In this document: piece after piece, positions 1 to 64,000 of the stretch
Numbering within the stretch: position 1 is the first letter of the stretch
Layout: each line of letters begins with the position of its first letter
DNA from: an uncultured Gammaproteobacteria bacterium
GTDB lineage: Bacteria > Pseudomonadota > Gammaproteobacteria > UBA4575
Length of the DNA stretch: 64,000 nucleotides
NCBI GenBank assembly: GCA_951812785.1
Contig: OX638335.1
Location: forward strand, 647,501-711,500
Direction: 5' to 3'
Notes under the pieces: generated by a model
Database searches by the model: none
The model's input: only the letters and a program-made list of their open reading frames with translations
What the model was told of the DNA's origin: nothing
Position numbers and translations under genes: made by a program

Positions 1-2489
<2,489 letters not shown>

Positions 2490-2660
2490 ATAACACTCAA
2501 GCATATTGAGTGACGTGAAGTAACGTTTTAACGCTGACATACGACTTGAATTGAATGCATTTCCAGAATTTGCACTGAAATTGTTTTAAGCAATTTCCAG
2601 TACGTTCTCCATCCTTGGAGGTTGTAGTGCCAGTTAATTTAGCTGGAGAGCATGCCAAAT
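2490..2660 (+). other. 23S-5S internal transcribed spacer
   Basis: A spacer of about 170 nt without a tRNA gene. It begins with a short hairpin (ACTCAA...TTGAGT near 2495-2511) just after the 23S end, the kind of structure seen at rRNA processing sites. Confidence 0.8.
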
Positions 2661-2779
2661 TGCTTGGTGACCATAGCGAATGTGGCCCACCCGATCCCAT
2701 CTCGAACTCGGAAGTGAAACCGTTCAGCGCCGATGGTAGTGTGGGGTCTCCCCATGTGAGAGTAGGACATCGCCAGGCA
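2661..2779 (+). rRNA. rrf: 5S ribosomal RNA
   Basis: About 119 nt. The terminal stem is formed by TGCTTGGTGA at the 5' end and TCGCCAGGCA at the 3' end. The conserved core CCCATCTCGAACTCGGAAGTGAAAC is present in its usual place. It lies in the normal 23S-5S order and is followed directly by a terminator. Confidence 0.97.
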
Positions 2780-2785
2780 TTAATT

Positions 2786-2824
2786 TAAAAAACCCCGCAC
2801 TCGTTGAGTATGGGGTTTTTTTTG
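2786..2824 (+). terminator. Rho-independent terminator of the rRNA operon
   Basis: The stem AAAAACCCC pairs with GGGGTTTTT around CGCACTCGTTGAGTAT, followed by a run of eight or more T. It is placed 7 nt after the 5S gene. Confidence 0.92.
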
Positions 2825-2916
2825 TCCTTTATTAAATGTCTAGAAGTACGCGCTCTACAGTGGCTATAAAGATAGTCGATCAATGCATTAACATCTGTTG
2901 CAAAAAATTATAGAAA

Positions 2917-3078
2917 CTACTTTGCAGCAGATTTAATATTTTGCTTTGACTGAGAAGTTTGAGTATTTGTTAATTCTGTGTCGATAGCTTTTTGAATGGC
3001 AGCTTCAATGTCTTTAAACTTATGGCTAGCATCTTCTGATGATAGTTCCCCGTTGCTTTGAGATTTGGAATTGTTCAT
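2917..3078 (-). CDS. Small hypothetical protein (53 aa)
   Basis: An ATG at 3078 is preceded by GGAGATCAAC, a good Shine-Dalgarno at normal spacing, and the frame closes with TAG at 2917-2919. The product starts MNNSKSQSNGELSSEDASHK and ends with KSAAK. It is short, hydrophilic and rich in Ser, Asn, Gln, Lys and Glu. There is no signal peptide, membrane segment or cysteine, and a central amphipathic helix is plausible. It is convergent to the rRNA operon. I do not recognise the family; the ribosome-binding site is the main reason to call it. Confidence 0.55.
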   Translation of the reverse strand: MNNSKSQSNGELSSEDASHKFKDIEAAIQKAIDTELTNTQTSQSKQNIKSAAK

Positions 3079-3389
3079 GTTGATCTCCACAATAAATACC
3101 TTTGGTTAGCAGTTATATTTTTTGTAAATTAACTATCAATTCTTTTTCAGTATAAGGCAAGACCGTATAGGCAATTAGGCAATGATCCGAATATTCAAAT
3201 ATATCAATATAGTAATTTGCTAGTTTAGTTATATAGTAGGTTATTGAAGTACAAAGAAATAATATTTTATAAAATGCTTTAAGAGGGTGCAGAAAGCTGA
3301 CGCTATCAATGCATTAATATTTTTTAAGGGATGATTAAATCACATTGTGTATAGTCCTCATGTACATAAAAATAACATATAAAAATAGA

Positions 3390-3647
3390 ATGGATAACGT
3401 TATGACTAATAATCCTCAGCTTCTAGAGTCGAGTGTTTCTTTACAGTTTAATCCGCAAAACGTCCCGGAAATTCGAGAAGGATGTAGCAGCCCTGAACAT
3501 CTACTAAAAAGTAGAATTTTTTCTAAGTTTCTAGAAAAATACAAAATGGAATTCATTGGAAACTTAAGAAATCGAAAAGAAAATAAATTAGAAGTACAGA
3601 GTAAAATAAATTTAGGGAATTATATACTTACATTGACCCCAGAATGA
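3390..3647 (+). CDS. Hypothetical protein (85 aa)
   Basis: The frame is open from a TTG at 3345, but the ATG at 3390 (MDNVMTNNPQ) or the one at 3402 is the more natural start. The product is hydrophilic with a basic central part (EKYKMEFIGNLRNRKENK) and has no recognisable domain. Its last codons run into the left arm of the inverted repeat at 3634-3682, so the 3' end may have been set by an insertion. It is AT-rich like the host chromosome. Confidence 0.4.
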   Translation: MDNVMTNNPQLLESSVSLQFNPQNVPEIREGCSSPEHLLKSRIFSKFLEKYKMEFIGNLRNRKENKLEVQSKINLGNYILTLTPE

Positions 3648-3682
3648 TTATTTTTTGCGATAACCCTTGATTCCTGGGGTCA
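3634..3682. repeat. Inverted repeat TGACCCCAG / CTGGGGTCA
   Basis: Two perfect 9-nt arms (3634-3642 and 3674-3682) are separated by 31 nt. Weaker outer pairing (ACATT/AATGT) extends the structure. It could form a hairpin ending the upstream small gene or be part of a REP-like element; no T-run follows. It sits between chromosomal and foreign sequence. Confidence 0.55.
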
Positions 3683-3784
3683 GAATTTAATGTATAATGG
3701 GTCATTATGAAAACAGCAAAAACAATATCGGTTAAAAATTTTGGGAGTTATATACAATAGTGCCCAAGATCAAGGGAGATACAC

Positions 3785-3910
3785 ATGGCACAGAAAGCAC
3801 CCGGCAAGCACTATCGTGAAGGTATCAGCCTCGTAAAGCTGTTCAAGATGTTCCCTACCGACGAAGCCGCCGAGAAGTGATTTACCGAGGGACGCTAGGC
3901 CGATGAGTTT
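3785..3910 (+). pseudogene. IS1595-family transposase, N-terminal fragment
   Basis: The sequence GGGAGATACACATG gives a clear ribosome-binding site and start. The translation MAQKAPGKHYREGISLVKLF matches the conserved N-terminus of IS1595-type transposases, and continues KMFPTDEAAEK. Two codons that should be Trp are stops (EK*FTEGR*, TGA at about 3878 and TAG near 3897). Similarity is lost soon after. The fragment is more GC-rich than the flanking chromosome and marks the left edge of the foreign block. Confidence 0.75.
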
Positions 3911-4028
3911 GGGCACTATGTGTATATAATTCCCGAAATCCTTGCCTCGGAATTAATGAAATCGATGTCCGGTAATTCTGAAATCCGCAGCCTGCGTACA
4001 GGCCGGTGATGAGCAAGGCAAATTACCA

Positions 4029-4273
4029 ATGACAAGATGTCTGATGCGCCTTTTTATACTGGTTTTGGTGGGCCTTGTGCCTTCGCAGGCTTTTGCTGGG
4101 CTTGAGATTTGTAACAAAGTGCGCGTGGATAACGTGTGGGCCGCCGTCGGCTACAACACGCCTGAAGGATGGATTTCCAAAGGATGGTGGAGGCTTCTAC
4201 ACGGTGAGTGCAAGCGCGTTATAGGCGAAGACTTAGATAAGTCACACTATTATTACCGGATTATTACCGCGCG
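4029..4273 (+). pseudogene. DUF1036 protein, N-terminal part, frameshifted
   Basis: The product opens with a signal peptide (MTRCLMRLFILVLVGLVPSQ, likely cut after AFA) and runs into a DUF1036-like domain (GLEICNKVRVDNVWAAVGYN, then GWISKGWWRLLHGECKRVIG and DKSHYYYRI). After RIITA the frame is lost. The second half of the domain (DERYMFCTRDLGSFTIVGKE, then NCEARGYDR) continues in another frame from 4274, so a single indel near 4270 splits the domain. DUF1036 proteins are small secreted proteins known mainly from alphaproteobacteria. The GC-rich codon use matches the following gene. Confidence 0.75.
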
Positions 4274-6538
4274 GTGCCCGACGGGCTGGTTTGGGAAGAC
4301 GAGCGTTACATGTTCTGCACCAGAGATCTCGGTTCATTTACCATTGTGGGTAAGGAGAACTGCGAGGCCCGGGGCTACGACCGTCAGGCCTTCACCAGAA
4401 TCTCGTTGGACGACACCACCACAGAGTTGAGGATCACACTCACCCGCGACACCGCCACGGCGACCGCCACCATCACCGATGACGATGATGCGCCGGCCGG
4501 CATCGCGCTGAGCGTTGCCCCGACAACCCTCGCCGAGGGGGCCGGGGAGACCGAGATCACGGTGACGGCGACGGTTTCGGGCGGCACTCGCTTCGCCACC
4601 GATCAGACCGTGACGGTCAGCATCGCCGGCGACAGCGCTACGGAGACGGCGGATTTCGCCGCCGTGAGGGATTTCACCATCGCGGTTCCGGCCGGCGCGG
4701 CCAGCGCCAGCGGCACCTTCGCGCTGATCCCGGTCGCCGACACGCTCGACGAGGCCGACGAGACGGTCACGGTCTCAGGCCGCTTCGGCGGCACCGATGC
4801 CACCGCCGCCAGCCTCACCATCACCGATGACGATGATGCGCCGGACCTGTCGATTGCCGATGTCAGCATAAACGAAGGCGCCAGCGGCACGGCGACCTTC
4901 ACGGTCACCCTGGGCGCGGCCTCGGGCCGGGCGGTCAGCGTCGATTATGCCACCAGCGACGGCACGGCGACGGCGGGCAGCGACTATACGGCGGCCAGCG
5001 GCACCCTGACCTTCGCCGCCGGGGAGACGACGCAGACCATCGACGTCGCGGTGACTGGCGATGCCCTCGACGAGGCCGACGAGACCTTCACCGTCACCTT
5101 GCGCGATCCGGTCAATGCCCGCCTCACCACCGCCACCATCACCGATGACGATGATGCGCCGGCCCGGGAGCGCCTGAACCGTGTCAACGATGCGATCCTA
5201 CCGGAGTTGTCACGTGCGTTGACCTCGAATGCGGCCGGGGCCGTGGCCGACCGCGTCGAGGCTGCGGCCTCCGGCATGCGAAGGGAAGCAACCCTGTCCA
5301 TATCGGGAGAACCGACTATCCTGCGATTTCTCCAGGCAAACGAGGAAGCACTGAATCAGGGCAGCCTGGATGTAGAGGAGATGCTTGGCAGCAGCTCCTT
5401 TGCCTTGCCTCTCGCGACCGGTGACCTGATGTTCTGGGGGACGGGGCAATACCGCAACCTCTCCGGAAGGAACGAGGCGGTGACCTGGGCGGGTGATGTC
5501 TTCGGGGCGCATGTCGGTGTCGATGGATGGATAGCACCCGAAGTTCTGGGCGGCCTGATGCTTTCGTGGTCAAAAAGCACATTCAGCTACACGGACCAGC
5601 TTTCGGGAGAACCGGCGTTAAAGGGGACCCACAAAAGTCGGATGACCGGAATACATCCTTATGTCGGCTGGGTCTTGCCTAATGACCTGAACATGTGGGC
5701 CAGCGCAGGTTACAGCTGGGGAGAGCTGGAAATTGACGATGAACAGGCAGGCCTTGCGCACAGTGACATGCGGATGCTTATGCTGGCGTTTGGAGGCAGT
5801 GGTCAACTGGCGGCGACCGACGCGCTGATCCCGGGCGGGGAGAACAGGCTGCGGCTGAAGGGCGACGCCATATTTGAACGCTTGGACGTTTCGGGGGATG
5901 GCACACTGATTGATCCCCGAACGACGAACACCCACCGCCTGCGGTTTGTGCTGGAAGGGTCACATGACCAGACATTATCCTCGACCGCGTCGCTGGTTTC
6001 GTCTCTGGAACTGGGCGTGCGCCACGACGGTGGTGACGGTTTGACGGGTTTCGGGCTGGAACTGGGAGGCGGAATCAAATATGTGGACCGGTCCCGGGGC
6101 CTGACCGTAGCGGCCAATGCGCGTCGCCTTGTGGCGCATCAGGCGGACCTTAGCGAATGGGACGGGGATTTCTCCATCCTGCTTGATCCGCGGGTGGATG
6201 GAAGGGGCCCCTTCTTCAGCATGGCTGCGGCTTATGACGCAACATCCAGTGGTGTTCCGCAATTGTGGTCTCAGGGAATGACTGGCGCAATCGGTAACGA
6301 TGGCGCACAGGGCGCGCGGATAGAGGCCGAGGTTGGCTATGGGACAGGGCTGGGGGGCGGTCTCCTGACGACCTATGGCGGGGTTTCATTTATGGACGGA
6401 GGCGCACGGGATTATCGCCTGGGCAGCCGATTTACGATCGCTCCGTCGCTGGATACCAGCCTTGAAGTCACACGGCGGGAACCTGCGGGCGGCAAAGCCA
6501 AGCATGGCGTGGGGCTGCAACTGCAACTGCGTTGGTAG
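4274..6538 (+). CDS. DUF1036 C-terminal half fused to Calx-beta repeats and an autotransporter barrel
   Basis: A long GC-rich open frame (754 codons, from a GTG that is unlikely to be the native start). In order: the end of a DUF1036 domain (residues 1-45), Calx-beta-like repeats each closing with TITDDDDAP (residues about 65, 184 and 292), and a C-terminal region of about 450 residues with alternating hydrophobic and aromatic segments ending in LQLQLRW, as expected for an outer-membrane autotransporter beta-barrel. The intact protein would have been secreted through the signal peptide at 4029 and anchored in the outer membrane with Ca-binding repeats outside. With the frameshift at about 4270 the barrel product lacks a signal peptide and is probably not exported. 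Base composition differs strongly from the host. Confidence 0.75.
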   Translation: MPDGLVWEDERYMFCTRDLGSFTIVGKENCEARGYDRQAFTRISLDDTTTELRITLTRDTATATATITDDDDAPAGIALSVAPTTLAEGAGETEITVTATVSGGTRFATDQTVTVSIAGDSATETADFAAVRDFTIAVPAGAASASGTFALIPVADTLDEADETVTVSGRFGGTDATAASLTITDDDDAPDLSIADVSINEGASGTATFTVTLGAASGRAVSVDYATSDGTATAGSDYTAASGTLTFAAGETTQTIDVAVTGDALDEADETFTVTLRDPVNARLTTATITDDDDAPARERLNRVNDAILPELSRALTSNAAGAVADRVEAAASGMRREATLSISGEPTILRFLQANEEALNQGSLDVEEMLGSSSFALPLATGDLMFWGTGQYRNLSGRNEAVTWAGDVFGAHVGVDGWIAPEVLGGLMLSWSKSTFSYTDQLSGEPALKGTHKSRMTGIHPYVGWVLPNDLNMWASAGYSWGELEIDDEQAGLAHSDMRMLMLAFGGSGQLAATDALIPGGENRLRLKGDAIFERLDVSGDGTLIDPRTTNTHRLRFVLEGSHDQTLSSTASLVSSLELGVRHDGGDGLTGFGLELGGGIKYVDRSRGLTVAANARRLVAHQADLSEWDGDFSILLDPRVDGRGPFFSMAAAYDATSSGVPQLWSQGMTGAIGNDGAQGARIEAEVGYGTGLGGGLLTTYGGVSFMDGGARDYRLGSRFTIAPSLDTSLEVTRREPAGGKAKHGVGLQLQLRW
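4469..5162 (+). repeat. Three copies of an identical 28-bp Calx-beta linker sequence
   Basis: The same 28 bases, beginning ACCATCACCGATGACGATGA, occur at 4469-4496, 4817-4844 and 5135-5162. Each encodes TITDDDDAP at the end of a Calx-beta unit. Identity at the DNA level across repeats that are otherwise diverged suggests recent duplication or conversion and allows changes in repeat number. Confidence 0.85.
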
Positions 6539-7237
6539 CGGGTCGCCCGTGAAGAATCTGTTCTTGCACATTTTTGGCGGTTCATGCGGCTTTGGATTGA
6601 TGAGTTGTAGATTGGCATTCGATTGCTGCCAATGTGAGGATCAGGAATTGGACGCCTCTAAAAACCGTGCATTTTGGGATGTGATCTGATTCACTTGAGG
6701 TGGGAGGATTTTGGTTATGCACGCGCTTGGATTGTTTGATTTGACGGATCATCTTGCTCGGCTTTCTACGACGGGCGACCCGCTTGAAGCTCTGGAGAGC
6801 GCCGTCGATTTCGAAAACTTCCGTCCGGTCCTGGTCAATGCGCTTGATTATGGGGATCGGCCCAAGGGTGGGCGACCACCCTATGACCCTGTTGTGATGT
6901 TTAAGGTTCTGGTCCTGGCGTCGATGCACAATCTGAGCGACGAGCGCATGGAGTTTCTGATCCGCGATCGCTTCAGCTGGCTGCGTTTCCTGGGATTTCA
7001 GATCGGGGAGCCAACCCCGGACCAAAAGACGATCTGGCTCTTCAGAGAGAAGCTGACCCAGGCGGGCGCTTTCAAGGCGCTGTTTTCGGCGTTTGAAGCT
7101 CAGCTGCGAGACCGCGGCTACAAGCCCACTGGCGGACAGATCGTGGATGCGACCCTTGTCTCTGCACCGCGCCAGCGCATGACGAAAGCAGAAAAGGAGC
7201 GCACCAAGGCGGGCGAAAGCGCGGCCGACATCTGGCC

Positions 7238-7272
7238 CCCTCTCGGACATTGCGGCGCAATGCCCGAGAGGG
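7238..7272. repeat. 35-bp palindrome inside the IS5 transposase
   Basis: CCCTCTCGG-A-CATTGCG, centre G at 7255, then CGCAATG-C-CCGAGAGGG: sixteen of seventeen positions pair. It lies between codons for DIWP and DDPAK, where IS5 transposases normally continue directly (DIWPDEPAKA). The palindrome with its flank adds about 13 residues while keeping the frame. Confidence 0.85.
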
Positions 7273-7529
7273 CAGTGGATGATCCGGCCAAGGCAGCACA
7301 AAAGGACACGGATGCACGTTGGATGGTCAAGTATTCAAAGGCCAAAACCACCGAGGAGGGCGAGAAGGACGCGGGCCTTGTCGATATCTCGGTCCCGCAC
7401 TTTGGTTATAAGAACCACGTGTCCATCGACCGCAAATGGCGCTTCATCCTCGGCGAGACTGGCACGAATGCGGCTCGGTATGACGGGCATGAACTCTCCT
7501 CGGTTCTGGATAAGGGGATTTTGTTGAGA

Positions 7530-8474
7530 GGGATATTCACGCCCGAAGCGTGGCGTGATTCAAGATCGTATCCTCAACAACACGACCGATCCCTCTCATG
7601 TCCCTGTCTACCACCGCCCTGTACTGCTGTCTTGCCGATTTTGCTGAAACCTTCGAGGGGGACCTGGGAGCGTCATAGCCTGATCCCGACAGGCCGCAAA
7701 CGGCGGCGGGCGGGCAAGCTTCTTTGGGCGAAATGCTATTCATCATGGTGTTGTTCCATCTCTCTCCGTTCAAGGATTTTAAACACTTCTGGATACATGG
7801 CGTGGAACAGAAATATCGTGACTGCTTTGGCGATCTGCCTTCATACGGGCGCTTTGTCGCCCTCATGCCGCGCCTTTTTGCGCCGTTTTGCGTACTGCTC
7901 CACAGCCTGTCGGGCGAAGAAACCGGGATCTATATTGCCGACAGCACCAAACTGGCCGTGTGCGCCAACCCGCGCATCAGCGCAACCGCACCTTCAGGGG
8001 GTTGGCGGCGCGCGGGCGCTCGAGCATGAGTTGGTTCTTCGGCTTCAAGCTGCACGTGGTGATGAACCACAAGGGCGAATTGATGGCTGTCAAGATCACG
8101 CCTGGCAATACCGATGACCGCGCACCGCTGGCCGACATGGTCGCGGAACTCCAGGGAAAACTGCTTGCAGACAAGGGCTACATCTCGCGTGATCTCTTCA
8201 CCCGGCTCTGGAGACAAGGGTTGCATCTGATCACGGGTATCCGCAGGAACATGAAGAACCACTTGATGCCGATTCTGGACAAACTGCTGTTACGAAAGAG
8301 ATTTATCGTGGAAACTCTGTTCGACAAACTTAAGTCCGGGATGGGACTCGAACACACGCGCCACAGATCGCCAACAAACGCATTCGTTCACATCCTGTCC
8401 TGCCCTGGTGGCCTATGTTCTTGGCAAAACCAAAATCAGAATGAACGACATCGCTTATCCATAACTCGGGTTGG
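7530..8474 (+). mobile_element. IS982-family element, degenerate, nested in IS5
   Basis: Transposase pieces in several frames match the IS982 type. From 7724: [20 protein letters not shown] and [20 protein letters not shown], then [15 protein letters not shown]. In another frame from about 8026: [20 protein letters not shown], then LLADKGYISRDLFTRLW, GIRRNMKNHLMPILDKLLLR and VETLFDKLKSGMGLEHTRHR. At least three frameshifts make it inactive. The IS5 sequence on both sides shows a similar 10 bp (CTGGATAAGG before, TTGGATGAGG after), a possible diverged target duplication. The exact left end is not resolved. Confidence 0.8.
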
Positions 8475-8681
8475 ATGAGGCAAACAGCTCGAAGCCTGTT
8501 TGGGCCGATACAGGGTATCGCTCGGCCAGGAACGAAGACTGGCTCAAAGCGCAGGGCTATCGTTCGCACATTCACAGCAAGAAACCGCGCGGAAAACCCA
8601 TGGCCAAACATATCCGCCGAGGCAACGCCACACGGTCAGCCATTCGACCTGTCCGACGAATTTCCACTGCCCCAGAGTTGG

Positions 8682-9046
8682 TTATGGCATGCTTGCGGTG
8701 AAGTCGCGATTGACCTTGTCGTCCGGGCACGGTTGGGATGTGTCAGGATTGGTCGTGATCGGCTTCTGGTCGCGCACAACGCCCTGTATTCCCATGGCTT
8801 TCATCAGACGTTCCACTGTGCAGCGGGCAATGTCGTGATTATTCCGCCGCAGCTCGTGCCAGATTTTGCGCGCACCATATCGCTTGCCGCTATCATTAAA
8901 GGCGTCTTTGATCTTCTTTCGATTTATTGCGTCTTGTTTGGCTCGGTCTGACGCCAGATCAGGATCACGGGCAATGGCTGCATGTGCATAGAAAGTGGAA
9001 GGGGCAAACGGACACGGTTTGTTGTGCCTGGTTTGATGAATGTAAA
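8682..9046 (-). pseudogene. IS3-family transposase OrfB, N-terminal fragment
   Basis: Read on the minus strand, the product has the helix-turn-helix_21-like N-terminal part of IS3 OrfB: FAPSTFYAH, then KIKDAFNDSGKRYGARKIWH, ARCTVERLMKAMGIQGVVRD and TSQPCPDDKVNRDFTA. It stops exactly where the DDE catalytic core should begin, at the junction with the IS5 remnant. GC content is that of the foreign block. Confidence 0.8.
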
Positions 9047-9054
9047 CCACCCTC

Positions 9055-9411
9055 AGTCAAGCTTGATAACAAGCCTGCAAGCATTCTGCTACCATCTGCA
9101 CAGACGAATGGCGGGGCTATTCAAGCATTAGTGGCGATACCCATCACAAGGTCAATCATTCAGCCAAAAGCAGTATGTTGATGGATTAGCCCATACTAAC
9201 GGCATAGAAAGCGTATGGGCGGTATTAAAGCGGGGGTTCTACGGCACCTATCATCAATTTAGCACCAAACACCTAGATCGTTATGTTAATGAATTACCCT
9301 TGTAGGTTAAACAAGGGTAATTGTGCCATTGATACCATAGATAGGATCAGTGCCTTGGTAAGGAATGCAGGCGATAAGAGATTAAGTTATAGGGAATTGA
9401 TCGGGGATTAA
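9055..9411 (+). pseudogene. IS1595-family transposase, C-terminal fragment
   Basis: The DDE core can be read with frameshifts: TDEWRGYSSISGDTHHKVNH, then QYVDGLAHTNGIESVWAVLK with RGFYGTYHQFSTKHLDRYVN, then CAIDTIDRISALVRNAGDKR ending LSYRELIGD and TAA. The TDEW aspartate and the ESVW glutamate are catalytic positions of this family. There are frameshifts near 9172 and 9295. It is AT-rich, unlike the N-terminal IS1595 fragment at 3785, so the two probably come from different elements. Confidence 0.75.
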
Positions 9412-9417
9412 GGTGCT

Positions 9418-9549
9418 ATGAACCCAAAAGAATCAAAAGCCTTTAAGAAGGCCATTACCGAGATATTACTAGGTAATGGTAAGCGGGCCCAATACCAAAA
9501 CAAAAAGCCGACTCAACAAGAATTAAAAACCCATTGGAAGTTGGTATAA
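9418..9549 (+). CDS. Small hypothetical protein (43 aa), possible IS1595 passenger
   Basis: The ATG lies 6 nt after the stop of the IS1595 transposase remnant with AAGGTG upstream. The product is basic (MNPKESKAFKKAITEILLGN, ending LKTHWKLV). Several IS1595 elements carry passenger genes, and the position suggests this was one, but I do not recognise the family. Confidence 0.4.
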   Translation: MNPKESKAFKKAITEILLGNGKRAQYQNKKPTQQELKTHWKLV

Positions 9550-9620
9550 GCAAAGAAGCCCCCAAAACGGGGATTTAAAGTATAAACTTCCACCAGGTTG
9601 GATGAGGAGATATTATCACA

Positions 9621-9698
9621 ATGGAAAATCACTCTGATTTTACATTTATCACGAACGAAAAGGAACAAAATCTTCTTGAACGCTTCAAGGCGCTAATC
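9621..9698 (+). pseudogene. Helicase (PLD-domain type) N-terminus cut by IS481
   Basis: The ATG at 9621, with GAGGAG upstream, begins MENHSDFTFITNEKEQNLLE and RFKALI. This resembles the opening of large helicase proteins with an N-terminal phospholipase-D-like domain found in defence regions. The frame passes directly into the left end of IS481 copy A at 9699. Only 26 codons remain, so the assignment is tentative. Confidence 0.4.
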
Positions 9699-10795
9699 TG
9701 TAGTAGCTCAGACCTGATCGTACCGTTACCGGTTATTGATAGGAGTCTGTCAGTTTAGATGTGAGCTAAATTCTTTTCAGCCCAAATCAATTTACCATCC
9801 ATTAACCTGTCCATGGGTATTCTACCACCGCCCATGTTGCCTTGATGAGTGCGTTCATTGTGATCAGTTTCTATCCAGTTGTCTTGATCTTTTGGTCAAT
9901 CCTCCCTGGTTGAGTACCGTTTTTTCCTGAAGGTAATTTGATAAAACTCATTCAGAGATGCCATGGGTGTTGCGGTGATCAATGTCGTTAATGGCCAGGT
10001 ATCACGGATCGTCATGATGCTCCACGCGCCCACAATATTCTGTGCCTCTGTCGGTTAAACTACGTAGCATCGGCAAGGCATGCTTTTCAAAAAACGGTAG
10101 CACCTCATCAAAGAGTAGGTCTGCGAAGGCGATCTTGCTGTAGGTGTCTACGAACGTTTGCGGGTATAGCCGACCAACACCTTTGAGGTGGCCTAAGTCA
10201 CCAGGATGTGCCGTGTCAATCTCACCACAGGCCTCGTCATCCTGTTTCTCAAGGGCGGCGATCTGTGCATCGCTTAAGATAATGCCCTCCTTGGCAATTT
10301 CTTCTTCGAGTGCTTTGAGTCGTTTCTTGAAGTGCTCTAGAGTATGGCGCAGCCAAACGCAACGCACACCGCTACCAGCGATCAACACACCAGTTCATTG
10401 CTGCTTCGATGTCGCCCAACCGCGGGCTGTTCAATCGCTGACGTAACCCCTGCATGTGCTGTGGGTTCATCCACACGGTTTTTAACATCGGCTGTTCTAC
10501 GACTCTTGTCAATCCGTGAGTCAATGCCACCTTCTTCAACCCGCTGTTGATAACGATAGAATGTGTCTCGCGACACCCCCATGACTTGACAGGCGCTAGA
10601 TACGTTGCCCAGTTCTTCTGCTAAGTTAAGCAAGCCCGCCTTGTGTTTAAGGATTGGATTGTTAGTATGAAGCATGAGAGTTACCTGCAATTTTGGTTTG
10701 ATTTAAAGATTTCAACACCTTTATCAAAACGGGTAACTCTCGCTTTTGCAACTCTTGTGGGCTGCTAATTGTCAGATCGGGTCTGAACTATTACA
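9699..10795 (-). mobile_element. IS481-family element, copy A (defective)
   Basis: The ends are inverted repeats starting TGTAGTAGCTCAGACCTGAT (left) and TGTAATAGTTCAGACCCGAT (right, on the minus strand). The transposase on the minus strand is split: 10690-10382 carries the HTH part (ILKHKAGLLNLAEELGNVSS, then ACQVMGVSRDTFYRYQQRVE) and 10388-10002 carries the start of the DDE core (TDRGTEYCG). About 40 nt of the core and the LRKRG segment are missing compared with copy B, and the last third is frameshifted. It cannot transpose by itself. No clear target duplication is seen. Confidence 0.88.
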
Positions 10796-10882
10796 TTTAA
10801 TCTTCCTCAAAATGGCCGATGAGCAGAAAACGACTAAGGCTTTTTATGATACCGAAGAACTATTACTAGCTTCTCTCAATTA
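10796..10882 (+). pseudogene. Fragment sharing 25 bp with hsdM, then unknown C-terminus
   Basis: Directly after IS481 copy A an open frame reads LIFLKMADEQKTTKAFYDTE and ends ELLLASLN before TAA at 10880. Its first 25 bp (10800-10824) are identical to hsdM at 12526-12550 (IFLKMADE). The rest is not HsdM and is not recognised. It is probably the remains of a gene lost when the IS copies recombined. Confidence 0.45.
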
Positions 10883-10884
10883 AC

Positions 10885-11568
10885 ATGGATAAAGAGTTCA
10901 ATTCTGAGTATCTAAGACCTTTAGAATTTGTTAATGAATCTGATTCAAGAAATCGTTGCTTTTCAGTATTGGATCCTGCTATCAAAAATATACGGCCTTT
11001 AGAAATCAAGGATTATCATTCTTCTATATCTAAGTATCAATTAAACGAAAATGTACCTGAAAATATTAGAATACAATTTGAAACCGTTAAAAATCTCTTT
11101 TTGTATTCCTGGTTTGTTTATCGCTTCCACTCAGTGTCGGAATTGTGTGCATTTACTTGTTTGGAGCTTGCGTTAAGGACAAGATATGGAAAGGAGATAC
11201 CTAAAAAATATTATCCTCGATCAAAAGAGCCAACATTAAGACCATTGCTTAACTATGCAATTGATAAAGAGGATATCAGGAATGAAGGTTTTCAAGTCTG
11301 GCATAATGCCGTTCTAAAGAATGCAAAGAATCGTTCGGATATGGAGAAGATTGACGAATTTATTGCTAGCGGTCTGCCAGAGATGGAAATAGATGAGGCG
11401 GAGCCGAAAATTATGGAAGTGGATAAAAATTATGACTACATCAACATCATAAAAGAGACCATCCCAATGCTACGTAATAACTATTCCCATGGCACGTCCA
11501 TGTTGCATAACCAAGTTTTGGGTTCAATACAAATAGTGTCTGAAATTATCAATCAAGCATATGAATAA
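10885..11568 (+). CDS. HEPN-like protein coupled to Fic
   Basis: A 227-residue, mostly helical protein that I cannot place in a named family. Two features suggest a HEPN-type fold: a helix of the form ELCAFTCLELALRTRYG (residues 86-102) and a C-terminal RNNYSHG (R197-N-N-Y-S-H202) that fits the RNxxxH catalytic motif of HEPN ribonucleases. The gene overlaps the Fic gene by one base (TAATG), so the two are translated together. It lies between IS481 copy A and a ruined type I RM locus. It may be a toxin whose activity is controlled by Fic-mediated AMPylation, or an accessory to Fic. Family membership is an inference from motifs. Confidence 0.6.
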   Translation: MDKEFNSEYLRPLEFVNESDSRNRCFSVLDPAIKNIRPLEIKDYHSSISKYQLNENVPENIRIQFETVKNLFLYSWFVYRFHSVSELCAFTCLELALRTRYGKEIPKKYYPRSKEPTLRPLLNYAIDKEDIRNEGFQVWHNAVLKNAKNRSDMEKIDEFIASGLPEMEIDEAEPKIMEVDKNYDYINIIKETIPMLRNNYSHGTSMLHNQVLGSIQIVSEIINQAYE

Positions 11569-12212
11569 TGTCTGATCGCTACGATACAAAAGGTAATCCA
11601 GAGGGTGAATTTCAACCTTGCTCTAATGATCAAGTACTAGTTAACAAACTGGGTATTTCTGATGTTAAGGAAATAGAGATAGCCGAGTTTGATGTCTTGG
11701 TGGAATTTCAAACATCGCTGTTTGATGAGATAGAAATGGACTCTGATATTGCGGCGAAAGATCTTTGTGATTGGCATAGCCGCTGGCTGGGAAATATTTA
11801 CGATTGGTCAGGCAGTTATCGAACGGTGAATATGGAAAAAGATGGATTTATTTTTGCCGCCGCGCATTTATTACCAAACTTGATGACAGAATTTGAACGG
11901 GATTATTTAGCAGTTTATACACCTTCTAATAATTTGGACCGTAATGAATTAGTTAATGCAATGGCATTATGCCATGTTGAATTTATTATTATTCATCCCT
12001 TTCGTGACGGTAATGGTCGATTAGGGCGATTGCTTGCAACTGTGATGGCCCTGCAAGCGAATATGCCTGTTCTTGATTTCAGGTTTATTGAAGAAAATAA
12101 AGCTGACTATATTGCCGCTATTCATGCAGGGCATACTAAGAACTATGAGTCAATGAAGCTTATTTTTTCCGAGGTGTTGGAGCGTTCTTTGACGGAAAGC
12201 GGCCCGATTTAG
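11568..12212 (+). CDS. fic: Fic/DOC family AMP-transferase
   Basis: 214 residues with the complete Fic signature HPFRDGNGRLGR at residues 143-154. His143 is the catalytic base, and the DGNGR loop binds ATP phosphates and Mg. An upstream GSYRTVNMEKDGFIFAAAH segment corresponds to the substrate-binding flap region. Fic proteins usually transfer AMP to hydroxyl groups of target proteins. I see no obvious (S/T)xxxE(G/N) inhibitory helix at either end, so if it is regulated, the partner is likely the overlapping HEPN-like gene upstream. Fic genes inside type I RM operons are a known arrangement. AT-rich like the host. Confidence 0.92.
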   Translation: MSDRYDTKGNPEGEFQPCSNDQVLVNKLGISDVKEIEIAEFDVLVEFQTSLFDEIEMDSDIAAKDLCDWHSRWLGNIYDWSGSYRTVNMEKDGFIFAAAHLLPNLMTEFERDYLAVYTPSNNLDRNELVNAMALCHVEFIIIHPFRDGNGRLGRLLATVMALQANMPVLDFRFIEENKADYIAAIHAGHTKNYESMKLIFSEVLERSLTESGPI

Positions 12213-12423
12213 CGCATCGAGAGATATAAACAGATGATGCAGTACCTGTCTCTATTGCTGTATTTGAGGATATATTAGCAATAATCTGTTTTTCGGCAGA
12301 ACTACGCTTAAGAAAACGATTACTAGATGAGAGTGTTTTTGCAGGCATAGTGTAATTATATTAGAACTAGGAAGTTCTACAATAGATAAAATCATATAAA
12401 TATAAAGGGAACTTATTGAAAAT

Positions 12424-13903
12424 ATGGGTGCTTCTGAAATAGTTAATAAAGTCTGGAACTACGCCCATGTCTTACGTGACGATGGCGTGGGATATGGCGA
12501 TTATGTTGAACAGATTACGTACTTGATCTTCCTCAAAATGGCCGATGAGCGGGAGCAGTCTGGCCAGAAAGTACGTGTACCTAAAGAATATTCTTGGGCT
12601 CGTTTAATCAAGCTTGATGGTGATAATTTAGAGCTGCAATACCGCCATACTCTAGAAAATCTTGGCAAGCTTGGCGGTATGTTAGGGACGATTTTCCGTA
12701 AAGCGCAAAACAAAATTCAAGATCCTGCTAAATTAGAACGCTTAATTAAAATGATTGAGAAAGAACAGTGGTCTACTTTGCCTGCGGATGTAAAAGGAGA
12801 AATTTACGAAGGCTTATTAGAACGCAATGCGCAAGATGTTAAAGGTGGGGCCGGACAATATTTTACTCCACGTCCATTAATTCAGGCGATGGTAGAAGTG
12901 ATGCAACCCAAGCCGACCGATACTGTAGCTGATCCCGCCTGTGGTACTGGCGGTTTTTTATTGGCCGCACATGATTATATGGCTGATCAAGCCAGTACTA
13001 AAAAACAACAACGTCATATTAAAGAACAAGCATTACGCGGTAACGATATTGTTGATAGCGTAGTGCGCTTATGTGCCATGAACTTATATCTACATGGCAT
13101 TGGCCCTAGCGATAATATCGATGAATGTCCGATAGAAGCCAATGATGCCTTAGCTAAAGAAGTGGGAGATGATCGTGTTGATATGGTATTGGCCAATCCT
13201 CCCTTTGGGAAGAAAAGCTCGATTACCGTAATCAATGAGAAAAGTGGTAAAAAAGAACAAGAAAAACTGGTATATGAGCGTGCAGACTTTTGGGCGACGA
13301 CGTCTAATAAGCAACTTAACTTTGTTCAGCACATTGCCAATATGCTAAAAATTGATGGTAAAGCTGCTGTGGTAGTGCCGGATAATGTGCTGTTTGAAGG
13401 GGGCGCAGGGGAAACCGTTCGTAAAAATCTACTTGAACGCTGTGATGTGCATACGCTACTGCGTTTGCCTACAGGGATATTTTATGCACAAGGCGTTAAA
13501 GCGAATGTGATTTTCTTTGACGCAAAGCCTACTTCTAAAACAACCTGGACGAAAAAACTTTGGATTTACGACTTCCGCACTAATGTGCACATGACGTTAA
13601 AGACTAGCGTTTAGTTAAAAACGATTTTGATGAATTTATTCAATGCTACAAGACTGATGATCGTAGCAAGCGCCGTGAGACTAAAAAAATAGATCGATGG
13701 AAATCGTTTTCTTATGATGAACTCATTGCGCGTGATAAAACCAACCTAGATATCTTCTGGCTTAAAGACGAAGCATTGGAAGATACCGAAAATCTACACC
13801 ACCAGATATATTAGCTGCTGAAATTGTAGAGCAATTGGAAGCAGCGTTAGTAGAGTTTAAGAGCGTGGAAGAGGTTTTAGCTGCTAATGGGGATAATGAG
13901 TAG
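12424..13903 (+). pseudogene. hsdM: Type I RM methyltransferase subunit HsdM, two frameshifts
   Basis: An N6-adenine DNA methyltransferase: helical N-domain (GASEIVNKVWNYAHVLRDDG), AdoMet motif I DPACGTGGFLLAA, and catalytic motif IV NPPFG. The open frame stops at 13614 after MTLKTSV. Shifting frame restores the normal C-terminus (LVKNDFDEFIQCYKTDD, then SFSYDELIARDKTNLDIFWL). A second shift near 13796 gives DILAAEIVEQLEAALVEF and a stop at 13901. The catalytic domain is intact, but the C-terminal part that contacts HsdS is disrupted. No hsdS or hsdR remains beside it except a 3' hsdR stub. Confidence 0.9.
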
Positions 13904-14031
13904 TGTCTATACAAATGCAAGCTGAAGATTTCTTTAATGCCTATCTAGTTCTTAAAGAAAATAACGAAGCCTTTATCGAAAGGCAAGCTAACTCGTTAGG
14001 AAAAACGATTGAAGAGTCAAAAGTAATGAAC
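13903..14031 (+). pseudogene. Unknown RM-operon gene, truncated by IS4
   Basis: A GTG at 13903 overlaps the last base of the hsdM stop, the coupling expected for the next gene of the operon. The product MSIQMQAEDFFNAYLVLKEN continues NEAFIERQANSLGKTIEES and is then cut at 14032 by the IS4 element; the frame runs on in the IS to 14109. I do not recognise the family. Confidence 0.45.
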
Positions 14032-15308
14032 TTAAAGGGTCAAACCCACTGCTGTCCCAGTAAGGAGAAGATAAACAGACTTAAATCTCAACTAATTGAT
14101 ACAATGTAGTTGTCTAGAAAACACTGTATACAAAGGAGATTTAAGCCATGCCGCATTGTAACACTGTCCTATCTCAGATGCTTAAAATGGTCCCGAGACA
14201 TGAATTTGAACGCCTCGCGAATCAGGTCGATAGCACTATCGCGTTGGAGCCAATTCGTGGCATTAGCCGTGGGGCAACTCAATGGCCGCCAAAGTTTACG
14301 TGATATTGAAAGCTGTCTGATCAACCAACAATATACACACTACCATTTAGGTTGTCAGTCGGTCAGTAAATCAGCCCTGGCACGCGCCAATGAACAACGC
14401 GATTATCAATTTTATGCTTCTTTGTTCGAACAACTCTATCAACGTTGTTTACATCACTCACCCCGACATGGGTTTCGATGCAAAGGGAAGTTGTTTTCGT
14501 GAGATGGTAGTTTGCTAGATGCTTCGATGAAACTGTTTCCCTGGGCAGATTACAATCGCAAGAAAGCCGCCTTCAAACTGCATCTGGGCTTAGATCACGA
14601 TGGGTTGATTCCAAGCTTCGCGCGGGTCACGGAAAGCCGTATTTCTGAAAATGAAGTGGTAAACCTTCCTGGTGGTTCCGTAGTGGTCTTTGACAAGGGC
14701 TACAATCACTACCGATGGCATAAAGCCTTAACAGATAAGGGAATTTATTGGGTGACACGTATTCGAGGTAATGCGCTATATCGTGTGGTGGAGCGCAAAC
14801 CCATCGCTGAAAACAGCAACATTACACGCGATCAAATCATTGAATACACCTCAAAACAACGTGCCGGCAATCAGTTGTACCCCATTCGTTGTGTTGGATA
14901 TCAAGCCCCACAGACAGGTAAACATTATGCATTCATCACCAATCATTTTGATTGGTCTGCTCAAACCATTACCGACATCTATAAACAACGTTGGCAGGTG
15001 GAATTATGCTTTAAGTGGATTAAACAAAACTTAAAGATTAAGAATTTTCTAGGGATCAGTAAAAATGCGGTCTTGACTCAAGTGCTAGCAGCATTGTGTG
15101 TTTATTTGCTCATTGCATTTATGAAGTGTCAATCAAAAATAACGCAAAGCATGCAACAGATCATTCGTCTGCTACATACCAATTTATTTATTAGGCGCGA
15201 TTTGTTCAGTTTATTTAATAAAGTAAAACCAGATAAACATGGTTCACCTCAACTTAGTTTATCTTTGGCGCCGCGTTACTGGGACAGCAGTGGGTCAAGG
15301 CCCTTTAA
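14032..15308 (+). mobile_element. IS4-family element with frameshifted transposase
   Basis: Perfect 20-bp inverted repeats lie near the ends: ACCCACTGCTGTCCCAGTAA at 14044-14063 and its complement at 15276-15295. Outside them TTAAAGGG and CCCTTTAA give further symmetry. The transposase begins at the ATG at 14149 (MPHCNTVLSQMLKMVPRHEF), shifts frame (SRWSQFVALAVGQLNGRQSL), has a stop near 14502 and continues to about 15300. The C-terminal YREK motif is complete (YKQRWQVELCFKWIK). The two interruptions make it inactive. It replaces the hsdS/hsdR body of the RM locus. Confidence 0.9.
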
Positions 15309-15454
15309 TTTGCTCAGGAAAGAAGCCATTGAGAGAAGAAGTGTTTTCAGCTCTCGAAAACAAACCAAAAGTTATGGAACGTAAGAAAATATTCGAACGA
15401 ATTGTTGATAGAATCTTGAAATTTATAGATGTATATGATGAGAATATGGGTTGA
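15309..15454 (+). pseudogene. hsdR: HsdR C-terminal stub
   Basis: The frame after the IS4 end reads KKPLREEVFSALENKPKVME and RKKIFERIVDRILKFIDVYD before TGA at 15452. This is the typical basic/helical C-terminus of type I restriction subunits. Everything between the truncated gene at 13903 and this stub is gone, replaced by IS4. Confidence 0.65.
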
Positions 15455-15481
15455 TAGAAAATACTATGAATATACCTAAAT

Positions 15482-16604
15482 TGTAGTAGCTCAGACCTGA
15501 TCGTACCGTTACCGGTTATTGATAGGAGTCTGTCAGTTTAGATGTGAGCTAAATTCTTTTCAGCCCAAATCAATTTACCATCCATTAACCTGTCCATGGG
15601 TGTGCTACCACCGCCCATGTTGCCTTGATCTTGTTGTCAATCCTCCCTGGTTGAGTACCGTTTTTTCCTGAAGGTAATTTGATAAAACTCATTCAGAATG
15701 GTTTTATCAAAGCGCTCACAGATGCCATGGGTTTGCGGTGATCAATGTCGTTAATGGCCAGGTATCACGGATCGTCATGATGCTCCACGCGCCCACAATA
15801 TTCTGTGCCTCTGTCGGTTAAACTACGTAGCATCGACAAGGCATGCTTTTCAAAAAACGGTAGCACCTCATTAAAGAGTAGGTCTGCGGCGGTAATCGGC
15901 GTCTTAGTCGTGTAGAGTGCCGCAAAGGCGATCTTGCTGTAGGTGTCTACGAACGTTTGCTGGTATAGCCGACCAACACCTTTGAGGCTGCCTAAGTAAC
16001 CAGGATGAGCCGTGTTAATTTCACCACAGGCCTCGTCATCCTGTTTCTCAAGGGCGGCGATCTGTGCATCGCTTAAGATAATGCCCTCCTTGGCAATTTC
16101 TTCTTCGAGTGCTTTGAGTCGTTTCTTCAAGTGCTCTAGAGTATGGCGCAGCCAAACGCAACGCACACCGCTACCAGCGATCAACACACCTCTCTTACGG
16201 AGTTCATTGCTGCTTCGATGTTGCCCAACCGCGGGCTGTTCAATCGCTGACGTAACCACTGCATGTGCTGTGGGTTCATCCACACGGTTTTTAACATTGG
16301 CTGTTCTACGACTCTTGTCAATCCGTGAGTCAATGCCACCTTCTTCAACCCGCTGTTGATAACGATAGAATGTGTCTCGCGACACCCCCATGACTTGACA
16401 GGCGCTAGATACGTTGCCCAGTTCTTCTGCTAAGTTGAGCAAGCACGCCTTGTGTTTAAGGATTGGATTGTTAGTATCAAGCATGAGAGTTACCTGCCTT
16501 TTTGATTTGATTTAAAGATTTCAACACCTTTATCAAAACGGGTAACTCTCGCTTTTGCAACTCTTGTGGATTGCTAATTGTCAGATCGGGTCTGAACTAT
16601 TACA
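15482..16604 (-). mobile_element. IS481-family element, copy B (defective)
   Basis: It has the same terminal sequences as copy A and near-identical internal sequence. It retains the 39 nt and LRKRG segments lost in copy A but lacks about 50 nt of the 3' transposase region that copy A keeps. The two copies therefore carry different deletions. Copy B's right end lies inside the delta carbonic anhydrase gene. Flanking bases show no obvious target duplication. Confidence 0.88.
15765..16484 (-). pseudogene. IS481 transposase (copy B), C-terminus lost
   Basis: 239 residues: N-terminal HTH (ILKHKACLLNLAEELGNVSS, ACQVMGVSRDTFYRYQQ), an IDSRIDKSRRTANVKNRVDE linker, then the DDE core (ACGEINTAHPGYLGSLKGVG, QQTFVDTYSKIAFAALYTTK, SLTDRGTEYCG). 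The second Asp of the triad is in LTDRG. The frame ends right after at HHDDP, and the glutamate-containing end (NEFYQITFRKKRYSTRE) is out of frame downstream. It is not functional as it stands. Confidence 0.85.
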
Positions 16605-17446
16605 GCTGGGTTCATAATGAGGTTCCTTACTCCGTGTGCATGATCTTCGTTGAAGATATTGCCTTTACACCATTTACCGACGGATTCAATGTTTACCTTA
16701 GCGACTTTTGTACGAATGCTCTAGGTTACCTGGAAGGGTGAGCCTTGTTCATTGTAGCTTGGTCCGGTTGCAGAGCTTGCGTATTGAACGGGGATACCTG
16801 TATCATTTGGGATGTTTAATGCTTGCTGTAGCCCATTTTTTATTCCATGTTGGGTTAGTTTTCCAAAGTCTCTGGCATTCTGATCATTAACCAGGACATA
16901 AACTTGGGTCTCTACGCGCAATTGTGGATTTTTGACTGAGTCATTAAGGCATGAACCGAGTGTTGGACCGGGCTTTATTTGAGCACTCAAATGGACGTAA
17001 TGAACTTCAATTGTATCGCCAGGCGCTAGACCACCGTGTTTACCAAGACAAATTTCTTCCTCTACTGAAGCTAACTCTTGTTGAGTCAAACTCCCGGAAT
17101 ACTGATAGCCGGTATGATACCCATGACCGTCGCCATTCCCCGCATATTTTGTGAATTCACCACCTTTGTGTTCCGCATTTTTATGCAAGTGGATATTACA
17201 TAGGTTCATTTGTGAAGAGGGTGGGGCCGCATTAAAAGCAATGTTGTTGCCTGAAACTAGATCAATATCACGTGGTGCTTGAGGGCTAAAGCCTTTACCT
17301 TCTGTATTAGTCGCTAGGTTTTTACGTTGTTGGTCTACAATTTCGTCAGAAACCAGTGCGTTTAAACCAGAATCCGTATCCTTTGCTGCTATGGTATAGG
17401 ATATTCCTATCGCTGTGAGCAGGATAAAAAGGCTTTTCTTTTTCAT
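16605..17446 (-). pseudogene. Delta-class carbonic anhydrase, amber stop and 3' end cut by IS481
   Basis: The product starts with a signal peptide (MKKKSLFILLTAIGISYTIA), so it would act in the periplasm, converting CO2 to bicarbonate. The zinc-site region is clear: MNLCNIHLHKNAEHKGGEFT, then the GDTIEVHYVHLSAQ strand. After SPFQVT a TAG at 16721-16723 stands where Trp is expected. The frame beyond it is still coding-like (SIRTKVAKVNIESVGKWCKG, NIFNEDHAHGVRNLIMNPA) and is then cut by IS481 copy B at 16604. The gene is doubly inactivated, although the truncated 241-residue product keeps the catalytic residues. Confidence 0.85.
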
Positions 17447-17724
17447 CGTTCTTTTCCTCTAAATATAAATGGGAGTTAACAATGATGCTCCCACATTTCA
17501 AATTTAAGTTGATTAAGGTACATGATGAATTTTGTGGCTGCAAATGACAAGTATTGAGTTCCGAGTATGATGATGTAATAGACACATTATTTGGCCAACC
17601 AATATAATGAGAACTATAAATTGCTTTTAAATAAAATTAATAAGGCTTGGAAAGTTGAAGCTGGGCTTGAACACTTGGCAGGAGAAATGCCGCGTGACCT
17701 GTAATAAAACTAACGTAATAATTT
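17447..17724. other. Spacer with a short orphan coding remnant
   Basis: A ribosome-binding site for the carbonic anhydrase lies at its left end (plus-strand TTCTTTTCCTC). On the plus strand about 36 codons ending at about 17705 (ANQYNENYKLLLNKINKAWK, then VEAGLEHLAGEMPRDL) look coding but lack a good start. Their origin is unknown. Nothing else is seen. Confidence 0.4.
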
Positions 17725-17778
17725 ATGACTAATAACGATATTCTTCGCCGTCTGCGTTATGTCTTTGACTTTTATGTA
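17725..17778 (+). pseudogene. DUF1456 (YehS-like) N-terminal stub
   Basis: An ATG opens MTNNDILRRLRYVFDFY, the conserved start of DUF1456/YehS proteins. Similarity ends after 17 codons, where the sequence meets the 3' end of the convergent ABC-F gene. A deletion has removed the rest. Confidence 0.6.
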
Positions 17779-19700
17779 TTAGTTCTTTTCCAGTCGCTCT
17801 AACTCTTCATGTAGTTGCATCCATTGTTCTTCAAGAGTTTTATTTTGTTGTTGAAGCATACCTTGTTTTTGTAATATTTCTTGTAGCTTCTTTTTATTAG
17901 TATCGTCATAAATATTAGTGTCTAGCAACATGGCTTCTATTGCATTTAATTCTTTTTCATTGTCTGCAATAGTTGCTTCAATTTTTGAGATTTTCTTCGT
18001 GACCGGCTTTAGTTGACGGCGCAGCTCAGCGGCTAAGCGGCGCTGTTCCTTGCGATCTACTTTTGGTGTGTTGGTATTTTGATCAATCCTTGATGTATTG
18101 TTTTCGCGTTTACTTTTTAGAACCCAATGTTGATATTCATCTAAGTCTCCGTCAAAGTTTTGTACTTTTTCTTCTGCTACTGATAAGAATTCATCTACAC
18201 TATTACGCAATAAGTGTCTGTCATGAGATACCAATATCATGGCGCCTGAAAAGCTCTGTAATGCCATGGTTAGCGCATGACACATTTCCAAGTCTAAATG
18301 ATTGGTAGGTTCATCCATAATGAGCAAGTTAGGTTTTTCCCATACCACTATTGCTAGCTCTAAGCGTGCTTTCTCACCGCCGGAAAAATTCTTGGGTGTT
18401 TCTGTTGCGTTGTCATGGAAGTTAAAGCCACCTAGAAAATTACGAATCGCCTGTTCGCTAGTAGCAGGTGACAAGCGTTGGATATGAGTCATAGGGCTGG
18501 CCGTTAAATCCAAGGCTTCTAATTGATGTTGTGCAAAATAACCTATTTGTAAATTATCGCCCGCGTGTCGTATCCCACCTTGTAGTGCCAGGTCACCCAC
18601 CAGAGTTTTGATCAAAGTGGATTTACCTGCACCATTTGGGCCTAATAAACCAATGCGGCTACCGGGAACAATGCTCATGTTTACCTGAGTTAAAATTTCT
18701 TTATCGCTATATCCCAGGTTAGCATCTTCGAGATAAAGTAATGGGTTGGAAGCTTTAGGAGGCTGACTAAAACTAAAATGAAACGGTGAGTCGATATGTG
18801 CGGGGGCAATATTTTCCATACGTGCTAATGCTTTGATACGGCTTTGTGCTTGCTTTGCTTTAGTTGCCTTGGCTTTAAAACGATCGATATATTTTTGTAA
18901 ATGTGCGCGTTCCGTCTGCTGCTTTTCATAGTTAGCTTGTTGCTGCGCCATATGTTCTGCATGCTGACGTTCGTAGGCAGAATAGTTACCCTTAATAAAG
19001 GTTGATCTGGCAGTGATGCAAGCGGGCAATATGGGTTGCGACTGAATTCAGGAAATCACGATCATGCGAGATAAGTAACAATGTGCCTTGATAACGTATT
19101 AGCCATTGTTCGAGCCAAACGGTTGCGTCTAGATCCAAATGGTTGCTAGGTTCATCTAACAGCATTAGGTCGGCAGGGCACATGAGCGCCTGTGCTAAAT
19201 TTAAGCGAATACGCCATCCACCGGAAAATGTATTGACGGCACGTTGATGATCGTTGGTATCAAATCTTAAACCATACAAGAGTTGTTGTGCACGACTGGG
19301 TGCTGTGTATGCATCTATAGCATCTAATTTTTCATGTTCATGTTCATGTTCATGTTCATGTTCATGTGCTAAAGCGATGTTGTCCTTATTAATTTCAGCC
19401 TTTTCAATTGCAGCTTGAGTAATGCGTAATTCCTTAATCACCATCCAGCACATACTCTAATGCAGTGCGATCACTATGTGTGACTTCCTGCGCCATATGG
19501 CTGATACGTAATTGTTTAGGTAACACCACATCGCCTTGATCAGAATGCAATTGAACCAGGAATAACTGAAACAGGCTGGACTTGCCAGTACCATTGGCAC
19601 CAATAACACCGATACGCTGCCCGGCATGGATGAGTAGATTTGCTTTTTCTAATAGTACTTTTTGCCCACGATGCAGGCTAACTTCATTTAATCCAATCAT
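17779..19700 (-). pseudogene. ABC-F ATPase (YheS-like), two single-base frameshifts
   Basis: Three consecutive frames make one ABC-F protein. 19700-19434: first Walker A (GANGTGKSS). 19453-18992: first signature and Walker B (FSGGWRIRLNLAQAL, LMLLDEPSNHLDLDA). 19029-17779: linker, second Walker A (GPNGAGKST), signature (NFSGGEKARLELA), Walker B ([14 protein letters not shown]) and a C-terminal coiled coil. Frame is lost near 19440 and near 19010, each by an apparent extra T in a TTAAGG context. ABC-F proteins of this type act on the ribosome. No full-length protein can be made unless these are sequencing errors. A histidine-glutamate repeat lies in the middle fragment. Confidence 0.88.
19331..19366 (-). 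repeat. Hexanucleotide tandem repeat, six units, coding (His-Glu)6
   Basis: TTCATG is repeated six times without mismatch, giving EHEHEHEHEHEH on the minus strand inside the first ABC cassette of the YheS-like gene. A repeat of six bases cannot shift the frame, but it can vary in copy number. Confidence 0.95.
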
Positions 19701-19794
19701 TGCGTATTACGGCTAATTTCTAAAAGTAGAGTAACTGCTTGGCGTAGTATAGTGATGTTCCTATTGCTGGCAGGACTAATATCTTTTGATAAAA

Positions 19795-20663
19795 TCAAAA
19801 TCTGAGTCCAAATTCAAAGCTTCCGTACTTACTGATCCCAAAATTTCCAATCTTGTTCTTCATTTTCAGTGCTTCTGCCTACGAATCGATACTCGAATAA
19901 GTATTGATTACTATAGTTGAGCCGAATGCCAATCCCATTTGTTGTATTTGTGGTTAGGTGTATCTAAATCTTCATTGCTATGATCGCCGACAATAAATTC
20001 TCCACCAAAAGAAATGTCATTAAAAACTGTACCTAATGACAATTTGTATCTTGGGTGCAAAGATATGTGAGGGTATACCTCATAACGATTAGTTTTATAT
20101 TCTAAGAAATATTGTAGTGTTAATTGATTCTTTATTTGTAGGTCCCAACCTTCTGGTCGTACAAAGCCAAATAATTCATGCCATTCAGTTTGCATGTTTT
20201 CGGTTTGAGAACAGGGGCCAACACAACCCAGGCTGAATTCATGGCGTAGATATCTATCTTGCAAAGTTTCTGCTTCGTAAAAGAAACTGGCATAAGTCCA
20301 GCCTGCATATGGACGATCGCGATTGGTATCAATTTCATTCGGTGTCAAAGTTAGGTCTGAACTGGTGTATATCTTCTGCCCAAAGCTTAAGCCTTTTGAT
20401 GTCTTAATGATGTTTGGATTATGTTCAAACCAATGCAGTGTGCGATAAGCTAAATTCGATTGCGAATCTTTGTTATTGATATCAGTATGACATCTGAACA
20501 GAGCTATAAAACCACTTGAATAATAACGGTCAGTACCGTCACCCAGGGTGAGGGTACTATCATTCTCAATTATTAACGACGCTTCGCGGCTACTACAATT
20601 CTGTGACCACGCTGTTTGTATTGACGTTAATAGGATAAATATAAAGATTATCACCCTGACCAT
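19795..20663 (-). pseudogene. Lipid A 3'-O-deacylase LpxR-like outer-membrane protein, degenerate C-terminus
   Basis: A signal peptide (ending QTAWSQ) is followed by the LpxR-type opening ASLIIENDSTLTLGDGTDRY and YSSGFIALF, then DRPYAGWTYASFFYEAE, all family-like. The open frame ends at 19911 with 250 residues, shorter than the usual 300 or more. Beyond the stop other frames still read barrel-like ends (NQYLFEYRFVGRSTENEEQD, then YGSFEFGLRF before TGA at 19795), with the expected aromatic last residue. At least two frame changes and a missing segment are implied, so the barrel is unlikely to close. LpxR removes acyl chains from lipid A in the outer membrane. Confidence 0.7.
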
Positions 20664-20775
20664 TCGAGTAGCATATCCTAAATAGTGGCTATAATAATGT
20701 AAAAATAATAATAAGGTTTTAAATCACATTGTTATACGATTTTGCATTAATAAAGAAATTTAGCAGGAGAGGGTA

Positions 20776-21243
20776 ATGAGTTTATTTGGATTCGTTAAAA
20801 ATATCGGCAGAAAAATATTTAATAAAGACGACGAAGCTGCTGAAGAAATTAAGAACTATGTAGAAGGGAATAACCTAGAAGTCACTTTTGATGATGGCAT
20901 AGTGGGGTTGTGCGGAGATTGTAATTCTAGTGAGGCATTTCAAAAAGCAGTACTCATGGCTGGGAATGTAAAAGGTGTTGTTGATGTTCACATAAATGGC
21001 TTAAAGGTTGTTCAGAATGGGCAAGAGACACCTATGAGTACAGCAGGCGACAACCAATCTATGCCAAATGATGGAACCAAGGTTGAGTACTATACGATTG
21101 TATCAGGCGATTCATTGAGTAAGCTTGCCAAGCATTATTACGGTAATGCTATGGACTATCCTAAGATCTTTGAAGCTAATAGAGAAGTGATTGAAGACCC
21201 GGATAAGATTTATCCTAGGCAAAAAATCAGAATTCCATTGTAG
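20776..21243 (+). CDS. kbp: BON-LysM protein, potassium-binding Kbp/YgaU type
   Basis: 155 residues. A BON domain (about 20-85) is followed by a LysM domain (about 104-155: YYTIVSGDSLSKLAKHYYGN, ending PRQKIRIPL). There is no signal peptide, as in E. coli Kbp, a cytoplasmic K+ sensor. The ribosome-binding site AGGAGAGGG lies just before the ATG. Length matches the family (about 149). It is followed 9 bp later by a DUF937 gene, probably co-transcribed. Confidence 0.9.
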   Translation: MSLFGFVKNIGRKIFNKDDEAAEEIKNYVEGNNLEVTFDDGIVGLCGDCNSSEAFQKAVLMAGNVKGVVDVHINGLKVVQNGQETPMSTAGDNQSMPNDGTKVEYYTIVSGDSLSKLAKHYYGNAMDYPKIFEANREVIEDPDKIYPRQKIRIPL

Positions 21244-21252
21244 GGATCAATT

Positions 21253-21807
21253 ATGAATTTATTAAAGACTATTTTAGAAGCCCAAGGTGGCAATACGGTA
21301 AATCAGCTTGCTAGCCAATTTGGTTTGAGTGGAAATCAAGCTAACTCTGCCTTAGCTCAACTAATACCAATGTTGGCAGGTGGTGTTAAAAAGAATGTGC
21401 AAAAAGGTGGATTAGACTCGTTGATCTCAGCACTTAATAAGGGGAAACATAGTCAGTACTTGGATAACCCATCACAATTAGGAAATTCATCGACGTTATC
21501 TGATGGCAATGCCATTTTAGGGCACCTGCTTAGGAATAAAGAGGTGAGTCGTCAAGTGGCAGGGCATGCAGCACAAAATACTGGTATTGATTCTGGTATT
21601 TTAAAGAAGATGTTACCTATTGTAGCTACGATGGTTATGGGAGGAATGAGTAAGCAGTCCGGTGCTGGTGATGCATTGGGTTCGCTACTAGGCGGTAGTA
21701 GTCAATCTCGACAATCGTCTAGCCTGGAAAGTATGCTGACTTCATTTCTTGACCAAGATGGTGACGGCAGTGTTGTAGATGACTTAATGAGCAAATTTCT
21801 CAAATAA
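21253..21807 (+). CDS. DUF937 family protein
   Basis: 184 residues. The N-terminal part (QLASQFGLSGNQANSALAQL, then IPMLAGGVKKN) and the Gly-rich C-terminus ending FLDQDGDGSVVDDLMSKFLK are typical of DUF937 proteins. The DxDxDG stretch resembles a Ca-binding loop. The function of the family is not established. Second gene after kbp. Confidence 0.8.
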   Translation: MNLLKTILEAQGGNTVNQLASQFGLSGNQANSALAQLIPMLAGGVKKNVQKGGLDSLISALNKGKHSQYLDNPSQLGNSSTLSDGNAILGHLLRNKEVSRQVAGHAAQNTGIDSGILKKMLPIVATMVMGGMSKQSGAGDALGSLLGGSSQSRQSSSLESMLTSFLDQDGDGSVVDDLMSKFLK

Positions 21808-21822
21808 GTTTAGATATGGTTT

Positions 21823-22509
21823 TTAGTTAGGAGCAATGCATTCAGAGATATTCTGAATGCATTGCTCCATTTCTTGTTGATTGATTTCGTTACGTTCAAA
21901 CAGAGAGTTGCACAGATTTGCTGCAGCAATTGTTTCACTGGATTTGTTCTGAAATAGAGTTAAAGCCTCTCCGCCTTTGTTGGCTATATCTTTAATAACA
22001 GTTGGGCTTAACATCCCTGCTGTCTCTAGCACATAACACTGTGCAATATTATGTATTGCGCTAAGTAATTTAGGACCAATAAATTGTGGCGGTATATTGC
22101 CACTGTTCAAGGTTAATAATCTTTCTGCTGTTTCAGTGTAGAAATCTAAAAAGTTATTATTTTTCCTGAACATCATAAACGCATTATGCACCTTTGTTTT
22201 TGCGATCAATCTATTCGGATTGTGTTTGTCATACTGCATCCAGACTTCTCGTCCTAATGAATAAGAGTCTTGTGGTAAATTAAAATTTTCAGGTGAGAAT
22301 ATTAAGAAATCAGCATCACACCATATGACTGTTTGATAATTATCTTTCAGCTTGCTCTGTAGTAATTTCAGGCGCGCAAGGTCAGTGGCTATTACCCGTT
22401 GCGCCTGAGTTTTCTTGAATAACAATTCTGGAATATAATTAAATAGTTCATCACCAATATATTGATAATTAAACTGATTTAATTCAGCCCAATGTTTTAC
22501 TGAATCCAT
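21823..22509 (-). CDS. Putative glycosyltransferase with DxD motif
   Basis: 228 residues. TVIWCDADFLIFSPENF contains a DxD-type motif (D-A-D) that would bind the metal and sugar nucleotide. Flanking pieces (QRVIATDLARLKLLQSKLK, then AFMMFRKNNNFLDFY and FIGPKLLSAI) fit small sugar-binding-region glycosyltransferases. The start (MDSVKHWAELNQFNYQYIGD) lies unusually close to the catalytic region, so an N-terminal strand may be lost. Stand-alone gene, convergent with DUF937. Substrate unknown. Confidence 0.55.
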   Translation of the reverse strand: MDSVKHWAELNQFNYQYIGDELFNYIPELLFKKTQAQRVIATDLARLKLLQSKLKDNYQTVIWCDADFLIFSPENFNLPQDSYSLGREVWMQYDKHNPNRLIAKTKVHNAFMMFRKNNNFLDFYTETAERLLTLNSGNIPPQFIGPKLLSAIHNIAQCYVLETAGMLSPTVIKDIANKGGEALTLFQNKSSETIAAANLCNSLFERNEINQQEMEQCIQNISECIAPN

Positions 22510-22576
22510 ACACGTCTCTAACCATGCATGTGGCAGCGGTTGTCAATGAGATTGAATGACTAATGTGTTCGACATA

Positions 22577-23578
22577 TTATTTATCGAATAGCATGTCAAA
22601 AAATATAGCACGCTTGCCGGGAGTGATATCTCGATCTACGCGGTATTCAGCATGCTGCTCAAATGGTGCATCAGGTGTGATCCAAATACTCCATAAACCA
22701 CGTGCTTCATTCGGTAGTAATGAGTAACGCGTATCAATGACACGTGCTGGATTATGTGGATCAACAGAAACATAGCCTTGTGAAAACCAGTTGAATCTTT
22801 TTAAATCTATCGCTTGTTGCGAATTCATATTTAACCAAGGGAAATCTCGTTTCACATTAAGCTTGGGAGTTAACTTTCCGGGGAAAACTTTAGTTTCCCA
22901 GCCGATTCTTACCCCATTGATATAAAAGCCTTGGTCCGTTTCATAAATTACTCGCCACAGTATTAAATTACCTAGCGTCGGTTTTGCATTCAGCCTTATT
23001 GGTGTATGGCCACGCTCTGTTGCTAGTTGCCAACCAATGTCACTGGCACGTTGATTTTGGTAAAGACCGATGAATTGATAAATAACAACCCAAAGAAATC
23101 CTATTAATGCAAATCTGGGATTCTTTCTGACTGCCGCAATAATGATTAATATTAATAGAGGTAAAGTTAGAATTGGATCAATAATAGAAACGCTATCCCA
23201 AGAAAATCGATGATTAGTAAATGGCCATAACAACTGCGTACCATAGCTAGTGCAAGTATCGAGTAATCCATGGGTCGCATAACCTAATGTGCAATAAAGA
23301 TAAGTTTGTTTAAACGATAGTTGCGCGCGTCTAGCAATAATATAGTGAAGAACACTCGCGCAAAGTAAGCCGCCGACCGGTATGAATACTAATGAATGAG
23401 TAAACTGACGGTGAAATTCTAAGAATAGTAATGGATCGGTGCTTGAGCGTATGAATGCGTCAAGGTCAGGTGCCATTCCTGATAGAAAACCAAGAATTCC
23501 TACGATGAATACATGAGCTTTGTTACTGAATGACTGCGGCAAGCTTGCTCCTAGCGCGCCTTGTGTGAGTGGATCCAT
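22577..23578 (-). CDS. Membrane-bound metal-dependent hydrolase, YdjM family
   Basis: 333 residues. The start MDPLTQGALGASLPQSF, the motif APDLDAF and the HRQFTHSLVFIP segment are hallmarks of the YdjM/DUF457 family, with His and Asp residues that could bind metal. About four membrane segments occupy the first half, followed by a soluble C-terminal part. The exact reaction is unknown for most members; in E. coli ydjM is SOS-regulated. Single gene. Confidence 0.85.
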   Translation of the reverse strand: MDPLTQGALGASLPQSFSNKAHVFIVGILGFLSGMAPDLDAFIRSSTDPLLFLEFHRQFTHSLVFIPVGGLLCASVLHYIIARRAQLSFKQTYLYCTLGYATHGLLDTCTSYGTQLLWPFTNHRFSWDSVSIIDPILTLPLLILIIIAAVRKNPRFALIGFLWVVIYQFIGLYQNQRASDIGWQLATERGHTPIRLNAKPTLGNLILWRVIYETDQGFYINGVRIGWETKVFPGKLTPKLNVKRDFPWLNMNSQQAIDLKRFNWFSQGYVSVDPHNPARVIDTRYSLLPNEARGLWSIWITPDAPFEQHAEYRVDRDITPGKRAIFFDMLFDK

Positions 23579-23855
23579 AATGTATTTATCTTAAATATTC
23601 TTGTGATGTAGCCAGGTCAGATTTATTTAAGTAGTTTGCTATAAAAATGCATTCACTTGTAGGTTTTATTGACTGTTCGCCTTGATTCGTCACTATATGA
23701 ATTATTAGTATTGATAGATGCAATATGTAGCGGAAGCACAAAAGAAATAACTATTGCAGTTAAAGAAATAAAATTGCGTTTTACACGCTACGCAAGCAGC
23801 AAGTAAGTCAAGCTATATTCAGCATGTGAATAGGCATTGTAAAACGGGATAGTTG

Positions 23856-24608
23856 TTATCCTTGGTCGTGTATCTCACAAGGTGCACGTAATTCTTCAGG
23901 CGTATTCTCAGGGCATACACCACAGTCTTCATTGCCCGGTACGGCAAAATCAATCTTCTTTGGATAAGGCAAATCCAGGTTGTTCATTATCTCTACAAAA
24001 TCTTCCATAGGCTTGTTGTTGCCCAACCGAGGATTACGCTGTTTCTCTTGTAATACACTCGAGACTAATCGACCTGAATAATCGTGACCTGGATATACAA
24101 TAGTATCATCAGGCAAGGAAAATATTTTCTCATGGATGCTTTTGTATAACGTCGTAGCATCACCTGATTGAAAATCAGTTCGACCGCAGGCTTCAATTAA
24201 CAAGGCATCTCCAGTAAATATCATCTGTTGTGTGCCGTTATCAAGTAAGTAGGCAAAATGGTGGTCTGTATGTCCTGGTGTGAAAAGAGGGTGCAATGAG
24301 ATATTACCAATCTTAATAACTTCACCTTCTTTTGCCCCAATGTCCATACAAGGTAATTCGCATATACCTGGATAGATTATTTTACTTTTTGTTAATGCTT
24401 TCAATTTAACCGCGGCAGTTAAATGATCTGCATGAATATGTGTATCAATGGTGTAGTTGAGTGTTAAGCCTAACTTGTTTATTACTTCCAAATCACGATC
24501 TGTAGTTTCTACAACAGTATCAATGAGTGCGCAGTGGCCTGTTTCTTCACAACCTAGCAAATAAGTATAAGTGCTAGAGGTAGATTCAAAAAGTTGTCGA
24601 AAAATCAT
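23856..24608 (-). CDS. MBL-fold hydrolase, ETHE1-like persulfide dioxygenase
   Basis: 250 residues. Metallo-beta-lactamase motifs occur in order: THIHADHL (motif 2), HPLFTPGHTDHH (motif 3), MIFTGDALLIEACGRTDFQS (motif 4) and VYPGHDY (motif 5). The GRTDFQSG segment after the metal-binding Asp and the single iron site are typical of ETHE1 enzymes, which oxidise glutathione persulfide to sulfite. The C-terminus has a Cys pair (NEDCGVCPENTP) that might bind metal or persulfide. This points to sulfide detoxification; a SulP anion transporter gene lies nearby. Confidence 0.82.
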   Translation of the reverse strand: MIFRQLFESTSSTYTYLLGCEETGHCALIDTVVETTDRDLEVINKLGLTLNYTIDTHIHADHLTAAVKLKALTKSKIIYPGICELPCMDIGAKEGEVIKIGNISLHPLFTPGHTDHHFAYLLDNGTQQMIFTGDALLIEACGRTDFQSGDATTLYKSIHEKIFSLPDDTIVYPGHDYSGRLVSSVLQEKQRNPRLGNNKPMEDFVEIMNNLDLPYPKKIDFAVPGNEDCGVCPENTPEELRAPCEIHDQG

Positions 24609-24701
24609 AGGAATTCTAGTCGTTGAGCTGGTTCCATTTATACCATAATAATTAGTTGAATTTCGATATGCCAGCCATGCTAAAAAAGAAAATAGGACTG
24701 A

Positions 24702-25439
24702 TTAATAGGTCGTAGATAAATAAACCGTATTTGTGGATTCCTCTTTGGTATAAGGATTGGGGAAGTTAATAATATGTGTTTGAGTAGAGTGAAATACAGA
24801 ATTTTATAATGCTACAAAATTTTGATCTGGTAATTCATTTGACCATAAACCAAATATCCCTTCGGAATATAATTTTCCAGCTAAGCTTTCAAGTCCGGCC
24901 TTGGTGTAGAAAGCGCTATTATTTTCATTAAGTAAATGGCTGGGAGAATGATCTATATCTAATAATACAGCATGGGCTAATTGATCTGGTTGATCATGAT
25001 CAAATCCGCAATTATGTGAGCCCGCTAATTGATAAAAATCAGCATAAGTTAGTTTGCAGTGCAAGTCATTAATAAGTGTTTCAGCTAGTGGCACTAGCTT
25101 CTGTTGATGCCAATTAATAACAGGCAACATAACATCAATAACGTTTAGTGAATTCACTGAAGGGTTTTCTAATACTGCTGCTGCGGTATAGCCGAGACCT
25201 AATCCACCGACAACAATATCTAATTTTTCATTATGGCCAAATACATCTTGAACTTGTTTAAGACCAAGACGTGATAGTTGGATTTCAGCTTCTGTGAATA
25301 AACTAGACATTAAAAATTCTTCACCTAGTTTGACCTCATAGATGATCACGTCATTTAATCTAGGTTCGGATCTACGTCTAAGACTAATATCTCCTAGAGG
25401 AGTTTGTTGGAAATCAATTTCTTCAAAAACTGGCTGCAT
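24702..25439 (-). pseudogene. Spermidine-synthase-like methyltransferase, in-frame ochre stop
   Basis: The open frame (25439-24804, 211 residues) has a Rossmann motif (KLDIVVGGLGLGYTAAAVL, then LNVIDVMLPVINWH) and ends LWSNELPDQNFVAL. The TAA at 24804 is followed in the same frame by a family-like end (NSVFHSTQTHIINFPNPYTK, then STNTVYLSTTY) up to TAA at 24702. A TTA to TAA change would explain it. The gene abuts ybiT (its ATG shares the base at 25439). Real substrates of this family are mostly unknown. Confidence 0.75.
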
Positions 25440-27049
25440 TAAAAGCTTATAGCTCTAGCATCATTTTGTTGACTAACTAAATACTCTTCATAATTGCCCT
25501 GGAAATCGATAAGTTTTTTATCTTTTATTTCAATCACACGCGTTGCGAGTGATGATACAAATTCGCGGTCATGACTAACAAATATCAAGGTTCCTTCATA
25601 GTGCTCTAAAGCAAGGTTTAACGCTTCAATAGCTTCCATGTCCAGGTGGTTAGTAGGCTCATCCATAATAAGCGCATTGGTTTCGCCCATCATTAATTTT
25701 CCAAATAACAAACGATTTTTTTCTCCACCAGAGCAAACTGCAACTTTCTTTTTGAAATCATCTGATGAGAATAATAATCGACCTAGTGTACCGCGTACGA
25801 TTTCATCATCATGTTTAGGTTTACGCCACTGGCTCATCCAATCAAACAAAGTTAACTCGTTATCGAATTCGGCACTACTGTCTTGAGGGCAGTAGCCTAG
25901 CGTTGCATTTTCAGACCACTTTATTGTGCTCTGATTAGCGTCGATCTGATTAACCAAACAACGTAGGAAAGTAGTTTTACCTGTACCATTTTCACCAATA
26001 ACTGCAAGTCGGCTGCCGGCTTCTAAAATAAGGTTGCCGCCAGAGAATAGTGTTTCATTGTCAAACCCGTGTGATATATCTTCAATTATTAATGCTTGGC
26101 GATGTAACTTTTTAGCTTGGCTAAAGCGTATAAATGGGCTAACGCGGCTTGAAGGTTTGATATCTTCAAGTTTAATTTTATCTATTTGTTTAGCGCGTGA
26201 TGTTGCTTGCTTAGCTTTAGATGCGTTAGCAGAAAAACGGCTAACAAATTGTTGAAGGTCTGCAATCTGTGCTTTCTTTTTGGCGTTCTGTGATTGTGCG
26301 CGTTCACGTACCGCCGTTGATGCAATCATGAAATCATCATAATTGCCTGGATAAACACGTAACTCGCCAAAGTCCATATCTGCCATATGCGTACATACAG
26401 CATTAAGGAAATGTCGGTCATGAGAAATAATCACCATGGTACTTTTGCGATCATTGAGTACGGCTTCTAACCAGCGAATTGTATTGATGTCCAGGTTGTT
26501 GGTGGGTTCATCTAATAACAATATATCTGGATCTGCGAACAGTGCTTGAGCTAGCAATACTCTTAATTTCCAGCCTGGAGCAACTTCGCTCATCAGACCA
26601 AAATGTAGCGCTTCTGCAATACCAGCACTCATTAATAATTCACCCGCTCGACTTTCAGCACTATAACCATCTAACTCCGCGAATTGTATTTCCAAGTCGG
26701 CGACTTTCATGCCGTCTTCATCAGACATTTCTGGTAACGAATAAATGCGCTCTCGTTCTTGCTTGATTTCCCATAAGGTGGCGTGACCCATAATGACGGT
26801 ATCGATAACGCTAAATTCTTCAAATGCAAATTGATCTTGGTGTAATTGACCAACACGTTCGTTAGGAGTAATTGAAACGTTGCCAGAAGAGGGTGCTAGG
26901 CTGCCATCAAGAATTTTCATGAAAGTTGATTTGCCGCAACCATTGGCTCCTATCAGACCATAGCGATTACCTTCGCCAAATTTGACTGAAATATTTTCAA
27001 ATAATGGCTTAGCGCCGAACTGCATGGTGATATTTGCGGTAGTGATCAA
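25439..27049 (-). CDS. ybiT: ABC-F ATPase YbiT
   Basis: 536 residues, close to the E. coli protein (530). Two ABC cassettes: Walker [10 protein letters not shown] and GENGTGKTT; Walker [13 protein letters not shown] and [12 protein letters not shown]; signatures [15 protein letters not shown] and [14 protein letters not shown]; with the linker (P-site tRNA interaction motif) around residues 240-320. ABC-F proteins regulate or rescue translating ribosomes. Intact, unlike the YheS-like paralogue at 17779-19700. Confidence 0.92.
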
Positions 27050-27182
27050 AACGGTATTCCTGAAGAGGTAAAAATGATATCCAATAAAGTGGCGGTACTA
27101 TAAGGAGTTGTTGTATCGACGTCGAGTAAATTTGTACTTAGTTTCGAGCAAAACTAGTTTGAAACTGAGTACATAACTTCGG

Positions 27183-28713
27183 TTAAGCTATTTGGTCATC
27201 AGCTACATGATAATGTGGGTCTTCTAGTACATTTACTTCTACTAAATCTCCAGCCTTAGTAAGTAACTGGCGGCACTCAATACTTAAGTGACGCAGATGT
27301 AACTTTTTGCCTGCTTTTATATACCTTTCCGCTAATGTGTCTATCGCTTCAATGGCTGAGTGATCTGCGACGCGAGAGTTTTGAAACTCGATAATCACGT
27401 CATCAGGGTCATTATCAGGATTAAACAATTCCAGGAAGTTTTTAACAGATCCAAAAAATAATGGTCCATTAAGTTCATGTATGCGCGAGCCTTTTTCATC
27501 ATCATACAGTACTAATGTGAATATGCTTAGCATTTTCCCAGGCAAAAGCTAATGCTGAAACAATAACGCCAACTACAACGGCAACGGCTAAATCTGTAAA
27601 TACGGTAACAGCCGATATTAGAGCTAATACAAATGCATCAGTTATAGGAATTTTTCGAATAATTCGCAAGCTGGACCACTCAAAAGTAGCAAATACCACA
27701 ATAAACATGACGCCTACTAAGGCTGCCATGGGGATTTGTTCAATCAATGATGATGCAAATAATATAAATATTAATAAAAATACCGCAGCAGCCACTCCAG
27801 ATAAGCGCTGACGTCCACCTGAATTTACATTAATCATACTTTGTCCAATCATGGCGCACCCGCCCATGCCACCAAAAGATCCTGTAACAGTATTAGCAAT
27901 ACCTTGGCCAAAACATTCGCGATTGCCTCTTCCTCGTGTATTGGTGACCTCATCAACCAGGGTAAGCGTGAGTAGAGATTCAATGAGTCCTATAGCGGCT
28001 AAAATGAACGCATAAGGCAGAATGATGATTAATGTCTCAAGAGTAAAAGGTACTGCAGGAATATGAAAGGAGGGTAACCCGCCTTCAATGCTGGCTAAAT
28101 CGCCCACGGTGGTTGTGTTTAAATCCAGACCAATGACCAACAAGCTAACGACAATAATGGCAGCAAGTGCGGCAGGAAAGCTGCCAGTTAGTTTTGGTAG
28201 GAATTGAATAATAAGGATGGTGAGTAATATTAGGCTGGAGAAGATCATCAATGCGTCGCCACTTAACCACTGTTTAATGCCTTCTGAATCTGAAATTTGA
28301 AAATGTTGTAACTGCGCTAAAAATATAACAATGGCTAATCCATTAACAAAGCCCAGCATGACCGGGTGTGGCACGATACGAATAAATTTTCCTAATCTTA
28401 ATGCGCCGGCTAACATTTGAAATAGTCCTGTAATAACTACCGCCGCAAATAAATATTCAACGCCATGTTGCGCGACTAATGCGACCATGACCACAGCCAT
28501 AGCACCAGTCGCACCAGAGATCATTCCTGGACGACCGCCAAATATGGCGGCGAGAAGCCCGACCATAAAGGCTGCATATAACCCTACTAAAGGCTCCACT
28601 CCTGCCACAAATGCGAATGCCACGGCTTCTGGCACCAAAGCCAGAGCAACGGTTAAACCGGAAAGAATTTCATTTTTAAAGCAAGCGCTACTAGCGCAAC
28701 CAAGTTTAAACAT
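27183..28713 (-). pseudogene. SulP-family anion transporter with STAS domain, one frameshift
   Basis: The first frame (28713-27502, 403 residues) has ten or more membrane segments and SulP signatures ([51 protein letters not shown]). It ends at [12 protein letters not shown]. The second frame (27545-27183) supplies the linker and cytoplasmic STAS domain ([20 protein letters not shown], then VIIEFQNSRVADHSAIEAID). One base must be gained or lost near 27515 to join them. SulP proteins import sulfate or bicarbonate. The membrane part alone might still be made. Divergent from dbpA with an 85-bp gap. Confidence 0.85.
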
Positions 28714-28889
28714 TGGGAACCTATTTTGTGGGAGATTAACTGCGTGAAAAGGCGCAGTCTATATCAGAAAACTCTTATATAAGACATACTAGTGCATCTA
28801 TGCTGTTTACTAGCGTTATGCTGTTAAAATTAACATGCTCTGCACAACAAGCGATTAAGAAACAATCAACTGAACAGGTTATACGACAC

Positions 28890-30272
28890 GTGACTTCCAC
28901 AAACTTTTCATCTCTTTCTATAAGTGCTGAGCTGGCAGCTAATATAAAGTCTCTGGATTACCAGACGATGACTGAAATACAAGCTCAAAGCTTGCCTGAC
29001 ATTCTAAAAGGTAAAGATCTATTAGCTCAGGCTAAAACAGGGAGTGGAAAAACAGCTGCATTTGCCATTGGGTTGTTGAGCAATTTGGATACTCAATTAT
29101 TCATGACTCAATCATTAGTGTTATGTCCAACCCGAGAGTTGGCGGATCAGGTAACTAAAGAAATACGTCAGTTAGCGCGCGCTATTCCTAATACAAATAT
29201 CTTAACTCTATGCGGCGGTAAACCTCTTGGACCTCAGTTGTCGTCACTTGAAAGGAATCCCCATATAGTTGTAGGTACACCAGGGCGTATTCTTAAACAT
29301 TTAAACATGGGTACATTACTTTTAAGCGGACTTAAAATATTAGTGTTAGATGAGGCTGACCAAATGCTCAGCCTTGGTTTTCAAGAAGATATTATGAAGA
29401 TCATCAAACAAACACCACGCAAAAGACAAACATTATTGTTTTCTGCCACTTATCCTGATGAGATCAAGCAAATCAGTGAATCTATTCAGATAGATCCCAT
29501 TGATGTGCGTGTCGAAAGTTTGCATAACAATAAAAAGATAAAACAAATCTTCTATGAAATACAAAAAAGCAGCCGAACAAAAACACTGGTGTCCTTGCTA
29601 CAGCATTACCGCCCAGAATCTAGCGTGGTGTTTTGCAATCGAAAACAGCAATGCCAGGAATTAGCCAACGACTTGTGGAGCCAAGGGTTTCACGTGCTGG
29701 CATTGCATGGTGACCTTGAGCAGAAACAACGTGATCAAGTATTAGTTCAAGTAATGAATAAAAGTACTTCCATCTTAGTTGCAACGGATGTAGCAGCACG
29801 AGGTTTAGATATTAAAGACTTAGACGCAGTAATAAATTTTGAATTGGCATTTGATCCTGAAATTCATATACATCGTATTGGCCGGACTGGTCGTGCAGGC
29901 AAAGATGGCCTGGCAGTGAGTTTGTTTATGCAAAGTGAAGCTCATCGTATTAAAGCGATAGAGGAATTCCAGCAATCCGACATAGCGATTCACTCAGCAG
30001 CATCACTTAAAGCACGCGAACACTTCAAGTTGATTCCCCCGATGGTATCTCTTTGTATTAGTGGAGGGCGCAAAGATAAAGTACGTGCTGGCGATATTCT
30101 TGGCGCATTAACTTCTACTACTGATTTGCCTGGCAAACAAATTGGTAAGATCAATATTTTTGATCATTTTTCTTATGTAGCGGTCGATAGATCTATCGCT
30201 AAGCAGGCATTAAAGATTTTGACAGATGGAAAAATAAAAGGACGTAAATTTAAAGTGCGTAAAATCCGATAG
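28890..30272 (+). CDS. dbpA: ATP-dependent RNA helicase DbpA
   Basis: 460 residues from a GTG at 28890 (E. coli DbpA has 457). The frame is open upstream to 28800, but the extra 30 residues are unlike the family. Motifs: Q motif (YQTMTEIQAQSLPDIL), AKTGSGKT, PTRELADQ, LDEADQML, SATYP, RGLDIKDLDAVINFE and HRIGRTGRAG. The C-terminal DbpA-type RNA-binding domain (SGGRKDKVRAGDILGALTS, ending KGRKFKVRKI) recognises hairpin 92 of 23S rRNA. Role: late assembly of the 50S subunit. Confidence 0.93.
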   Translation: MTSTNFSSLSISAELAANIKSLDYQTMTEIQAQSLPDILKGKDLLAQAKTGSGKTAAFAIGLLSNLDTQLFMTQSLVLCPTRELADQVTKEIRQLARAIPNTNILTLCGGKPLGPQLSSLERNPHIVVGTPGRILKHLNMGTLLLSGLKILVLDEADQMLSLGFQEDIMKIIKQTPRKRQTLLFSATYPDEIKQISESIQIDPIDVRVESLHNNKKIKQIFYEIQKSSRTKTLVSLLQHYRPESSVVFCNRKQQCQELANDLWSQGFHVLALHGDLEQKQRDQVLVQVMNKSTSILVATDVAARGLDIKDLDAVINFELAFDPEIHIHRIGRTGRAGKDGLAVSLFMQSEAHRIKAIEEFQQSDIAIHSAASLKAREHFKLIPPMVSLCISGGRKDKVRAGDILGALTSTTDLPGKQIGKINIFDHFSYVAVDRSIAKQALKILTDGKIKGRKFKVRKIR

Positions 30273-30304
30273 ATTATTCACTTAATTTTTCTAATCAAGC
30301 AATA

Positions 30305-31018
30305 ATGAGTCATTTAAAAGCTAACAAAATATCGACAACGCAACTGCTTATACAGGATGTTGCTGTTGAGCTGATGCGCAAGAATGTTAAAAACATTAAT
30401 CTAAGAATTACTCAACCCGAAGGGCAGGTGAGAGTGTCAGCACCTAAACGAATGCCGATTGACCTAATATATGCATTTATCAACTCCAAATATGATTGGA
30501 TAGTACTTCAGCAAAAAATATTACAAGCATATGTTAATGAAAATTCGATTAAATACGAAGCTGGAGAAAAACATTTCTACTTGGGTGAGCAATACGAATT
30601 GCAAGTAACCGAATCAAATTTAAAGCCCAAAGTAATTTGGAATGAGCAAGTACTAGAGCTGTATATCAAAGCTGAAGCGACATCTGAACAACGACAATCT
30701 GTTATGGAATCTTGGTATAGAAGTGAATTAAAGAATAGCATACTAATCCTGATTAAGAAGTATGAACACTTGATGTGCTTACAAGTGCCAAAGTTTGGCG
30801 TAAAGAAAATGAAAACCAGGTGGGGCACATGTAACCCAAAAGCTAAAAGGATCTGGCTAAATTTAGAATTAATTAAAAAACCAATCGAATGTCTTGAATA
30901 CGTAGTGTTGCATGAAATGACTCATTTCCTTGAGCCTAAACATAATCAGCGGTTGTATGATTTTGTTACTGAATATATGCCAGAGTGGAAAGCAGCAGAA
31001 AAGTTATCTCAGAGATAA
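30305..31018 (+). CDS. YgjP-like zinc metallopeptidase
   Basis: 237 residues. The C-terminal zinc site is VVLHEMTHFLEPKHNQRLYD (HExxH plus a downstream His), preceded by MKTRWGTCNPKAKRIWLNLE, the typical YgjP/DUF45 block. It lies 32 bp after dbpA with no strong ribosome-binding site, so it may be translated from the dbpA transcript. Substrate unknown. Confidence 0.88.
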   Translation: MSHLKANKISTTQLLIQDVAVELMRKNVKNINLRITQPEGQVRVSAPKRMPIDLIYAFINSKYDWIVLQQKILQAYVNENSIKYEAGEKHFYLGEQYELQVTESNLKPKVIWNEQVLELYIKAEATSEQRQSVMESWYRSELKNSILILIKKYEHLMCLQVPKFGVKKMKTRWGTCNPKAKRIWLNLELIKKPIECLEYVVLHEMTHFLEPKHNQRLYDFVTEYMPEWKAAEKLSQR

Positions 31019-31020
31019 AT

Positions 31021-31051
31021 AGGCAAGACAAAGTATTGCTTTGTCTTGCCT
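31021..31051. terminator. Perfect 13-bp inverted repeat between convergent genes
   Basis: AGGCAAGACAAAG, loop TATTG, CTTTGTCTTGCCT. It sits 2 bp after the ygjP-like stop and in front of a minus-strand gene remnant, the usual place for a bidirectional terminator. It is AT-rich downstream but lacks a strict T-run. Confidence 0.65.
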
Positions 31052-31066
31052 GAAATAGATAATATT

Positions 31067-31180
31067 TTAACTCCTAGAACTTTGCTGTCTACGGTTACCT
31101 GAACGATTCTGGTTGTTGCCACGACCGCTATAGGGTAAAGAAGATGGCGAGCGATTACGTTTTGATGAAGACTTATTACG
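31067..31180 (-). pseudogene. DEAD-box helicase (RhlE-like) C-terminal tail
   Basis: The minus strand encodes RNKSSSKRNRSPSSLPYSGR and GNNQNRSGNRRQQSSRS before TAA at 31067. Such Arg/Ser/Gly/Asn-rich tails end RhlE-type RNA helicases. The frame is cut at 31180 by the 75-bp IS481-derived element; no helicase core is present. Confidence 0.5.
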
Positions 31181-31255
31181 TGTAGTAGCTCAAATCTAAA
31201 CTGACAGACCCCTACCAATAACCGGTAACTGTACGATCAGGTCTGAGCTACTACA
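31181..31255. mobile_element. 75-bp miniature element derived from the IS481 left end
   Basis: It begins TGTAGTAGCTCAAATCTAAA and ends GGTCTGAGCTACTACA, so both ends are the IS481-type terminal sequence in inverted orientation. On the minus strand it matches the first 70 bases or so of copies A and B (positions from 9699 and 15482) with few differences. The last 14 bases complete a second inverted end that the full copies have only in part (GATGTGAGCTAAATTC). No coding capacity. Confidence 0.85.
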
Positions 31256-31323
31256 GATAAATCTAAAAACTAATCAAGCTTTCTTTGTCGCCTTAGGTTG
31301 GGTGGGTAACCACATATAGCGAT

Positions 31324-31923
31324 ATGCTGCCAATCGTTAAAGAGTTATAAACTATATTTATACTCGGCACGCTGGTATTAATCGGCTTGCAGTTTATATT
31401 CGCGTCATTCGCGGTCCTGCTGTGGATTCCCTGGTTTGTTTTCTGTTTTTTTATTCGCGACTTTCATCGTGATATCCCCCCCATTCCTCTTGCGAGTATT
31501 AGCCCTATTGACGGTGTCGTCACTGATATAACGCAAGTGCAAAATCCATTTATTGATCAAATCAGTTGTTGTTACACCATCCAACAATCATCTTGGGGCG
31601 AGTTTAATTTGCATAGTCCTATCGAGGGTAAAGTAGAACAATTATGGGTAACCAAGCCATTAAATAATAAAAAAGGTCTAGTGTATTGGGTGCGTACTGA
31701 TGAACAAGATGATGTTGTTGTGCATGTGGCATTAAACTCGGCATTTCAGCATGGCAATACCACTTTGCATCCGGGTGAGCGCGTTGGTCAGGTGCGGCGT
31801 TGTGGATTTGTCGCGTTGGGGTGTAGAGTGAATATATACTTGCCGAAAAATGTCCAGCATGTTGCTGAAGCTGGTGATAAAGTAGCCGCTGGCAAAAACA
31901 TGCTGGCCAAATTTATCCATTAA
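31324..31923 (+). pseudogene. psd: Phosphatidylserine decarboxylase-like, N-terminal stop and altered cleavage site
   Basis: Family features are clear: IRDFHRDIPPIPLASISPID with GVVTDI, WGEFNLHSPIEGKVEQLWV, and DVVVHVALNSAFQHGN with LHPGERVGQVRRCGF. It stands in the common psd-pssA-leuA order. Two oddities. From the best ATG (31324, MLPIVKEL) a TAA follows at codon 9; the open frame can otherwise only start at a TTG at 31387, losing the membrane anchor. Also, where Psd proenzymes cleave themselves before Ser to make the pyruvoyl group, this one reads LGCRVNIYLP. The gene may be dead, or may represent a divergent variant. Confidence 0.7.
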
Positions 31924-31932
31924 ACTAGCGCT

Positions 31933-32691
31933 ATGACAGAACCCACCAAATCAAGAAAAGGTATATATTTGTTGCCGAATCTGTTGACTACAGGTGCGCT
32001 GTTTGCGGGTTTTTACGCCATTGTGTCTGCTAACCTTGAAAGATTTGAACAAGCTGCTGTTGCGGTATTTATAGCGATGGTACTGGATGGTCTGGATGGA
32101 CGTGTGGCAAGGCTGACTAATACTGAAAGTAGCTTTGGTAAAGAATACGACAGTCTTTCCGATATGGTATCGTTTGGACTAGCGCCAGCCTTGGTAATGT
32201 TTGAATGGTCTCTTCAGCATGTCATTTATGAAGGATGGTTATTACAAAAGCTAGGATGGTTAGCAGCCTTCTTTTATACCGCTTCCGCAGCACTTCGTTT
32301 AGCACGTTTTAATTCACGTTCAGCTGATCAGGATAAGCGATATTTTCAAGGACTACCTAGTCCAGCTGCAGCAGGTGTCATGTTGGGATTTGTATGGGCA
32401 TGCCACGACTTGAAATATACAGGTGCGGATTTATGGTTTTTCGCATTTGGGTTAACGCTGTTGTCTGGTGGTTTGATGGTGAGTAATTTCAGTTACTACA
32501 GTTTCAAAGAGCTTGATGTGCGTAATAAAGTTCCATTTATAGCCTTATTGGCTATTGTAGGGGTGTTTATTCTAGCGTCTATTGATCCACCTAAGCTGAT
32601 GTTCTTCGTATTCCTAGTGTATGCCTTGTCTGGGCTAGCAATATTTATTGTACGTTTATTTAGAAAACGTTCTCGTTCGGTAAATAATTAA
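31933..32691 (+). CDS. pssA: CDP-diacylglycerol-serine O-phosphatidyltransferase
   Basis: 252 residues. The CDP-alcohol phosphotransferase signature is complete: DGLDGRVARLTNTESSFGKE followed by YDSLSD. About six or seven membrane segments. It makes phosphatidylserine from CDP-diacylglycerol and serine in the inner membrane; psd directly upstream (9 bp) would use the product. A basic tail (RLFRKRSRSVNN) follows the last helix. Confidence 0.93.
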   Translation: MTEPTKSRKGIYLLPNLLTTGALFAGFYAIVSANLERFEQAAVAVFIAMVLDGLDGRVARLTNTESSFGKEYDSLSDMVSFGLAPALVMFEWSLQHVIYEGWLLQKLGWLAAFFYTASAALRLARFNSRSADQDKRYFQGLPSPAAAGVMLGFVWACHDLKYTGADLWFFAFGLTLLSGGLMVSNFSYYSFKELDVRNKVPFIALLAIVGVFILASIDPPKLMFFVFLVYALSGLAIFIVRLFRKRSRSVNN

Positions 32692-32749
32692 GAAAAGACC
32701 ACTAAATAAGCATTGCCAAACAAGAATTGACTCAGATATAGTAGTCGCT

Positions 32750-32848
32750 ATGCAGAACCACATAAATAATATCCAGACTCAATCTCATGCAGGCAAGCAA
32801 TTGCCAGCGTGTTCGTCTGTTTTTGCATTACTCCTCCTGCCGCGCTAG
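32750..32848 (+). CDS. leuL: leuA leader peptide (32 aa, four consecutive Leu codons)
   Basis: An ATG-initiated frame, MQNHINNIQTQSHAGKQLPA then CSSVFALLLLPR, ends with TAG 124 bp before leuA. The last codons are TTA CTC CTC CTG, four leucines of mixed codon type, as in leu operon leaders. A GC-rich region with short stems (CCGCGCTAGCGG, CCCTGGCGAGGG) and a run of seven T at about 32887 follow, but I cannot resolve a definite terminator/antiterminator pair. Leucine-sensitive attenuation of leuA is the natural reading. Confidence 0.7.
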   Translation: MQNHINNIQTQSHAGKQLPACSSVFALLLLPR

Positions 32849-32972
32849 CGGCGATAGATCCCTGGCGAGGGTAAACGTATTCCAAACATCATATTTTTTT
32901 ATTTACCTTATAATTGCGTGGATACGCAGAAACCGCTAGCTATGGCGGTGATTCAATGTCGGAGTAGTAGAA

Positions 32973-34520
32973 ATGGACAGCAGTGAAAAATTAATTATAT
33001 TTGATACCACCTTGCGTGATGGTGAGCAAAGTCCTGGGGCATCCATGACTAAAGATGAGAAGTTACACATCGCAAAATCACTAGAGCGCATGAAAGTTGA
33101 TATTATTGAGGCTGGATTTCCTATTGCCAGTCCTGGTGATTTCGAATCTGTAAAGGCAGTCGCGGCAGCTGTTACCGAGAGTACTGTGTGCGGTTTAGCG
33201 CGCGCGCTTGATCGTGATATTGATAGAGCGGGTGAAGCATTAAAACCAGCTAAGTCTAGTCGTATTCATACATTCATAGCGACATCGCCAATTCATATGG
33301 AGCGCAAGCTACGCATGAAACCCGATGAGGTTGTCGAGCAAGCAGTGGCTGCAGTTAAGCGTGCAAGTAACTACACCGATGATATTGAGTTCTCTCCAGA
33401 AGATGCAGGCAGATCTGAATTTGATTTTCTATGTCGCATTATTGAGAAAGTTATCGACGCTGGTGCTAAAACAATTAATATTCCAGACACTGTTGGTTAC
33501 AACATTCCTCATCAGTTTGGTGAAATGGTTGGAAATTTAATTGAAAGGATTCCTAACTCTGATCAAGCAGTATTTTCAGTTCACTGTCATAACGATCTTG
33601 GTTTGGCAGTTTCAAATTCACTTGCCGCAGTATTAAAAGGCGCGCGCCAAGTAGAGTGCACCATTAACGGGTTAGGTGAACGCGCGGGTAATGCCGCACT
33701 TGAAGAAATTGTTATGACGGTACGCACACGCCAAGATGTATTTCCATGTGATACCCATTTAGATGCCACTCAAATTTTATCTACCTCTCGTTTGGTTTCT
33801 GCTGTGACCGGTTTTCCTGTGCAGCCTAATAAAGCGATTGTTGGAGCGAATGCGTTTGCTCATGAATCAGGAATTCATCAGGACGGTGTCTTAAAGGCGC
33901 GTGAAACTTATGAGATTATGCGTGCGGAAGATGTGGGTTGGAATGAGAATCGTATGGTGCTTGGTAAGCACTCAGGTAGAAATGCATTTCGTTCACGCCT
34001 AATTGAATTAGGAATAGATTTTGAGTCTGATGAAGATTTGAATCGCGCCTTTGTTTCGTTTAAAGACTTGGCAGATAAAAAACATGAAATCTTCGATGAA
34101 GATTTGTTTGCCATAGTTACCGATGACGATGCGAACTTGGAGGAGAAGTATAAACTGGTATCGTTGCAGGTATGTTCAGATACTAATAAAGTGCCGGTTG
34201 CTGATCTTGTTTTATTTATTGATGGTGAAGAAAAGTCTTCCAATGCAGGTGGTGGTGGTCCCGTTGACGCAGCTTTCCAAGCAATTGAGATGCTCGCAGA
34301 AAGTGATACTAAATTACAGCTTTATTCGGTGAATAGTATTACCAGCGGAACGGATGCACAAGGCGAAGTAACAGTTCGACTGGATAAGGAAGGAAGGATT
34401 GTTAATGGTCACGGAGCTGACACCGATATTGTGATTGCTTCTGTGAAAGCATATTTAAATGCATTAAATAAAATTAATTTCACTATGGATCGAAAGCATC
34501 CGCAACATAGTCAGGCGTAA
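32973..34520 (+). CDS. leuA: 2-isopropylmalate synthase
   Basis: 515 residues, matching the long bacterial form. The N-terminal TIM barrel carries [17 protein letters not shown], the [10 protein letters not shown] metal-binding motif and the [14 protein letters not shown] segment. The linker includes [12 protein letters not shown]. The C-terminal regulatory LeuA dimer domain gives leucine feedback ([15 protein letters not shown]). It condenses acetyl-CoA and 2-oxoisovalerate in leucine synthesis. A Leu-rich leader peptide lies upstream; the stop overlaps the next start by one base. Confidence 0.97.
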
Positions 34521-35308
34521 TGGAAAATAAATCCTCACTCGACGAGTCGACGCGCAATAATTACTTGGATGCATTAGGCATCCAACAATGGCGTATACGC
34601 GACTCGCAAAGTGAGGGTGTGGTGGAAGAAGTGCAACAAAAAACTACTCCTGTTACGCAAGTTGTTAATCAGCCAAAAGCAAAAAACTTTGAGCCGTTGC
34701 CAGTTGAACCTATAACTCAACACGCAGTTAAAATTGATGTCGACAAGATCTCCAAAATGGATCTGTCGTTATTAGAGTCGCATGTAAAAAATTGTGACGC
34801 ATGTGAATTGCATAAAACACGCAAGCAAACAGTGTTTGGTAAAGGTCACCATAAAGCAGATTGGCTAATTATTGGCGAAGCGCCGGGCGCAGATGAGGAT
34901 CGCGAAGGCGAACCTTTTGTAGGGCGCGCAGGGCAATTATTAACACAAATGCTACGCGCAATAGGGTTAGCTAGAGAAGAAGTGTTTATTGCAAACATTT
35001 TAAAATGTCGCCCACCAAATAATAGAGATCCTAAGCCAGAGGAAGTGAGCGCTTGTAGTGTTTATCTGAATCAACAAATACAACTGTTAGAGCCAAAAAT
35101 TGTATTGGCATTAGGAAGAATTGCAGCTCAATCATTGTTGAAAAGTAATGTAGCCGTCGGAAAAATGCGTGGCAAGCTCTATCACTTGGGGAAAAATAAC
35201 ATACCGACTGTTGTTACCTATCATCCTGCTTATTTGTTGCGTAGCCCAAAAGAGAAACGAAAAGTATGGGAAGATTTAAAATTTGCACGTCAGCAAATTG
35301 TTTCTTAA
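34520..35308 (+). CDS. Family 4 uracil-DNA glycosylase (Fe-S type)
   Basis: 262 residues. A variable N-terminal extension of about 85 residues is followed by the Fe-S UDG domain: CDACELHKTRKQTVFGKG, LIIGEAPGADEDREGEPFVG, ANILKCRPPNNRDPKPEE and VVTYHPAYLLRSP. The Cys residues at CDAC, in KCRPP and further on fit a 4Fe-4S cluster. It removes uracil from DNA. It overlaps leuA by one base and is followed 7 bp later by rimI. Confidence 0.9.
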   Translation: MENKSSLDESTRNNYLDALGIQQWRIRDSQSEGVVEEVQQKTTPVTQVVNQPKAKNFEPLPVEPITQHAVKIDVDKISKMDLSLLESHVKNCDACELHKTRKQTVFGKGHHKADWLIIGEAPGADEDREGEPFVGRAGQLLTQMLRAIGLAREEVFIANILKCRPPNNRDPKPEEVSACSVYLNQQIQLLEPKIVLALGRIAAQSLLKSNVAVGKMRGKLYHLGKNNIPTVVTYHPAYLLRSPKEKRKVWEDLKFARQQIVS

Positions 35309-35315
35309 ATAGAAT

Positions 35316-35786
35316 ATGAGTGCCATTCTGGAGCCAGTTGAGCCGAATTATCGCTTGATGGATTTATGTGATCTGGAAAGCATTATGCGTATTGAAAATC
35401 GTGCTTATCAATTCCCTTGGAGTCAGGCAATTTTCCAGGACTGTATTAAGGCTGGTTATCATTGCTGGGTGGCGGAGTTGGACGCTGAAATTATCGGCTA
35501 TGCAGTATTCATTAATGCTGCACAAGAATGCTATCTGTTAAATTTATGTATCAATCCAACGCTGCAAAAAAGAGGGCTAGGGCGAAAGTTGCTTACAAGT
35601 GTATTGAATAACGCAAAAGAATATAATGCAACTTGTGTATTTTTAGAGGTGCGCCCATCCAATAGGCAGGCAATTGAGTTATATGAATCTGAAGGGTTTA
35701 ATGAAGTGGGAATTCGTAAAAATTATTACCCTGCAACTCACGGAAGAGAAGATGCAATTATTTTTGCAAAAGAAATTGGATGTTAA
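35316..35786 (+). CDS. rimI: Ribosomal protein S18 alanine N-acetyltransferase
   Basis: 156 residues, GNAT fold. The start DLCDLESIMRIENRAYQFPW and the acetyl-CoA loop (QKRGLGRKLLTSVLNNA), then VFLEVRPSNRQAIELYESEG and RKNYYP, are all typical of RimI. Third gene of a leuA-UDG-rimI run. It marks the left edge of the defence island. Confidence 0.9.
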   Translation: MSAILEPVEPNYRLMDLCDLESIMRIENRAYQFPWSQAIFQDCIKAGYHCWVAELDAEIIGYAVFINAAQECYLLNLCINPTLQKRGLGRKLLTSVLNNAKEYNATCVFLEVRPSNRQAIELYESEGFNEVGIRKNYYPATHGREDAIIFAKEIGC

Positions 35787-35893
35787 TTGATGTGCTTTAA
35801 TCGGGTGGGTGTTAATAATTAGGTCGCTAGCAGAATCAAGGAGTAGTAACAATACATACAGATCAGATCTGACTAATACATATAAACTGTTAA

Positions 35894-37336
35894 CTAAAAC
35901 GCTCTTAACCACTCCTCAAGTCTACGTGTAGCAATAACATCATCTCGGTTGTAACCAAGGATGTCAGTTTTCAGGGATTGCTTTAGAGTAGGGTCAGTTT
36001 CATAGAGATAACGGTTAAATTGTACGACTGACCATTGAGAGCCTGAGCTGGCATCTTGCCATTGGAAGTTCACCAAGTCTTTATGCTTACAGATATCCTT
36101 GAGGCCATAACCCTGTAACGGCAAAACCAAACTTTCAAGCACTGGTTTTCGCATATCGAATAATGGGCTTTCATCACCGAGAAGGTATTCGACTGTGGTG
36201 TTTTCTTCCATACCGTAGCGTTTGGCATAGTCACGTATGGTATAGCGTTCATGCTGAGAGTAATGGGCAATGATCAGGTTGGGGTACTGTTCACGGTATT
36301 GCTCAATTTGAGCGAGAAAGCCCAGCCAGCCTTTTTTGTCTTCGCTTTTATCGTCCGTCCATACATACTCAAAATCGGAATTTTGATACTCAGGTACTAA
36401 GAACCCCCAAAGGTAAACATGTTTATCACCTGAGCCTGTCAGTGGATTGTCTTCAATATCGAAATGAACCCAGTGACCGTCAGGCAAGGTAACTGTGGCA
36501 GTTTGGTGGATTTCACCCGTAAGGTATGACCTGGCCTGTAAGACTGCTCGGTTCTTCTTTTCGAAGCCCTTGAGATAGGGAATATCAGGGATAGTAGCAG
36601 GGTCAGTATTGGCGAGTTCTGATATTGTTTCTATGCCAGCAGCTTCCAAGCCGATGGCTGCACGCCCCCATATACCATAAAGTAGGGAAAGCTCCTCTTT
36701 CTCCTCGAAAGTGGTCTTGCAATGGGAGTAGTACGGGCAAGCCCGACATTTACTATGGCTATAGCGAACCAACGGCTCACTATCACTAGCAAGAAGTTCT
36801 CGCATCTCTGTAACGAACTGATTGGTGATGGTATTAGCTTCGTCGCTGATTTCACCTGTGCTGCGACCACCTAGAAAGGTGATCGCTGGTAGCTTGGTTC
36901 CCAGAATGCAGCGATAAAGCCCAAGCTGTGCTTGTATTTCTTTTTTATCGTCAGTAAGCGATAGTTTGGCATCGGCAGGCTGATATTCACCGCTTTCATG
37001 CCGTATCAGAAAATCAGGGTACCCCTCAAAGCCATTTTCACTATCTATGAGCTTCGCCTGATAAATGACCTCTACACCTTCGTCCATTAGCCGCTGAGTA
37101 TGTTCGGGTGAGGTGGCAGTATGCACTTCCAGCTCTTGGCTAAGTCTGTCTAGTACAGCCTTTTCGTGGGCTAAGCCAAGCTCAATAACCAGCTTCTCAA
37201 ATTCATCTTTGGTCGGTTCAGCCTCAAAGTCGCCACGGTTATCTAGCCATACTCTACGAGCACACGAAACCCACGATCTGGCATCGCTGGGCTTAATGGT
37301 GGGACTGGTTGGCGTATGGGGTGTTCCGTTTTCCAA
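35894..37336 (-). CDS. TM0106-family RecB-like nuclease with RNase-H-like domain
   Basis: 480 residues. The N-terminal half is a PD-(D/E)xK nuclease: EGYPDFLIR (D108) followed by ADAKLSL (D122, K124). A cysteine set (C25 and SKCRACPYYSHC near 195-206) is suited to an Fe-S cluster. A helix-hairpin-helix-like stretch follows (AAGIETISELANTDPATIPD). The C-terminal half resembles the RNase H_2 (DEDD) exonuclease: WVHFDIEDNPLTG, LIIAHYSQHERYTI and DILGYNRDDVIATRRLEEWL. The family is widespread but poorly characterised. First gene of the island, opposite to its neighbours. Confidence 0.8.
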   Translation of the reverse strand: MENGTPHTPTSPTIKPSDARSWVSCARRVWLDNRGDFEAEPTKDEFEKLVIELGLAHEKAVLDRLSQELEVHTATSPEHTQRLMDEGVEVIYQAKLIDSENGFEGYPDFLIRHESGEYQPADAKLSLTDDKKEIQAQLGLYRCILGTKLPAITFLGGRSTGEISDEANTITNQFVTEMRELLASDSEPLVRYSHSKCRACPYYSHCKTTFEEKEELSLLYGIWGRAAIGLEAAGIETISELANTDPATIPDIPYLKGFEKKNRAVLQARSYLTGEIHQTATVTLPDGHWVHFDIEDNPLTGSGDKHVYLWGFLVPEYQNSDFEYVWTDDKSEDKKGWLGFLAQIEQYREQYPNLIIAHYSQHERYTIRDYAKRYGMEENTTVEYLLGDESPLFDMRKPVLESLVLPLQGYGLKDICKHKDLVNFQWQDASSGSQWSVVQFNRYLYETDPTLKQSLKTDILGYNRDDVIATRRLEEWLRAF

Positions 37337-37402
37337 TAGATGATCCTAAGTTATTGTTTTTCTCTAAACAATCTAATGAAGAAAACTGGATTGTAAAAGC
37401 TA

Positions 37403-37645
37403 TTTATCGTTGTTGATTGCCCAATATTCCTCTATTCTCTCAGTATCATTTTGGTGAGTAAAGCTATGACTGATGAAATTTTGACTTTGAAATAGGTTGC
37501 TGAGTACCTGAAGCTAGCCGAAAAGACTACTTATCGCTTGGCAGCAGAGGGTAAGCTGCCAGGCTTTAAAGTGGGGGGGAGTTGGCGGTTTAAGAAAGAA
37601 GATGTCCAGAAATGGATAGAAGAACAAAAAGATAAGGGGAAATAG
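37403..37645 (+). repeat. Direct repeat, copy 1 (promoter plus HTH gene)
   Basis: From TTTATCGTTGTTGATTGCCC through the excisionase-like gene, this segment is highly similar to 39331-39574. The repeats are about 1.9 kb apart and flank the rhuM locus. Confidence 0.85.
37466..37645 (+). pseudogene. Excisionase-like HTH protein with amber stop at codon 10
   Basis: The frame reads MTDEILTLK, TAG (37493-37495), then VAEYLKLAEKTTYRLAAEGK and LPGFKVGGSWRFKKEDVQKW, a MerR/excisionase-type helix-turn-helix. The intact paralogue at 39395 has GAG (Glu) at the position of the TAG, so a single G to T change inactivated this copy. Such HTH genes often sit in front of type I hsdM genes. Confidence 0.85.
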
Positions 37646-37735
37646 CGCTATGAATTATCGTTTGCTAAACATTAAAAATCAGTCGATAAGACAGCTAGGG
37701 ACAGGTATCAAACGTCTTCAAACAGGAATAACAGT

Positions 37736-37985
37736 ATGACCAGTATGCAACAACGCGCCGAACTGCAACGCCAAATCTGGCAAATTGCCAACGATGTGCG
37801 CGGCTCTGTGGATGGCTGGGACTTTAAACAATATGTTCTCGGCACGCTGTTTTATCGCTTTATCAGTGAAAACTTTGCCAACTATATAGAAGGTGGAGAT
37901 GAAGGCATTAACTATGCTGAGCTTGAAAACCATGTAATCACCGATGACATCAAAGACGATGACGGCCCGAATGACGGCAAAAATG
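37736..37985 (+). pseudogene. hsdM: HsdM N-terminal fragment (older type I RM system)
   Basis: The start MTSMQQRAELQRQIWQIAND then VRGSVDGWDFKQYVLGTLFY and RFISENFANYIEGGDEGINY is the HsdM N-terminal helical domain of a type I system different from the one at 39603. It breaks off after HVITDDIKDDDG, where a REP hairpin and a RAYT fragment follow. The AdoMet-binding domain is absent. Confidence 0.85.
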
Positions 37986-37998
37986 GGGAATTCTCAAC

Positions 37999-38024
37999 AC
38001 GGGCGAACACACAGGTTCGCCCGT
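37999..38024. repeat. REP-like hairpin
   Basis: ACGGGCGAAC, loop ACACAG, GTTCGCCCGT: a perfect 10-bp stem directly before the RAYT fragment, which is the normal position of the REP sequence recognised by such transposases. Confidence 0.85.
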
Positions 38025-38025
38025 A

Positions 38026-38253
38026 CCGAGGATTGTGCAATGGTTTAAAACCATGACAACCAATGCGTACATTGATGGTGTCAAACATCATTATTGGAAA
38101 CCATTTTACAAACGATTATGGCAACGTAATTATTATGAGCATATTGTCCGTAATGAGGCTGATTTAAACCGTATTCAACAATACATTAAAAACAATCCTG
38201 CCCTCTGGCAACAGGATGCATTGCACCCGAAGCAGGCAGAACAACATGGTTGA
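38026..38253 (+). pseudogene. REP-associated tyrosine transposase (RAYT), C-terminal fragment
   Basis: The frame reads IVQWFKTMTTNAYIDGVK then WKPFYKRLWQRNYYEHIVRN and IQQYIKNNPALWQQDALHP. The LWQRNYYEHIVRN segment is the C-terminal catalytic-tyrosine region of Y1 transposases. The N-terminal HUH region is absent. The remnant lies between the hsdM fragment and rhuM. Confidence 0.85.
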
Positions 38254-39298
38254 TCATATTAAGCCAAATCTAAGCCTGCAAGACCAAACCACGGAATTTC
38301 TGCTATATACCGCGCCCAATGGCGAGGTAAAGATTGAGGTGCTGTTAAGTAATGAAACCCTTTGGCTGACGCAGGCGCGCATGGCGGCACTGTTTGGTGT
38401 GCAGCGGCCAGCGATTACCAAACACTTAAGAAATATCTTTGAAAGCAATGAGTTAAAAGAAGATGTGGTGTGTTCCATTTTGGAACATACCGCTGAACAC
38501 GGGGCCATTCCGGGGAAAAAACAAACTCAAAACGTAAAATACTACAACCTCGATGCGGTAATCTCAGTGGGGTATCGCGTCAACTCTAGTCAGGCAACCC
38601 AGTTCCGTATTTGGGCGACCCAGCGAATCAAAGAATATATCACCAAAGGCTTTGCCATGGATGATGAGCGCCTTAAAAACGGTCAGTACTTTGGTAAGGA
38701 TTACTTTAAAGAGCTGCTGGAACGGGTGCGTTCTATTCGCGCCAGTGAACGGCGGATCTATCAACAGATTACCGATATCTTTGCTGAATGCAGTATTGAT
38801 TACGACCCCAACTCTGAAACCACGCGTTTGTTTTACGCGCATGTGCAAGATAAGTTTCATTTTGCCATTACCGGCCATACCGCGGCAGAAATTATTTCAC
38901 TGAAAGCAGACGCCAGTAAGCCCTTGATGGGCATGACGACCTATAAAAATGCACCTGATGGTCGGGTGCTGAAGTCAGATTCAACCATTGCCAAAAATTA
39001 TTTAGCTGAGGCGGATATTAAAAAGCTAGAACGTGCTGTGTCGGCTTTCTTTGACTATATCGAAGGGATTATCGAGCACCGTAACAGCTTCACTATGGAG
39101 AGTTTTGCTGAAAGCGTGAACAAGTTTTTGACTTTTAATGAGTATCAGGTTCTGGAAGGCTACGGAACCGTGACCAGTAAGCACGCAAAGCAAAAAGCCA
39201 TTGCTGAATATGACAAGTTCAACAAGCAACAACACATCGAATCTGATTTCGACCGCGAAGTGAGAAAGCTACTGCAAAAAAAGGACACAGAGGGATGA
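38246..39298 (+). CDS. rhuM: RhuM family protein
   Basis: 350 residues from the ATG at 38246 (MVDHIKPNLSLQDQTTEFLL). The frame is open further upstream, but that part belongs to the RAYT remnant. Family blocks: LSNETLWLTQARMAALFGVQ (winged-helix-like DNA-binding region), KYYNLDAVISVGYRVNSSQA, TQFRIWATQRIKEYITKGFA, then the C-terminal Fic/DOC-like region (DGRVLKSDSTIAKNYLAEAD). RhuM genes are common inside type I RM operons; their function is unproven. The last four bases overlap an hsdR start (ATGA), confirming that it belonged to the older RM operon. Confidence 0.85.
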   Translation: MVDHIKPNLSLQDQTTEFLLYTAPNGEVKIEVLLSNETLWLTQARMAALFGVQRPAITKHLRNIFESNELKEDVVCSILEHTAEHGAIPGKKQTQNVKYYNLDAVISVGYRVNSSQATQFRIWATQRIKEYITKGFAMDDERLKNGQYFGKDYFKELLERVRSIRASERRIYQQITDIFAECSIDYDPNSETTRLFYAHVQDKFHFAITGHTAAEIISLKADASKPLMGMTTYKNAPDGRVLKSDSTIAKNYLAEADIKKLERAVSAFFDYIEGIIEHRNSFTMESFAESVNKFLTFNEYQVLEGYGTVTSKHAKQKAIAEYDKFNKQQHIESDFDREVRKLLQKKDTEG

Positions 39299-39339
39299 CA
39301 GAATACAAAACCATTGCCGAGTCCAATAACTTTATCGTT
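39295..39339 (+). pseudogene. hsdR: HsdR N-terminal stub of the older RM system
   Basis: The start MTEYKTIAESNNFIV is the normal opening of an HsdR subunit. After about 15 codons it runs into the direct repeat (TTTATCGTTGTTGATTGCCC), and the frame closes soon after. The rest of this hsdR has been replaced by the second RM operon. Confidence 0.7.
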
Positions 39340-39574
39340 GTTGATTGCCCAATATCCCTTTATTCTCTCATATGGTTTTTGAGGGGATAAAGACATGAGT
39401 GACGACATATTGACCTTGAAAGAGGTTGCTGAGTATCTAAAGCTGGCCGAAAAGACGGCATATCGCTTGGCAGCAGAAGGTAAGCTGCCAGGCTTTAAAG
39501 TGGGTGGTAGTTGGCGGTTTAAAGAATCAGATATCGATAAATGGATTACCGAGCAAAAGAAGCGTGTTGGATAG
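39331..39574 (+). repeat. Direct repeat, copy 2 (promoter plus HTH gene)
   Basis: Begins TTTATCGTTGTTGATTGCCC, as at 37403, and is similar through the HTH gene. The junction falls inside the hsdR start codons, which themselves contain AACTTTATCGTT. A recombination or duplication end point is likely here. Confidence 0.85.
39395..39574 (+). CDS. Excisionase-like HTH DNA-binding protein (59 aa)
   Basis: MSDDILTLKEVAEYLKLAEK then TAYRLAAEGKLPGFKVGGSW and RFKESDIDKWITEQKKRVG. The helix-turn-helix (LKEVAEYLKLAEKTAYRLA) and wing (GFKVGGSWRF) are typical of MerR/excisionase-like small regulators. GAGGGG lies upstream of the ATG. The gene stands 28 bp before hsdM and may regulate the RM operon. Paralogue of the broken copy at 37466. 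Confidence 0.85.
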   Translation: MSDDILTLKEVAEYLKLAEKTAYRLAAEGKLPGFKVGGSWRFKESDIDKWITEQKKRVG

Positions 39575-39602
39575 TGAATAAAAACAATAGGAAAAGACTT
39601 TT

Positions 39603-41066
39603 ATGATCACGGGTGAAATTAAAAATAAAGTAGATCAGATTTGGGGAGCATTCTGGTCTGGTGGTGTATCTAACCCTCTATCTGTTATTGAGCAAATCAC
39701 TTACTTGTTATTCGCTAAACGGCTTGATGAAATTCATACTGCAAAAGAGGCTCAGGCTAATTTATTGGGTGAAGTAATTACTGACCCTATATTTGAAGAA
39801 GGGCAGGAGCATTTACGTTGGTCTCGCTTCAAAGATTTTGAACCTGAGCGTAAGTTCAATATTTTCAAGGATGAAGTCTTTCCCTTCATCAAATCTCTAA
39901 ATGGTCGTGCAGGCAGTTCTTACACCAAATTCATGAAGGACGCGGTGTTTATCATGCCTAACCCTGCACTTTTGGATAAGGTCGTCAATATGATTGATGA
40001 CATTCCTATGAAAGATCGTGATACCAAGGGTGACCTGTATGAATACATGTTATCCAAAATAGCTACGGCAGGTCAAAACGGTCAGTTCCGAACACCTCGT
40101 CATATTATTAAAATGATGGTTGAGCTGACTGCACCAACTCCAAAAGATATTATCTGTGATCCAGCATGTGGTACATGTGGATTTTTGGTATCGGCAGCAG
40201 AATATCTTGAAGATCATCATAAGGAAATACTTCGAGACGATGACTTGAAAGAGCATTTTCATCATCACATGTTCCATGGATCAGATTTTGATTCTTCTAT
40301 GCTGCGTATTGGTGCAATGAACATGACTCTGCACGGAATTGACAATCCACTGATTGAAGATAGGGATTCATTAAGTGAAGACCATGCAGATAAACGTGAT
40401 GCCTATACTTTGATACTGGCTAATCCGCCATTCAAAGGATCATTAGATTATGACGGTACAGCAAAGTATTTACTGCAAGTCAGCAAAACTAAAAAGACAG
40501 AACTTCTATTTATCAGCCTGTTCCTCAAGCAACTAAAAGCTGGTGGACGCTGTGCCTGTATAGTTCCTGATGGAGTATTGTTTGGTGCTTCTAAGGCTCA
40601 CCAACAATTGCGTCAAGCATTGGTGGAAGATCAAAAGCTTGAGGCTGTTGTCTCAATGCCCTCTGGTGTATTTAAACCTTATGCAGGTGTATCCACCGCC
40701 ATCCTGATTTTTACCCGCACAGATTCAGGGGGAACAGATAAAGTCTGGTTTTATGACATGCAAGCTGATGGTTTAAGCCTTGATGATAAGCGTGATGAGA
40801 TTGAAGACAACGATATCCCCGATATTATTGAACAGTATCACCAGTACAAACAGGGCAAGGGTGATTTCTCAGATAAAAAAGCCAAAGCCTTTACGGTCGA
40901 TAAGCAGGATATAGCCGATAACAAATATGATCTTTCTATCAATCGCTATAAAGAGATTGAGTATGAAGATGAGGTTTATGATTCACCGTTAGTAATTTTG
41001 GATAAGTTGGATGCTTTAGAAGATGAAATTCAAAGTGATTTGAAAGAGTTGAGGGTAATGTTGTGA
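39603..41066 (+). CDS. hsdM: Type I RM methyltransferase subunit HsdM
   Basis: 487 residues, intact. HsdM N-terminal domain (IKNKVDQIWGAFWSGGVSNP, then SVIEQITYLLFAKRLDEIH). AdoMet motif I reads DPACGTCGFLVSAAEYL, with Cys where most HsdMs have Gly or Ala. Catalytic motif IV is NPPFKG. It methylates adenine together with HsdS. The start has AGGAAAAG upstream. The stop overlaps the hsdS GTG start. Confidence 0.95.
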   Translation: MITGEIKNKVDQIWGAFWSGGVSNPLSVIEQITYLLFAKRLDEIHTAKEAQANLLGEVITDPIFEEGQEHLRWSRFKDFEPERKFNIFKDEVFPFIKSLNGRAGSSYTKFMKDAVFIMPNPALLDKVVNMIDDIPMKDRDTKGDLYEYMLSKIATAGQNGQFRTPRHIIKMMVELTAPTPKDIICDPACGTCGFLVSAAEYLEDHHKEILRDDDLKEHFHHHMFHGSDFDSSMLRIGAMNMTLHGIDNPLIEDRDSLSEDHADKRDAYTLILANPPFKGSLDYDGTAKYLLQVSKTKKTELLFISLFLKQLKAGGRCACIVPDGVLFGASKAHQQLRQALVEDQKLEAVVSMPSGVFKPYAGVSTAILIFTRTDSGGTDKVWFYDMQADGLSLDDKRDEIEDNDIPDIIEQYHQYKQGKGDFSDKKAKAFTVDKQDIADNKYDLSINRYKEIEYEDEVYDSPLVILDKLDALEDEIQSDLKELRVML

Positions 41067-42270
41067 TTAATTCCGCTTCTCTTAATGATGTCGCAGAAGT
41101 TATAAGAGGAGTAACTTTCTCTAAAGCTGAAGGTTCACAAGTTCCATCAAATCAAATGATAGGTTGCCAGTAATTCGTGCTGGTAGCATCCAGCAAAGGC
41201 TTATATTAGATGAAGGTCAGATATGGGTTCCTGCAAACAAAATAAAAGCACATCAGCTTATACAGAAGAACGATATAGTAATGTGTACTTCATCGGGAAG
41301 CTCTGATTTGGTAGGGAAGTGTGCTAGGTCAAGACAGAGTTGGAATGGATCATTTGGTGCTTTTTGTGCTGGAATTAGAGCAGATGAAACAAAATGTAAT
41401 GCATCATATTTATATCACTTTTTAAGTTCGCCAATTTTTAGAAATTGGACAAAAAAATCTTCTGGAGCAAATATTAAGAATATTAGAGCTTCAGAACTAG
41501 CTGTCTTCAGAATCCCACTCCCACCAATGGAAGAGCAAAAACGCATTGCTGCGATTTTGGATAAAGCGGATATGCTACGCCGTAAACGCCAAAAATCCAT
41601 TGAACTAACTGACCAACTCCTTCGCTCTGTCTTTCTTGATATGTTCGGTGACCCGATCACAAATCCTAAAAATATAAAAACCGCAACAATCTCTGATATT
41701 GGTCAGGTAATCACAGGAAACACACCTTCTAGAAAGAAGCCTGAATATTATGGTAGCGATGTAGAATGGATAAAGTCAGATAATATAAATACACCATATC
41801 ATTACTTAACAAAAGCAGAGGAATGCTTATCAGACAAAGGGGTGCTCGTAGGAAGAACTGTTCCAGAAAACTCTATACTTGTTACCTGTATAGCGGGAAG
41901 TAAAGATTGTATTGGAAATACTGCGATAGCAGATCGAATGGTAGCGTTTAATCAGCAGATTAACGCTATTGTCCCAAATAAAAAAATTCTAACTCTGTTT
42001 TTATACGCTCAACTAGCCTTTAACAAAAGGTTGGTTCAAAAGGCATCAACTGAAAGCATGAAAGGTATGGTTAGTAAATCTAAATTCTCAGACATTGAAG
42101 TTTTGTTGCCCCCAATGGAGGATCAAGAAAAATATGCAAAATATTTCCTAAAAGCTATAGATAAAATAGAAACCATGAAGATTGCTGAAAGTAACTATAA
42201 CAATTTATTTAACTCTCTTACGCAACAAGCCTTTAACGGTGAACTAACCAAACAAACGGAAGCGGCATAA
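41063..42270 (+). pseudogene. hsdS: Type I RM specificity subunit HsdS, N-terminal frameshift
   Basis: The GTG at 41063 overlaps the hsdM stop and gives INSASLNDVAEVIRGVTFSK then AEGSQVPSNQ, a normal start of a target-recognition domain. The frame then closes at 41171. One missing base in an A-run near 41152 would join it to the frame of LPVIRAGSIQQRLILDEGQI, which continues to 42270. Two target-recognition domains are visible, the first ending with the conserved helix PLPPMEEQKRIAAILDKADM. The second contains ISDIGQVITGNTPSRKKPEY. Without the first 35 residues, recognition of one half-site may be lost. It could also be a sequencing error. Confidence 0.85.
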
Positions 42271-42283
42271 AAGGTAGCCAAGG

Positions 42284-45200
42284 ATGACGCAGAATAATAA
42301 CAGCAACTTTTCATTTTTATCCCAGCACTGGGGTTTCTTGTTGCAAGATGCGCAACAGGTGGAAAGCTATTCTTTACGTGATCCACGTGCTGCCGCTATT
42401 TATGCCCGCCGAACTTTAGAAATCTCCCTCAAATGGTTATTTGCGAATGACACGGCTTTAAAAGCCCCTTATGAAAAAAGTCTGGCGGCAATGATTCATG
42501 AGCCAACCTTTGCCCAGAATATTAAAAGGGGATTATTTCACGACATTAAATTTATTCATCGTCTCGGTAATATTGCCGTACATGGTGATAAAAATATATC
42601 TGAACAAGAAGGTTTAAAGGCAACCGTTGCATTGCATCAATTCTTGGGTTGGCTTGCACGTGTTTATACTCGTGGTGGAGCAAAGCCAGATCAGTTTCAA
42701 ATCTCATGGATTCCCAAATCAAAACCAGATGCACCTCATCTCTCGGTAGCACAACTTGAAAAAATTCAAGCAGACTTAACGGCTAAAGATGAAGCCGCTG
42801 CTATAGCCAAAGAAAAACTCTCCCAAACAGAAAGCGAACTTGCTGCTCTTAAAGAACAATTAGCATTATTACAAGAAGTCAAAGAGACCAACAAGAAAAC
42901 TATTGGTAGCAGTGAATACACAGAAGCCCAAACACGTGAGTTAATTATCGATGTTATGTTGCGTGAATCTGGTTGGAATCCAAAAGCAGAAAATGTTGAA
43001 GAATATGAAGTATTGGATTGTATGCCAACTGCCACTGGTGAATGTACAGGCAAGGGATATGTAGATTACGTCTTATGGGGTGACGACAACAGACCTCTCG
43101 CACTGGTCGAAGCTAAACGTACTCGAAGCGATGCACAAATAGGTAAAAGGCAAGCAGAACTTTATGCGGATTGTTTGGAAAAACATCATGGTCAGCGCCC
43201 GATTATTTATTACTCGAATGGCTATACCACTTGGATGTGGGATGATCAGTTTTATCCACCTAGAGAAGTACAGGGATTTGCAACTCGTGATGAATTGCAG
43301 TGGAAATTAAATCAGCGTACTGGTCGTCAAGATTTAAGTATTCAGCAACCAAAAAAAGAAATCACAGGGCGTTACTATCAGATGGAAGCTGCCGCACGTG
43401 TTATGGAGCATTTTGGTACTGAGCGAAAACGAAAGAGTCTTGTTGTTATGGCTACGGGTACTGGAAAAACTCGTTTGTCAATTGCCTTGGTTGATATGTT
43501 GTTGCGTGCTGGGTGGGCAAGGAAAGTGTTGTTTCTTGCTGATCGCATTGCGTTGGTAAATCAAGCTAAACGAGAATTCAACCGTCACCTTCCTCATGTA
43601 TCTGTTGCTAGCCTGCTTGATAAGACTGAAGAAGATGCACGGGTACTCTTTTCTACCTATCCAACAATGCTCAATTGTATTGATGGTACAAAGAAGGATC
43701 AGAAAGAAACTTTCAGTGCAGGTCATTTTGATTTGATCATTATTGATGAAGCTCATCGTTCTGTATATCAAAAATACGGCGCAATCTTTGATTATTTTGA
43801 TTCACTTTTGTTGGGATTGACTGCCACACCAAGAGGAGAAGTAGATCGTAATACTTATAAATTGTTTGAACTTGATGATCACCAACCGACATACTCCTAT
43901 GAACTATAGCAAGCAGTGAATGACGGCTTTCTCGTACCTCCTCGTGCAATTTCAGTACCTTTAAAGTTCCAAAGAGAAGGGATCAAATACAAAGACCTCT
44001 CTGCCGAAGAACAGGAAGAATATGAGTTACAAGAGCAGTTTCATGATGATGAAGGCAATTTGAAAGAAGAAATTGGTTCGGCTGCACTTAACAAATGGCT
44101 CTTCAATAAAGATACAGTCAACAAAGTGCTTATGCACTTGATGGAAAACGGTATTAAAGTAGAAGGTGGTGATAAGTTAGGCAAAACTATTATCTTCGCT
44201 AAAAACAAAAAACATGCTGAATTCATTGTTGAGCAATTTGACCTCAACTATCCATCTATGTCTGGAAAGTTCTGTCGTAGAGTTGATTATTCAGTTAAGT
44301 ATGTACAAAGCCTGATTGATGACTTCAGTGTGAAAAACAAAGACCCGTTTATTGTTGCTTCAGTTGATATGCTGGATACAGGAATAGATGTACCAGAAGT
44401 TGTAAATTTGGTGTTCTTTAAACTTGTTCGCTCTAAAACTAAATTCTGGCAGATGATTGGACGTGGTACACGTTTATGTGAAGACTTATTTGAACCAAAC
44501 AAAGATAAGCAAGAGTTTGTTGTCTTTGATTATTGCCAAAACCTTGAGTTCTTTGATGCTAATCCAGAAGGTTATGATTCAGGTGTTCAGGAATCTGTAA
44601 AACAGAAAATATTTAAACGCCGTCTAGAATTATCTATTGCATTGCAGAATGCTAAGCCAGAAGATGAAGATATGGCTAGTTTTGCTAATAGCTTAAAAGA
44701 TCAAATGCATGATGTTGTCTCGGTTATGAATCTTGACAACTTTATTGTTCGTAAACAGCGTAAAGACGTAGAGACATTTGCTGATCGTGATCGCTGGGAT
44801 TCATTGAGTGAAGATGATCAGACTACATTAAGCAGTAAGGTTAGTGGATTACCATCGGCAGATGATGACGATGAATATTCAAGGAGATTTGATTTGCTTA
44901 TATTGAATTTGCAATCTGCAATCTTGCAAAATAGTAAAGCACAAGAAAATTATAGAATAAAAGTTCAGGAGCTTGCCAAAGGACTGGAAGATAAGTCGGC
45001 TATACCTAGTGTTGCCGCTCAGATGGAATTGATAATGGAATTACAGACTGAGCAATGGTGGCAAGATGTTACCTTGCCTATGCTGGAAAATGTAAGAATC
45101 AGTCTGCGTGATCTGACGAGGTTTATTGATAAAGATGCTGGTTTGGTTGATGTCTTTACTAATTTTGAAGATGAGTTTGATGGCGATTCAACCACGCACG

Positions 45201-45709
45201 AGATTGTAAAAAGTGATCCCAAATTAAAAGACTACCGTAAAAGAGTACAGCGTTTCATTAATGAGCATCGAGATCATGTCACTATCAGGCGATTAAGAAA
45301 CAATGAGCCTGTTTCTCCTACAGATGTTTCCGCACTTGAAGAGATTCTGTTTGCTGAGGATGGAGCAATACCAAGAGATGAATACGAGCATATATTTGGT
45401 GAGAAACCATTAGGTGTTCTGGTTCGATCAGTTGTAGGTTTAAGTCGTAAGGCTGCGAAAGAAGCCTTCTCAGAGTTTTTATCAGAAGCACCTTTGCATC
45501 CTGATCAAATGACTTTTCTGGATGAAGTTGTTGAATACTTAGTTAAAAATGGGACTATGGAACCAAAGATCATGTTTGATACACCATTTACGCTCATTAA
45601 TGATCAGGGAATAGCGGGTATATTTGATGAAAATGAGAGTAAGAAGGTTATAGAGCTAGTGCGTCATGTAAATGAGAATGCAGTGATTGAGAAAACAGCA
45701 GGGAAATGA
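42284..45709 (+). pseudogene. hsdR: Type I RM restriction subunit HsdR with in-frame amber stop
   Basis: Two open frames in the same phase (42284-43909 and 43916-45709) are separated only by TAG at 43907-43909, within YSYEL-stop-QAVNDGFLV. Full length would be about 1,141 residues. Domains: N-terminal DUF4145-like (AAAIYARRTLEISLKWLFAN), a coiled coil (about 155-200), the PD-(D/E)xK nuclease (GYVDYVLWGDDNRPLALVEA with KR), helicase motifs (MATGTGKTRL, IIDEAHRS, TATPRGE, then VDMLDTGIDVPEV and MIGRGTR) and an EcoEI-type C-terminal domain. The stop separates motif III from the second helicase domain, so DNA translocation and cleavage should be lost unless it is read through. Confidence 0.9.
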
Positions 45710-45732
45710 TGTATATAATACAGGGATAAAAA

Positions 45733-46641
45733 ATGGAATTAAGTATAAATGACTTTGATTTTTTAGACAGTTTTGAACATTTAGGATCTCATGTTCTCGA
45801 TCAGAACGGAAAGAATAATCTTGATCTTTTTATACTGAAGATAAACGCAAATGAATTCGATTATATTTCTTTAAGAGAAAACTTGCTTGATCCGTTAATC
45901 GATTTTTCTCTATCACGAAAAGTAAAAGAGAAATATAAAGGAAAGCCAGGAACGCTATCAGCCAAAGCAAGAGATAAGTTTATTAAATACATAAATAATA
46001 AAGGCGAATTGGGAGAGTTGCTTTTATATTGTTTTCTTGAAACGCACCTTCATGCTCCAAAACTTTTATCTAAGCTTGAACTTAAAACATCAACTAGTCA
46101 CTATGTTAATGGTGCGGATGGTGTCCACTTCTTAAAATTGAAGGATGGAAGTTATCAACTCATTTTTGGTGAGTCAAAAACAATAGCAGGCTTAACTGCC
46201 GCAATTACTGATGCATTTAAGTCTATTTACCAGTTTAAAAATTGTATCAATGAAAAAGGAGATAAGAAAAGTGGTCTTCCATATGAGAAAGGGCTGATTA
46301 GCGATCATTTGGAAAAAGAAACTTTTTCAGTCGAAGAAAAACAATTTATCGAGAAAATTATTTATCCAGGTCGTGACCGTGATTTTGATGTTGATGACGC
46401 ATTTGGAATTTTTGTTGGTTATGAAATTACAATAAATGGTGAGGATAAAAAACTTTCGAATAAAGAGTTTAGAAAAAAAATAAAAACTCAAATCGAAAAA
46501 GAAATTAAGTCTTCATTTGGGCATGTAATCAAAAAAATTGAAGAATATGATCTTTGTGGCCATAATTTTTATATTTATATTTTACCTTTTACTGATTTAG
46601 ATAAAACTAGAAGTCTTATCCAGAAAGAGATATCTCAATGA
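45733..46641 (+). CDS. hamA: Hachiman defence nuclease HamA (DUF1837)
   Basis: 302 residues. The DUF1837 core is a PD-(D/E)xK-type fold: helix with GELGELLLY (91-99), then VNGADGVHF (D129) and LIFGESKTIAG (E147, K149). HamA is the nuclease effector of Hachiman, held inactive by HamB and released upon DNA damage or phage replication. The ribosome-binding site AGGG lies before the ATG, 23 bp after hsdR. The gene overlaps hamB by 4 bp (ATGA). AT content fits the neighbouring genes. Confidence 0.87.
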   Translation: MELSINDFDFLDSFEHLGSHVLDQNGKNNLDLFILKINANEFDYISLRENLLDPLIDFSLSRKVKEKYKGKPGTLSAKARDKFIKYINNKGELGELLLYCFLETHLHAPKLLSKLELKTSTSHYVNGADGVHFLKLKDGSYQLIFGESKTIAGLTAAITDAFKSIYQFKNCINEKGDKKSGLPYEKGLISDHLEKETFSVEEKQFIEKIIYPGRDRDFDVDDAFGIFVGYEITINGEDKKLSNKEFRKKIKTQIEKEIKSSFGHVIKKIEEYDLCGHNFYIYILPFTDLDKTRSLIQKEISQ

Positions 46642-49175
46642 GTATTCTTGAAGAACTATCTCAAAAAACGCTAACTGATGATTATTTCACAGAGTTGTAT
46701 AGTAAAGCAGAAAGGTGTGCTGCCGCAGACTTCTTTCAAGTAGAAAAAGAAAGTCTAGAAGATAAAGAGTTTCTTGATTTGTTGCGGTTCTCAGATATTT
46801 TGTCACGTTCAGAAGATCCTGACGCACAAAATAAAGCATATAAGATCGTCAGTCTTTTAGTAGATGATTATAAAAATAATGCATTATTCCGATCTTTTGC
46901 TGATTCTGTCCTTACCAAGTTGGGAAACTTCCCAGCGATGCATTTTCTTTCAGAATATAATCAAGAGTCTGATAGTCATTCATTAGAATTGATTCTTGAA
47001 AAATATGTAAAAGAGCAGTATCAAAAGATACCTAATAGTGAGCTAGTATTTACAGATGCACAATATAAAATATACGAAAGTTTAAGAAATAGTAATCATT
47101 TCAGCTTTTCAGGCCCAACGTCACTTGGTAAATCATTTATTATCAATTCGTTTATTCGAAATCTTATTGTTGAGGATAAAGTTAATGAAAATATAGTAAT
47201 TCTTGTACCGACAAGAGCCTTAATAAACCAAACGTTGACATATCTTAAAAAGGAATTTTCCGATGTAGAAGAGTATAGAGCCCTTTCGCACCCAACCGTT
47301 CCCGAAACATTCAGAACCGAAAAAAGCCGATATATTTTTGTATTTACTCCCGAAAGGTTAGTAGCCTATCTTTCGGATATTAGTAATCCAAAAATTGGTT
47401 ACCTTTTTATAGATGAAGCTCAGAAAGTCGTCTCTGAGAAAGATTCGCGAAGTCCTCTCTATTATCACGCAATTTTACAGGCAGAACGGAAGAGTATAAA
47501 ACTGTATTTTGCCTCTCCAAACATTCCCAATCCTGAAGTATTTCTAAAGCTTTTTGAGAAAAGCACTGATGAGGCTATCAGTATTAAAAGTTCTCCAGTT
47601 GCTCAAAATAGATACTTTCTCGATTTGCTAGATAAGCGCTGTGTACTATTTTCTGACGTGTCTAGCGAGCAAGATATCTCAGTTGATTTTACAAATAGAA
47701 ACTTTTCCGATTGGCTCAAGAAATTAAGTGGCGATCAGTCGTCTATAATATATTGCAACACTAAAGCTGACACCATTCAGTATGCTCTAAATTTTTCGGA
47801 GAATCTTCCAGATAAGAATGACGAGAAGATTGACGAAGTTATATCTGTCATTAAAGAACATCTTCATGAGCAATACTTTTTGATTAATTGCTTACGAAAA
47901 GGTGTTGCGTTCCACTTTGGTAATCTTCCTCAACGAATTAGGGCTAAAATTGAAGTCCTGTTCGTAGATAAAGTAATTGATTATGTTTTTTGTACATCAA
48001 CTCTACTGGAAGGAGTAAATCTTCCTGCCAAGAATATATTTATTCTTAATAATGCAATTGGTTTAACTCAATTTTCAGATATTGATTTTTGGAATCTAGC
48101 CGGACGAGCAGGAAGGTTAACTAAAGAGCTGTCAGGGAATATAATTTGTGCCCGGATAGAAGATAAGAAGAATAGGTGGAAAAATCCTGAGAAAGACCTA
48201 GCAGTTGTAATAAATAAAGAAATAAAACCTGTCTCGCCTTTGATTACTAATGGACAGAAAAACTTCTTCAAGAACGTTGAGGCAGCGTTGACAGGTGCTA
48301 AATTTACAAGAAAAAGCGCTTCTTCTAATGAAAAGAATGTCTGGAATCATTATGCCAATATTGCTCTTATTCATGAGATACGTTCTGATGATTCAGCACT
48401 ACGATCTAATTTTATAAAAAATAATGTAGCAGCAAAAAATATTTTACACGAAATTAGTAAATCTAACTCAGTACCAGAGAGAATATTGTCCTCTTACTCG
48501 GTAATTAAAGCTAAATACCAAAATCGTGTTTATGAGCGTGAAGATCTAGTAGAACTAGTGCTAACATCCGATATTAGTTATGACTCAGCACTAAAGAGTC
48601 TAGAGATGTTGTGTGATTTTTACTCTTGGGATGAAGAAGAGATATCTGGTCGAAACCCAATGTTCAGGTCAAGAGATAGCCTCAAGTACTTTGCTGTATT
48701 GATGTCAAATTGGATGAACTCTACACCGTTGAGCAGAATGATATCTACCTCAATCGAGTACTATACAACGCCCGCAACTATTTGGGATATAGATCAATTA
48801 ATAATTTTTAATCCCAATAATCAATATCATATTAATTTGGTTATCAACGAAATTATTTCCAATATTGATAATATTTTAAGATTTAAGTTAAAGAACTATT
48901 TTGGTAATTACTATGAATTACTAGTCGAAAGATTAGGTAAAGATGCTGCTGGAACGAATTGGGCAGAATTCCTCGAATATGGTACGACTGACTTCAGAAT
49001 TATTGAGCTACAGAATATTGGTATACCTAGACATTTGGCTAATTATCTACTTCTAAATTACGCTGAATTATTTGTTTTTAATGAAAAGGCTATGATTTCA
49101 TTTAAAAGAGACGATCTGGTAGACAGGATGAATCATAATTCAGTCGAATTTAAAGAGCTTATTGAAGTTATATAG
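46638..49175 (+). CDS. hamB: Hachiman defence helicase HamB
   Basis: 845 residues, superfamily 2 helicase. Walker A GPTSLGKS (159-166), motif Ia VPTRALINQT, motif II FIDEAQK (DEAQ at 259-262), then [20 protein letters not shown] and motif VI LAGRAGRL (487-494), as in the Ski2-like/HamB group. The C-terminal 300 residues are helical and without known motifs. HamB binds HamA and scans DNA. It overlaps hamA by 4 bp and is followed after 8 bp by the HEPN/Toprim gene. No break or missing motif is seen. Confidence 0.88.
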   Translation: MSILEELSQKTLTDDYFTELYSKAERCAAADFFQVEKESLEDKEFLDLLRFSDILSRSEDPDAQNKAYKIVSLLVDDYKNNALFRSFADSVLTKLGNFPAMHFLSEYNQESDSHSLELILEKYVKEQYQKIPNSELVFTDAQYKIYESLRNSNHFSFSGPTSLGKSFIINSFIRNLIVEDKVNENIVILVPTRALINQTLTYLKKEFSDVEEYRALSHPTVPETFRTEKSRYIFVFTPERLVAYLSDISNPKIGYLFIDEAQKVVSEKDSRSPLYYHAILQAERKSIKLYFASPNIPNPEVFLKLFEKSTDEAISIKSSPVAQNRYFLDLLDKRCVLFSDVSSEQDISVDFTNRNFSDWLKKLSGDQSSIIYCNTKADTIQYALNFSENLPDKNDEKIDEVISVIKEHLHEQYFLINCLRKGVAFHFGNLPQRIRAKIEVLFVDKVIDYVFCTSTLLEGVNLPAKNIFILNNAIGLTQFSDIDFWNLAGRAGRLTKELSGNIICARIEDKKNRWKNPEKDLAVVINKEIKPVSPLITNGQKNFFKNVEAALTGAKFTRKSASSNEKNVWNHYANIALIHEIRSDDSALRSNFIKNNVAAKNILHEISKSNSVPERILSSYSVIKAKYQNRVYEREDLVELVLTSDISYDSALKSLEMLCDFYSWDEEEISGRNPMFRSRDSLKYFAVLMSNWMNSTPLSRMISTSIEYYTTPATIWDIDQLIIFNPNNQYHINLVINEIISNIDNILRFKLKNYFGNYYELLVERLGKDAAGTNWAEFLEYGTTDFRIIELQNIGIPRHLANYLLLNYAELFVFNEKAMISFKRDDLVDRMNHNSVEFKELIEVI

Positions 49176-49183
49176 GAGTATTT

Positions 49184-50485
49184 GTGGGAACAGAAATTAC
49201 ACTCTCTATCGATAAGATCGATGTATGTTGGTCAAAAAACCATATGGGGATAGACCATGGTTTTCTGTTCCAGTCTGATGATCGAAAGCGATTAAAATCT
49301 GATCAGGTAAACTACGACTATTATGAGTCTAAGGATAACCCTGATTTGATAAAAATGGAAATGGGGTTCACAAAACCACTAAGGGATGTTGTACCACGTT
49401 TAGAGCTAATGGGGGTTACTCTCGACCAGATTCGCTTAGAATATGAACATGCAGCAGCAGACTCTTATGAGACTCGAAAGCAATTGGAAGAGTCGAGCTT
49501 AGAAAAAGTAATTTCCTGCATGCCGTTTGATGATTTCTTGGATATTATCAAACTAATTGATATCGGTAATCTTGATGGTTCATATGATAACGATAATATT
49601 GATAAAGATCCCGCAGAATATGGCGCTAAATTTATCGATGTAAATACTCTTAAAGCTATACCTCACTACGATTCTTATGATGCAATGGTCTACTCCGAGC
49701 AAAGTCTTGTATCTCATATATTAGATTTCTTGCGTCCGTATTCAGCTTTGCGCTTGTTGGCAGAGAACGAAAATAATATTCATCAAGAAGTTAAATGGCA
49801 GTATGGGCCTCTGGTTGAGAATGGTTGGGCAGATGTTTCTATGTTCCAGCCATGTGCAAGAAGGAAGCAGAAGTTCCTAATTGTCACGGAAGGGCATACT
49901 GATGTTGAAATTATTGATCTCGCTATTAGAACATTGCGACCCCAAATATATGATTATTTTAGTTTTATCGATATGACTGAGGGTCATCCATTTGGAGGAA
50001 CAGGAAACCTTCAAAAATTTGCGAAGGGATTGGCGCAAATGGATGTTCACAATCAAACCCTCTTTCTATACGATAATGATACTGAAGGTTTGTCTGCGCT
50101 TAAAAATACCAATAAATTAAATCTCCCGAGCAACATGAAGGTTGCGATGTTGCCTGACCTTGATGAGTTCAAGTCATTTCAAACAATTGGTCCATCTGGG
50201 GAGAATAAAATGGATATCAATGGTAAAGCCGTCGCTATTGAGTGCTACCTTGATTTATTTCGTTCGGAGTTACCAGACGTGCCGGTTATACGTTGGAGTG
50301 GTTACAAAGGAGATGTAAAACAATATCAAGGTGCTTTGGTGGCAAAAGAAAAATATACAAAAAAGTTTTTGAGCCATAGCCCAAATCAATTGCTGGGTAG
50401 TGACTATGATCTTTCCAAGCTGGAAAGGGTGGTAGATACTCTTTATCAGAAGTGTGTAGCGATTGCTTGTTCAGCAAAATCTTAA
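49184..50485 (+). CDS. HEPN/Toprim-domain protein, third gene of the Hachiman cassette
   Basis: 433 residues from a GTG with GGAG upstream, 8 bp after hamB. The N-terminal part (MGTEITLSIDKIDVCWSKNH, then GIDHGFLFQ) resembles the domain named HEPN/Toprim N-terminal. A Toprim fold follows: KFLIVTEGHTDVEIIDLAI (catalytic Glu236) and TLFLYDNDTEGLSALKN (D297, D299). The Toprim residues needed for metal-dependent nuclease activity are all present. Tight coupling suggests a third Hachiman component, or an independent effector sharing the operon. Not part of the two-gene Hachiman definition I know. Confidence 0.75.
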   Translation: MGTEITLSIDKIDVCWSKNHMGIDHGFLFQSDDRKRLKSDQVNYDYYESKDNPDLIKMEMGFTKPLRDVVPRLELMGVTLDQIRLEYEHAAADSYETRKQLEESSLEKVISCMPFDDFLDIIKLIDIGNLDGSYDNDNIDKDPAEYGAKFIDVNTLKAIPHYDSYDAMVYSEQSLVSHILDFLRPYSALRLLAENENNIHQEVKWQYGPLVENGWADVSMFQPCARRKQKFLIVTEGHTDVEIIDLAIRTLRPQIYDYFSFIDMTEGHPFGGTGNLQKFAKGLAQMDVHNQTLFLYDNDTEGLSALKNTNKLNLPSNMKVAMLPDLDEFKSFQTIGPSGENKMDINGKAVAIECYLDLFRSELPDVPVIRWSGYKGDVKQYQGALVAKEKYTKKFLSHSPNQLLGSDYDLSKLERVVDTLYQKCVAIACSAKS

Positions 50486-50509
50486 TACTTGCATTGGGTT
50501 GAAAGTTAC

Positions 50510-50556
50510 CTAAGGACGTAATTCCTTTGAGTCAAGCTCTCGCTGAATATTTACGA
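50510..50556 (-). pseudogene. 3' remnant of a paralogue of the 59-aa gene
   Basis: On the minus strand the last codons read NIQRELDSKELRP then TAG, parallel to NIQREIGSRALRP of the intact gene at 51396-51575. The rest is lost. The intact HNH-like gene lies between the two copies. Confidence 0.65.
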
Positions 50557-50595
50557 TTTAGGTCGAAAATAATAATTCAATTGAATCCAATTCAA

Positions 50596-51312
50596 TTACT
50601 TGAAATTTCCCATAAGCAGTCTCTTGCTTCCAAATTTCGGGTTCCATGCACCTTTTAAGCCTTGGGGAATTTCTCCATCGATTGCATACATTACTCGTAC
50701 CCAGAGGTTCCCTATATGGTGTATGTATGCTGAAGTTACGCATTGCCCATTAGTCTTATCTATCTTTGCCTCCAAATCACTACTACTGGCGAGAATTGTA
50801 TTTTCGCTATCATCAGCTATAGATGGCCCGAATACAATATAGATATTGGGATGTATTTTGCTGTTAAGTATCGCATTTGAGAATGGTTGAATATCAATTC
50901 CTTTTACTTTACCTTCGATCAGCATACAACCAAATTGCTTTACCATGTATAGATGAACATGGCGCATGAAATGTTTTGTGCAGTAGGGGAATATTTTGTT
51001 TGAACGGATATACTCACCGACAGTAATTTCTGGTTGTCTGAAACGCAATGCTTCCGTGAGATATTGCCACGCCAGATCATGTGGTTGTGTCCTGGTGTTG
51101 TTACAGAATTGGCAGAGACTAGGCTCGTATTTTAGGGCTTTTGCATCCAGACTGCCTATTTTTTTGTTCTTACGTTTGGCTGTTTGTATATAGATAGGGG
51201 CAGACTGAGAGAAATTTCCAGCCACTGACTTCAGGTCTGATTTTTTAATCTTGTGCTCACGGCTATTCGCAGTGTCACCACATATCCAGCAACTTTTATT
51301 AGTCAAATTCAT
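50596..51312 (-). CDS. HNH-like zinc-finger protein, probable nuclease
   Basis: 238 residues. Two CxxC knuckles (CWIC at 8-11 and CQFC at 67-70) bracket NSREHKIKKSDLKSV (His20), and the second is followed by NNTRTQPHD (N71, N72, H78). This is the layout of HNH endonucleases (Cys pair, His, Cys pair, Asn, His). The remaining 160 residues have no recognisable domain. It is opposite to the Hachiman genes, with about 110 bp between the stops. A host or phage DNA nuclease role is an inference. Confidence 0.6.
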   Translation of the reverse strand: MNLTNKSCWICGDTANSREHKIKKSDLKSVAGNFSQSAPIYIQTAKRKNKKIGSLDAKALKYEPSLCQFCNNTRTQPHDLAWQYLTEALRFRQPEITVGEYIRSNKIFPYCTKHFMRHVHLYMVKQFGCMLIEGKVKGIDIQPFSNAILNSKIHPNIYIVFGPSIADDSENTILASSSDLEAKIDKTNGQCVTSAYIHHIGNLWVRVMYAIDGEIPQGLKGAWNPKFGSKRLLMGNFK

Positions 51313-51395
51313 TTCCTTTTTGTGTGGCTATTTTTTATCAGAAAATTCTACGAATAGCACGTAGATTATAAACCTCTCTTCTGATGGAGTATAAC

Positions 51396-51575
51396 TCAAG
51401 GGCGTAATGCCCTTGATCCAATTTCTCGTTGAATGTTTTCGATAGATGTTAGTGCATTCCTGCGCTGATGGGTGCCCGGGTTGCTTTTCGCCAATTCATT
51501 GAAGCTCTGTCTTAATAAAACATGTAGCTCGGTTTTGTTTTTTGCGGCTAATTCAAATCTTGTTCGTAGTTTCAT
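51396..51575 (-). CDS. Small conserved-looking protein (59 aa), plasmid/ICE type
   Basis: ATG at 51575 with AAAGGAGAGTAAA directly upstream, an excellent ribosome-binding site. Product MKLRTRFELAAKNKTELHVL, ending SIENIQREIGSRALRP. Helical and basic. Genes of this kind occur on conjugative elements near antirestriction genes; here ardA is 380 bp away. A degenerate second copy of its 3' end exists at 50510-50556, which supports it being a real gene. Confidence 0.65.
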   Translation of the reverse strand: MKLRTRFELAAKNKTELHVLLRQSFNELAKSNPGTHQRRNALTSIENIQREIGSRALRP

Positions 51576-51898
51576 TTTACTCTCCTTTATTTGGAGACCG
51601 TGCCATCACGATCTTTGTAAGAGAGAGGTCAGTTCATGGATCAAGAAACCGCACTTGTTGTTGCAACGTTAGAGGAAAAGCTTGCCTCAAGAATTTTGGC
51701 AAGCTTGCGAGTTATCTAATGTCCATGTGCTTAAATCTGATTAAAAGTCTGTTTGGTATTGGTGTTCATTTTTTGTGAAGGAGAGGGATGGAATACGCAT
51801 CATGATTCATTGGTAGCGGTGGTTCCCCCCCTGTCTGGATTACGCCAAAACATGAGATTTTACGCTCACTTCCATTGTCACTCCTGCTCACTCATTTT
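51576..51898. other. Spacer with an inverted repeat, no clear gene
   Basis: Contains a perfect 9-bp inverted repeat AAGCTTGCC (51678-51686) and GGCAAGCTT (51698-51706) inside a short plus-strand frame (27 codons, MDQETALVVATLEEKLASRI) that lacks a convincing ribosome-binding site. Nothing else is supported. The region separates the divergent 59-aa gene and ardA, so both promoters should lie here. Confidence 0.45.
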
Positions 51899-51930
51899 CT
51901 GGGGTTTCTCAACCCCAAAAGGGGTGTGTT
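51899..51930 (+). promoter_or_regulatory. Mutually exclusive hairpins before ardA
   Basis: GGGGTT-TCTC-AACCCC (51901-51916) and ACCCC-AAAA-GGGGT (51912-51925) share the ACCCC arm and cannot form together. The second is followed by GTGTTTTT. The arrangement resembles a terminator with a competing antiterminator, about 30 nt before the ardA start. Confidence 0.45.
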
Positions 51931-51954
51931 TTTAAGATATTTAGGAGAAAAGAC

Positions 51955-52437
51955 ATGAACGAAGAATTAAGAGTATATGTTGCAGATTTAGCGGCTTACA
52001 ACAATGGCTATCTGCACGGTGTTTGGATTGATGCCATGTTAGACTTGGGCGAGATGCAAGAACAAGTTAGCCAGATGTTAAAAACTACCCCACTGGCGGA
52101 AGTTGCAGAAAAATATGCAATCCATGATTATGAAGGTTTTGGAGCGTATAAGGTCAGTGAATATGAAGGGCTTGAATCCGTGCATGAGGTGGCTTGTTTT
52201 CTGGAAGAATTCGGAGATGTTGCAGGCGATGTATTAGCCCATTTTGGCGACAATTTAGAAGATGCCCGAAAAGCCTTAGAGGAAAACTATAGTGGTTGTT
52301 ACAACTCCCTTGCAGGCTATGCCGAGGAGCTTATCACCGAGACCAGTGAAGTACCTGAGCATTTAGTGTTTTATATCGACTATGAATTCTATGGGGCGAG
52401 ATATGGAATTAAATGGGGATGTGTTCACCAGTGGTGA
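51955..52437 (+). CDS. ardA: Antirestriction protein ArdA
   Basis: 160 residues, very acidic, as expected of a DNA mimic. Family blocks: LRVYVADLAAYNNGYLHGVW, IHDYEGFGAYKVSEYEGLES, and the C-terminal GYAEELITETSEVPEHLVFY with IDYEFYGARY. ArdA blocks type I restriction enzymes and usually travels on conjugative elements. AGGAG precedes the ATG. Here it lies 6 kb from a type I RM operon. Confidence 0.93.
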   Translation: MNEELRVYVADLAAYNNGYLHGVWIDAMLDLGEMQEQVSQMLKTTPLAEVAEKYAIHDYEGFGAYKVSEYEGLESVHEVACFLEEFGDVAGDVLAHFGDNLEDARKALEENYSGCYNSLAGYAEELITETSEVPEHLVFYIDYEFYGARYGIKWGCVHQW

Positions 52438-52462
52438 TTGGCTGACAAGAAGTACACGTATT

Positions 52463-52482
52463 TTGGAGCCATTAGGCTCCAA
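52463..52482 (+). terminator. Hairpin after ardA
   Basis: TTGGAGCC, loop ATTA, GGCTCCAA, then TTTACTTG; 26 nt after the ardA stop. Confidence 0.7.
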
Positions 52483-52585
52483 TTTACTTGTCTTGTAGTC
52501 GTTGGATTTAGTCATAGCTATTGTGTGTTTAATGCTGCTACCCACGCATAGAGCGCGGGAAAGCCCTGGTTGTTTAAAAATATGG

Positions 52586-52614
52586 CGATATTGATATGAA
52601 GAATACCAATATCG
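52586..52614. promoter_or_regulatory. Inverted repeat upstream of the hipBA-type operon
   Basis: CGATATTG (52586-52593) and CAATATCG (52607-52614) with a 13-bp spacer, in a very AT-rich 300-bp region containing several TATATATC/GTATATCA-like stretches up to the start at 52777. A candidate operator for the XRE antitoxin; no promoter elements can be fixed with confidence. Confidence 0.35.
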
Positions 52615-52776
52615 TCAATAAACTAAACCTTCAAATAGAAGAGTATTGATGTATTAAAATAGATCAATATATTTCATGTAATATGTTATTATATATCGTA
52701 AATGTTAATGAGTTTTTGTATTGTAATATATTAGTGTATATCATCTAATTTTATAGATATAGAAAGATAGATCAAA

Positions 52777-53415
52777 ATGACTTATTTAAACGACCAGATA
52801 CTCGAAAGCCTACGTGAGGCTCGTCAAAGAAAGGGGTTTAGCCAAAGAGAGCTAAGCGCTAAGTCTGGCGTGCCGCAGAGTCATATCTCCAAGATAGAGA
52901 ATGGGGCGGTGGATTTGAGGGTGTCTAGTTTGGTCGCTCTGGCACGAGTTTTGGATTTAGAGCTTGAACTTGTTCCGAAGAAAACAGTTCCTGCTGTGAA
53001 ATCTATCGTGCGTAGCAGTACGAGTGCAGATTTGGCTAATGCGCAAAAAATGATTCAAAGAGAAATGGATCAATATAAGAAGGTTATCGCGTCCGCAACT
53101 CAAGTCTCTACCTTCGCAAACAGTGATTTGGAGAAATTAAGAAAAGCCATTGCTGACATTGACCTTTTCAAACTCGATAATTCAGCGCTAAAGGCAATTG
53201 AATCCTCAAGGATGGCTATTGAAGACGCGATGAAGCAAAGCTCTGTGAATCAATTAAAGGGTGCGATGGAGCCAAGTGAAGTTATTCAAGAAGCCATGAA
53301 AAAAGCAGTTCGTCAAATGAGTGCTCTGCGTAATTCGCTGGCACATGGCAACCATTTTCAAGAAGCTAAGACGTCTTTGCCAGCCTATAGCTTAGACGGA
53401 GGCAATGATGAGTAG
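52777..53415 (+). CDS. HipB-like XRE antitoxin with C-terminal HEPN-like motif
   Basis: 212 residues, more than twice the size of E. coli HipB. The N-terminal XRE helix-turn-helix is clear (REARQRKGFSQRELSAKSGV, then PQSHISKIENGAVDLRVSSL). A helical linker follows. The end contains RQMSALRNSLAHGNHF, in which R185-N-S-L-A-H190 fits the RNxxxH motif of HEPN proteins. It overlaps hipA by 11 bp. The HTH would repress the operon and the protein should neutralise HipA; the HEPN-like part is unusual. Motif-based inference for that part. Confidence 0.8.
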   Translation: MTYLNDQILESLREARQRKGFSQRELSAKSGVPQSHISKIENGAVDLRVSSLVALARVLDLELELVPKKTVPAVKSIVRSSTSADLANAQKMIQREMDQYKKVIASATQVSTFANSDLEKLRKAIADIDLFKLDNSALKAIESSRMAIEDAMKQSSVNQLKGAMEPSEVIQEAMKKAVRQMSALRNSLAHGNHFQEAKTSLPAYSLDGGNDE

Positions 53416-54652
53416 TAATGTCTCAACCCTCAATGTTTTTCTCTATGATGAGTTGGTCGGCACGATTACCAATGTGGGCAATGACCGCTCTTTGTTTGCG
53501 TTGACGCAAGATTATATTGAGAATACTGACCGTTCGACGCTAAGCCTTGGTTTTAAAGACTCCCTTGGCGAGCTGATCACGGACTTTAAGCCCACGCAAA
53601 CCAAGCTCCTGCCGTTCTTCTCAAACCTTTTGCCCGAAGATGAGATGCGTAGATATTTGGCTGAAAGAGCTAGTGTAAACCCCGAGCGCGAGTTTTTCTT
53701 GCTCTGGGTGTTGGGTCAAGATTTAACAGGGGCGGTCACCATCAAGTCTGTTGATGGTGAAGCGCTTCCTCCGAGTATCCGTGAGCCAGTCGATGGAGGC
53801 GAAGAATATAAAGACGGTGCGATGCGTTTTTCTTTAGCTGGAGTTCAGTTAAAATTCTCTGCCGTTCAACATTCCTCCGGAGGATTGACGATTCCTGCTA
53901 GTGGTATGGGCGGATCATGGATTGTAAAGCTACCCTCAAGTAAGTTTAAGGAGGTGCCTGAAAATGAGTTTTCCATGATGGAGCTAGCTCGAAAAATCGG
54001 CATGACTGTTCCTGAAACACAATTACTCAATATTGGGGATATTGAAAACATCCCAGATGGAATTGGGCGGTTTGGCAGCTCTTTTAGCAATTCTCGGGCC
54101 TTCGCGATCAAACGGTTTGATCGAACCGATGGCAGAGGCTCTGTTCATATTGAAGATTTTGCGCAAGTGTTTGGTGTCTATCCATATGACAAGTACAAGA
54201 AAGCCAGTATGTGCAACATTGCAGAAGTTATAGGGATCGAAGGACAGGAAGACGATATTGCTGAGTTTACTCGCAGACTGGTATTTAACACGCTCATAGG
54301 TAATGCGGATATGCATTTAAAGAACTGGTCGCTCATCTATAACGATAAGTGCTCAGCCTCTATTGCGCCAGCCTATGATTTCGTTTCAACAATCCTCTAT
54401 ATTGCGGATAAGGAAGCCGCTTTGAAAGTCAGTAGGAGCAAGAAATTCGCTGACTTCACCATGGATGAATTGTCCCATTTGGCGGCAAGGGCACGATTGC
54501 CAGAAAAGCTAGTCCTGGATACGGCAAGTGAAACAGTAGAGCTTTTCCATGAAAAATGGCAAAACGAAAAGAACAATCTGGCGCTTAATAGTGACGTGAT
54601 TGAAGCAATCGACAAGCATCTGGAAGATATTCCGGTTGCTAAAAAAAAGTAA
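53405..54652 (+). CDS. hipA: HipA-type serine/threonine kinase toxin
   Basis: 415 residues. N-terminal subdomain ([20 protein letters not shown], then [17 protein letters not shown]), the [13 protein letters not shown] autophosphorylation-loop region, [28 protein letters not shown], catalytic loop [16 protein letters not shown] and metal-binding PAYDFVST. HipA kinases inhibit tRNA charging by phosphorylating an aminoacyl-tRNA synthetase and cause dormancy. All core residues are present. Last gene of the island; prfC begins 46 bp later. Confidence 0.93.
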
Positions 54653-54698
54653 AAAACTAATGGGTACAAATTTAGATACAAATAAGGGTTCGAGTGGT

Positions 54699-56294
54699 AT
54701 GAGTGATAGCAATTTTGTCAATGAAGTCAACAAGCGAAGGACGTTTGCTATCATCTCACATCCTGATGCTGGTAAAACCACCATCACTGAAAAGTTGTTG
54801 TTATATGGAGGTGCTATTCAGCAGGCGGGTACGGTGAAAGGTCGTAAAGCAGCGCGTCATGCCACTTCGGATTGGATGGCACTAGAACAACAGCGCGGCA
54901 TTTCAGTGACAAGTTCTGTGATGCAGTTTATTTACAATGACTGTGTCGTGAACTTGCTTGATACTCCCGGTCACGAAGATTTTTCTGAAGATACTTATAG
55001 AACATTAACCGCAGTGGATTCTGCATTAATGGTGATTGACTGTGCCAAAGGGGTTGAGGATCGTACTATTAAGTTAATGGAAGTGTGTCGCTTACGTGAC
55101 ACACCAATTGTCACGTTCATTAATAAGTTAGACCGTGAAGGACGTGAGCCGATTGAGCTAATGGATGAAGTGGAGTCGGTTTTAAAGATTAAATGTACGC
55201 CTGTGACTTGGCCTATTGGCATGGGGAAAAATTTAAAAGGTGTGTATCACCTGCTAAATAATTCGGTACATTTTTTTGGTGCTACCCACGGTGGTAAAAA
55301 ATTAGATGGTGAGGTGGTTGAAGGATTAGATAACCCGCGACTCGATGAAGTATTAGGCGATATGGCTAATGATCTTCGTGAAGAAATTGAGTTGGTGGTT
55401 GGTGCTAGTCATGATTATGAGCATGAAGAATTTTTAGCGGGCAAGTTAACGCCAGTATTTTTTGGTTCTGCGATTAATAATTTTGGTGTGCAGGAACTAT
55501 TAGATAAGTTTGTCGAAGTTGCTCCACCTCCGCAGCCGCGTGAAAGTTTAGAACGTACGGTAAGTGCTGATGAAGAAAGTTTCTCTGGTTTCGTTTTTAA
55601 GATACAAGCTAATATGGACCCCAATCACCGAGATAGAATTGCCTTTATGCGCATATGTTCGGGTAGTTTTGAAAAGGGTATTAAGTTACGCCATGTGAGA
55701 TTGCAGCGTGAGGTGAAAATTTCTGATGCGTTAACTTTCTTCTCTTCTGAAAGAGGACATGTAGAAAAAGCTTATCCTGGTGACATTATTGGACTGCATA
55801 ATCATGGCACTATTCGTATTGGTGATACATTCTCGCAAAAAGAAGATTTAATTTTTACTGGTATTCCTAATTTTGCACCAGAATTATTTAGGCGTGCGCA
55901 ATTGAAAGACCCGTTAAAAATGAAAGCACTACTAAAAGGGTTGATACAGCTATGTGAAGAAGGTGCGACGCAGTTGTTTCGCCCGTTGAACAATAATGAT
56001 TTAATTCTAGGTGCGGTTGGTATTTTGCAATTTGATGTAGTGAAGCATCGTTTAAAAGATGAATACAATGTGGATTGTCAATTTGAAGCAGTCAATGTGT
56101 ACACGGCCAGGTGGTTGTACTCTGATAATGCACAAGAGCTAGATAAAATTAAACAGAAATCTTCTTCAGGTGTTGCGTTAGATCATGCAGGAGAGTTGGT
56201 GTATATGGCATCTTCTCGCGTTAATTTAGATATGGCGACAGAGAAGTGGTCGAATATTGAATTTAGGAATACACGCGAGCAAGTGTATAATTAA
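54699..56294 (+). CDS. prfC: Peptide chain release factor 3
   Basis: 531 residues from the ATG at 54699 ([20 protein letters not shown]); E. coli RF3 has 529. An earlier in-frame ATG at 54660 would add [13 protein letters not shown], which is not family-like. GTPase motifs: [29 protein letters not shown]3 removes RF1/RF2 from the ribosome after termination. The 5' end of prfC is the known insertion site of SXT/R391-type integrative elements, and the defence island ends exactly here. Confidence 0.95.
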
Positions 56295-56304
56295 CGATGT
56301 TGTC

Positions 56305-56324
56305 ATGCCCACGAGGGTGGGCAT
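56305..56324. terminator. Hairpin after prfC
   Basis: ATGCCCAC, loop GAGG, GTGGGCAT, 10 nt after the prfC stop and in front of the convergent mscL. Two weaker hairpins (TCCAGT...ACTGGA and ATTTCCAT...ATGGAAAT) follow before mscL. No T-run follows the main stem. Confidence 0.45.
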
Positions 56325-56423
56325 CTAGCTAAAAAATGCATTTAAAATCCAGTGCAAATTATTTTCCAGTTTTAACTGGATTTCCATCTTTAATGGAAAT
56401 GACGAGAAGTTAAAAATTACTTT

Positions 56424-56804
56424 TTAAGTAAGTCTCATTTCTGTTAATAGTTTCTCTTCAGTGCTTGGCTTTGCTGGTGCTTCCTCTTCTTCCTTCTTTA
56501 GGCTATTCATGAATTTAATCACCATGAATATAGCAAGCGCTACAATAAGAAAATCAAAAACAGTTTGAATGAATGCACCATATTTAATGGTGACTGCTTC
56601 CACGCCATCGCTGGCTTCTTGTATTGTCACTGCTAAATTAGCGAAATCGACGCCGCCAACTAACACTCCGATAGGAGGCATGATTACATCTGAGACGAAA
56701 GACGAAACAATCTTTCCAAATGCAGCTCCAATAATGATACCAACGGCCATATCGACAACGTTGCCGCGCATAGCAAAATTTTTAAACTCAGACATCATAC
56801 CCAT
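56424..56804 (-). CDS. mscL: Large-conductance mechanosensitive channel
   Basis: 126 residues. The first helix [20 protein letters not shown] with [18 protein letters not shown], the periplasmic loop, the second helix [20 protein letters not shown] and the charged C-terminal helix (KKEEEEAP) are all typical. AGGAG lies upstream of the ATG at 56804. It opens under membrane tension to release solutes during osmotic down-shock. Confidence 0.95.
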
Positions 56805-56966
56805 AGTTTTTACTCCTGATTTTGTTTTTTGTTGTTTATGTGCATTGTAATTTACTATTTTTATCCAGATAAATTATGAGCGCAGACAGTATGTTAATTG
56901 GATATAATGGTTGTGTACATAGTGTGTTTTTCTTAGACAACATGAGGATCATCTAAAAATTTGTAG

Positions 56967-57218
56967 ATGATTGAAAAATTGGAATTTTTAGGAGCAGTAG
57001 ATTCAATTATGAGTGGATTAACACCTTCAACCTGGCAAGTATTTAAGAGCGTATTGATGAGTTTTTTTGGGGTGCAGACAGAAGCGACACGTCAGATGGA
57101 TTTTACCCATGGCAAGCCAGGTCAATTTATAATTATTGGTTTAGTCCTTACAGCATTGTTTATAGTGATGGTGTTTACCGCGGTGAAAGTAGTTTTGTAC
57201 TTCGCTTTGGGTAGCTAG
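56967..57218 (+). CDS. DUF2970 family membrane protein
   Basis: 83 residues. TPSTWQVFKSVLMSFFGVQT then MDFTHGKPGQFIIIGLVLTA with one C-terminal membrane helix is the DUF2970 pattern. Function unknown. It overlaps the 3' end of the convergent nuclease gene by 4 bp. Confidence 0.85.
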   Translation: MIEKLEFLGAVDSIMSGLTPSTWQVFKSVLMSFFGVQTEATRQMDFTHGKPGQFIIIGLVLTALFIVMVFTAVKVVLYFALGS

Positions 57219-60097
57219 GAGCTAACCCAGTGAGATTTTCTGCATAATCCTTCGTAGTCACATACACGGCAGACATTATCTTCGCCGTTGGCAGGCAAAG
57301 GAGTTTGAGCTCTTAGTTCATTAACAAGGTTTTCTATCCTTGGTAGATGTTCTGACTTTAAATTTTCAAGTTCTTCATCACTGATTAATGCACTTGGTTT
57401 AACTTCGCCCTGTGTGCCTAAAGTTAAATATTCTGCTTGAGTAATTCTTTTGTCGAGTAGTGCATAAAAAGGTAATTGCACCGTCTCGCCATTGAGCACT
57501 TTCTTCTTGGAAGGCTTGGTGCTGCCAGTTTTGTAATCAATTACCGCATAACTTTTTGTATTAGAATCAATGCGATCAATATGTCCATATAATATCAGGT
57601 TATTATCTAAGCTAATTTCTAGTGATGCTTCGCCGCGTAACGTTTTCCATTCTTGGCTTCGGTCAATCGCCCAATCAATATATTGAGGAACGTTGCTTAG
57701 CCATCTCTGTAACCAACCTTGTTTAACATTTGTTGGGAAAGAGGCACGCATGAATAATTCGCTGCTGACAGCAGTTAACTGGGCAATTAAAGTGGCGCGA
57801 TTATCATTACTAAACGTACTGCCAGGTTTATTTTTCTCGCCAAAATGAAATTCATGCAAGCTTTGATGAACTAGTTGTCCAAAATCAGATGCTTCAAAGT
57901 CATCGGTATTTTTTTGTTCTCTTAATGATAATATGTATTTTGCAAAGTATTGATATGGGCAATCAATCAGTGACTGATATTGTGTAGCAGAAATTCTGTT
58001 CGGAATGAGCTCGCTGGGTGCACCAGGTTTGGGCTGCTTGGTTTTAAGGTCTGAAAAGTGAGTATTATTTTTTTTGGATTGTTGGCGTAACTGTATGAGT
58101 TGGTCGAGTTGGTTGTTGCGCAGAGATAAGGAAAAGGCTTGCTCATTAAATAATTCGATTAATTTCACCCAAGCGCAAATTTCTTGAGGTTCGCCATGAT
58201 TTTCTGTTTCCGCGCTTAATAATAACTGCTCGCATTGCTGAAGTAACTGTCTGAAGCGTACGAAGTTAACTGCTGTGGCTTCATGAGTAGTCGGCAAATG
58301 TAGTTCATGACGCACTTTTTCATTAAAGAAAGTACGATGTGTTTTTATGTTGGTTAAGCGATTGTCTTCTACGCCAGCAATGATGGCGGCTTTGAAATTA
58401 AAGTTATCGATGTGTTCGAAACCACACAGAGTCACTCGCTCATCAATTTCTCCAGGAATAAAATAATTATGCTCGAATAAATCACGTAGCCATTGACGCC
58501 ATTCTTTCCAGTTAATTTTTATACTGTTGTTTCTAGTGCTGTTGATATTGGCTTCGAGTGTCTCTAGTAGCTGCTTCCCAGCCGCATCATTGTGTAAGCT
58601 CTGTTTAATGCCGACTGTTTCCAGCGTGGTTAGTAAAGCCGTAGAGAGTTTATATAGCTCATATTCACCTTGGCTCTTGAAATCTAGCAATGATGCACTA
58701 GCATTCTTGATTAACTCGCAAGTGCTGATAATTTCGCTGCAATCAAGATCATTGGTTGCGAAGTGGGAGCTAATAAGTGAGGTAAATATATCAATAGTGT
58801 CTGTTAGAGTATTGCGGTGCCTTTTTAATAACTTCCTTGCTTGAAAAACTTGATGTTGGTATTGCACATTCTCGCTGAAGTTTTCTGGCAAGAAAGGAGA
58901 ACTAAGTAAATCCAGCAGTAAATCTTTTTTGAAATTGTTTTCAACTGCATCTAGCAGAATTTCGATCGAAGTGGCAGCGCTTGTAGTTGATAATGTCCAA
59001 CCACCCAAGTCAGTTGGCTTGATACCTTCTTCTTCCAGTACAGCGCGTATGCGGCGAGCGAGTAAGCGGTCGTTAACAATAATCCCAATAGACTTTATAT
59101 CTTCTAATAACCATTTCTTGGCCTGTAGGCACACAGCATTAACATGGCGTTCAATGGAGTTGCAACAGTAAATACTCAGCCAATCTTTAAATACATCCTT
59201 AGAACATACTTGTTTGAGCTGCTGTATACGTCCATAAGTATGAGTGCCCCGATTGTAAATAATATCTAGCGCTTGTTCGCGTTGATTACTTGCCTGGTTA
59301 GTATTCTCTATAGTCGTTATTAAACGAAGGTGGGGGTGATGATGGGTGCCAAATTGTGCAGCAGATACCTTCGGTGAATAAAGTGATAAACAATGCTGCT
59401 CGCATAAATGATGGAAAAATAAAACTTCAGCAGCGCCAAAGCGATGTTTGCCTACCATGTAAAAATGCTTGTCAGTTTCTTGGTCGCGATAATTCACCAG
59501 GGTTTGACAATAATGGTTAATTGGATCAATCCATTGACGTGCTTGGATTTGTTCTTGATAGGCTTGCCATAAGCGGTAAACAATTTCACTTTCGCGAGAA
59601 ATGTTGTCTATGTTGGCAACAGGAAACTCATAGCTTTTTAGTAACACTTCGCGCAAGGCAGTTTCACCGTCATCTAATGGTATTTGTGCAAGCGTACATT
59701 CATTGAAAAGGTTGACCAATTCTTTGGCTAATGGCCACGCATTGTTAGTTTGAAATAACCCTGGGCTATGACGTATAGCTTCAACTAATAATAGTTGTTT
59801 GTTGGTCTCGCTAATGAGCGCTTTATCAGTGGTGCTCTGCTGATACACCCAATCTTGTAACGTAGTAATGTTGGGGAGCAACAAACTATCGATATTGGCT
59901 GCTTTTGCGGCTGCCAATAACTTTAGCTTCATGGTGTGAATCACACTGCGCGAGTCACACCAGAGTGTGAATTGAGTTAAATCACAAGGGTTTGGTTTTT
60001 TTAGTGCGATTAAATCCCTGGCTAGTGCATCAAGCGGGTTGATTGCGTAGTCAACAAAGACAAAAGGTAGTGCGGAGTCATTGTTAATAGTGTTCAA
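57215..60097 (-). CDS. AddB-like PD-(D/E)xK nuclease / inactivated helicase
   Basis: 960 residues. The N- and middle parts have a UvrD/AddB-like fold without a proper Walker A. The C-terminal nuclease domain contains ISATQYQSLIDCPYQYFAKY, DFGQLVHQSLHEFH, the catalytic GHIDRIDSNTKSYAVIDYKT (Asp and DYK), and a terminal CRVCDYEGLC set which with the upstream Cys would hold a 4Fe-4S cluster. Related proteins form AddAB-type recombinational repair enzymes. The expected AddA/UvrD-like partner is not next to it. Intact. Confidence 0.85.
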   Translation of the reverse strand: MNTINNDSALPFVFVDYAINPLDALARDLIALKKPNPCDLTQFTLWCDSRSVIHTMKLKLLAAAKAANIDSLLLPNITTLQDWVYQQSTTDKALISETNKQLLLVEAIRHSPGLFQTNNAWPLAKELVNLFNECTLAQIPLDDGETALREVLLKSYEFPVANIDNISRESEIVYRLWQAYQEQIQARQWIDPINHYCQTLVNYRDQETDKHFYMVGKHRFGAAEVLFFHHLCEQHCLSLYSPKVSAAQFGTHHHPHLRLITTIENTNQASNQREQALDIIYNRGTHTYGRIQQLKQVCSKDVFKDWLSIYCCNSIERHVNAVCLQAKKWLLEDIKSIGIIVNDRLLARRIRAVLEEEGIKPTDLGGWTLSTTSAATSIEILLDAVENNFKKDLLLDLLSSPFLPENFSENVQYQHQVFQARKLLKRHRNTLTDTIDIFTSLISSHFATNDLDCSEIISTCELIKNASASLLDFKSQGEYELYKLSTALLTTLETVGIKQSLHNDAAGKQLLETLEANINSTRNNSIKINWKEWRQWLRDLFEHNYFIPGEIDERVTLCGFEHIDNFNFKAAIIAGVEDNRLTNIKTHRTFFNEKVRHELHLPTTHEATAVNFVRFRQLLQQCEQLLLSAETENHGEPQEICAWVKLIELFNEQAFSLSLRNNQLDQLIQLRQQSKKNNTHFSDLKTKQPKPGAPSELIPNRISATQYQSLIDCPYQYFAKYILSLREQKNTDDFEASDFGQLVHQSLHEFHFGEKNKPGSTFSNDNRATLIAQLTAVSSELFMRASFPTNVKQGWLQRWLSNVPQYIDWAIDRSQEWKTLRGEASLEISLDNNLILYGHIDRIDSNTKSYAVIDYKTGSTKPSKKKVLNGETVQLPFYALLDKRITQAEYLTLGTQGEVKPSALISDEELENLKSEHLPRIENLVNELRAQTPLPANGEDNVCRVCDYEGLCRKSHWVSS

Positions 60098-60106
60098 AAT
60101 TGTTGG

Positions 60107-60430
60107 CTATCGATCTAGATATTGGCGTTTTTCTTTGACGTCTTCCCATTCGCCTGCATCTTCAGGAGGGTCTTTACGCACCGTTAGTACTGGCCACCGG
60201 GCAGACAGTTCTTCATTGATTTCCAAAAAATCTTTCTGATCCTCGGGCAAATCGTCCTCAGAGAGAATGGCGTCGACTGGGCATTCCGGCTCACACATGG
60301 CGCAGTCAATACATTCTTCTGGGTCAATCACCAAGAAATTAGGGCCTTCGTGAAAGCAATCCACCGGGCAGACCTCGACACAGTCTGTGTATTTACATTT
60401 TATGCAAGATTCTACTACTACAAATGTCAT
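60107..60430 (-). CDS. fdxA: Seven-iron ferredoxin FdxA
   Basis: 107 residues. The two cluster motifs are [18 protein letters not shown] (3Fe-4S plus one Cys) and [16 protein letters not shown] (4Fe-4S). The acidic C-terminal extension ([19 protein letters not shown]) is typical of proteobacterial FdxA. Small electron carrier in the cytoplasm. Directly upstream of the AddB-like gene on the same strand (9 bp between them). Confidence 0.95.
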
Positions 60431-60588
60431 TTTGGCTCCGTATAGTCCATTAAAATCGTGGTTACGTGTAAATTGCTAGAGAATTCAACTTGTCGCCAAT
60501 CTATATTGGGTGCACTTAGCAAGTCAGATCACATGCAAATATCGATTATTTGGCAATTATATCTAAATATCGGATTCGGGAGGAAATT
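60431..60588. other. Spacer upstream of fdxA
   Basis: Should contain the fdxA promoter on the minus strand; no confident -35/-10 or operator can be assigned. No gene. Confidence 0.4.
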
Positions 60589-60729
60589 TTGACAACCGGT
60601 GGGGCGGGGTTTATCAGCTCACATACTGTCGATCTGCTTTTAGAGCAAAATTTCTCAGTGCGCATGTCGGATAATTTATCTGATGGGTCAAAAAATAACC
60701 TGTCTGAAAAATATCGTTATCGCTCATAA
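60589..60729 (+). pseudogene. NAD-dependent sugar epimerase, N-terminal stub
   Basis: A TTG with a strong GGAGG upstream opens LTTGGAGFISSHTVDLLLEQ then NFSVRMSDNLSDGSKNNL and ends YRYRS with TAA. GGAGFIxSH is the Rossmann motif of extended SDR epimerases (GalE type), normally GGAGFIGSH. The remaining 270 or so residues are missing. Decayed remnant, possibly still translated as 46 residues. Confidence 0.75.
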
Positions 60730-60855
60730 CTACGATTCTAACTATACTGAATGCGTGGAGAACAAAATATTGCCACGTTTATTATAATGTGTGGATGAAG
60801 TGATGATTCGATATCAATGCACAAGAAAATCATTAATTAAAAAAGTCTAAAATAT

Positions 60856-62154
60856 ATGCGCTTAATTCGTCTGTTCAAAAATGATCTTGGTAAGGAAATA
60901 GCAGAATGGGTTAACACCAATGTCATTACTGAATCACAAGCGATTCAAATATGTGAACGTTATGATATTAATTATCATCAAATACACAATCGCTCGTTTG
61001 GGTATAACGTTCTCGTTTTTTTGGGCTATCTGTTTATTGGCTTGGCGGTGATTGTGTTACTTGGCGCAAATTGGGAGGAAATACCAAGAGGCTTAAGGAT
61101 GGCCGGTTTGATTGTGTTAACCATGGCTACTCATGTGGTCGCTATAAAAAAGTATTTGTCTAATGGCTCAGTGCTATTGTTTCTATTGGCTAATTTATTT
61201 TACGGCGCAGCTATTATTCTCATTGCACAAATTTATCATTTGGGTGAACACATGCCGGATGGCGTATTGTGGTGGGCGTTAGGTTGCTTGCCTATTGCTA
61301 TCTTGTTGCGTAATCCATGGGTGATGTTGCAATCATTACTGCTCGCTATTATATGGGTTTTTATGCAGGTAGGCTTTGGTTTTTATCCTGGGTTATTTTT
61401 AGTATTTATACTCGCCTCTATCTACGTTTTATTTCTGGGTCAGCAGAGTATTCTTTTATTTCTTACACTTGTATTTAGTATTGGGTGTTTAGTCGAGTAT
61501 TCGCTTGCCATGTGGTGGAATGATAAATGGTATTTCGATTTTTATATTGAACATATTCCAGTTAACGTATCTTTGTTTATTTTTGCTTATGTATGCAGCT
61601 ATTACTTAGCGCAACAATCTTCTCCTAACGCAAAAAATTATGCTGCAGCATTATCTGTGTGGTCATTGAGTTTTGGTTTGATTGGCATGTTTATTATGAG
61701 TTTCGAATGGCCGTGGCGTGAAATAATAAATGAGACATGGAGGTATAAATCTTCTATGTTTATCATTGTAGGCGTGCTTTCATTGGCTTCGTTGGTGTTA
61801 GCAGCATTAACTAAAAAGTTGTTGCCGATTGCGGTTATCTTGGTTTTCCACCTGGTTTCTTTAGCGCTATTAATGGTCACTGAGAATGCAGCTGCTGCTG
61901 GATATTTTCAAGTGATTTACAATATTGCGCTAATCGGTATTGGTGTAGGGCTGATTATCCAGGGGATTCAGCGGAGTATTACCTACTACTTCTTTTTGGG
62001 TGTCGTGATTATTTTACTGACTGCACTAATGCGTTACGTTGATTTAATTGGTGATTATGTTGGCGGGGCAATTTTGTTTGCAGTATTTGCCGCCGTGCTT
62101 TTGGGTGCAGCCAAATTTTGGAAGCATAATAATACACAGGCGAGCATTCAATGA
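60856..62154 (+). CDS. DUF2157 membrane protein
   Basis: 432 residues. A cytoplasmic N-terminal segment (EWVNTNVITESQAIQICERY) precedes about twelve hydrophobic helices, the DUF2157 pattern. Function unproven. It overlaps the next gene, a GDYXXLXY protein, by 4 bp; the two families are commonly paired and probably act together at the membrane. Confidence 0.85.
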   Translation: MRLIRLFKNDLGKEIAEWVNTNVITESQAIQICERYDINYHQIHNRSFGYNVLVFLGYLFIGLAVIVLLGANWEEIPRGLRMAGLIVLTMATHVVAIKKYLSNGSVLLFLLANLFYGAAIILIAQIYHLGEHMPDGVLWWALGCLPIAILLRNPWVMLQSLLLAIIWVFMQVGFGFYPGLFLVFILASIYVLFLGQQSILLFLTLVFSIGCLVEYSLAMWWNDKWYFDFYIEHIPVNVSLFIFAYVCSYYLAQQSSPNAKNYAAALSVWSLSFGLIGMFIMSFEWPWREIINETWRYKSSMFIIVGVLSLASLVLAALTKKLLPIAVILVFHLVSLALLMVTENAAAAGYFQVIYNIALIGIGVGLIIQGIQRSITYYFFLGVVIILLTALMRYVDLIGDYVGGAILFAVFAAVLLGAAKFWKHNNTQASIQ

Positions 62155-62669
62155 AGAAGACTATTGCTATAGGTTTGTTGCTTGCAGCGCTTTTTCAGTT
62201 GCTCATATTAGCAGGTATGGTTGGACTTTCAGCGATGCCATTATGGACTGGCAAAGAAATTAAAATTAAAGCTATTCCTGTCGATCCGCGCTCAATGTTT
62301 CGAGGTAATTATGCGTACTTAAAGTACAACATGTCTGAAGTTGAGATTGAACATCAAAATAAAAGTTTACGCTATGGTGAAGTGGTATATGTTAGTTTAT
62401 ATCAGGCTGAAAGTGGATTAGACGAACTGTCTAAAGTGTCGCTGACTAAACCGCAACAAGGTATTTTTTTGCGTGGGCGAATTCAAGCTCATGGTTTTAA
62501 TTCAAATCAACAAACTTATACTGTTAAATATGGTGTTGAAGCTTTCTTTGCGCCAAAAGAAAAAGCACTGACATTAGAGGAAGACTTGAGAGATGGAGGC
62601 ATTGCTGTGCTAATGGTATCTAATAGTGGTAAAGCACGGTTGAAAGACATTATTGCATATGCTGAATAA
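62151..62669 (+). CDS. GDYXXLXY-domain membrane-anchored protein
   Basis: 172 residues. One N-terminal membrane helix (LLLAALFQLLILAGMVGLSA) and a periplasmic domain with the name-giving motif as RGNYAYLKY, preceded by PVDPRSMF. The GDY position is GNY here. Partner of the DUF2157 gene upstream. No known activity. Confidence 0.85.
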   Translation: MKKTIAIGLLLAALFQLLILAGMVGLSAMPLWTGKEIKIKAIPVDPRSMFRGNYAYLKYNMSEVEIEHQNKSLRYGEVVYVSLYQAESGLDELSKVSLTKPQQGIFLRGRIQAHGFNSNQQTYTVKYGVEAFFAPKEKALTLEEDLRDGGIAVLMVSNSGKARLKDIIAYAE

Positions 62670-62695
62670 CTCCATGCTAACCAGTAACAGAAATT

Positions 62696-63256
62696 TTGAA
62701 AGACGCAATAATAATTGAGTCAGTACAGCGTTGGGTAGAACAGTTTATTATTGAGCTAAACCTGTGCCCCTTTGCTAAGCGAGAGGTAGCTAAAAATCGA
62801 GTTCGCTATGTGGTGACTGAAGCCACCACTGAAGAGCAACTATTGGTCGCGTTAGAGGCAGAATTGCACTTTCTCGGTGAATCAACATCTATTGAAACGA
62901 CCCTATTGATTCATGCGAATGTGTTGCGTGAATTTTATGATTATAATCAGTTCCTAAATATGGCTGACGATTTACTGCAAGAGATGGATCTTGACGGTAT
63001 ATTCCAAATAGCCAGTTTCCATCCGCAATATCAGTTCGGTGGTACTAAGATTTGTGATGCTGAGAATTATACTAATCGATCACCGTATCCAATATTGCAT
63101 TTATTGCGTGAAGATAGCCTTGAAAAAGCGATTGCTGACTATGATGATGTCAGTAAAATTCCTGTTCGTAATATAGAGCTCATGAATGATTTGGGCGAAG
63201 AAAAACTTAAAGCAATGCTTAACTATTGTTTTGTAGAATCTGCCATTTCAAAATGA
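62696..63256 (+). CDS. DUF1415 family protein
   Basis: 186 residues, starting at a TTG (62696); no ATG in this frame lies near. VQRWVEQFIIELNLCPFAKR, LREFYDYNQFLNMADDLLQE, QIASFHPQYQFGG and NRSPYPILHLLREDSLEKAI are conserved DUF1415 blocks. Function unknown. It overlaps the lipase gene by 4 bp. Confidence 0.88.
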   Translation: MKDAIIIESVQRWVEQFIIELNLCPFAKREVAKNRVRYVVTEATTEEQLLVALEAELHFLGESTSIETTLLIHANVLREFYDYNQFLNMADDLLQEMDLDGIFQIASFHPQYQFGGTKICDAENYTNRSPYPILHLLREDSLEKAIADYDDVSKIPVRNIELMNDLGEEKLKAMLNYCFVESAISK

Positions 63257-63954
63257 ATTTTTGTCAGAAATTATATTTTATTATCATATTAGTAATTTTT
63301 TCGACAGGCACACATGCTTCTTGCGTGATTCTTCTTCATGGGTTAGCGCGAACAAGCAGTTCAATGGACAAATTGGAAAAGCGTTTAATAGAAGAAAGTT
63401 ATCACGTAGTCAATCTTGGTTACCTATCGAGAGAGGCCACTATTGAGGTGTTGGCCAGGCGGGCCATTAACCCTGCATTGATGCAATGCAAATCTGAGCA
63501 AGAAATTAATTTTGTGACACATTCGATGGGTGGCATATTAGTGCGGCATTATTGATCGCAGCAAGATATTCCCAAGCTTCATCGTGTTGTTATGTTAGGT
63601 CCTCCAAACAAAGGTAGTGAAGTAGTAGATAAAATGGGCAATGTTCCAGGGTTTGATTTTATTAATGGCAAGGCTGGTATGCAATTGGTAACTGATTCTT
63701 CCAGTGTGCCTAATACTTTAGGCGAGGCTGAATTTGATGTGGGGATTATTGCTGGAACCCGAAGTGTTAACTTGATTTTGTCTTATCTCATTCCCGGGCA
63801 GGACGATGGCAAAGTGTCGGTTGAAAGTACTAAGTTAAAAGGGATGAGCGATCATACTGTTATGCCTGTAACGCATACATTTATGATGAATAATAAAAAA
63901 GTAATTGCGCAGACATTGCATTATTTGAAAAATGGGAAATTTAAAAAGGAATAA
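63253..63954 (+). pseudogene. Alpha/beta hydrolase (lipase-like), in-frame opal stop
   Basis: From the ATG at 63253 (MNFCQKLYFIIILVIFSTGT, signal peptide cut near HAS) the frame gives CVILLHGLARTSSSMDKLEK and the nucleophile elbow INFVTHSMGGILVRHY, then TGA at 63553-63555. The same frame continues SQQDIPKLHRVVMLGPPNKG, then MSDHTVMPVTHTFMMNN (catalytic His region), to TAA at 63952. TTA to TGA would need two changes, and TGG or CGA to TGA one. The Ser and His of the triad are now on different products, so activity is lost. Confidence 0.85.
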
Positions 63955-64000
63955 GCTTATTAAGACTTTATGGATTTTGGTATATCTAGCGGTATTGATT
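63932..64000 (+). CDS. Start of a membrane or exported protein, cut by window end
   Basis: An ATG overlapping the lipase 3' end opens MGNLKRNKLIKTLWILVYLA then VLI, a basic start followed by a hydrophobic helix. Twenty-three codons are visible. The ribosome-binding site is weak, so the start is uncertain. Confidence 0.4.
   Translation, partial: MGNLKRNKLIKTLWILVYLAVLI

Follow-up and report, generated by a model that had tools for sequence, protein, structure and literature searches.

A recurrent HEPN-like insert in the HipB antitoxin of a HipBA module at prfC

The locus described here raises the question of what an RNxxxH motif of the HEPN type is doing inside a HipB antitoxin, and whether the part of the protein that bears it could make the antitoxin a toxin in its own right. 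A sequence-only reading of the window (the whole stretch of 64,000 nucleotides that was analysed) had pointed to a 212-residue XRE/HTH protein next to an intact HipA kinase, with an RNxxxH motif at R185–H190. The protein pair was recovered by profile search (HTH_3 in the first protein, Couple_hipA and HipA_C in the second) and the motif was located as RNSLAH. The module was annotated as follows, with the basis of each assignment in brackets.

52644–52775, + strand: candidate HipB operator array, four imperfect palindromic repeats (repeat search; blocks recognisable in relatives)
52777–53415, + strand: hipB, long form, encoding a 212-aa HTH antitoxin/repressor (ORF; HTH_3; full-length relatives adjoining hipA)
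52810–52968, + strand: HTH (XRE/Cro) domain, hipB residues 12–64 (Pfam HTH_3, E 1.9e-15)
53014–53346, + strand: inserted HEPN-like helical domain, hipB residues 80–190 (long/short HipB comparison; AF2 helices)
53329–53346, + strand: RNxxxH motif (RNSLAH, R185–H190) in hipB (conservation in 41 relatives)
53380–53397, + strand: PAYSLD tail, hipB residues 202–207 (conserved in long forms, present in short forms)
53405–54652, + strand: hipA, encoding a 415-aa Ser/Thr kinase toxin, apparently intact (Pfam; alignment to HipA/HipT chains)

The two genes lie on the + strand with hipB upstream and overlap by 11 nt. HipA matched both of its Pfam families (Couple_hipA, E 3.7e-19; HipA_C, E 6.1e-49), and its residues S143, K175, D302, N307 and D325 aligned with active-site residues of the E. 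coli HipA and Legionella HipT chains. From the HipA literature, we take these to be the loop Ser, the ATP Lys, the catalytic Asp and Asn, and the metal Asp, respectively. Just 5' of hipB, four repeats of the TGAT-N-ATATC type were found at 52644–52669, 52677–52697, 52722–52742 and ∼52755–52775, and the same repeat blocks were recognisable 5' of both long- and short-form relatives; they are candidate HipB operators. Judged by its sequence, the region from 52777 to 54652 is thus a canonical HipBA toxin–antitoxin module. The first reading had let the antitoxin end in ALRNSLAHG, but 21 more residues follow, including the PAYSLD tail that it missed.

We then asked how strongly the motif is conserved. 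Long HipBs were collected from three genomes of the same family, alphaproteobacterial plasmids (14 loci), a GTDB genome scan and further genomes, and dereplication at 93% HipA identity left 41 of them. Across this set the insert (residues 80–184) had a median pairwise identity of 16%, while R185 was kept in 38, N186 in 40 and H190 in 38 of the 41 proteins. With commonest-residue frequencies of 0.91, 0.97 and 0.92, respectively, these are the top three positions of the insert, where the median position has a frequency of 0.25 and the best one after the three reaches 0.71. Free variation among homologues, which had been named as an outcome that would speak against the motif, was therefore not found. 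Because the three residues are kept so consistently at such low background identity, retention of RNxxxH is far beyond chance, and their conservation amid a drifting insert has the pattern of a catalytic or functional site. The complete motif was intact in 35 of the 41 proteins. The six broken motifs were scattered (HNALTH in L004, SNIAAH in L049, RNALAR in L046, RNNLAR in L078, HNQLVD in L162 and RDRLVH in L163), and hipA was kept in all six lineages.

A strongly conserved R(polar)x3-5H motif, as seen in the HipB insert, is a feature of the HEPN superfamily, in which R, the polar residue next to it (mostly N, D or H) and H make up an active site at the end of helix 3; RNase activity is predicted for HEPN domains that carry an RNxxxH-type motif (PMC3710099). 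When the inserts were searched in isolation, weak matches to four HEPN families were obtained, DUF4145 in 7 of 25 members (best E 0.0014), RiboL-PSP in 7 of 25 (0.0073), and HepT and Swt1 in 3 of 25 each, alongside matches to many coiled-coil families. The scores remained below the curated Pfam HEPN cut-offs, at 15.2 bits for the HepT-like family (cut-off 23.5) and 15.7 for HEPN_Swt1 (27.5). Weak matches of the insert in the PDB included SO_3166-type HEPN toxins over ∼90 positions (E 0.11–0.19). In a search of 249 genomes with the insert profile, HipBs were recovered together with three weak non-HipB matches, one of which was an MNT-linked HEPN protein (L208, 730–1203, − strand). This 158-residue protein carries RNEIAHDY, adjoins a nucleotidyltransferase gene, has a PF08780 match below the cut-off, and matches the HipB insert profile at helices 1–2 and at the motif; it may form a sequence link to the HEPN-MNT toxins, with the reservation that it had been selected as a best match.

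The extent of this similarity was limited. In hhalign comparisons of the insert with the L208 family and with HepT, only 18 columns round the motif aligned, and column shuffles that spared this 18-column block scored about as well, so that significance came only via the block. With the motif masked, the HMM showed a small excess over shuffles except for L208, which as a picked best match counts little. AF2 models were of low confidence (mean pLDDT 66 for the whole HipB and 63 for the domain alone) and placed four helices in the insert at residues 82–110, 115–129, 135–158 and 166–190 (pLDDT 56–77), with RNxxxH at the end of the last helix and no helix after it. Foldseek and VIA-align comparisons of these models with the PDB gave no HEPN match, a result that, with models this weak, does not exclude a HEPN fold; the N-terminus retrieved HTH proteins, and the domain retrieved generic helical bundles and designed helical proteins. 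The structural part of the first reading thus fared in two ways, since four separate helices were predicted at low confidence in place of one long coiled coil, but no HEPN fold was matched. The KEN domain is a known circular permutation of HEPN, and a circularly permuted HEPN with helix 4 at the N-terminus was considered as an explanation for the missing last helix.

The chief alternative to a HEPN relationship is that the insert serves HipB as a helical domain for dimerisation or spacing, in which RNxxxH is structural or contacts HipA or DNA. The end of the HEPN similarity at the motif, the generic and designed bundles returned by the fold searches, the absence of helix 4 after the motif and the position of the motif next to the presumed HipA-binding tail all agree with it. 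However, a structural or coiled-coil role leaves unexplained why R, N and H are kept at HEPN spacing while nearly all else drifts, the matches to four separate HEPN families speak against it, and the short HipBs described below need no such spacer; we regard this alternative as rather unlikely. Homology of the insert to HEPN is likely from these sequence comparisons. Because the similarity ends at the motif, all scores lay below the cut-offs and no HEPN fold was matched, we term the insert HEPN-like and place it in no HEPN family. The HEPN-like C-terminus proposed earlier accordingly stands as a domain of its own that bears a HEPN-type RNxxxH, but not as an assigned HEPN fold.

The role of the insert can be approached from HipBs that do not have it. 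Short HipBs of ∼100–113 aa, in which the HTH is joined directly to the PAYxLD tail, are encoded at more than half of the loci in the GTDB scan. The HTHs of short HipBs are 73–86% identical to that of the window over approximately residues 1–85 (69–86% for most of those in the GTDB scan, by best segment), and the HipAs paired with them are ∼70% identical to the window's HipA. On the HipA tree, one clade of 23 rows with support of 100 holds 16 short and 7 long modules, including that of the window, and the long and short states need six changes overall, five of which are forced by well-supported branches. The tree by itself does not separate gain of the insert from loss; we infer that losses dominate over gains. 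In the close sisters L048 (long) and L057 (short), the two hipB sequences match closely as far as the insert, where L057 goes straight to the tail. An ORF in the flank upstream of the L048 hipB looked ArdA-like by eye. On a Sulfitobacter plasmid (L032, 2501–3100), a long HipB with an intact RNALAH was found as an orphan antitoxin, followed by an IS6 transposase where hipA would be expected.

The tail is conserved even more than RNxxxH, with A203 and L206 kept in 41 of 41 and Y204 in 40 of 41 long HipBs. The C-terminus of E. coli HipB is reported to bind a pocket of HipA (PMC8262856), and the PAYxLD tail is by analogy the presumed HipA-binding element here. Since short HipBs without the insert keep the HTH, the tail and HipA, and since about six changes are placed on the HipA tree, the HTH and tail constitute the core antitoxin and the insert an optional accessory domain.

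Taken over all these observations, we lean, with modest confidence, towards a HipBA operon whose HipB carries a very divergent HEPN-like insert that lacks the last HEPN helix and that tunes the toxin–antitoxin complex instead of serving as an independent toxin. By analogy with known HipBA systems, HipB would repress the operon via its HTH and the upstream repeats and would hold HipA via the HTH region and the PAYxLD tail, the HipB dimer sitting on DNA and HipA being freed once HipB is lost. Within this dimer, the insert may bind, and perhaps cleave, RNA. Because RNxxxH lies some 7–15 residues before the tail, the insert, by binding or cutting RNA, could gate the grip of the tail on HipA; alternatively, the operon mRNA might be trimmed. 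RNase activity of the insert in HipB is possible from its motif. A stronger form of the proposal, in which the insert provides the antitoxin with HEPN ribonuclease activity, or with an RNA sensor, gated by HipA via the tail, the state of RNA controls HipA release, and a kinase and an RNase are combined in one operon as a catalytic-antitoxin subtype of HipBA that was repeatedly gained or lost, seems doubtful to us.

The two-effector system of the first reading goes further, making the insert an active HEPN ribonuclease and HipB a second toxin once it is released from HipA. A conserved catalytic-type motif, the RNase prediction for HEPN domains with such a motif (PMC3710099) and the location of the module beside several defence genes would suit it. 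Yet about six gains or losses of the insert are counted, hipA is kept beside a broken motif in 6 of 41 lineages, and the Sulfitobacter long HipB persists with its intact motif without hipA. A repressor-antitoxin is normally made in excess over its toxin, and an active RNase in such an excess antitoxin would need extra restraint. The claim that the antitoxin also acts as a toxin is thus unsupported, and we consider it improbable. That RNxxxH is functionless, either a chance occurrence or an inherited remnant within a linker that is degenerating, would fit an insert that is nearly free to vary elsewhere and can be missing, but is contradicted by R, N and H being kept in 38, 40 and 38 of 41 proteins and is very improbable.

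We compared the tuning arrangement with known systems. The E. coli and Shewanella HipBAs likewise combine an HTH antitoxin with a HipA kinase that has the aligned active-site residues, but the solved chain of E. coli HipB, a short protein, counts 88 residues and contains no helical insert, and E. coli HipA is only distantly similar to that of the window (E 1e-14). The hipAB genes of SXT/R391-family ICEs (R391 orf02–orf03 and ICEMprChn1) resemble the window in HTH family, PAYxLD tail, gene order and overlap, whereas their HipBs are of the short form (100–113 aa) and lack the RNxxxH insert; this link between the lineage of the window and R391 is drawn from papers and from locus L099. L099 corresponds to contig AYOZ01000034 of Marinomonas profundimaris and encodes a short HipB. 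The contig was reported to lie within ICEMprChn1, an SXT/R391 element in which attL and xis flank a hipAB-like system (PMC5122569). In R391, deletion of hipA increased ICE loss 12-fold, so that toxin/antitoxin function of its hipAB was shown only indirectly, by ICE stability (PMC4489591).

HEPN-MNT/HepT toxins of type VII TA systems share with the HipB insert an R-polar-x3-H at a helix end in a helical domain. They are, however, free-standing toxins under nucleotidyltransferase control, and their motif is followed by a final helix and often by a Y, whereas the insert of the window is embedded in an HTH antitoxin, has neither an MNT nor the final helix, and shows no sequence similarity to HEPN-MNT/HepT beyond the motif. 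Extra antitoxin domains, some of them linked to nucleic acids, are known from Hip kinases with multidomain antitoxins (HipS-HIRAN, Stl-like); HEPN is not mentioned in that survey of Hip kinases (PMC8262856). In the literature searched, which was one library, no description of a HipB with HEPN architecture was found, an absence that is not proof.

The genomic position of the module also recalls the SXT/R391 elements. In the window and in L046, L047 and L067, hipBA lies directly upstream of prfC. In congeners, a uracil-DNA-glycosylase gene and rimI (both named by eye) precede prfC; in the window these two genes are at 34.5–35.7 kb, ∼19 kb from prfC, and the interval is filled by an island of ∼19 kb of foreign genes (35316–54660) that includes hipBA. 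In L047, the island is absent and the genes run glycosylase-rimI-hipB-hipA-prfC. Since L047 has hipBA and prfC without it, and since hipBA also precedes prfC in L046 and L067, hipBA at prfC appears from gene order to be older than the island. The 5' end of prfC is the integration site of SXT/R391 ICEs (PMC5122569). The prfC of the window differs from that of congeners chiefly at the very N-terminus, as expected after integration at prfC. These features suggest a prfC-linked insertion site common to window-type hipBA and SXT/R391 ICEs. No integrase match (PF00589) was found within the window, so that the module is not assigned to an ICE, and no second copy of the att repeat of a prfC-integrating element was found there.

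The island genes occur in the order RhuM-like, type I R-M, Hachiman, HEPN/Toprim protein, HNH-like, ArdA and hipBA (RhuM and HNH by eye). The hsdR of the type I R-M system (42284–45709) consists of two same-frame ORFs split by one in-frame stop at about 43907–43909. The Hachiman pair is complete (45733–49175), with HamA (DUF1837, PADLOC E 3e-117) and the HamB helicase (E 0), and is directly followed by a gene (49184–50485) for a 433-aa protein with an N-terminal HEPN/Toprim domain (PF18871, E 1.3e-52). This protein had no PADLOC match and is possibly an uncharacterised defence effector. An ArdA antirestriction protein (51955–52437; PF07275, E 3.3e-36) is encoded directly upstream of hipBA and downstream of the R-M system.

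The recurrent HEPN-like insert in HipB is an apparently undescribed feature of an otherwise canonical HipBA module. It bears on the question of what triggers the release of HipA, since in these antitoxins a conserved site of an RNA-active type adjoins the presumed HipA-binding tail. Natural pairs such as L048 (long) and L057 (short) allow direct testing of the role of the added antitoxin domain. Should the insert prove to be an RNase or RNA sensor, the view of antitoxins purely as inhibitors would need widening to include possible effector or sensor roles.
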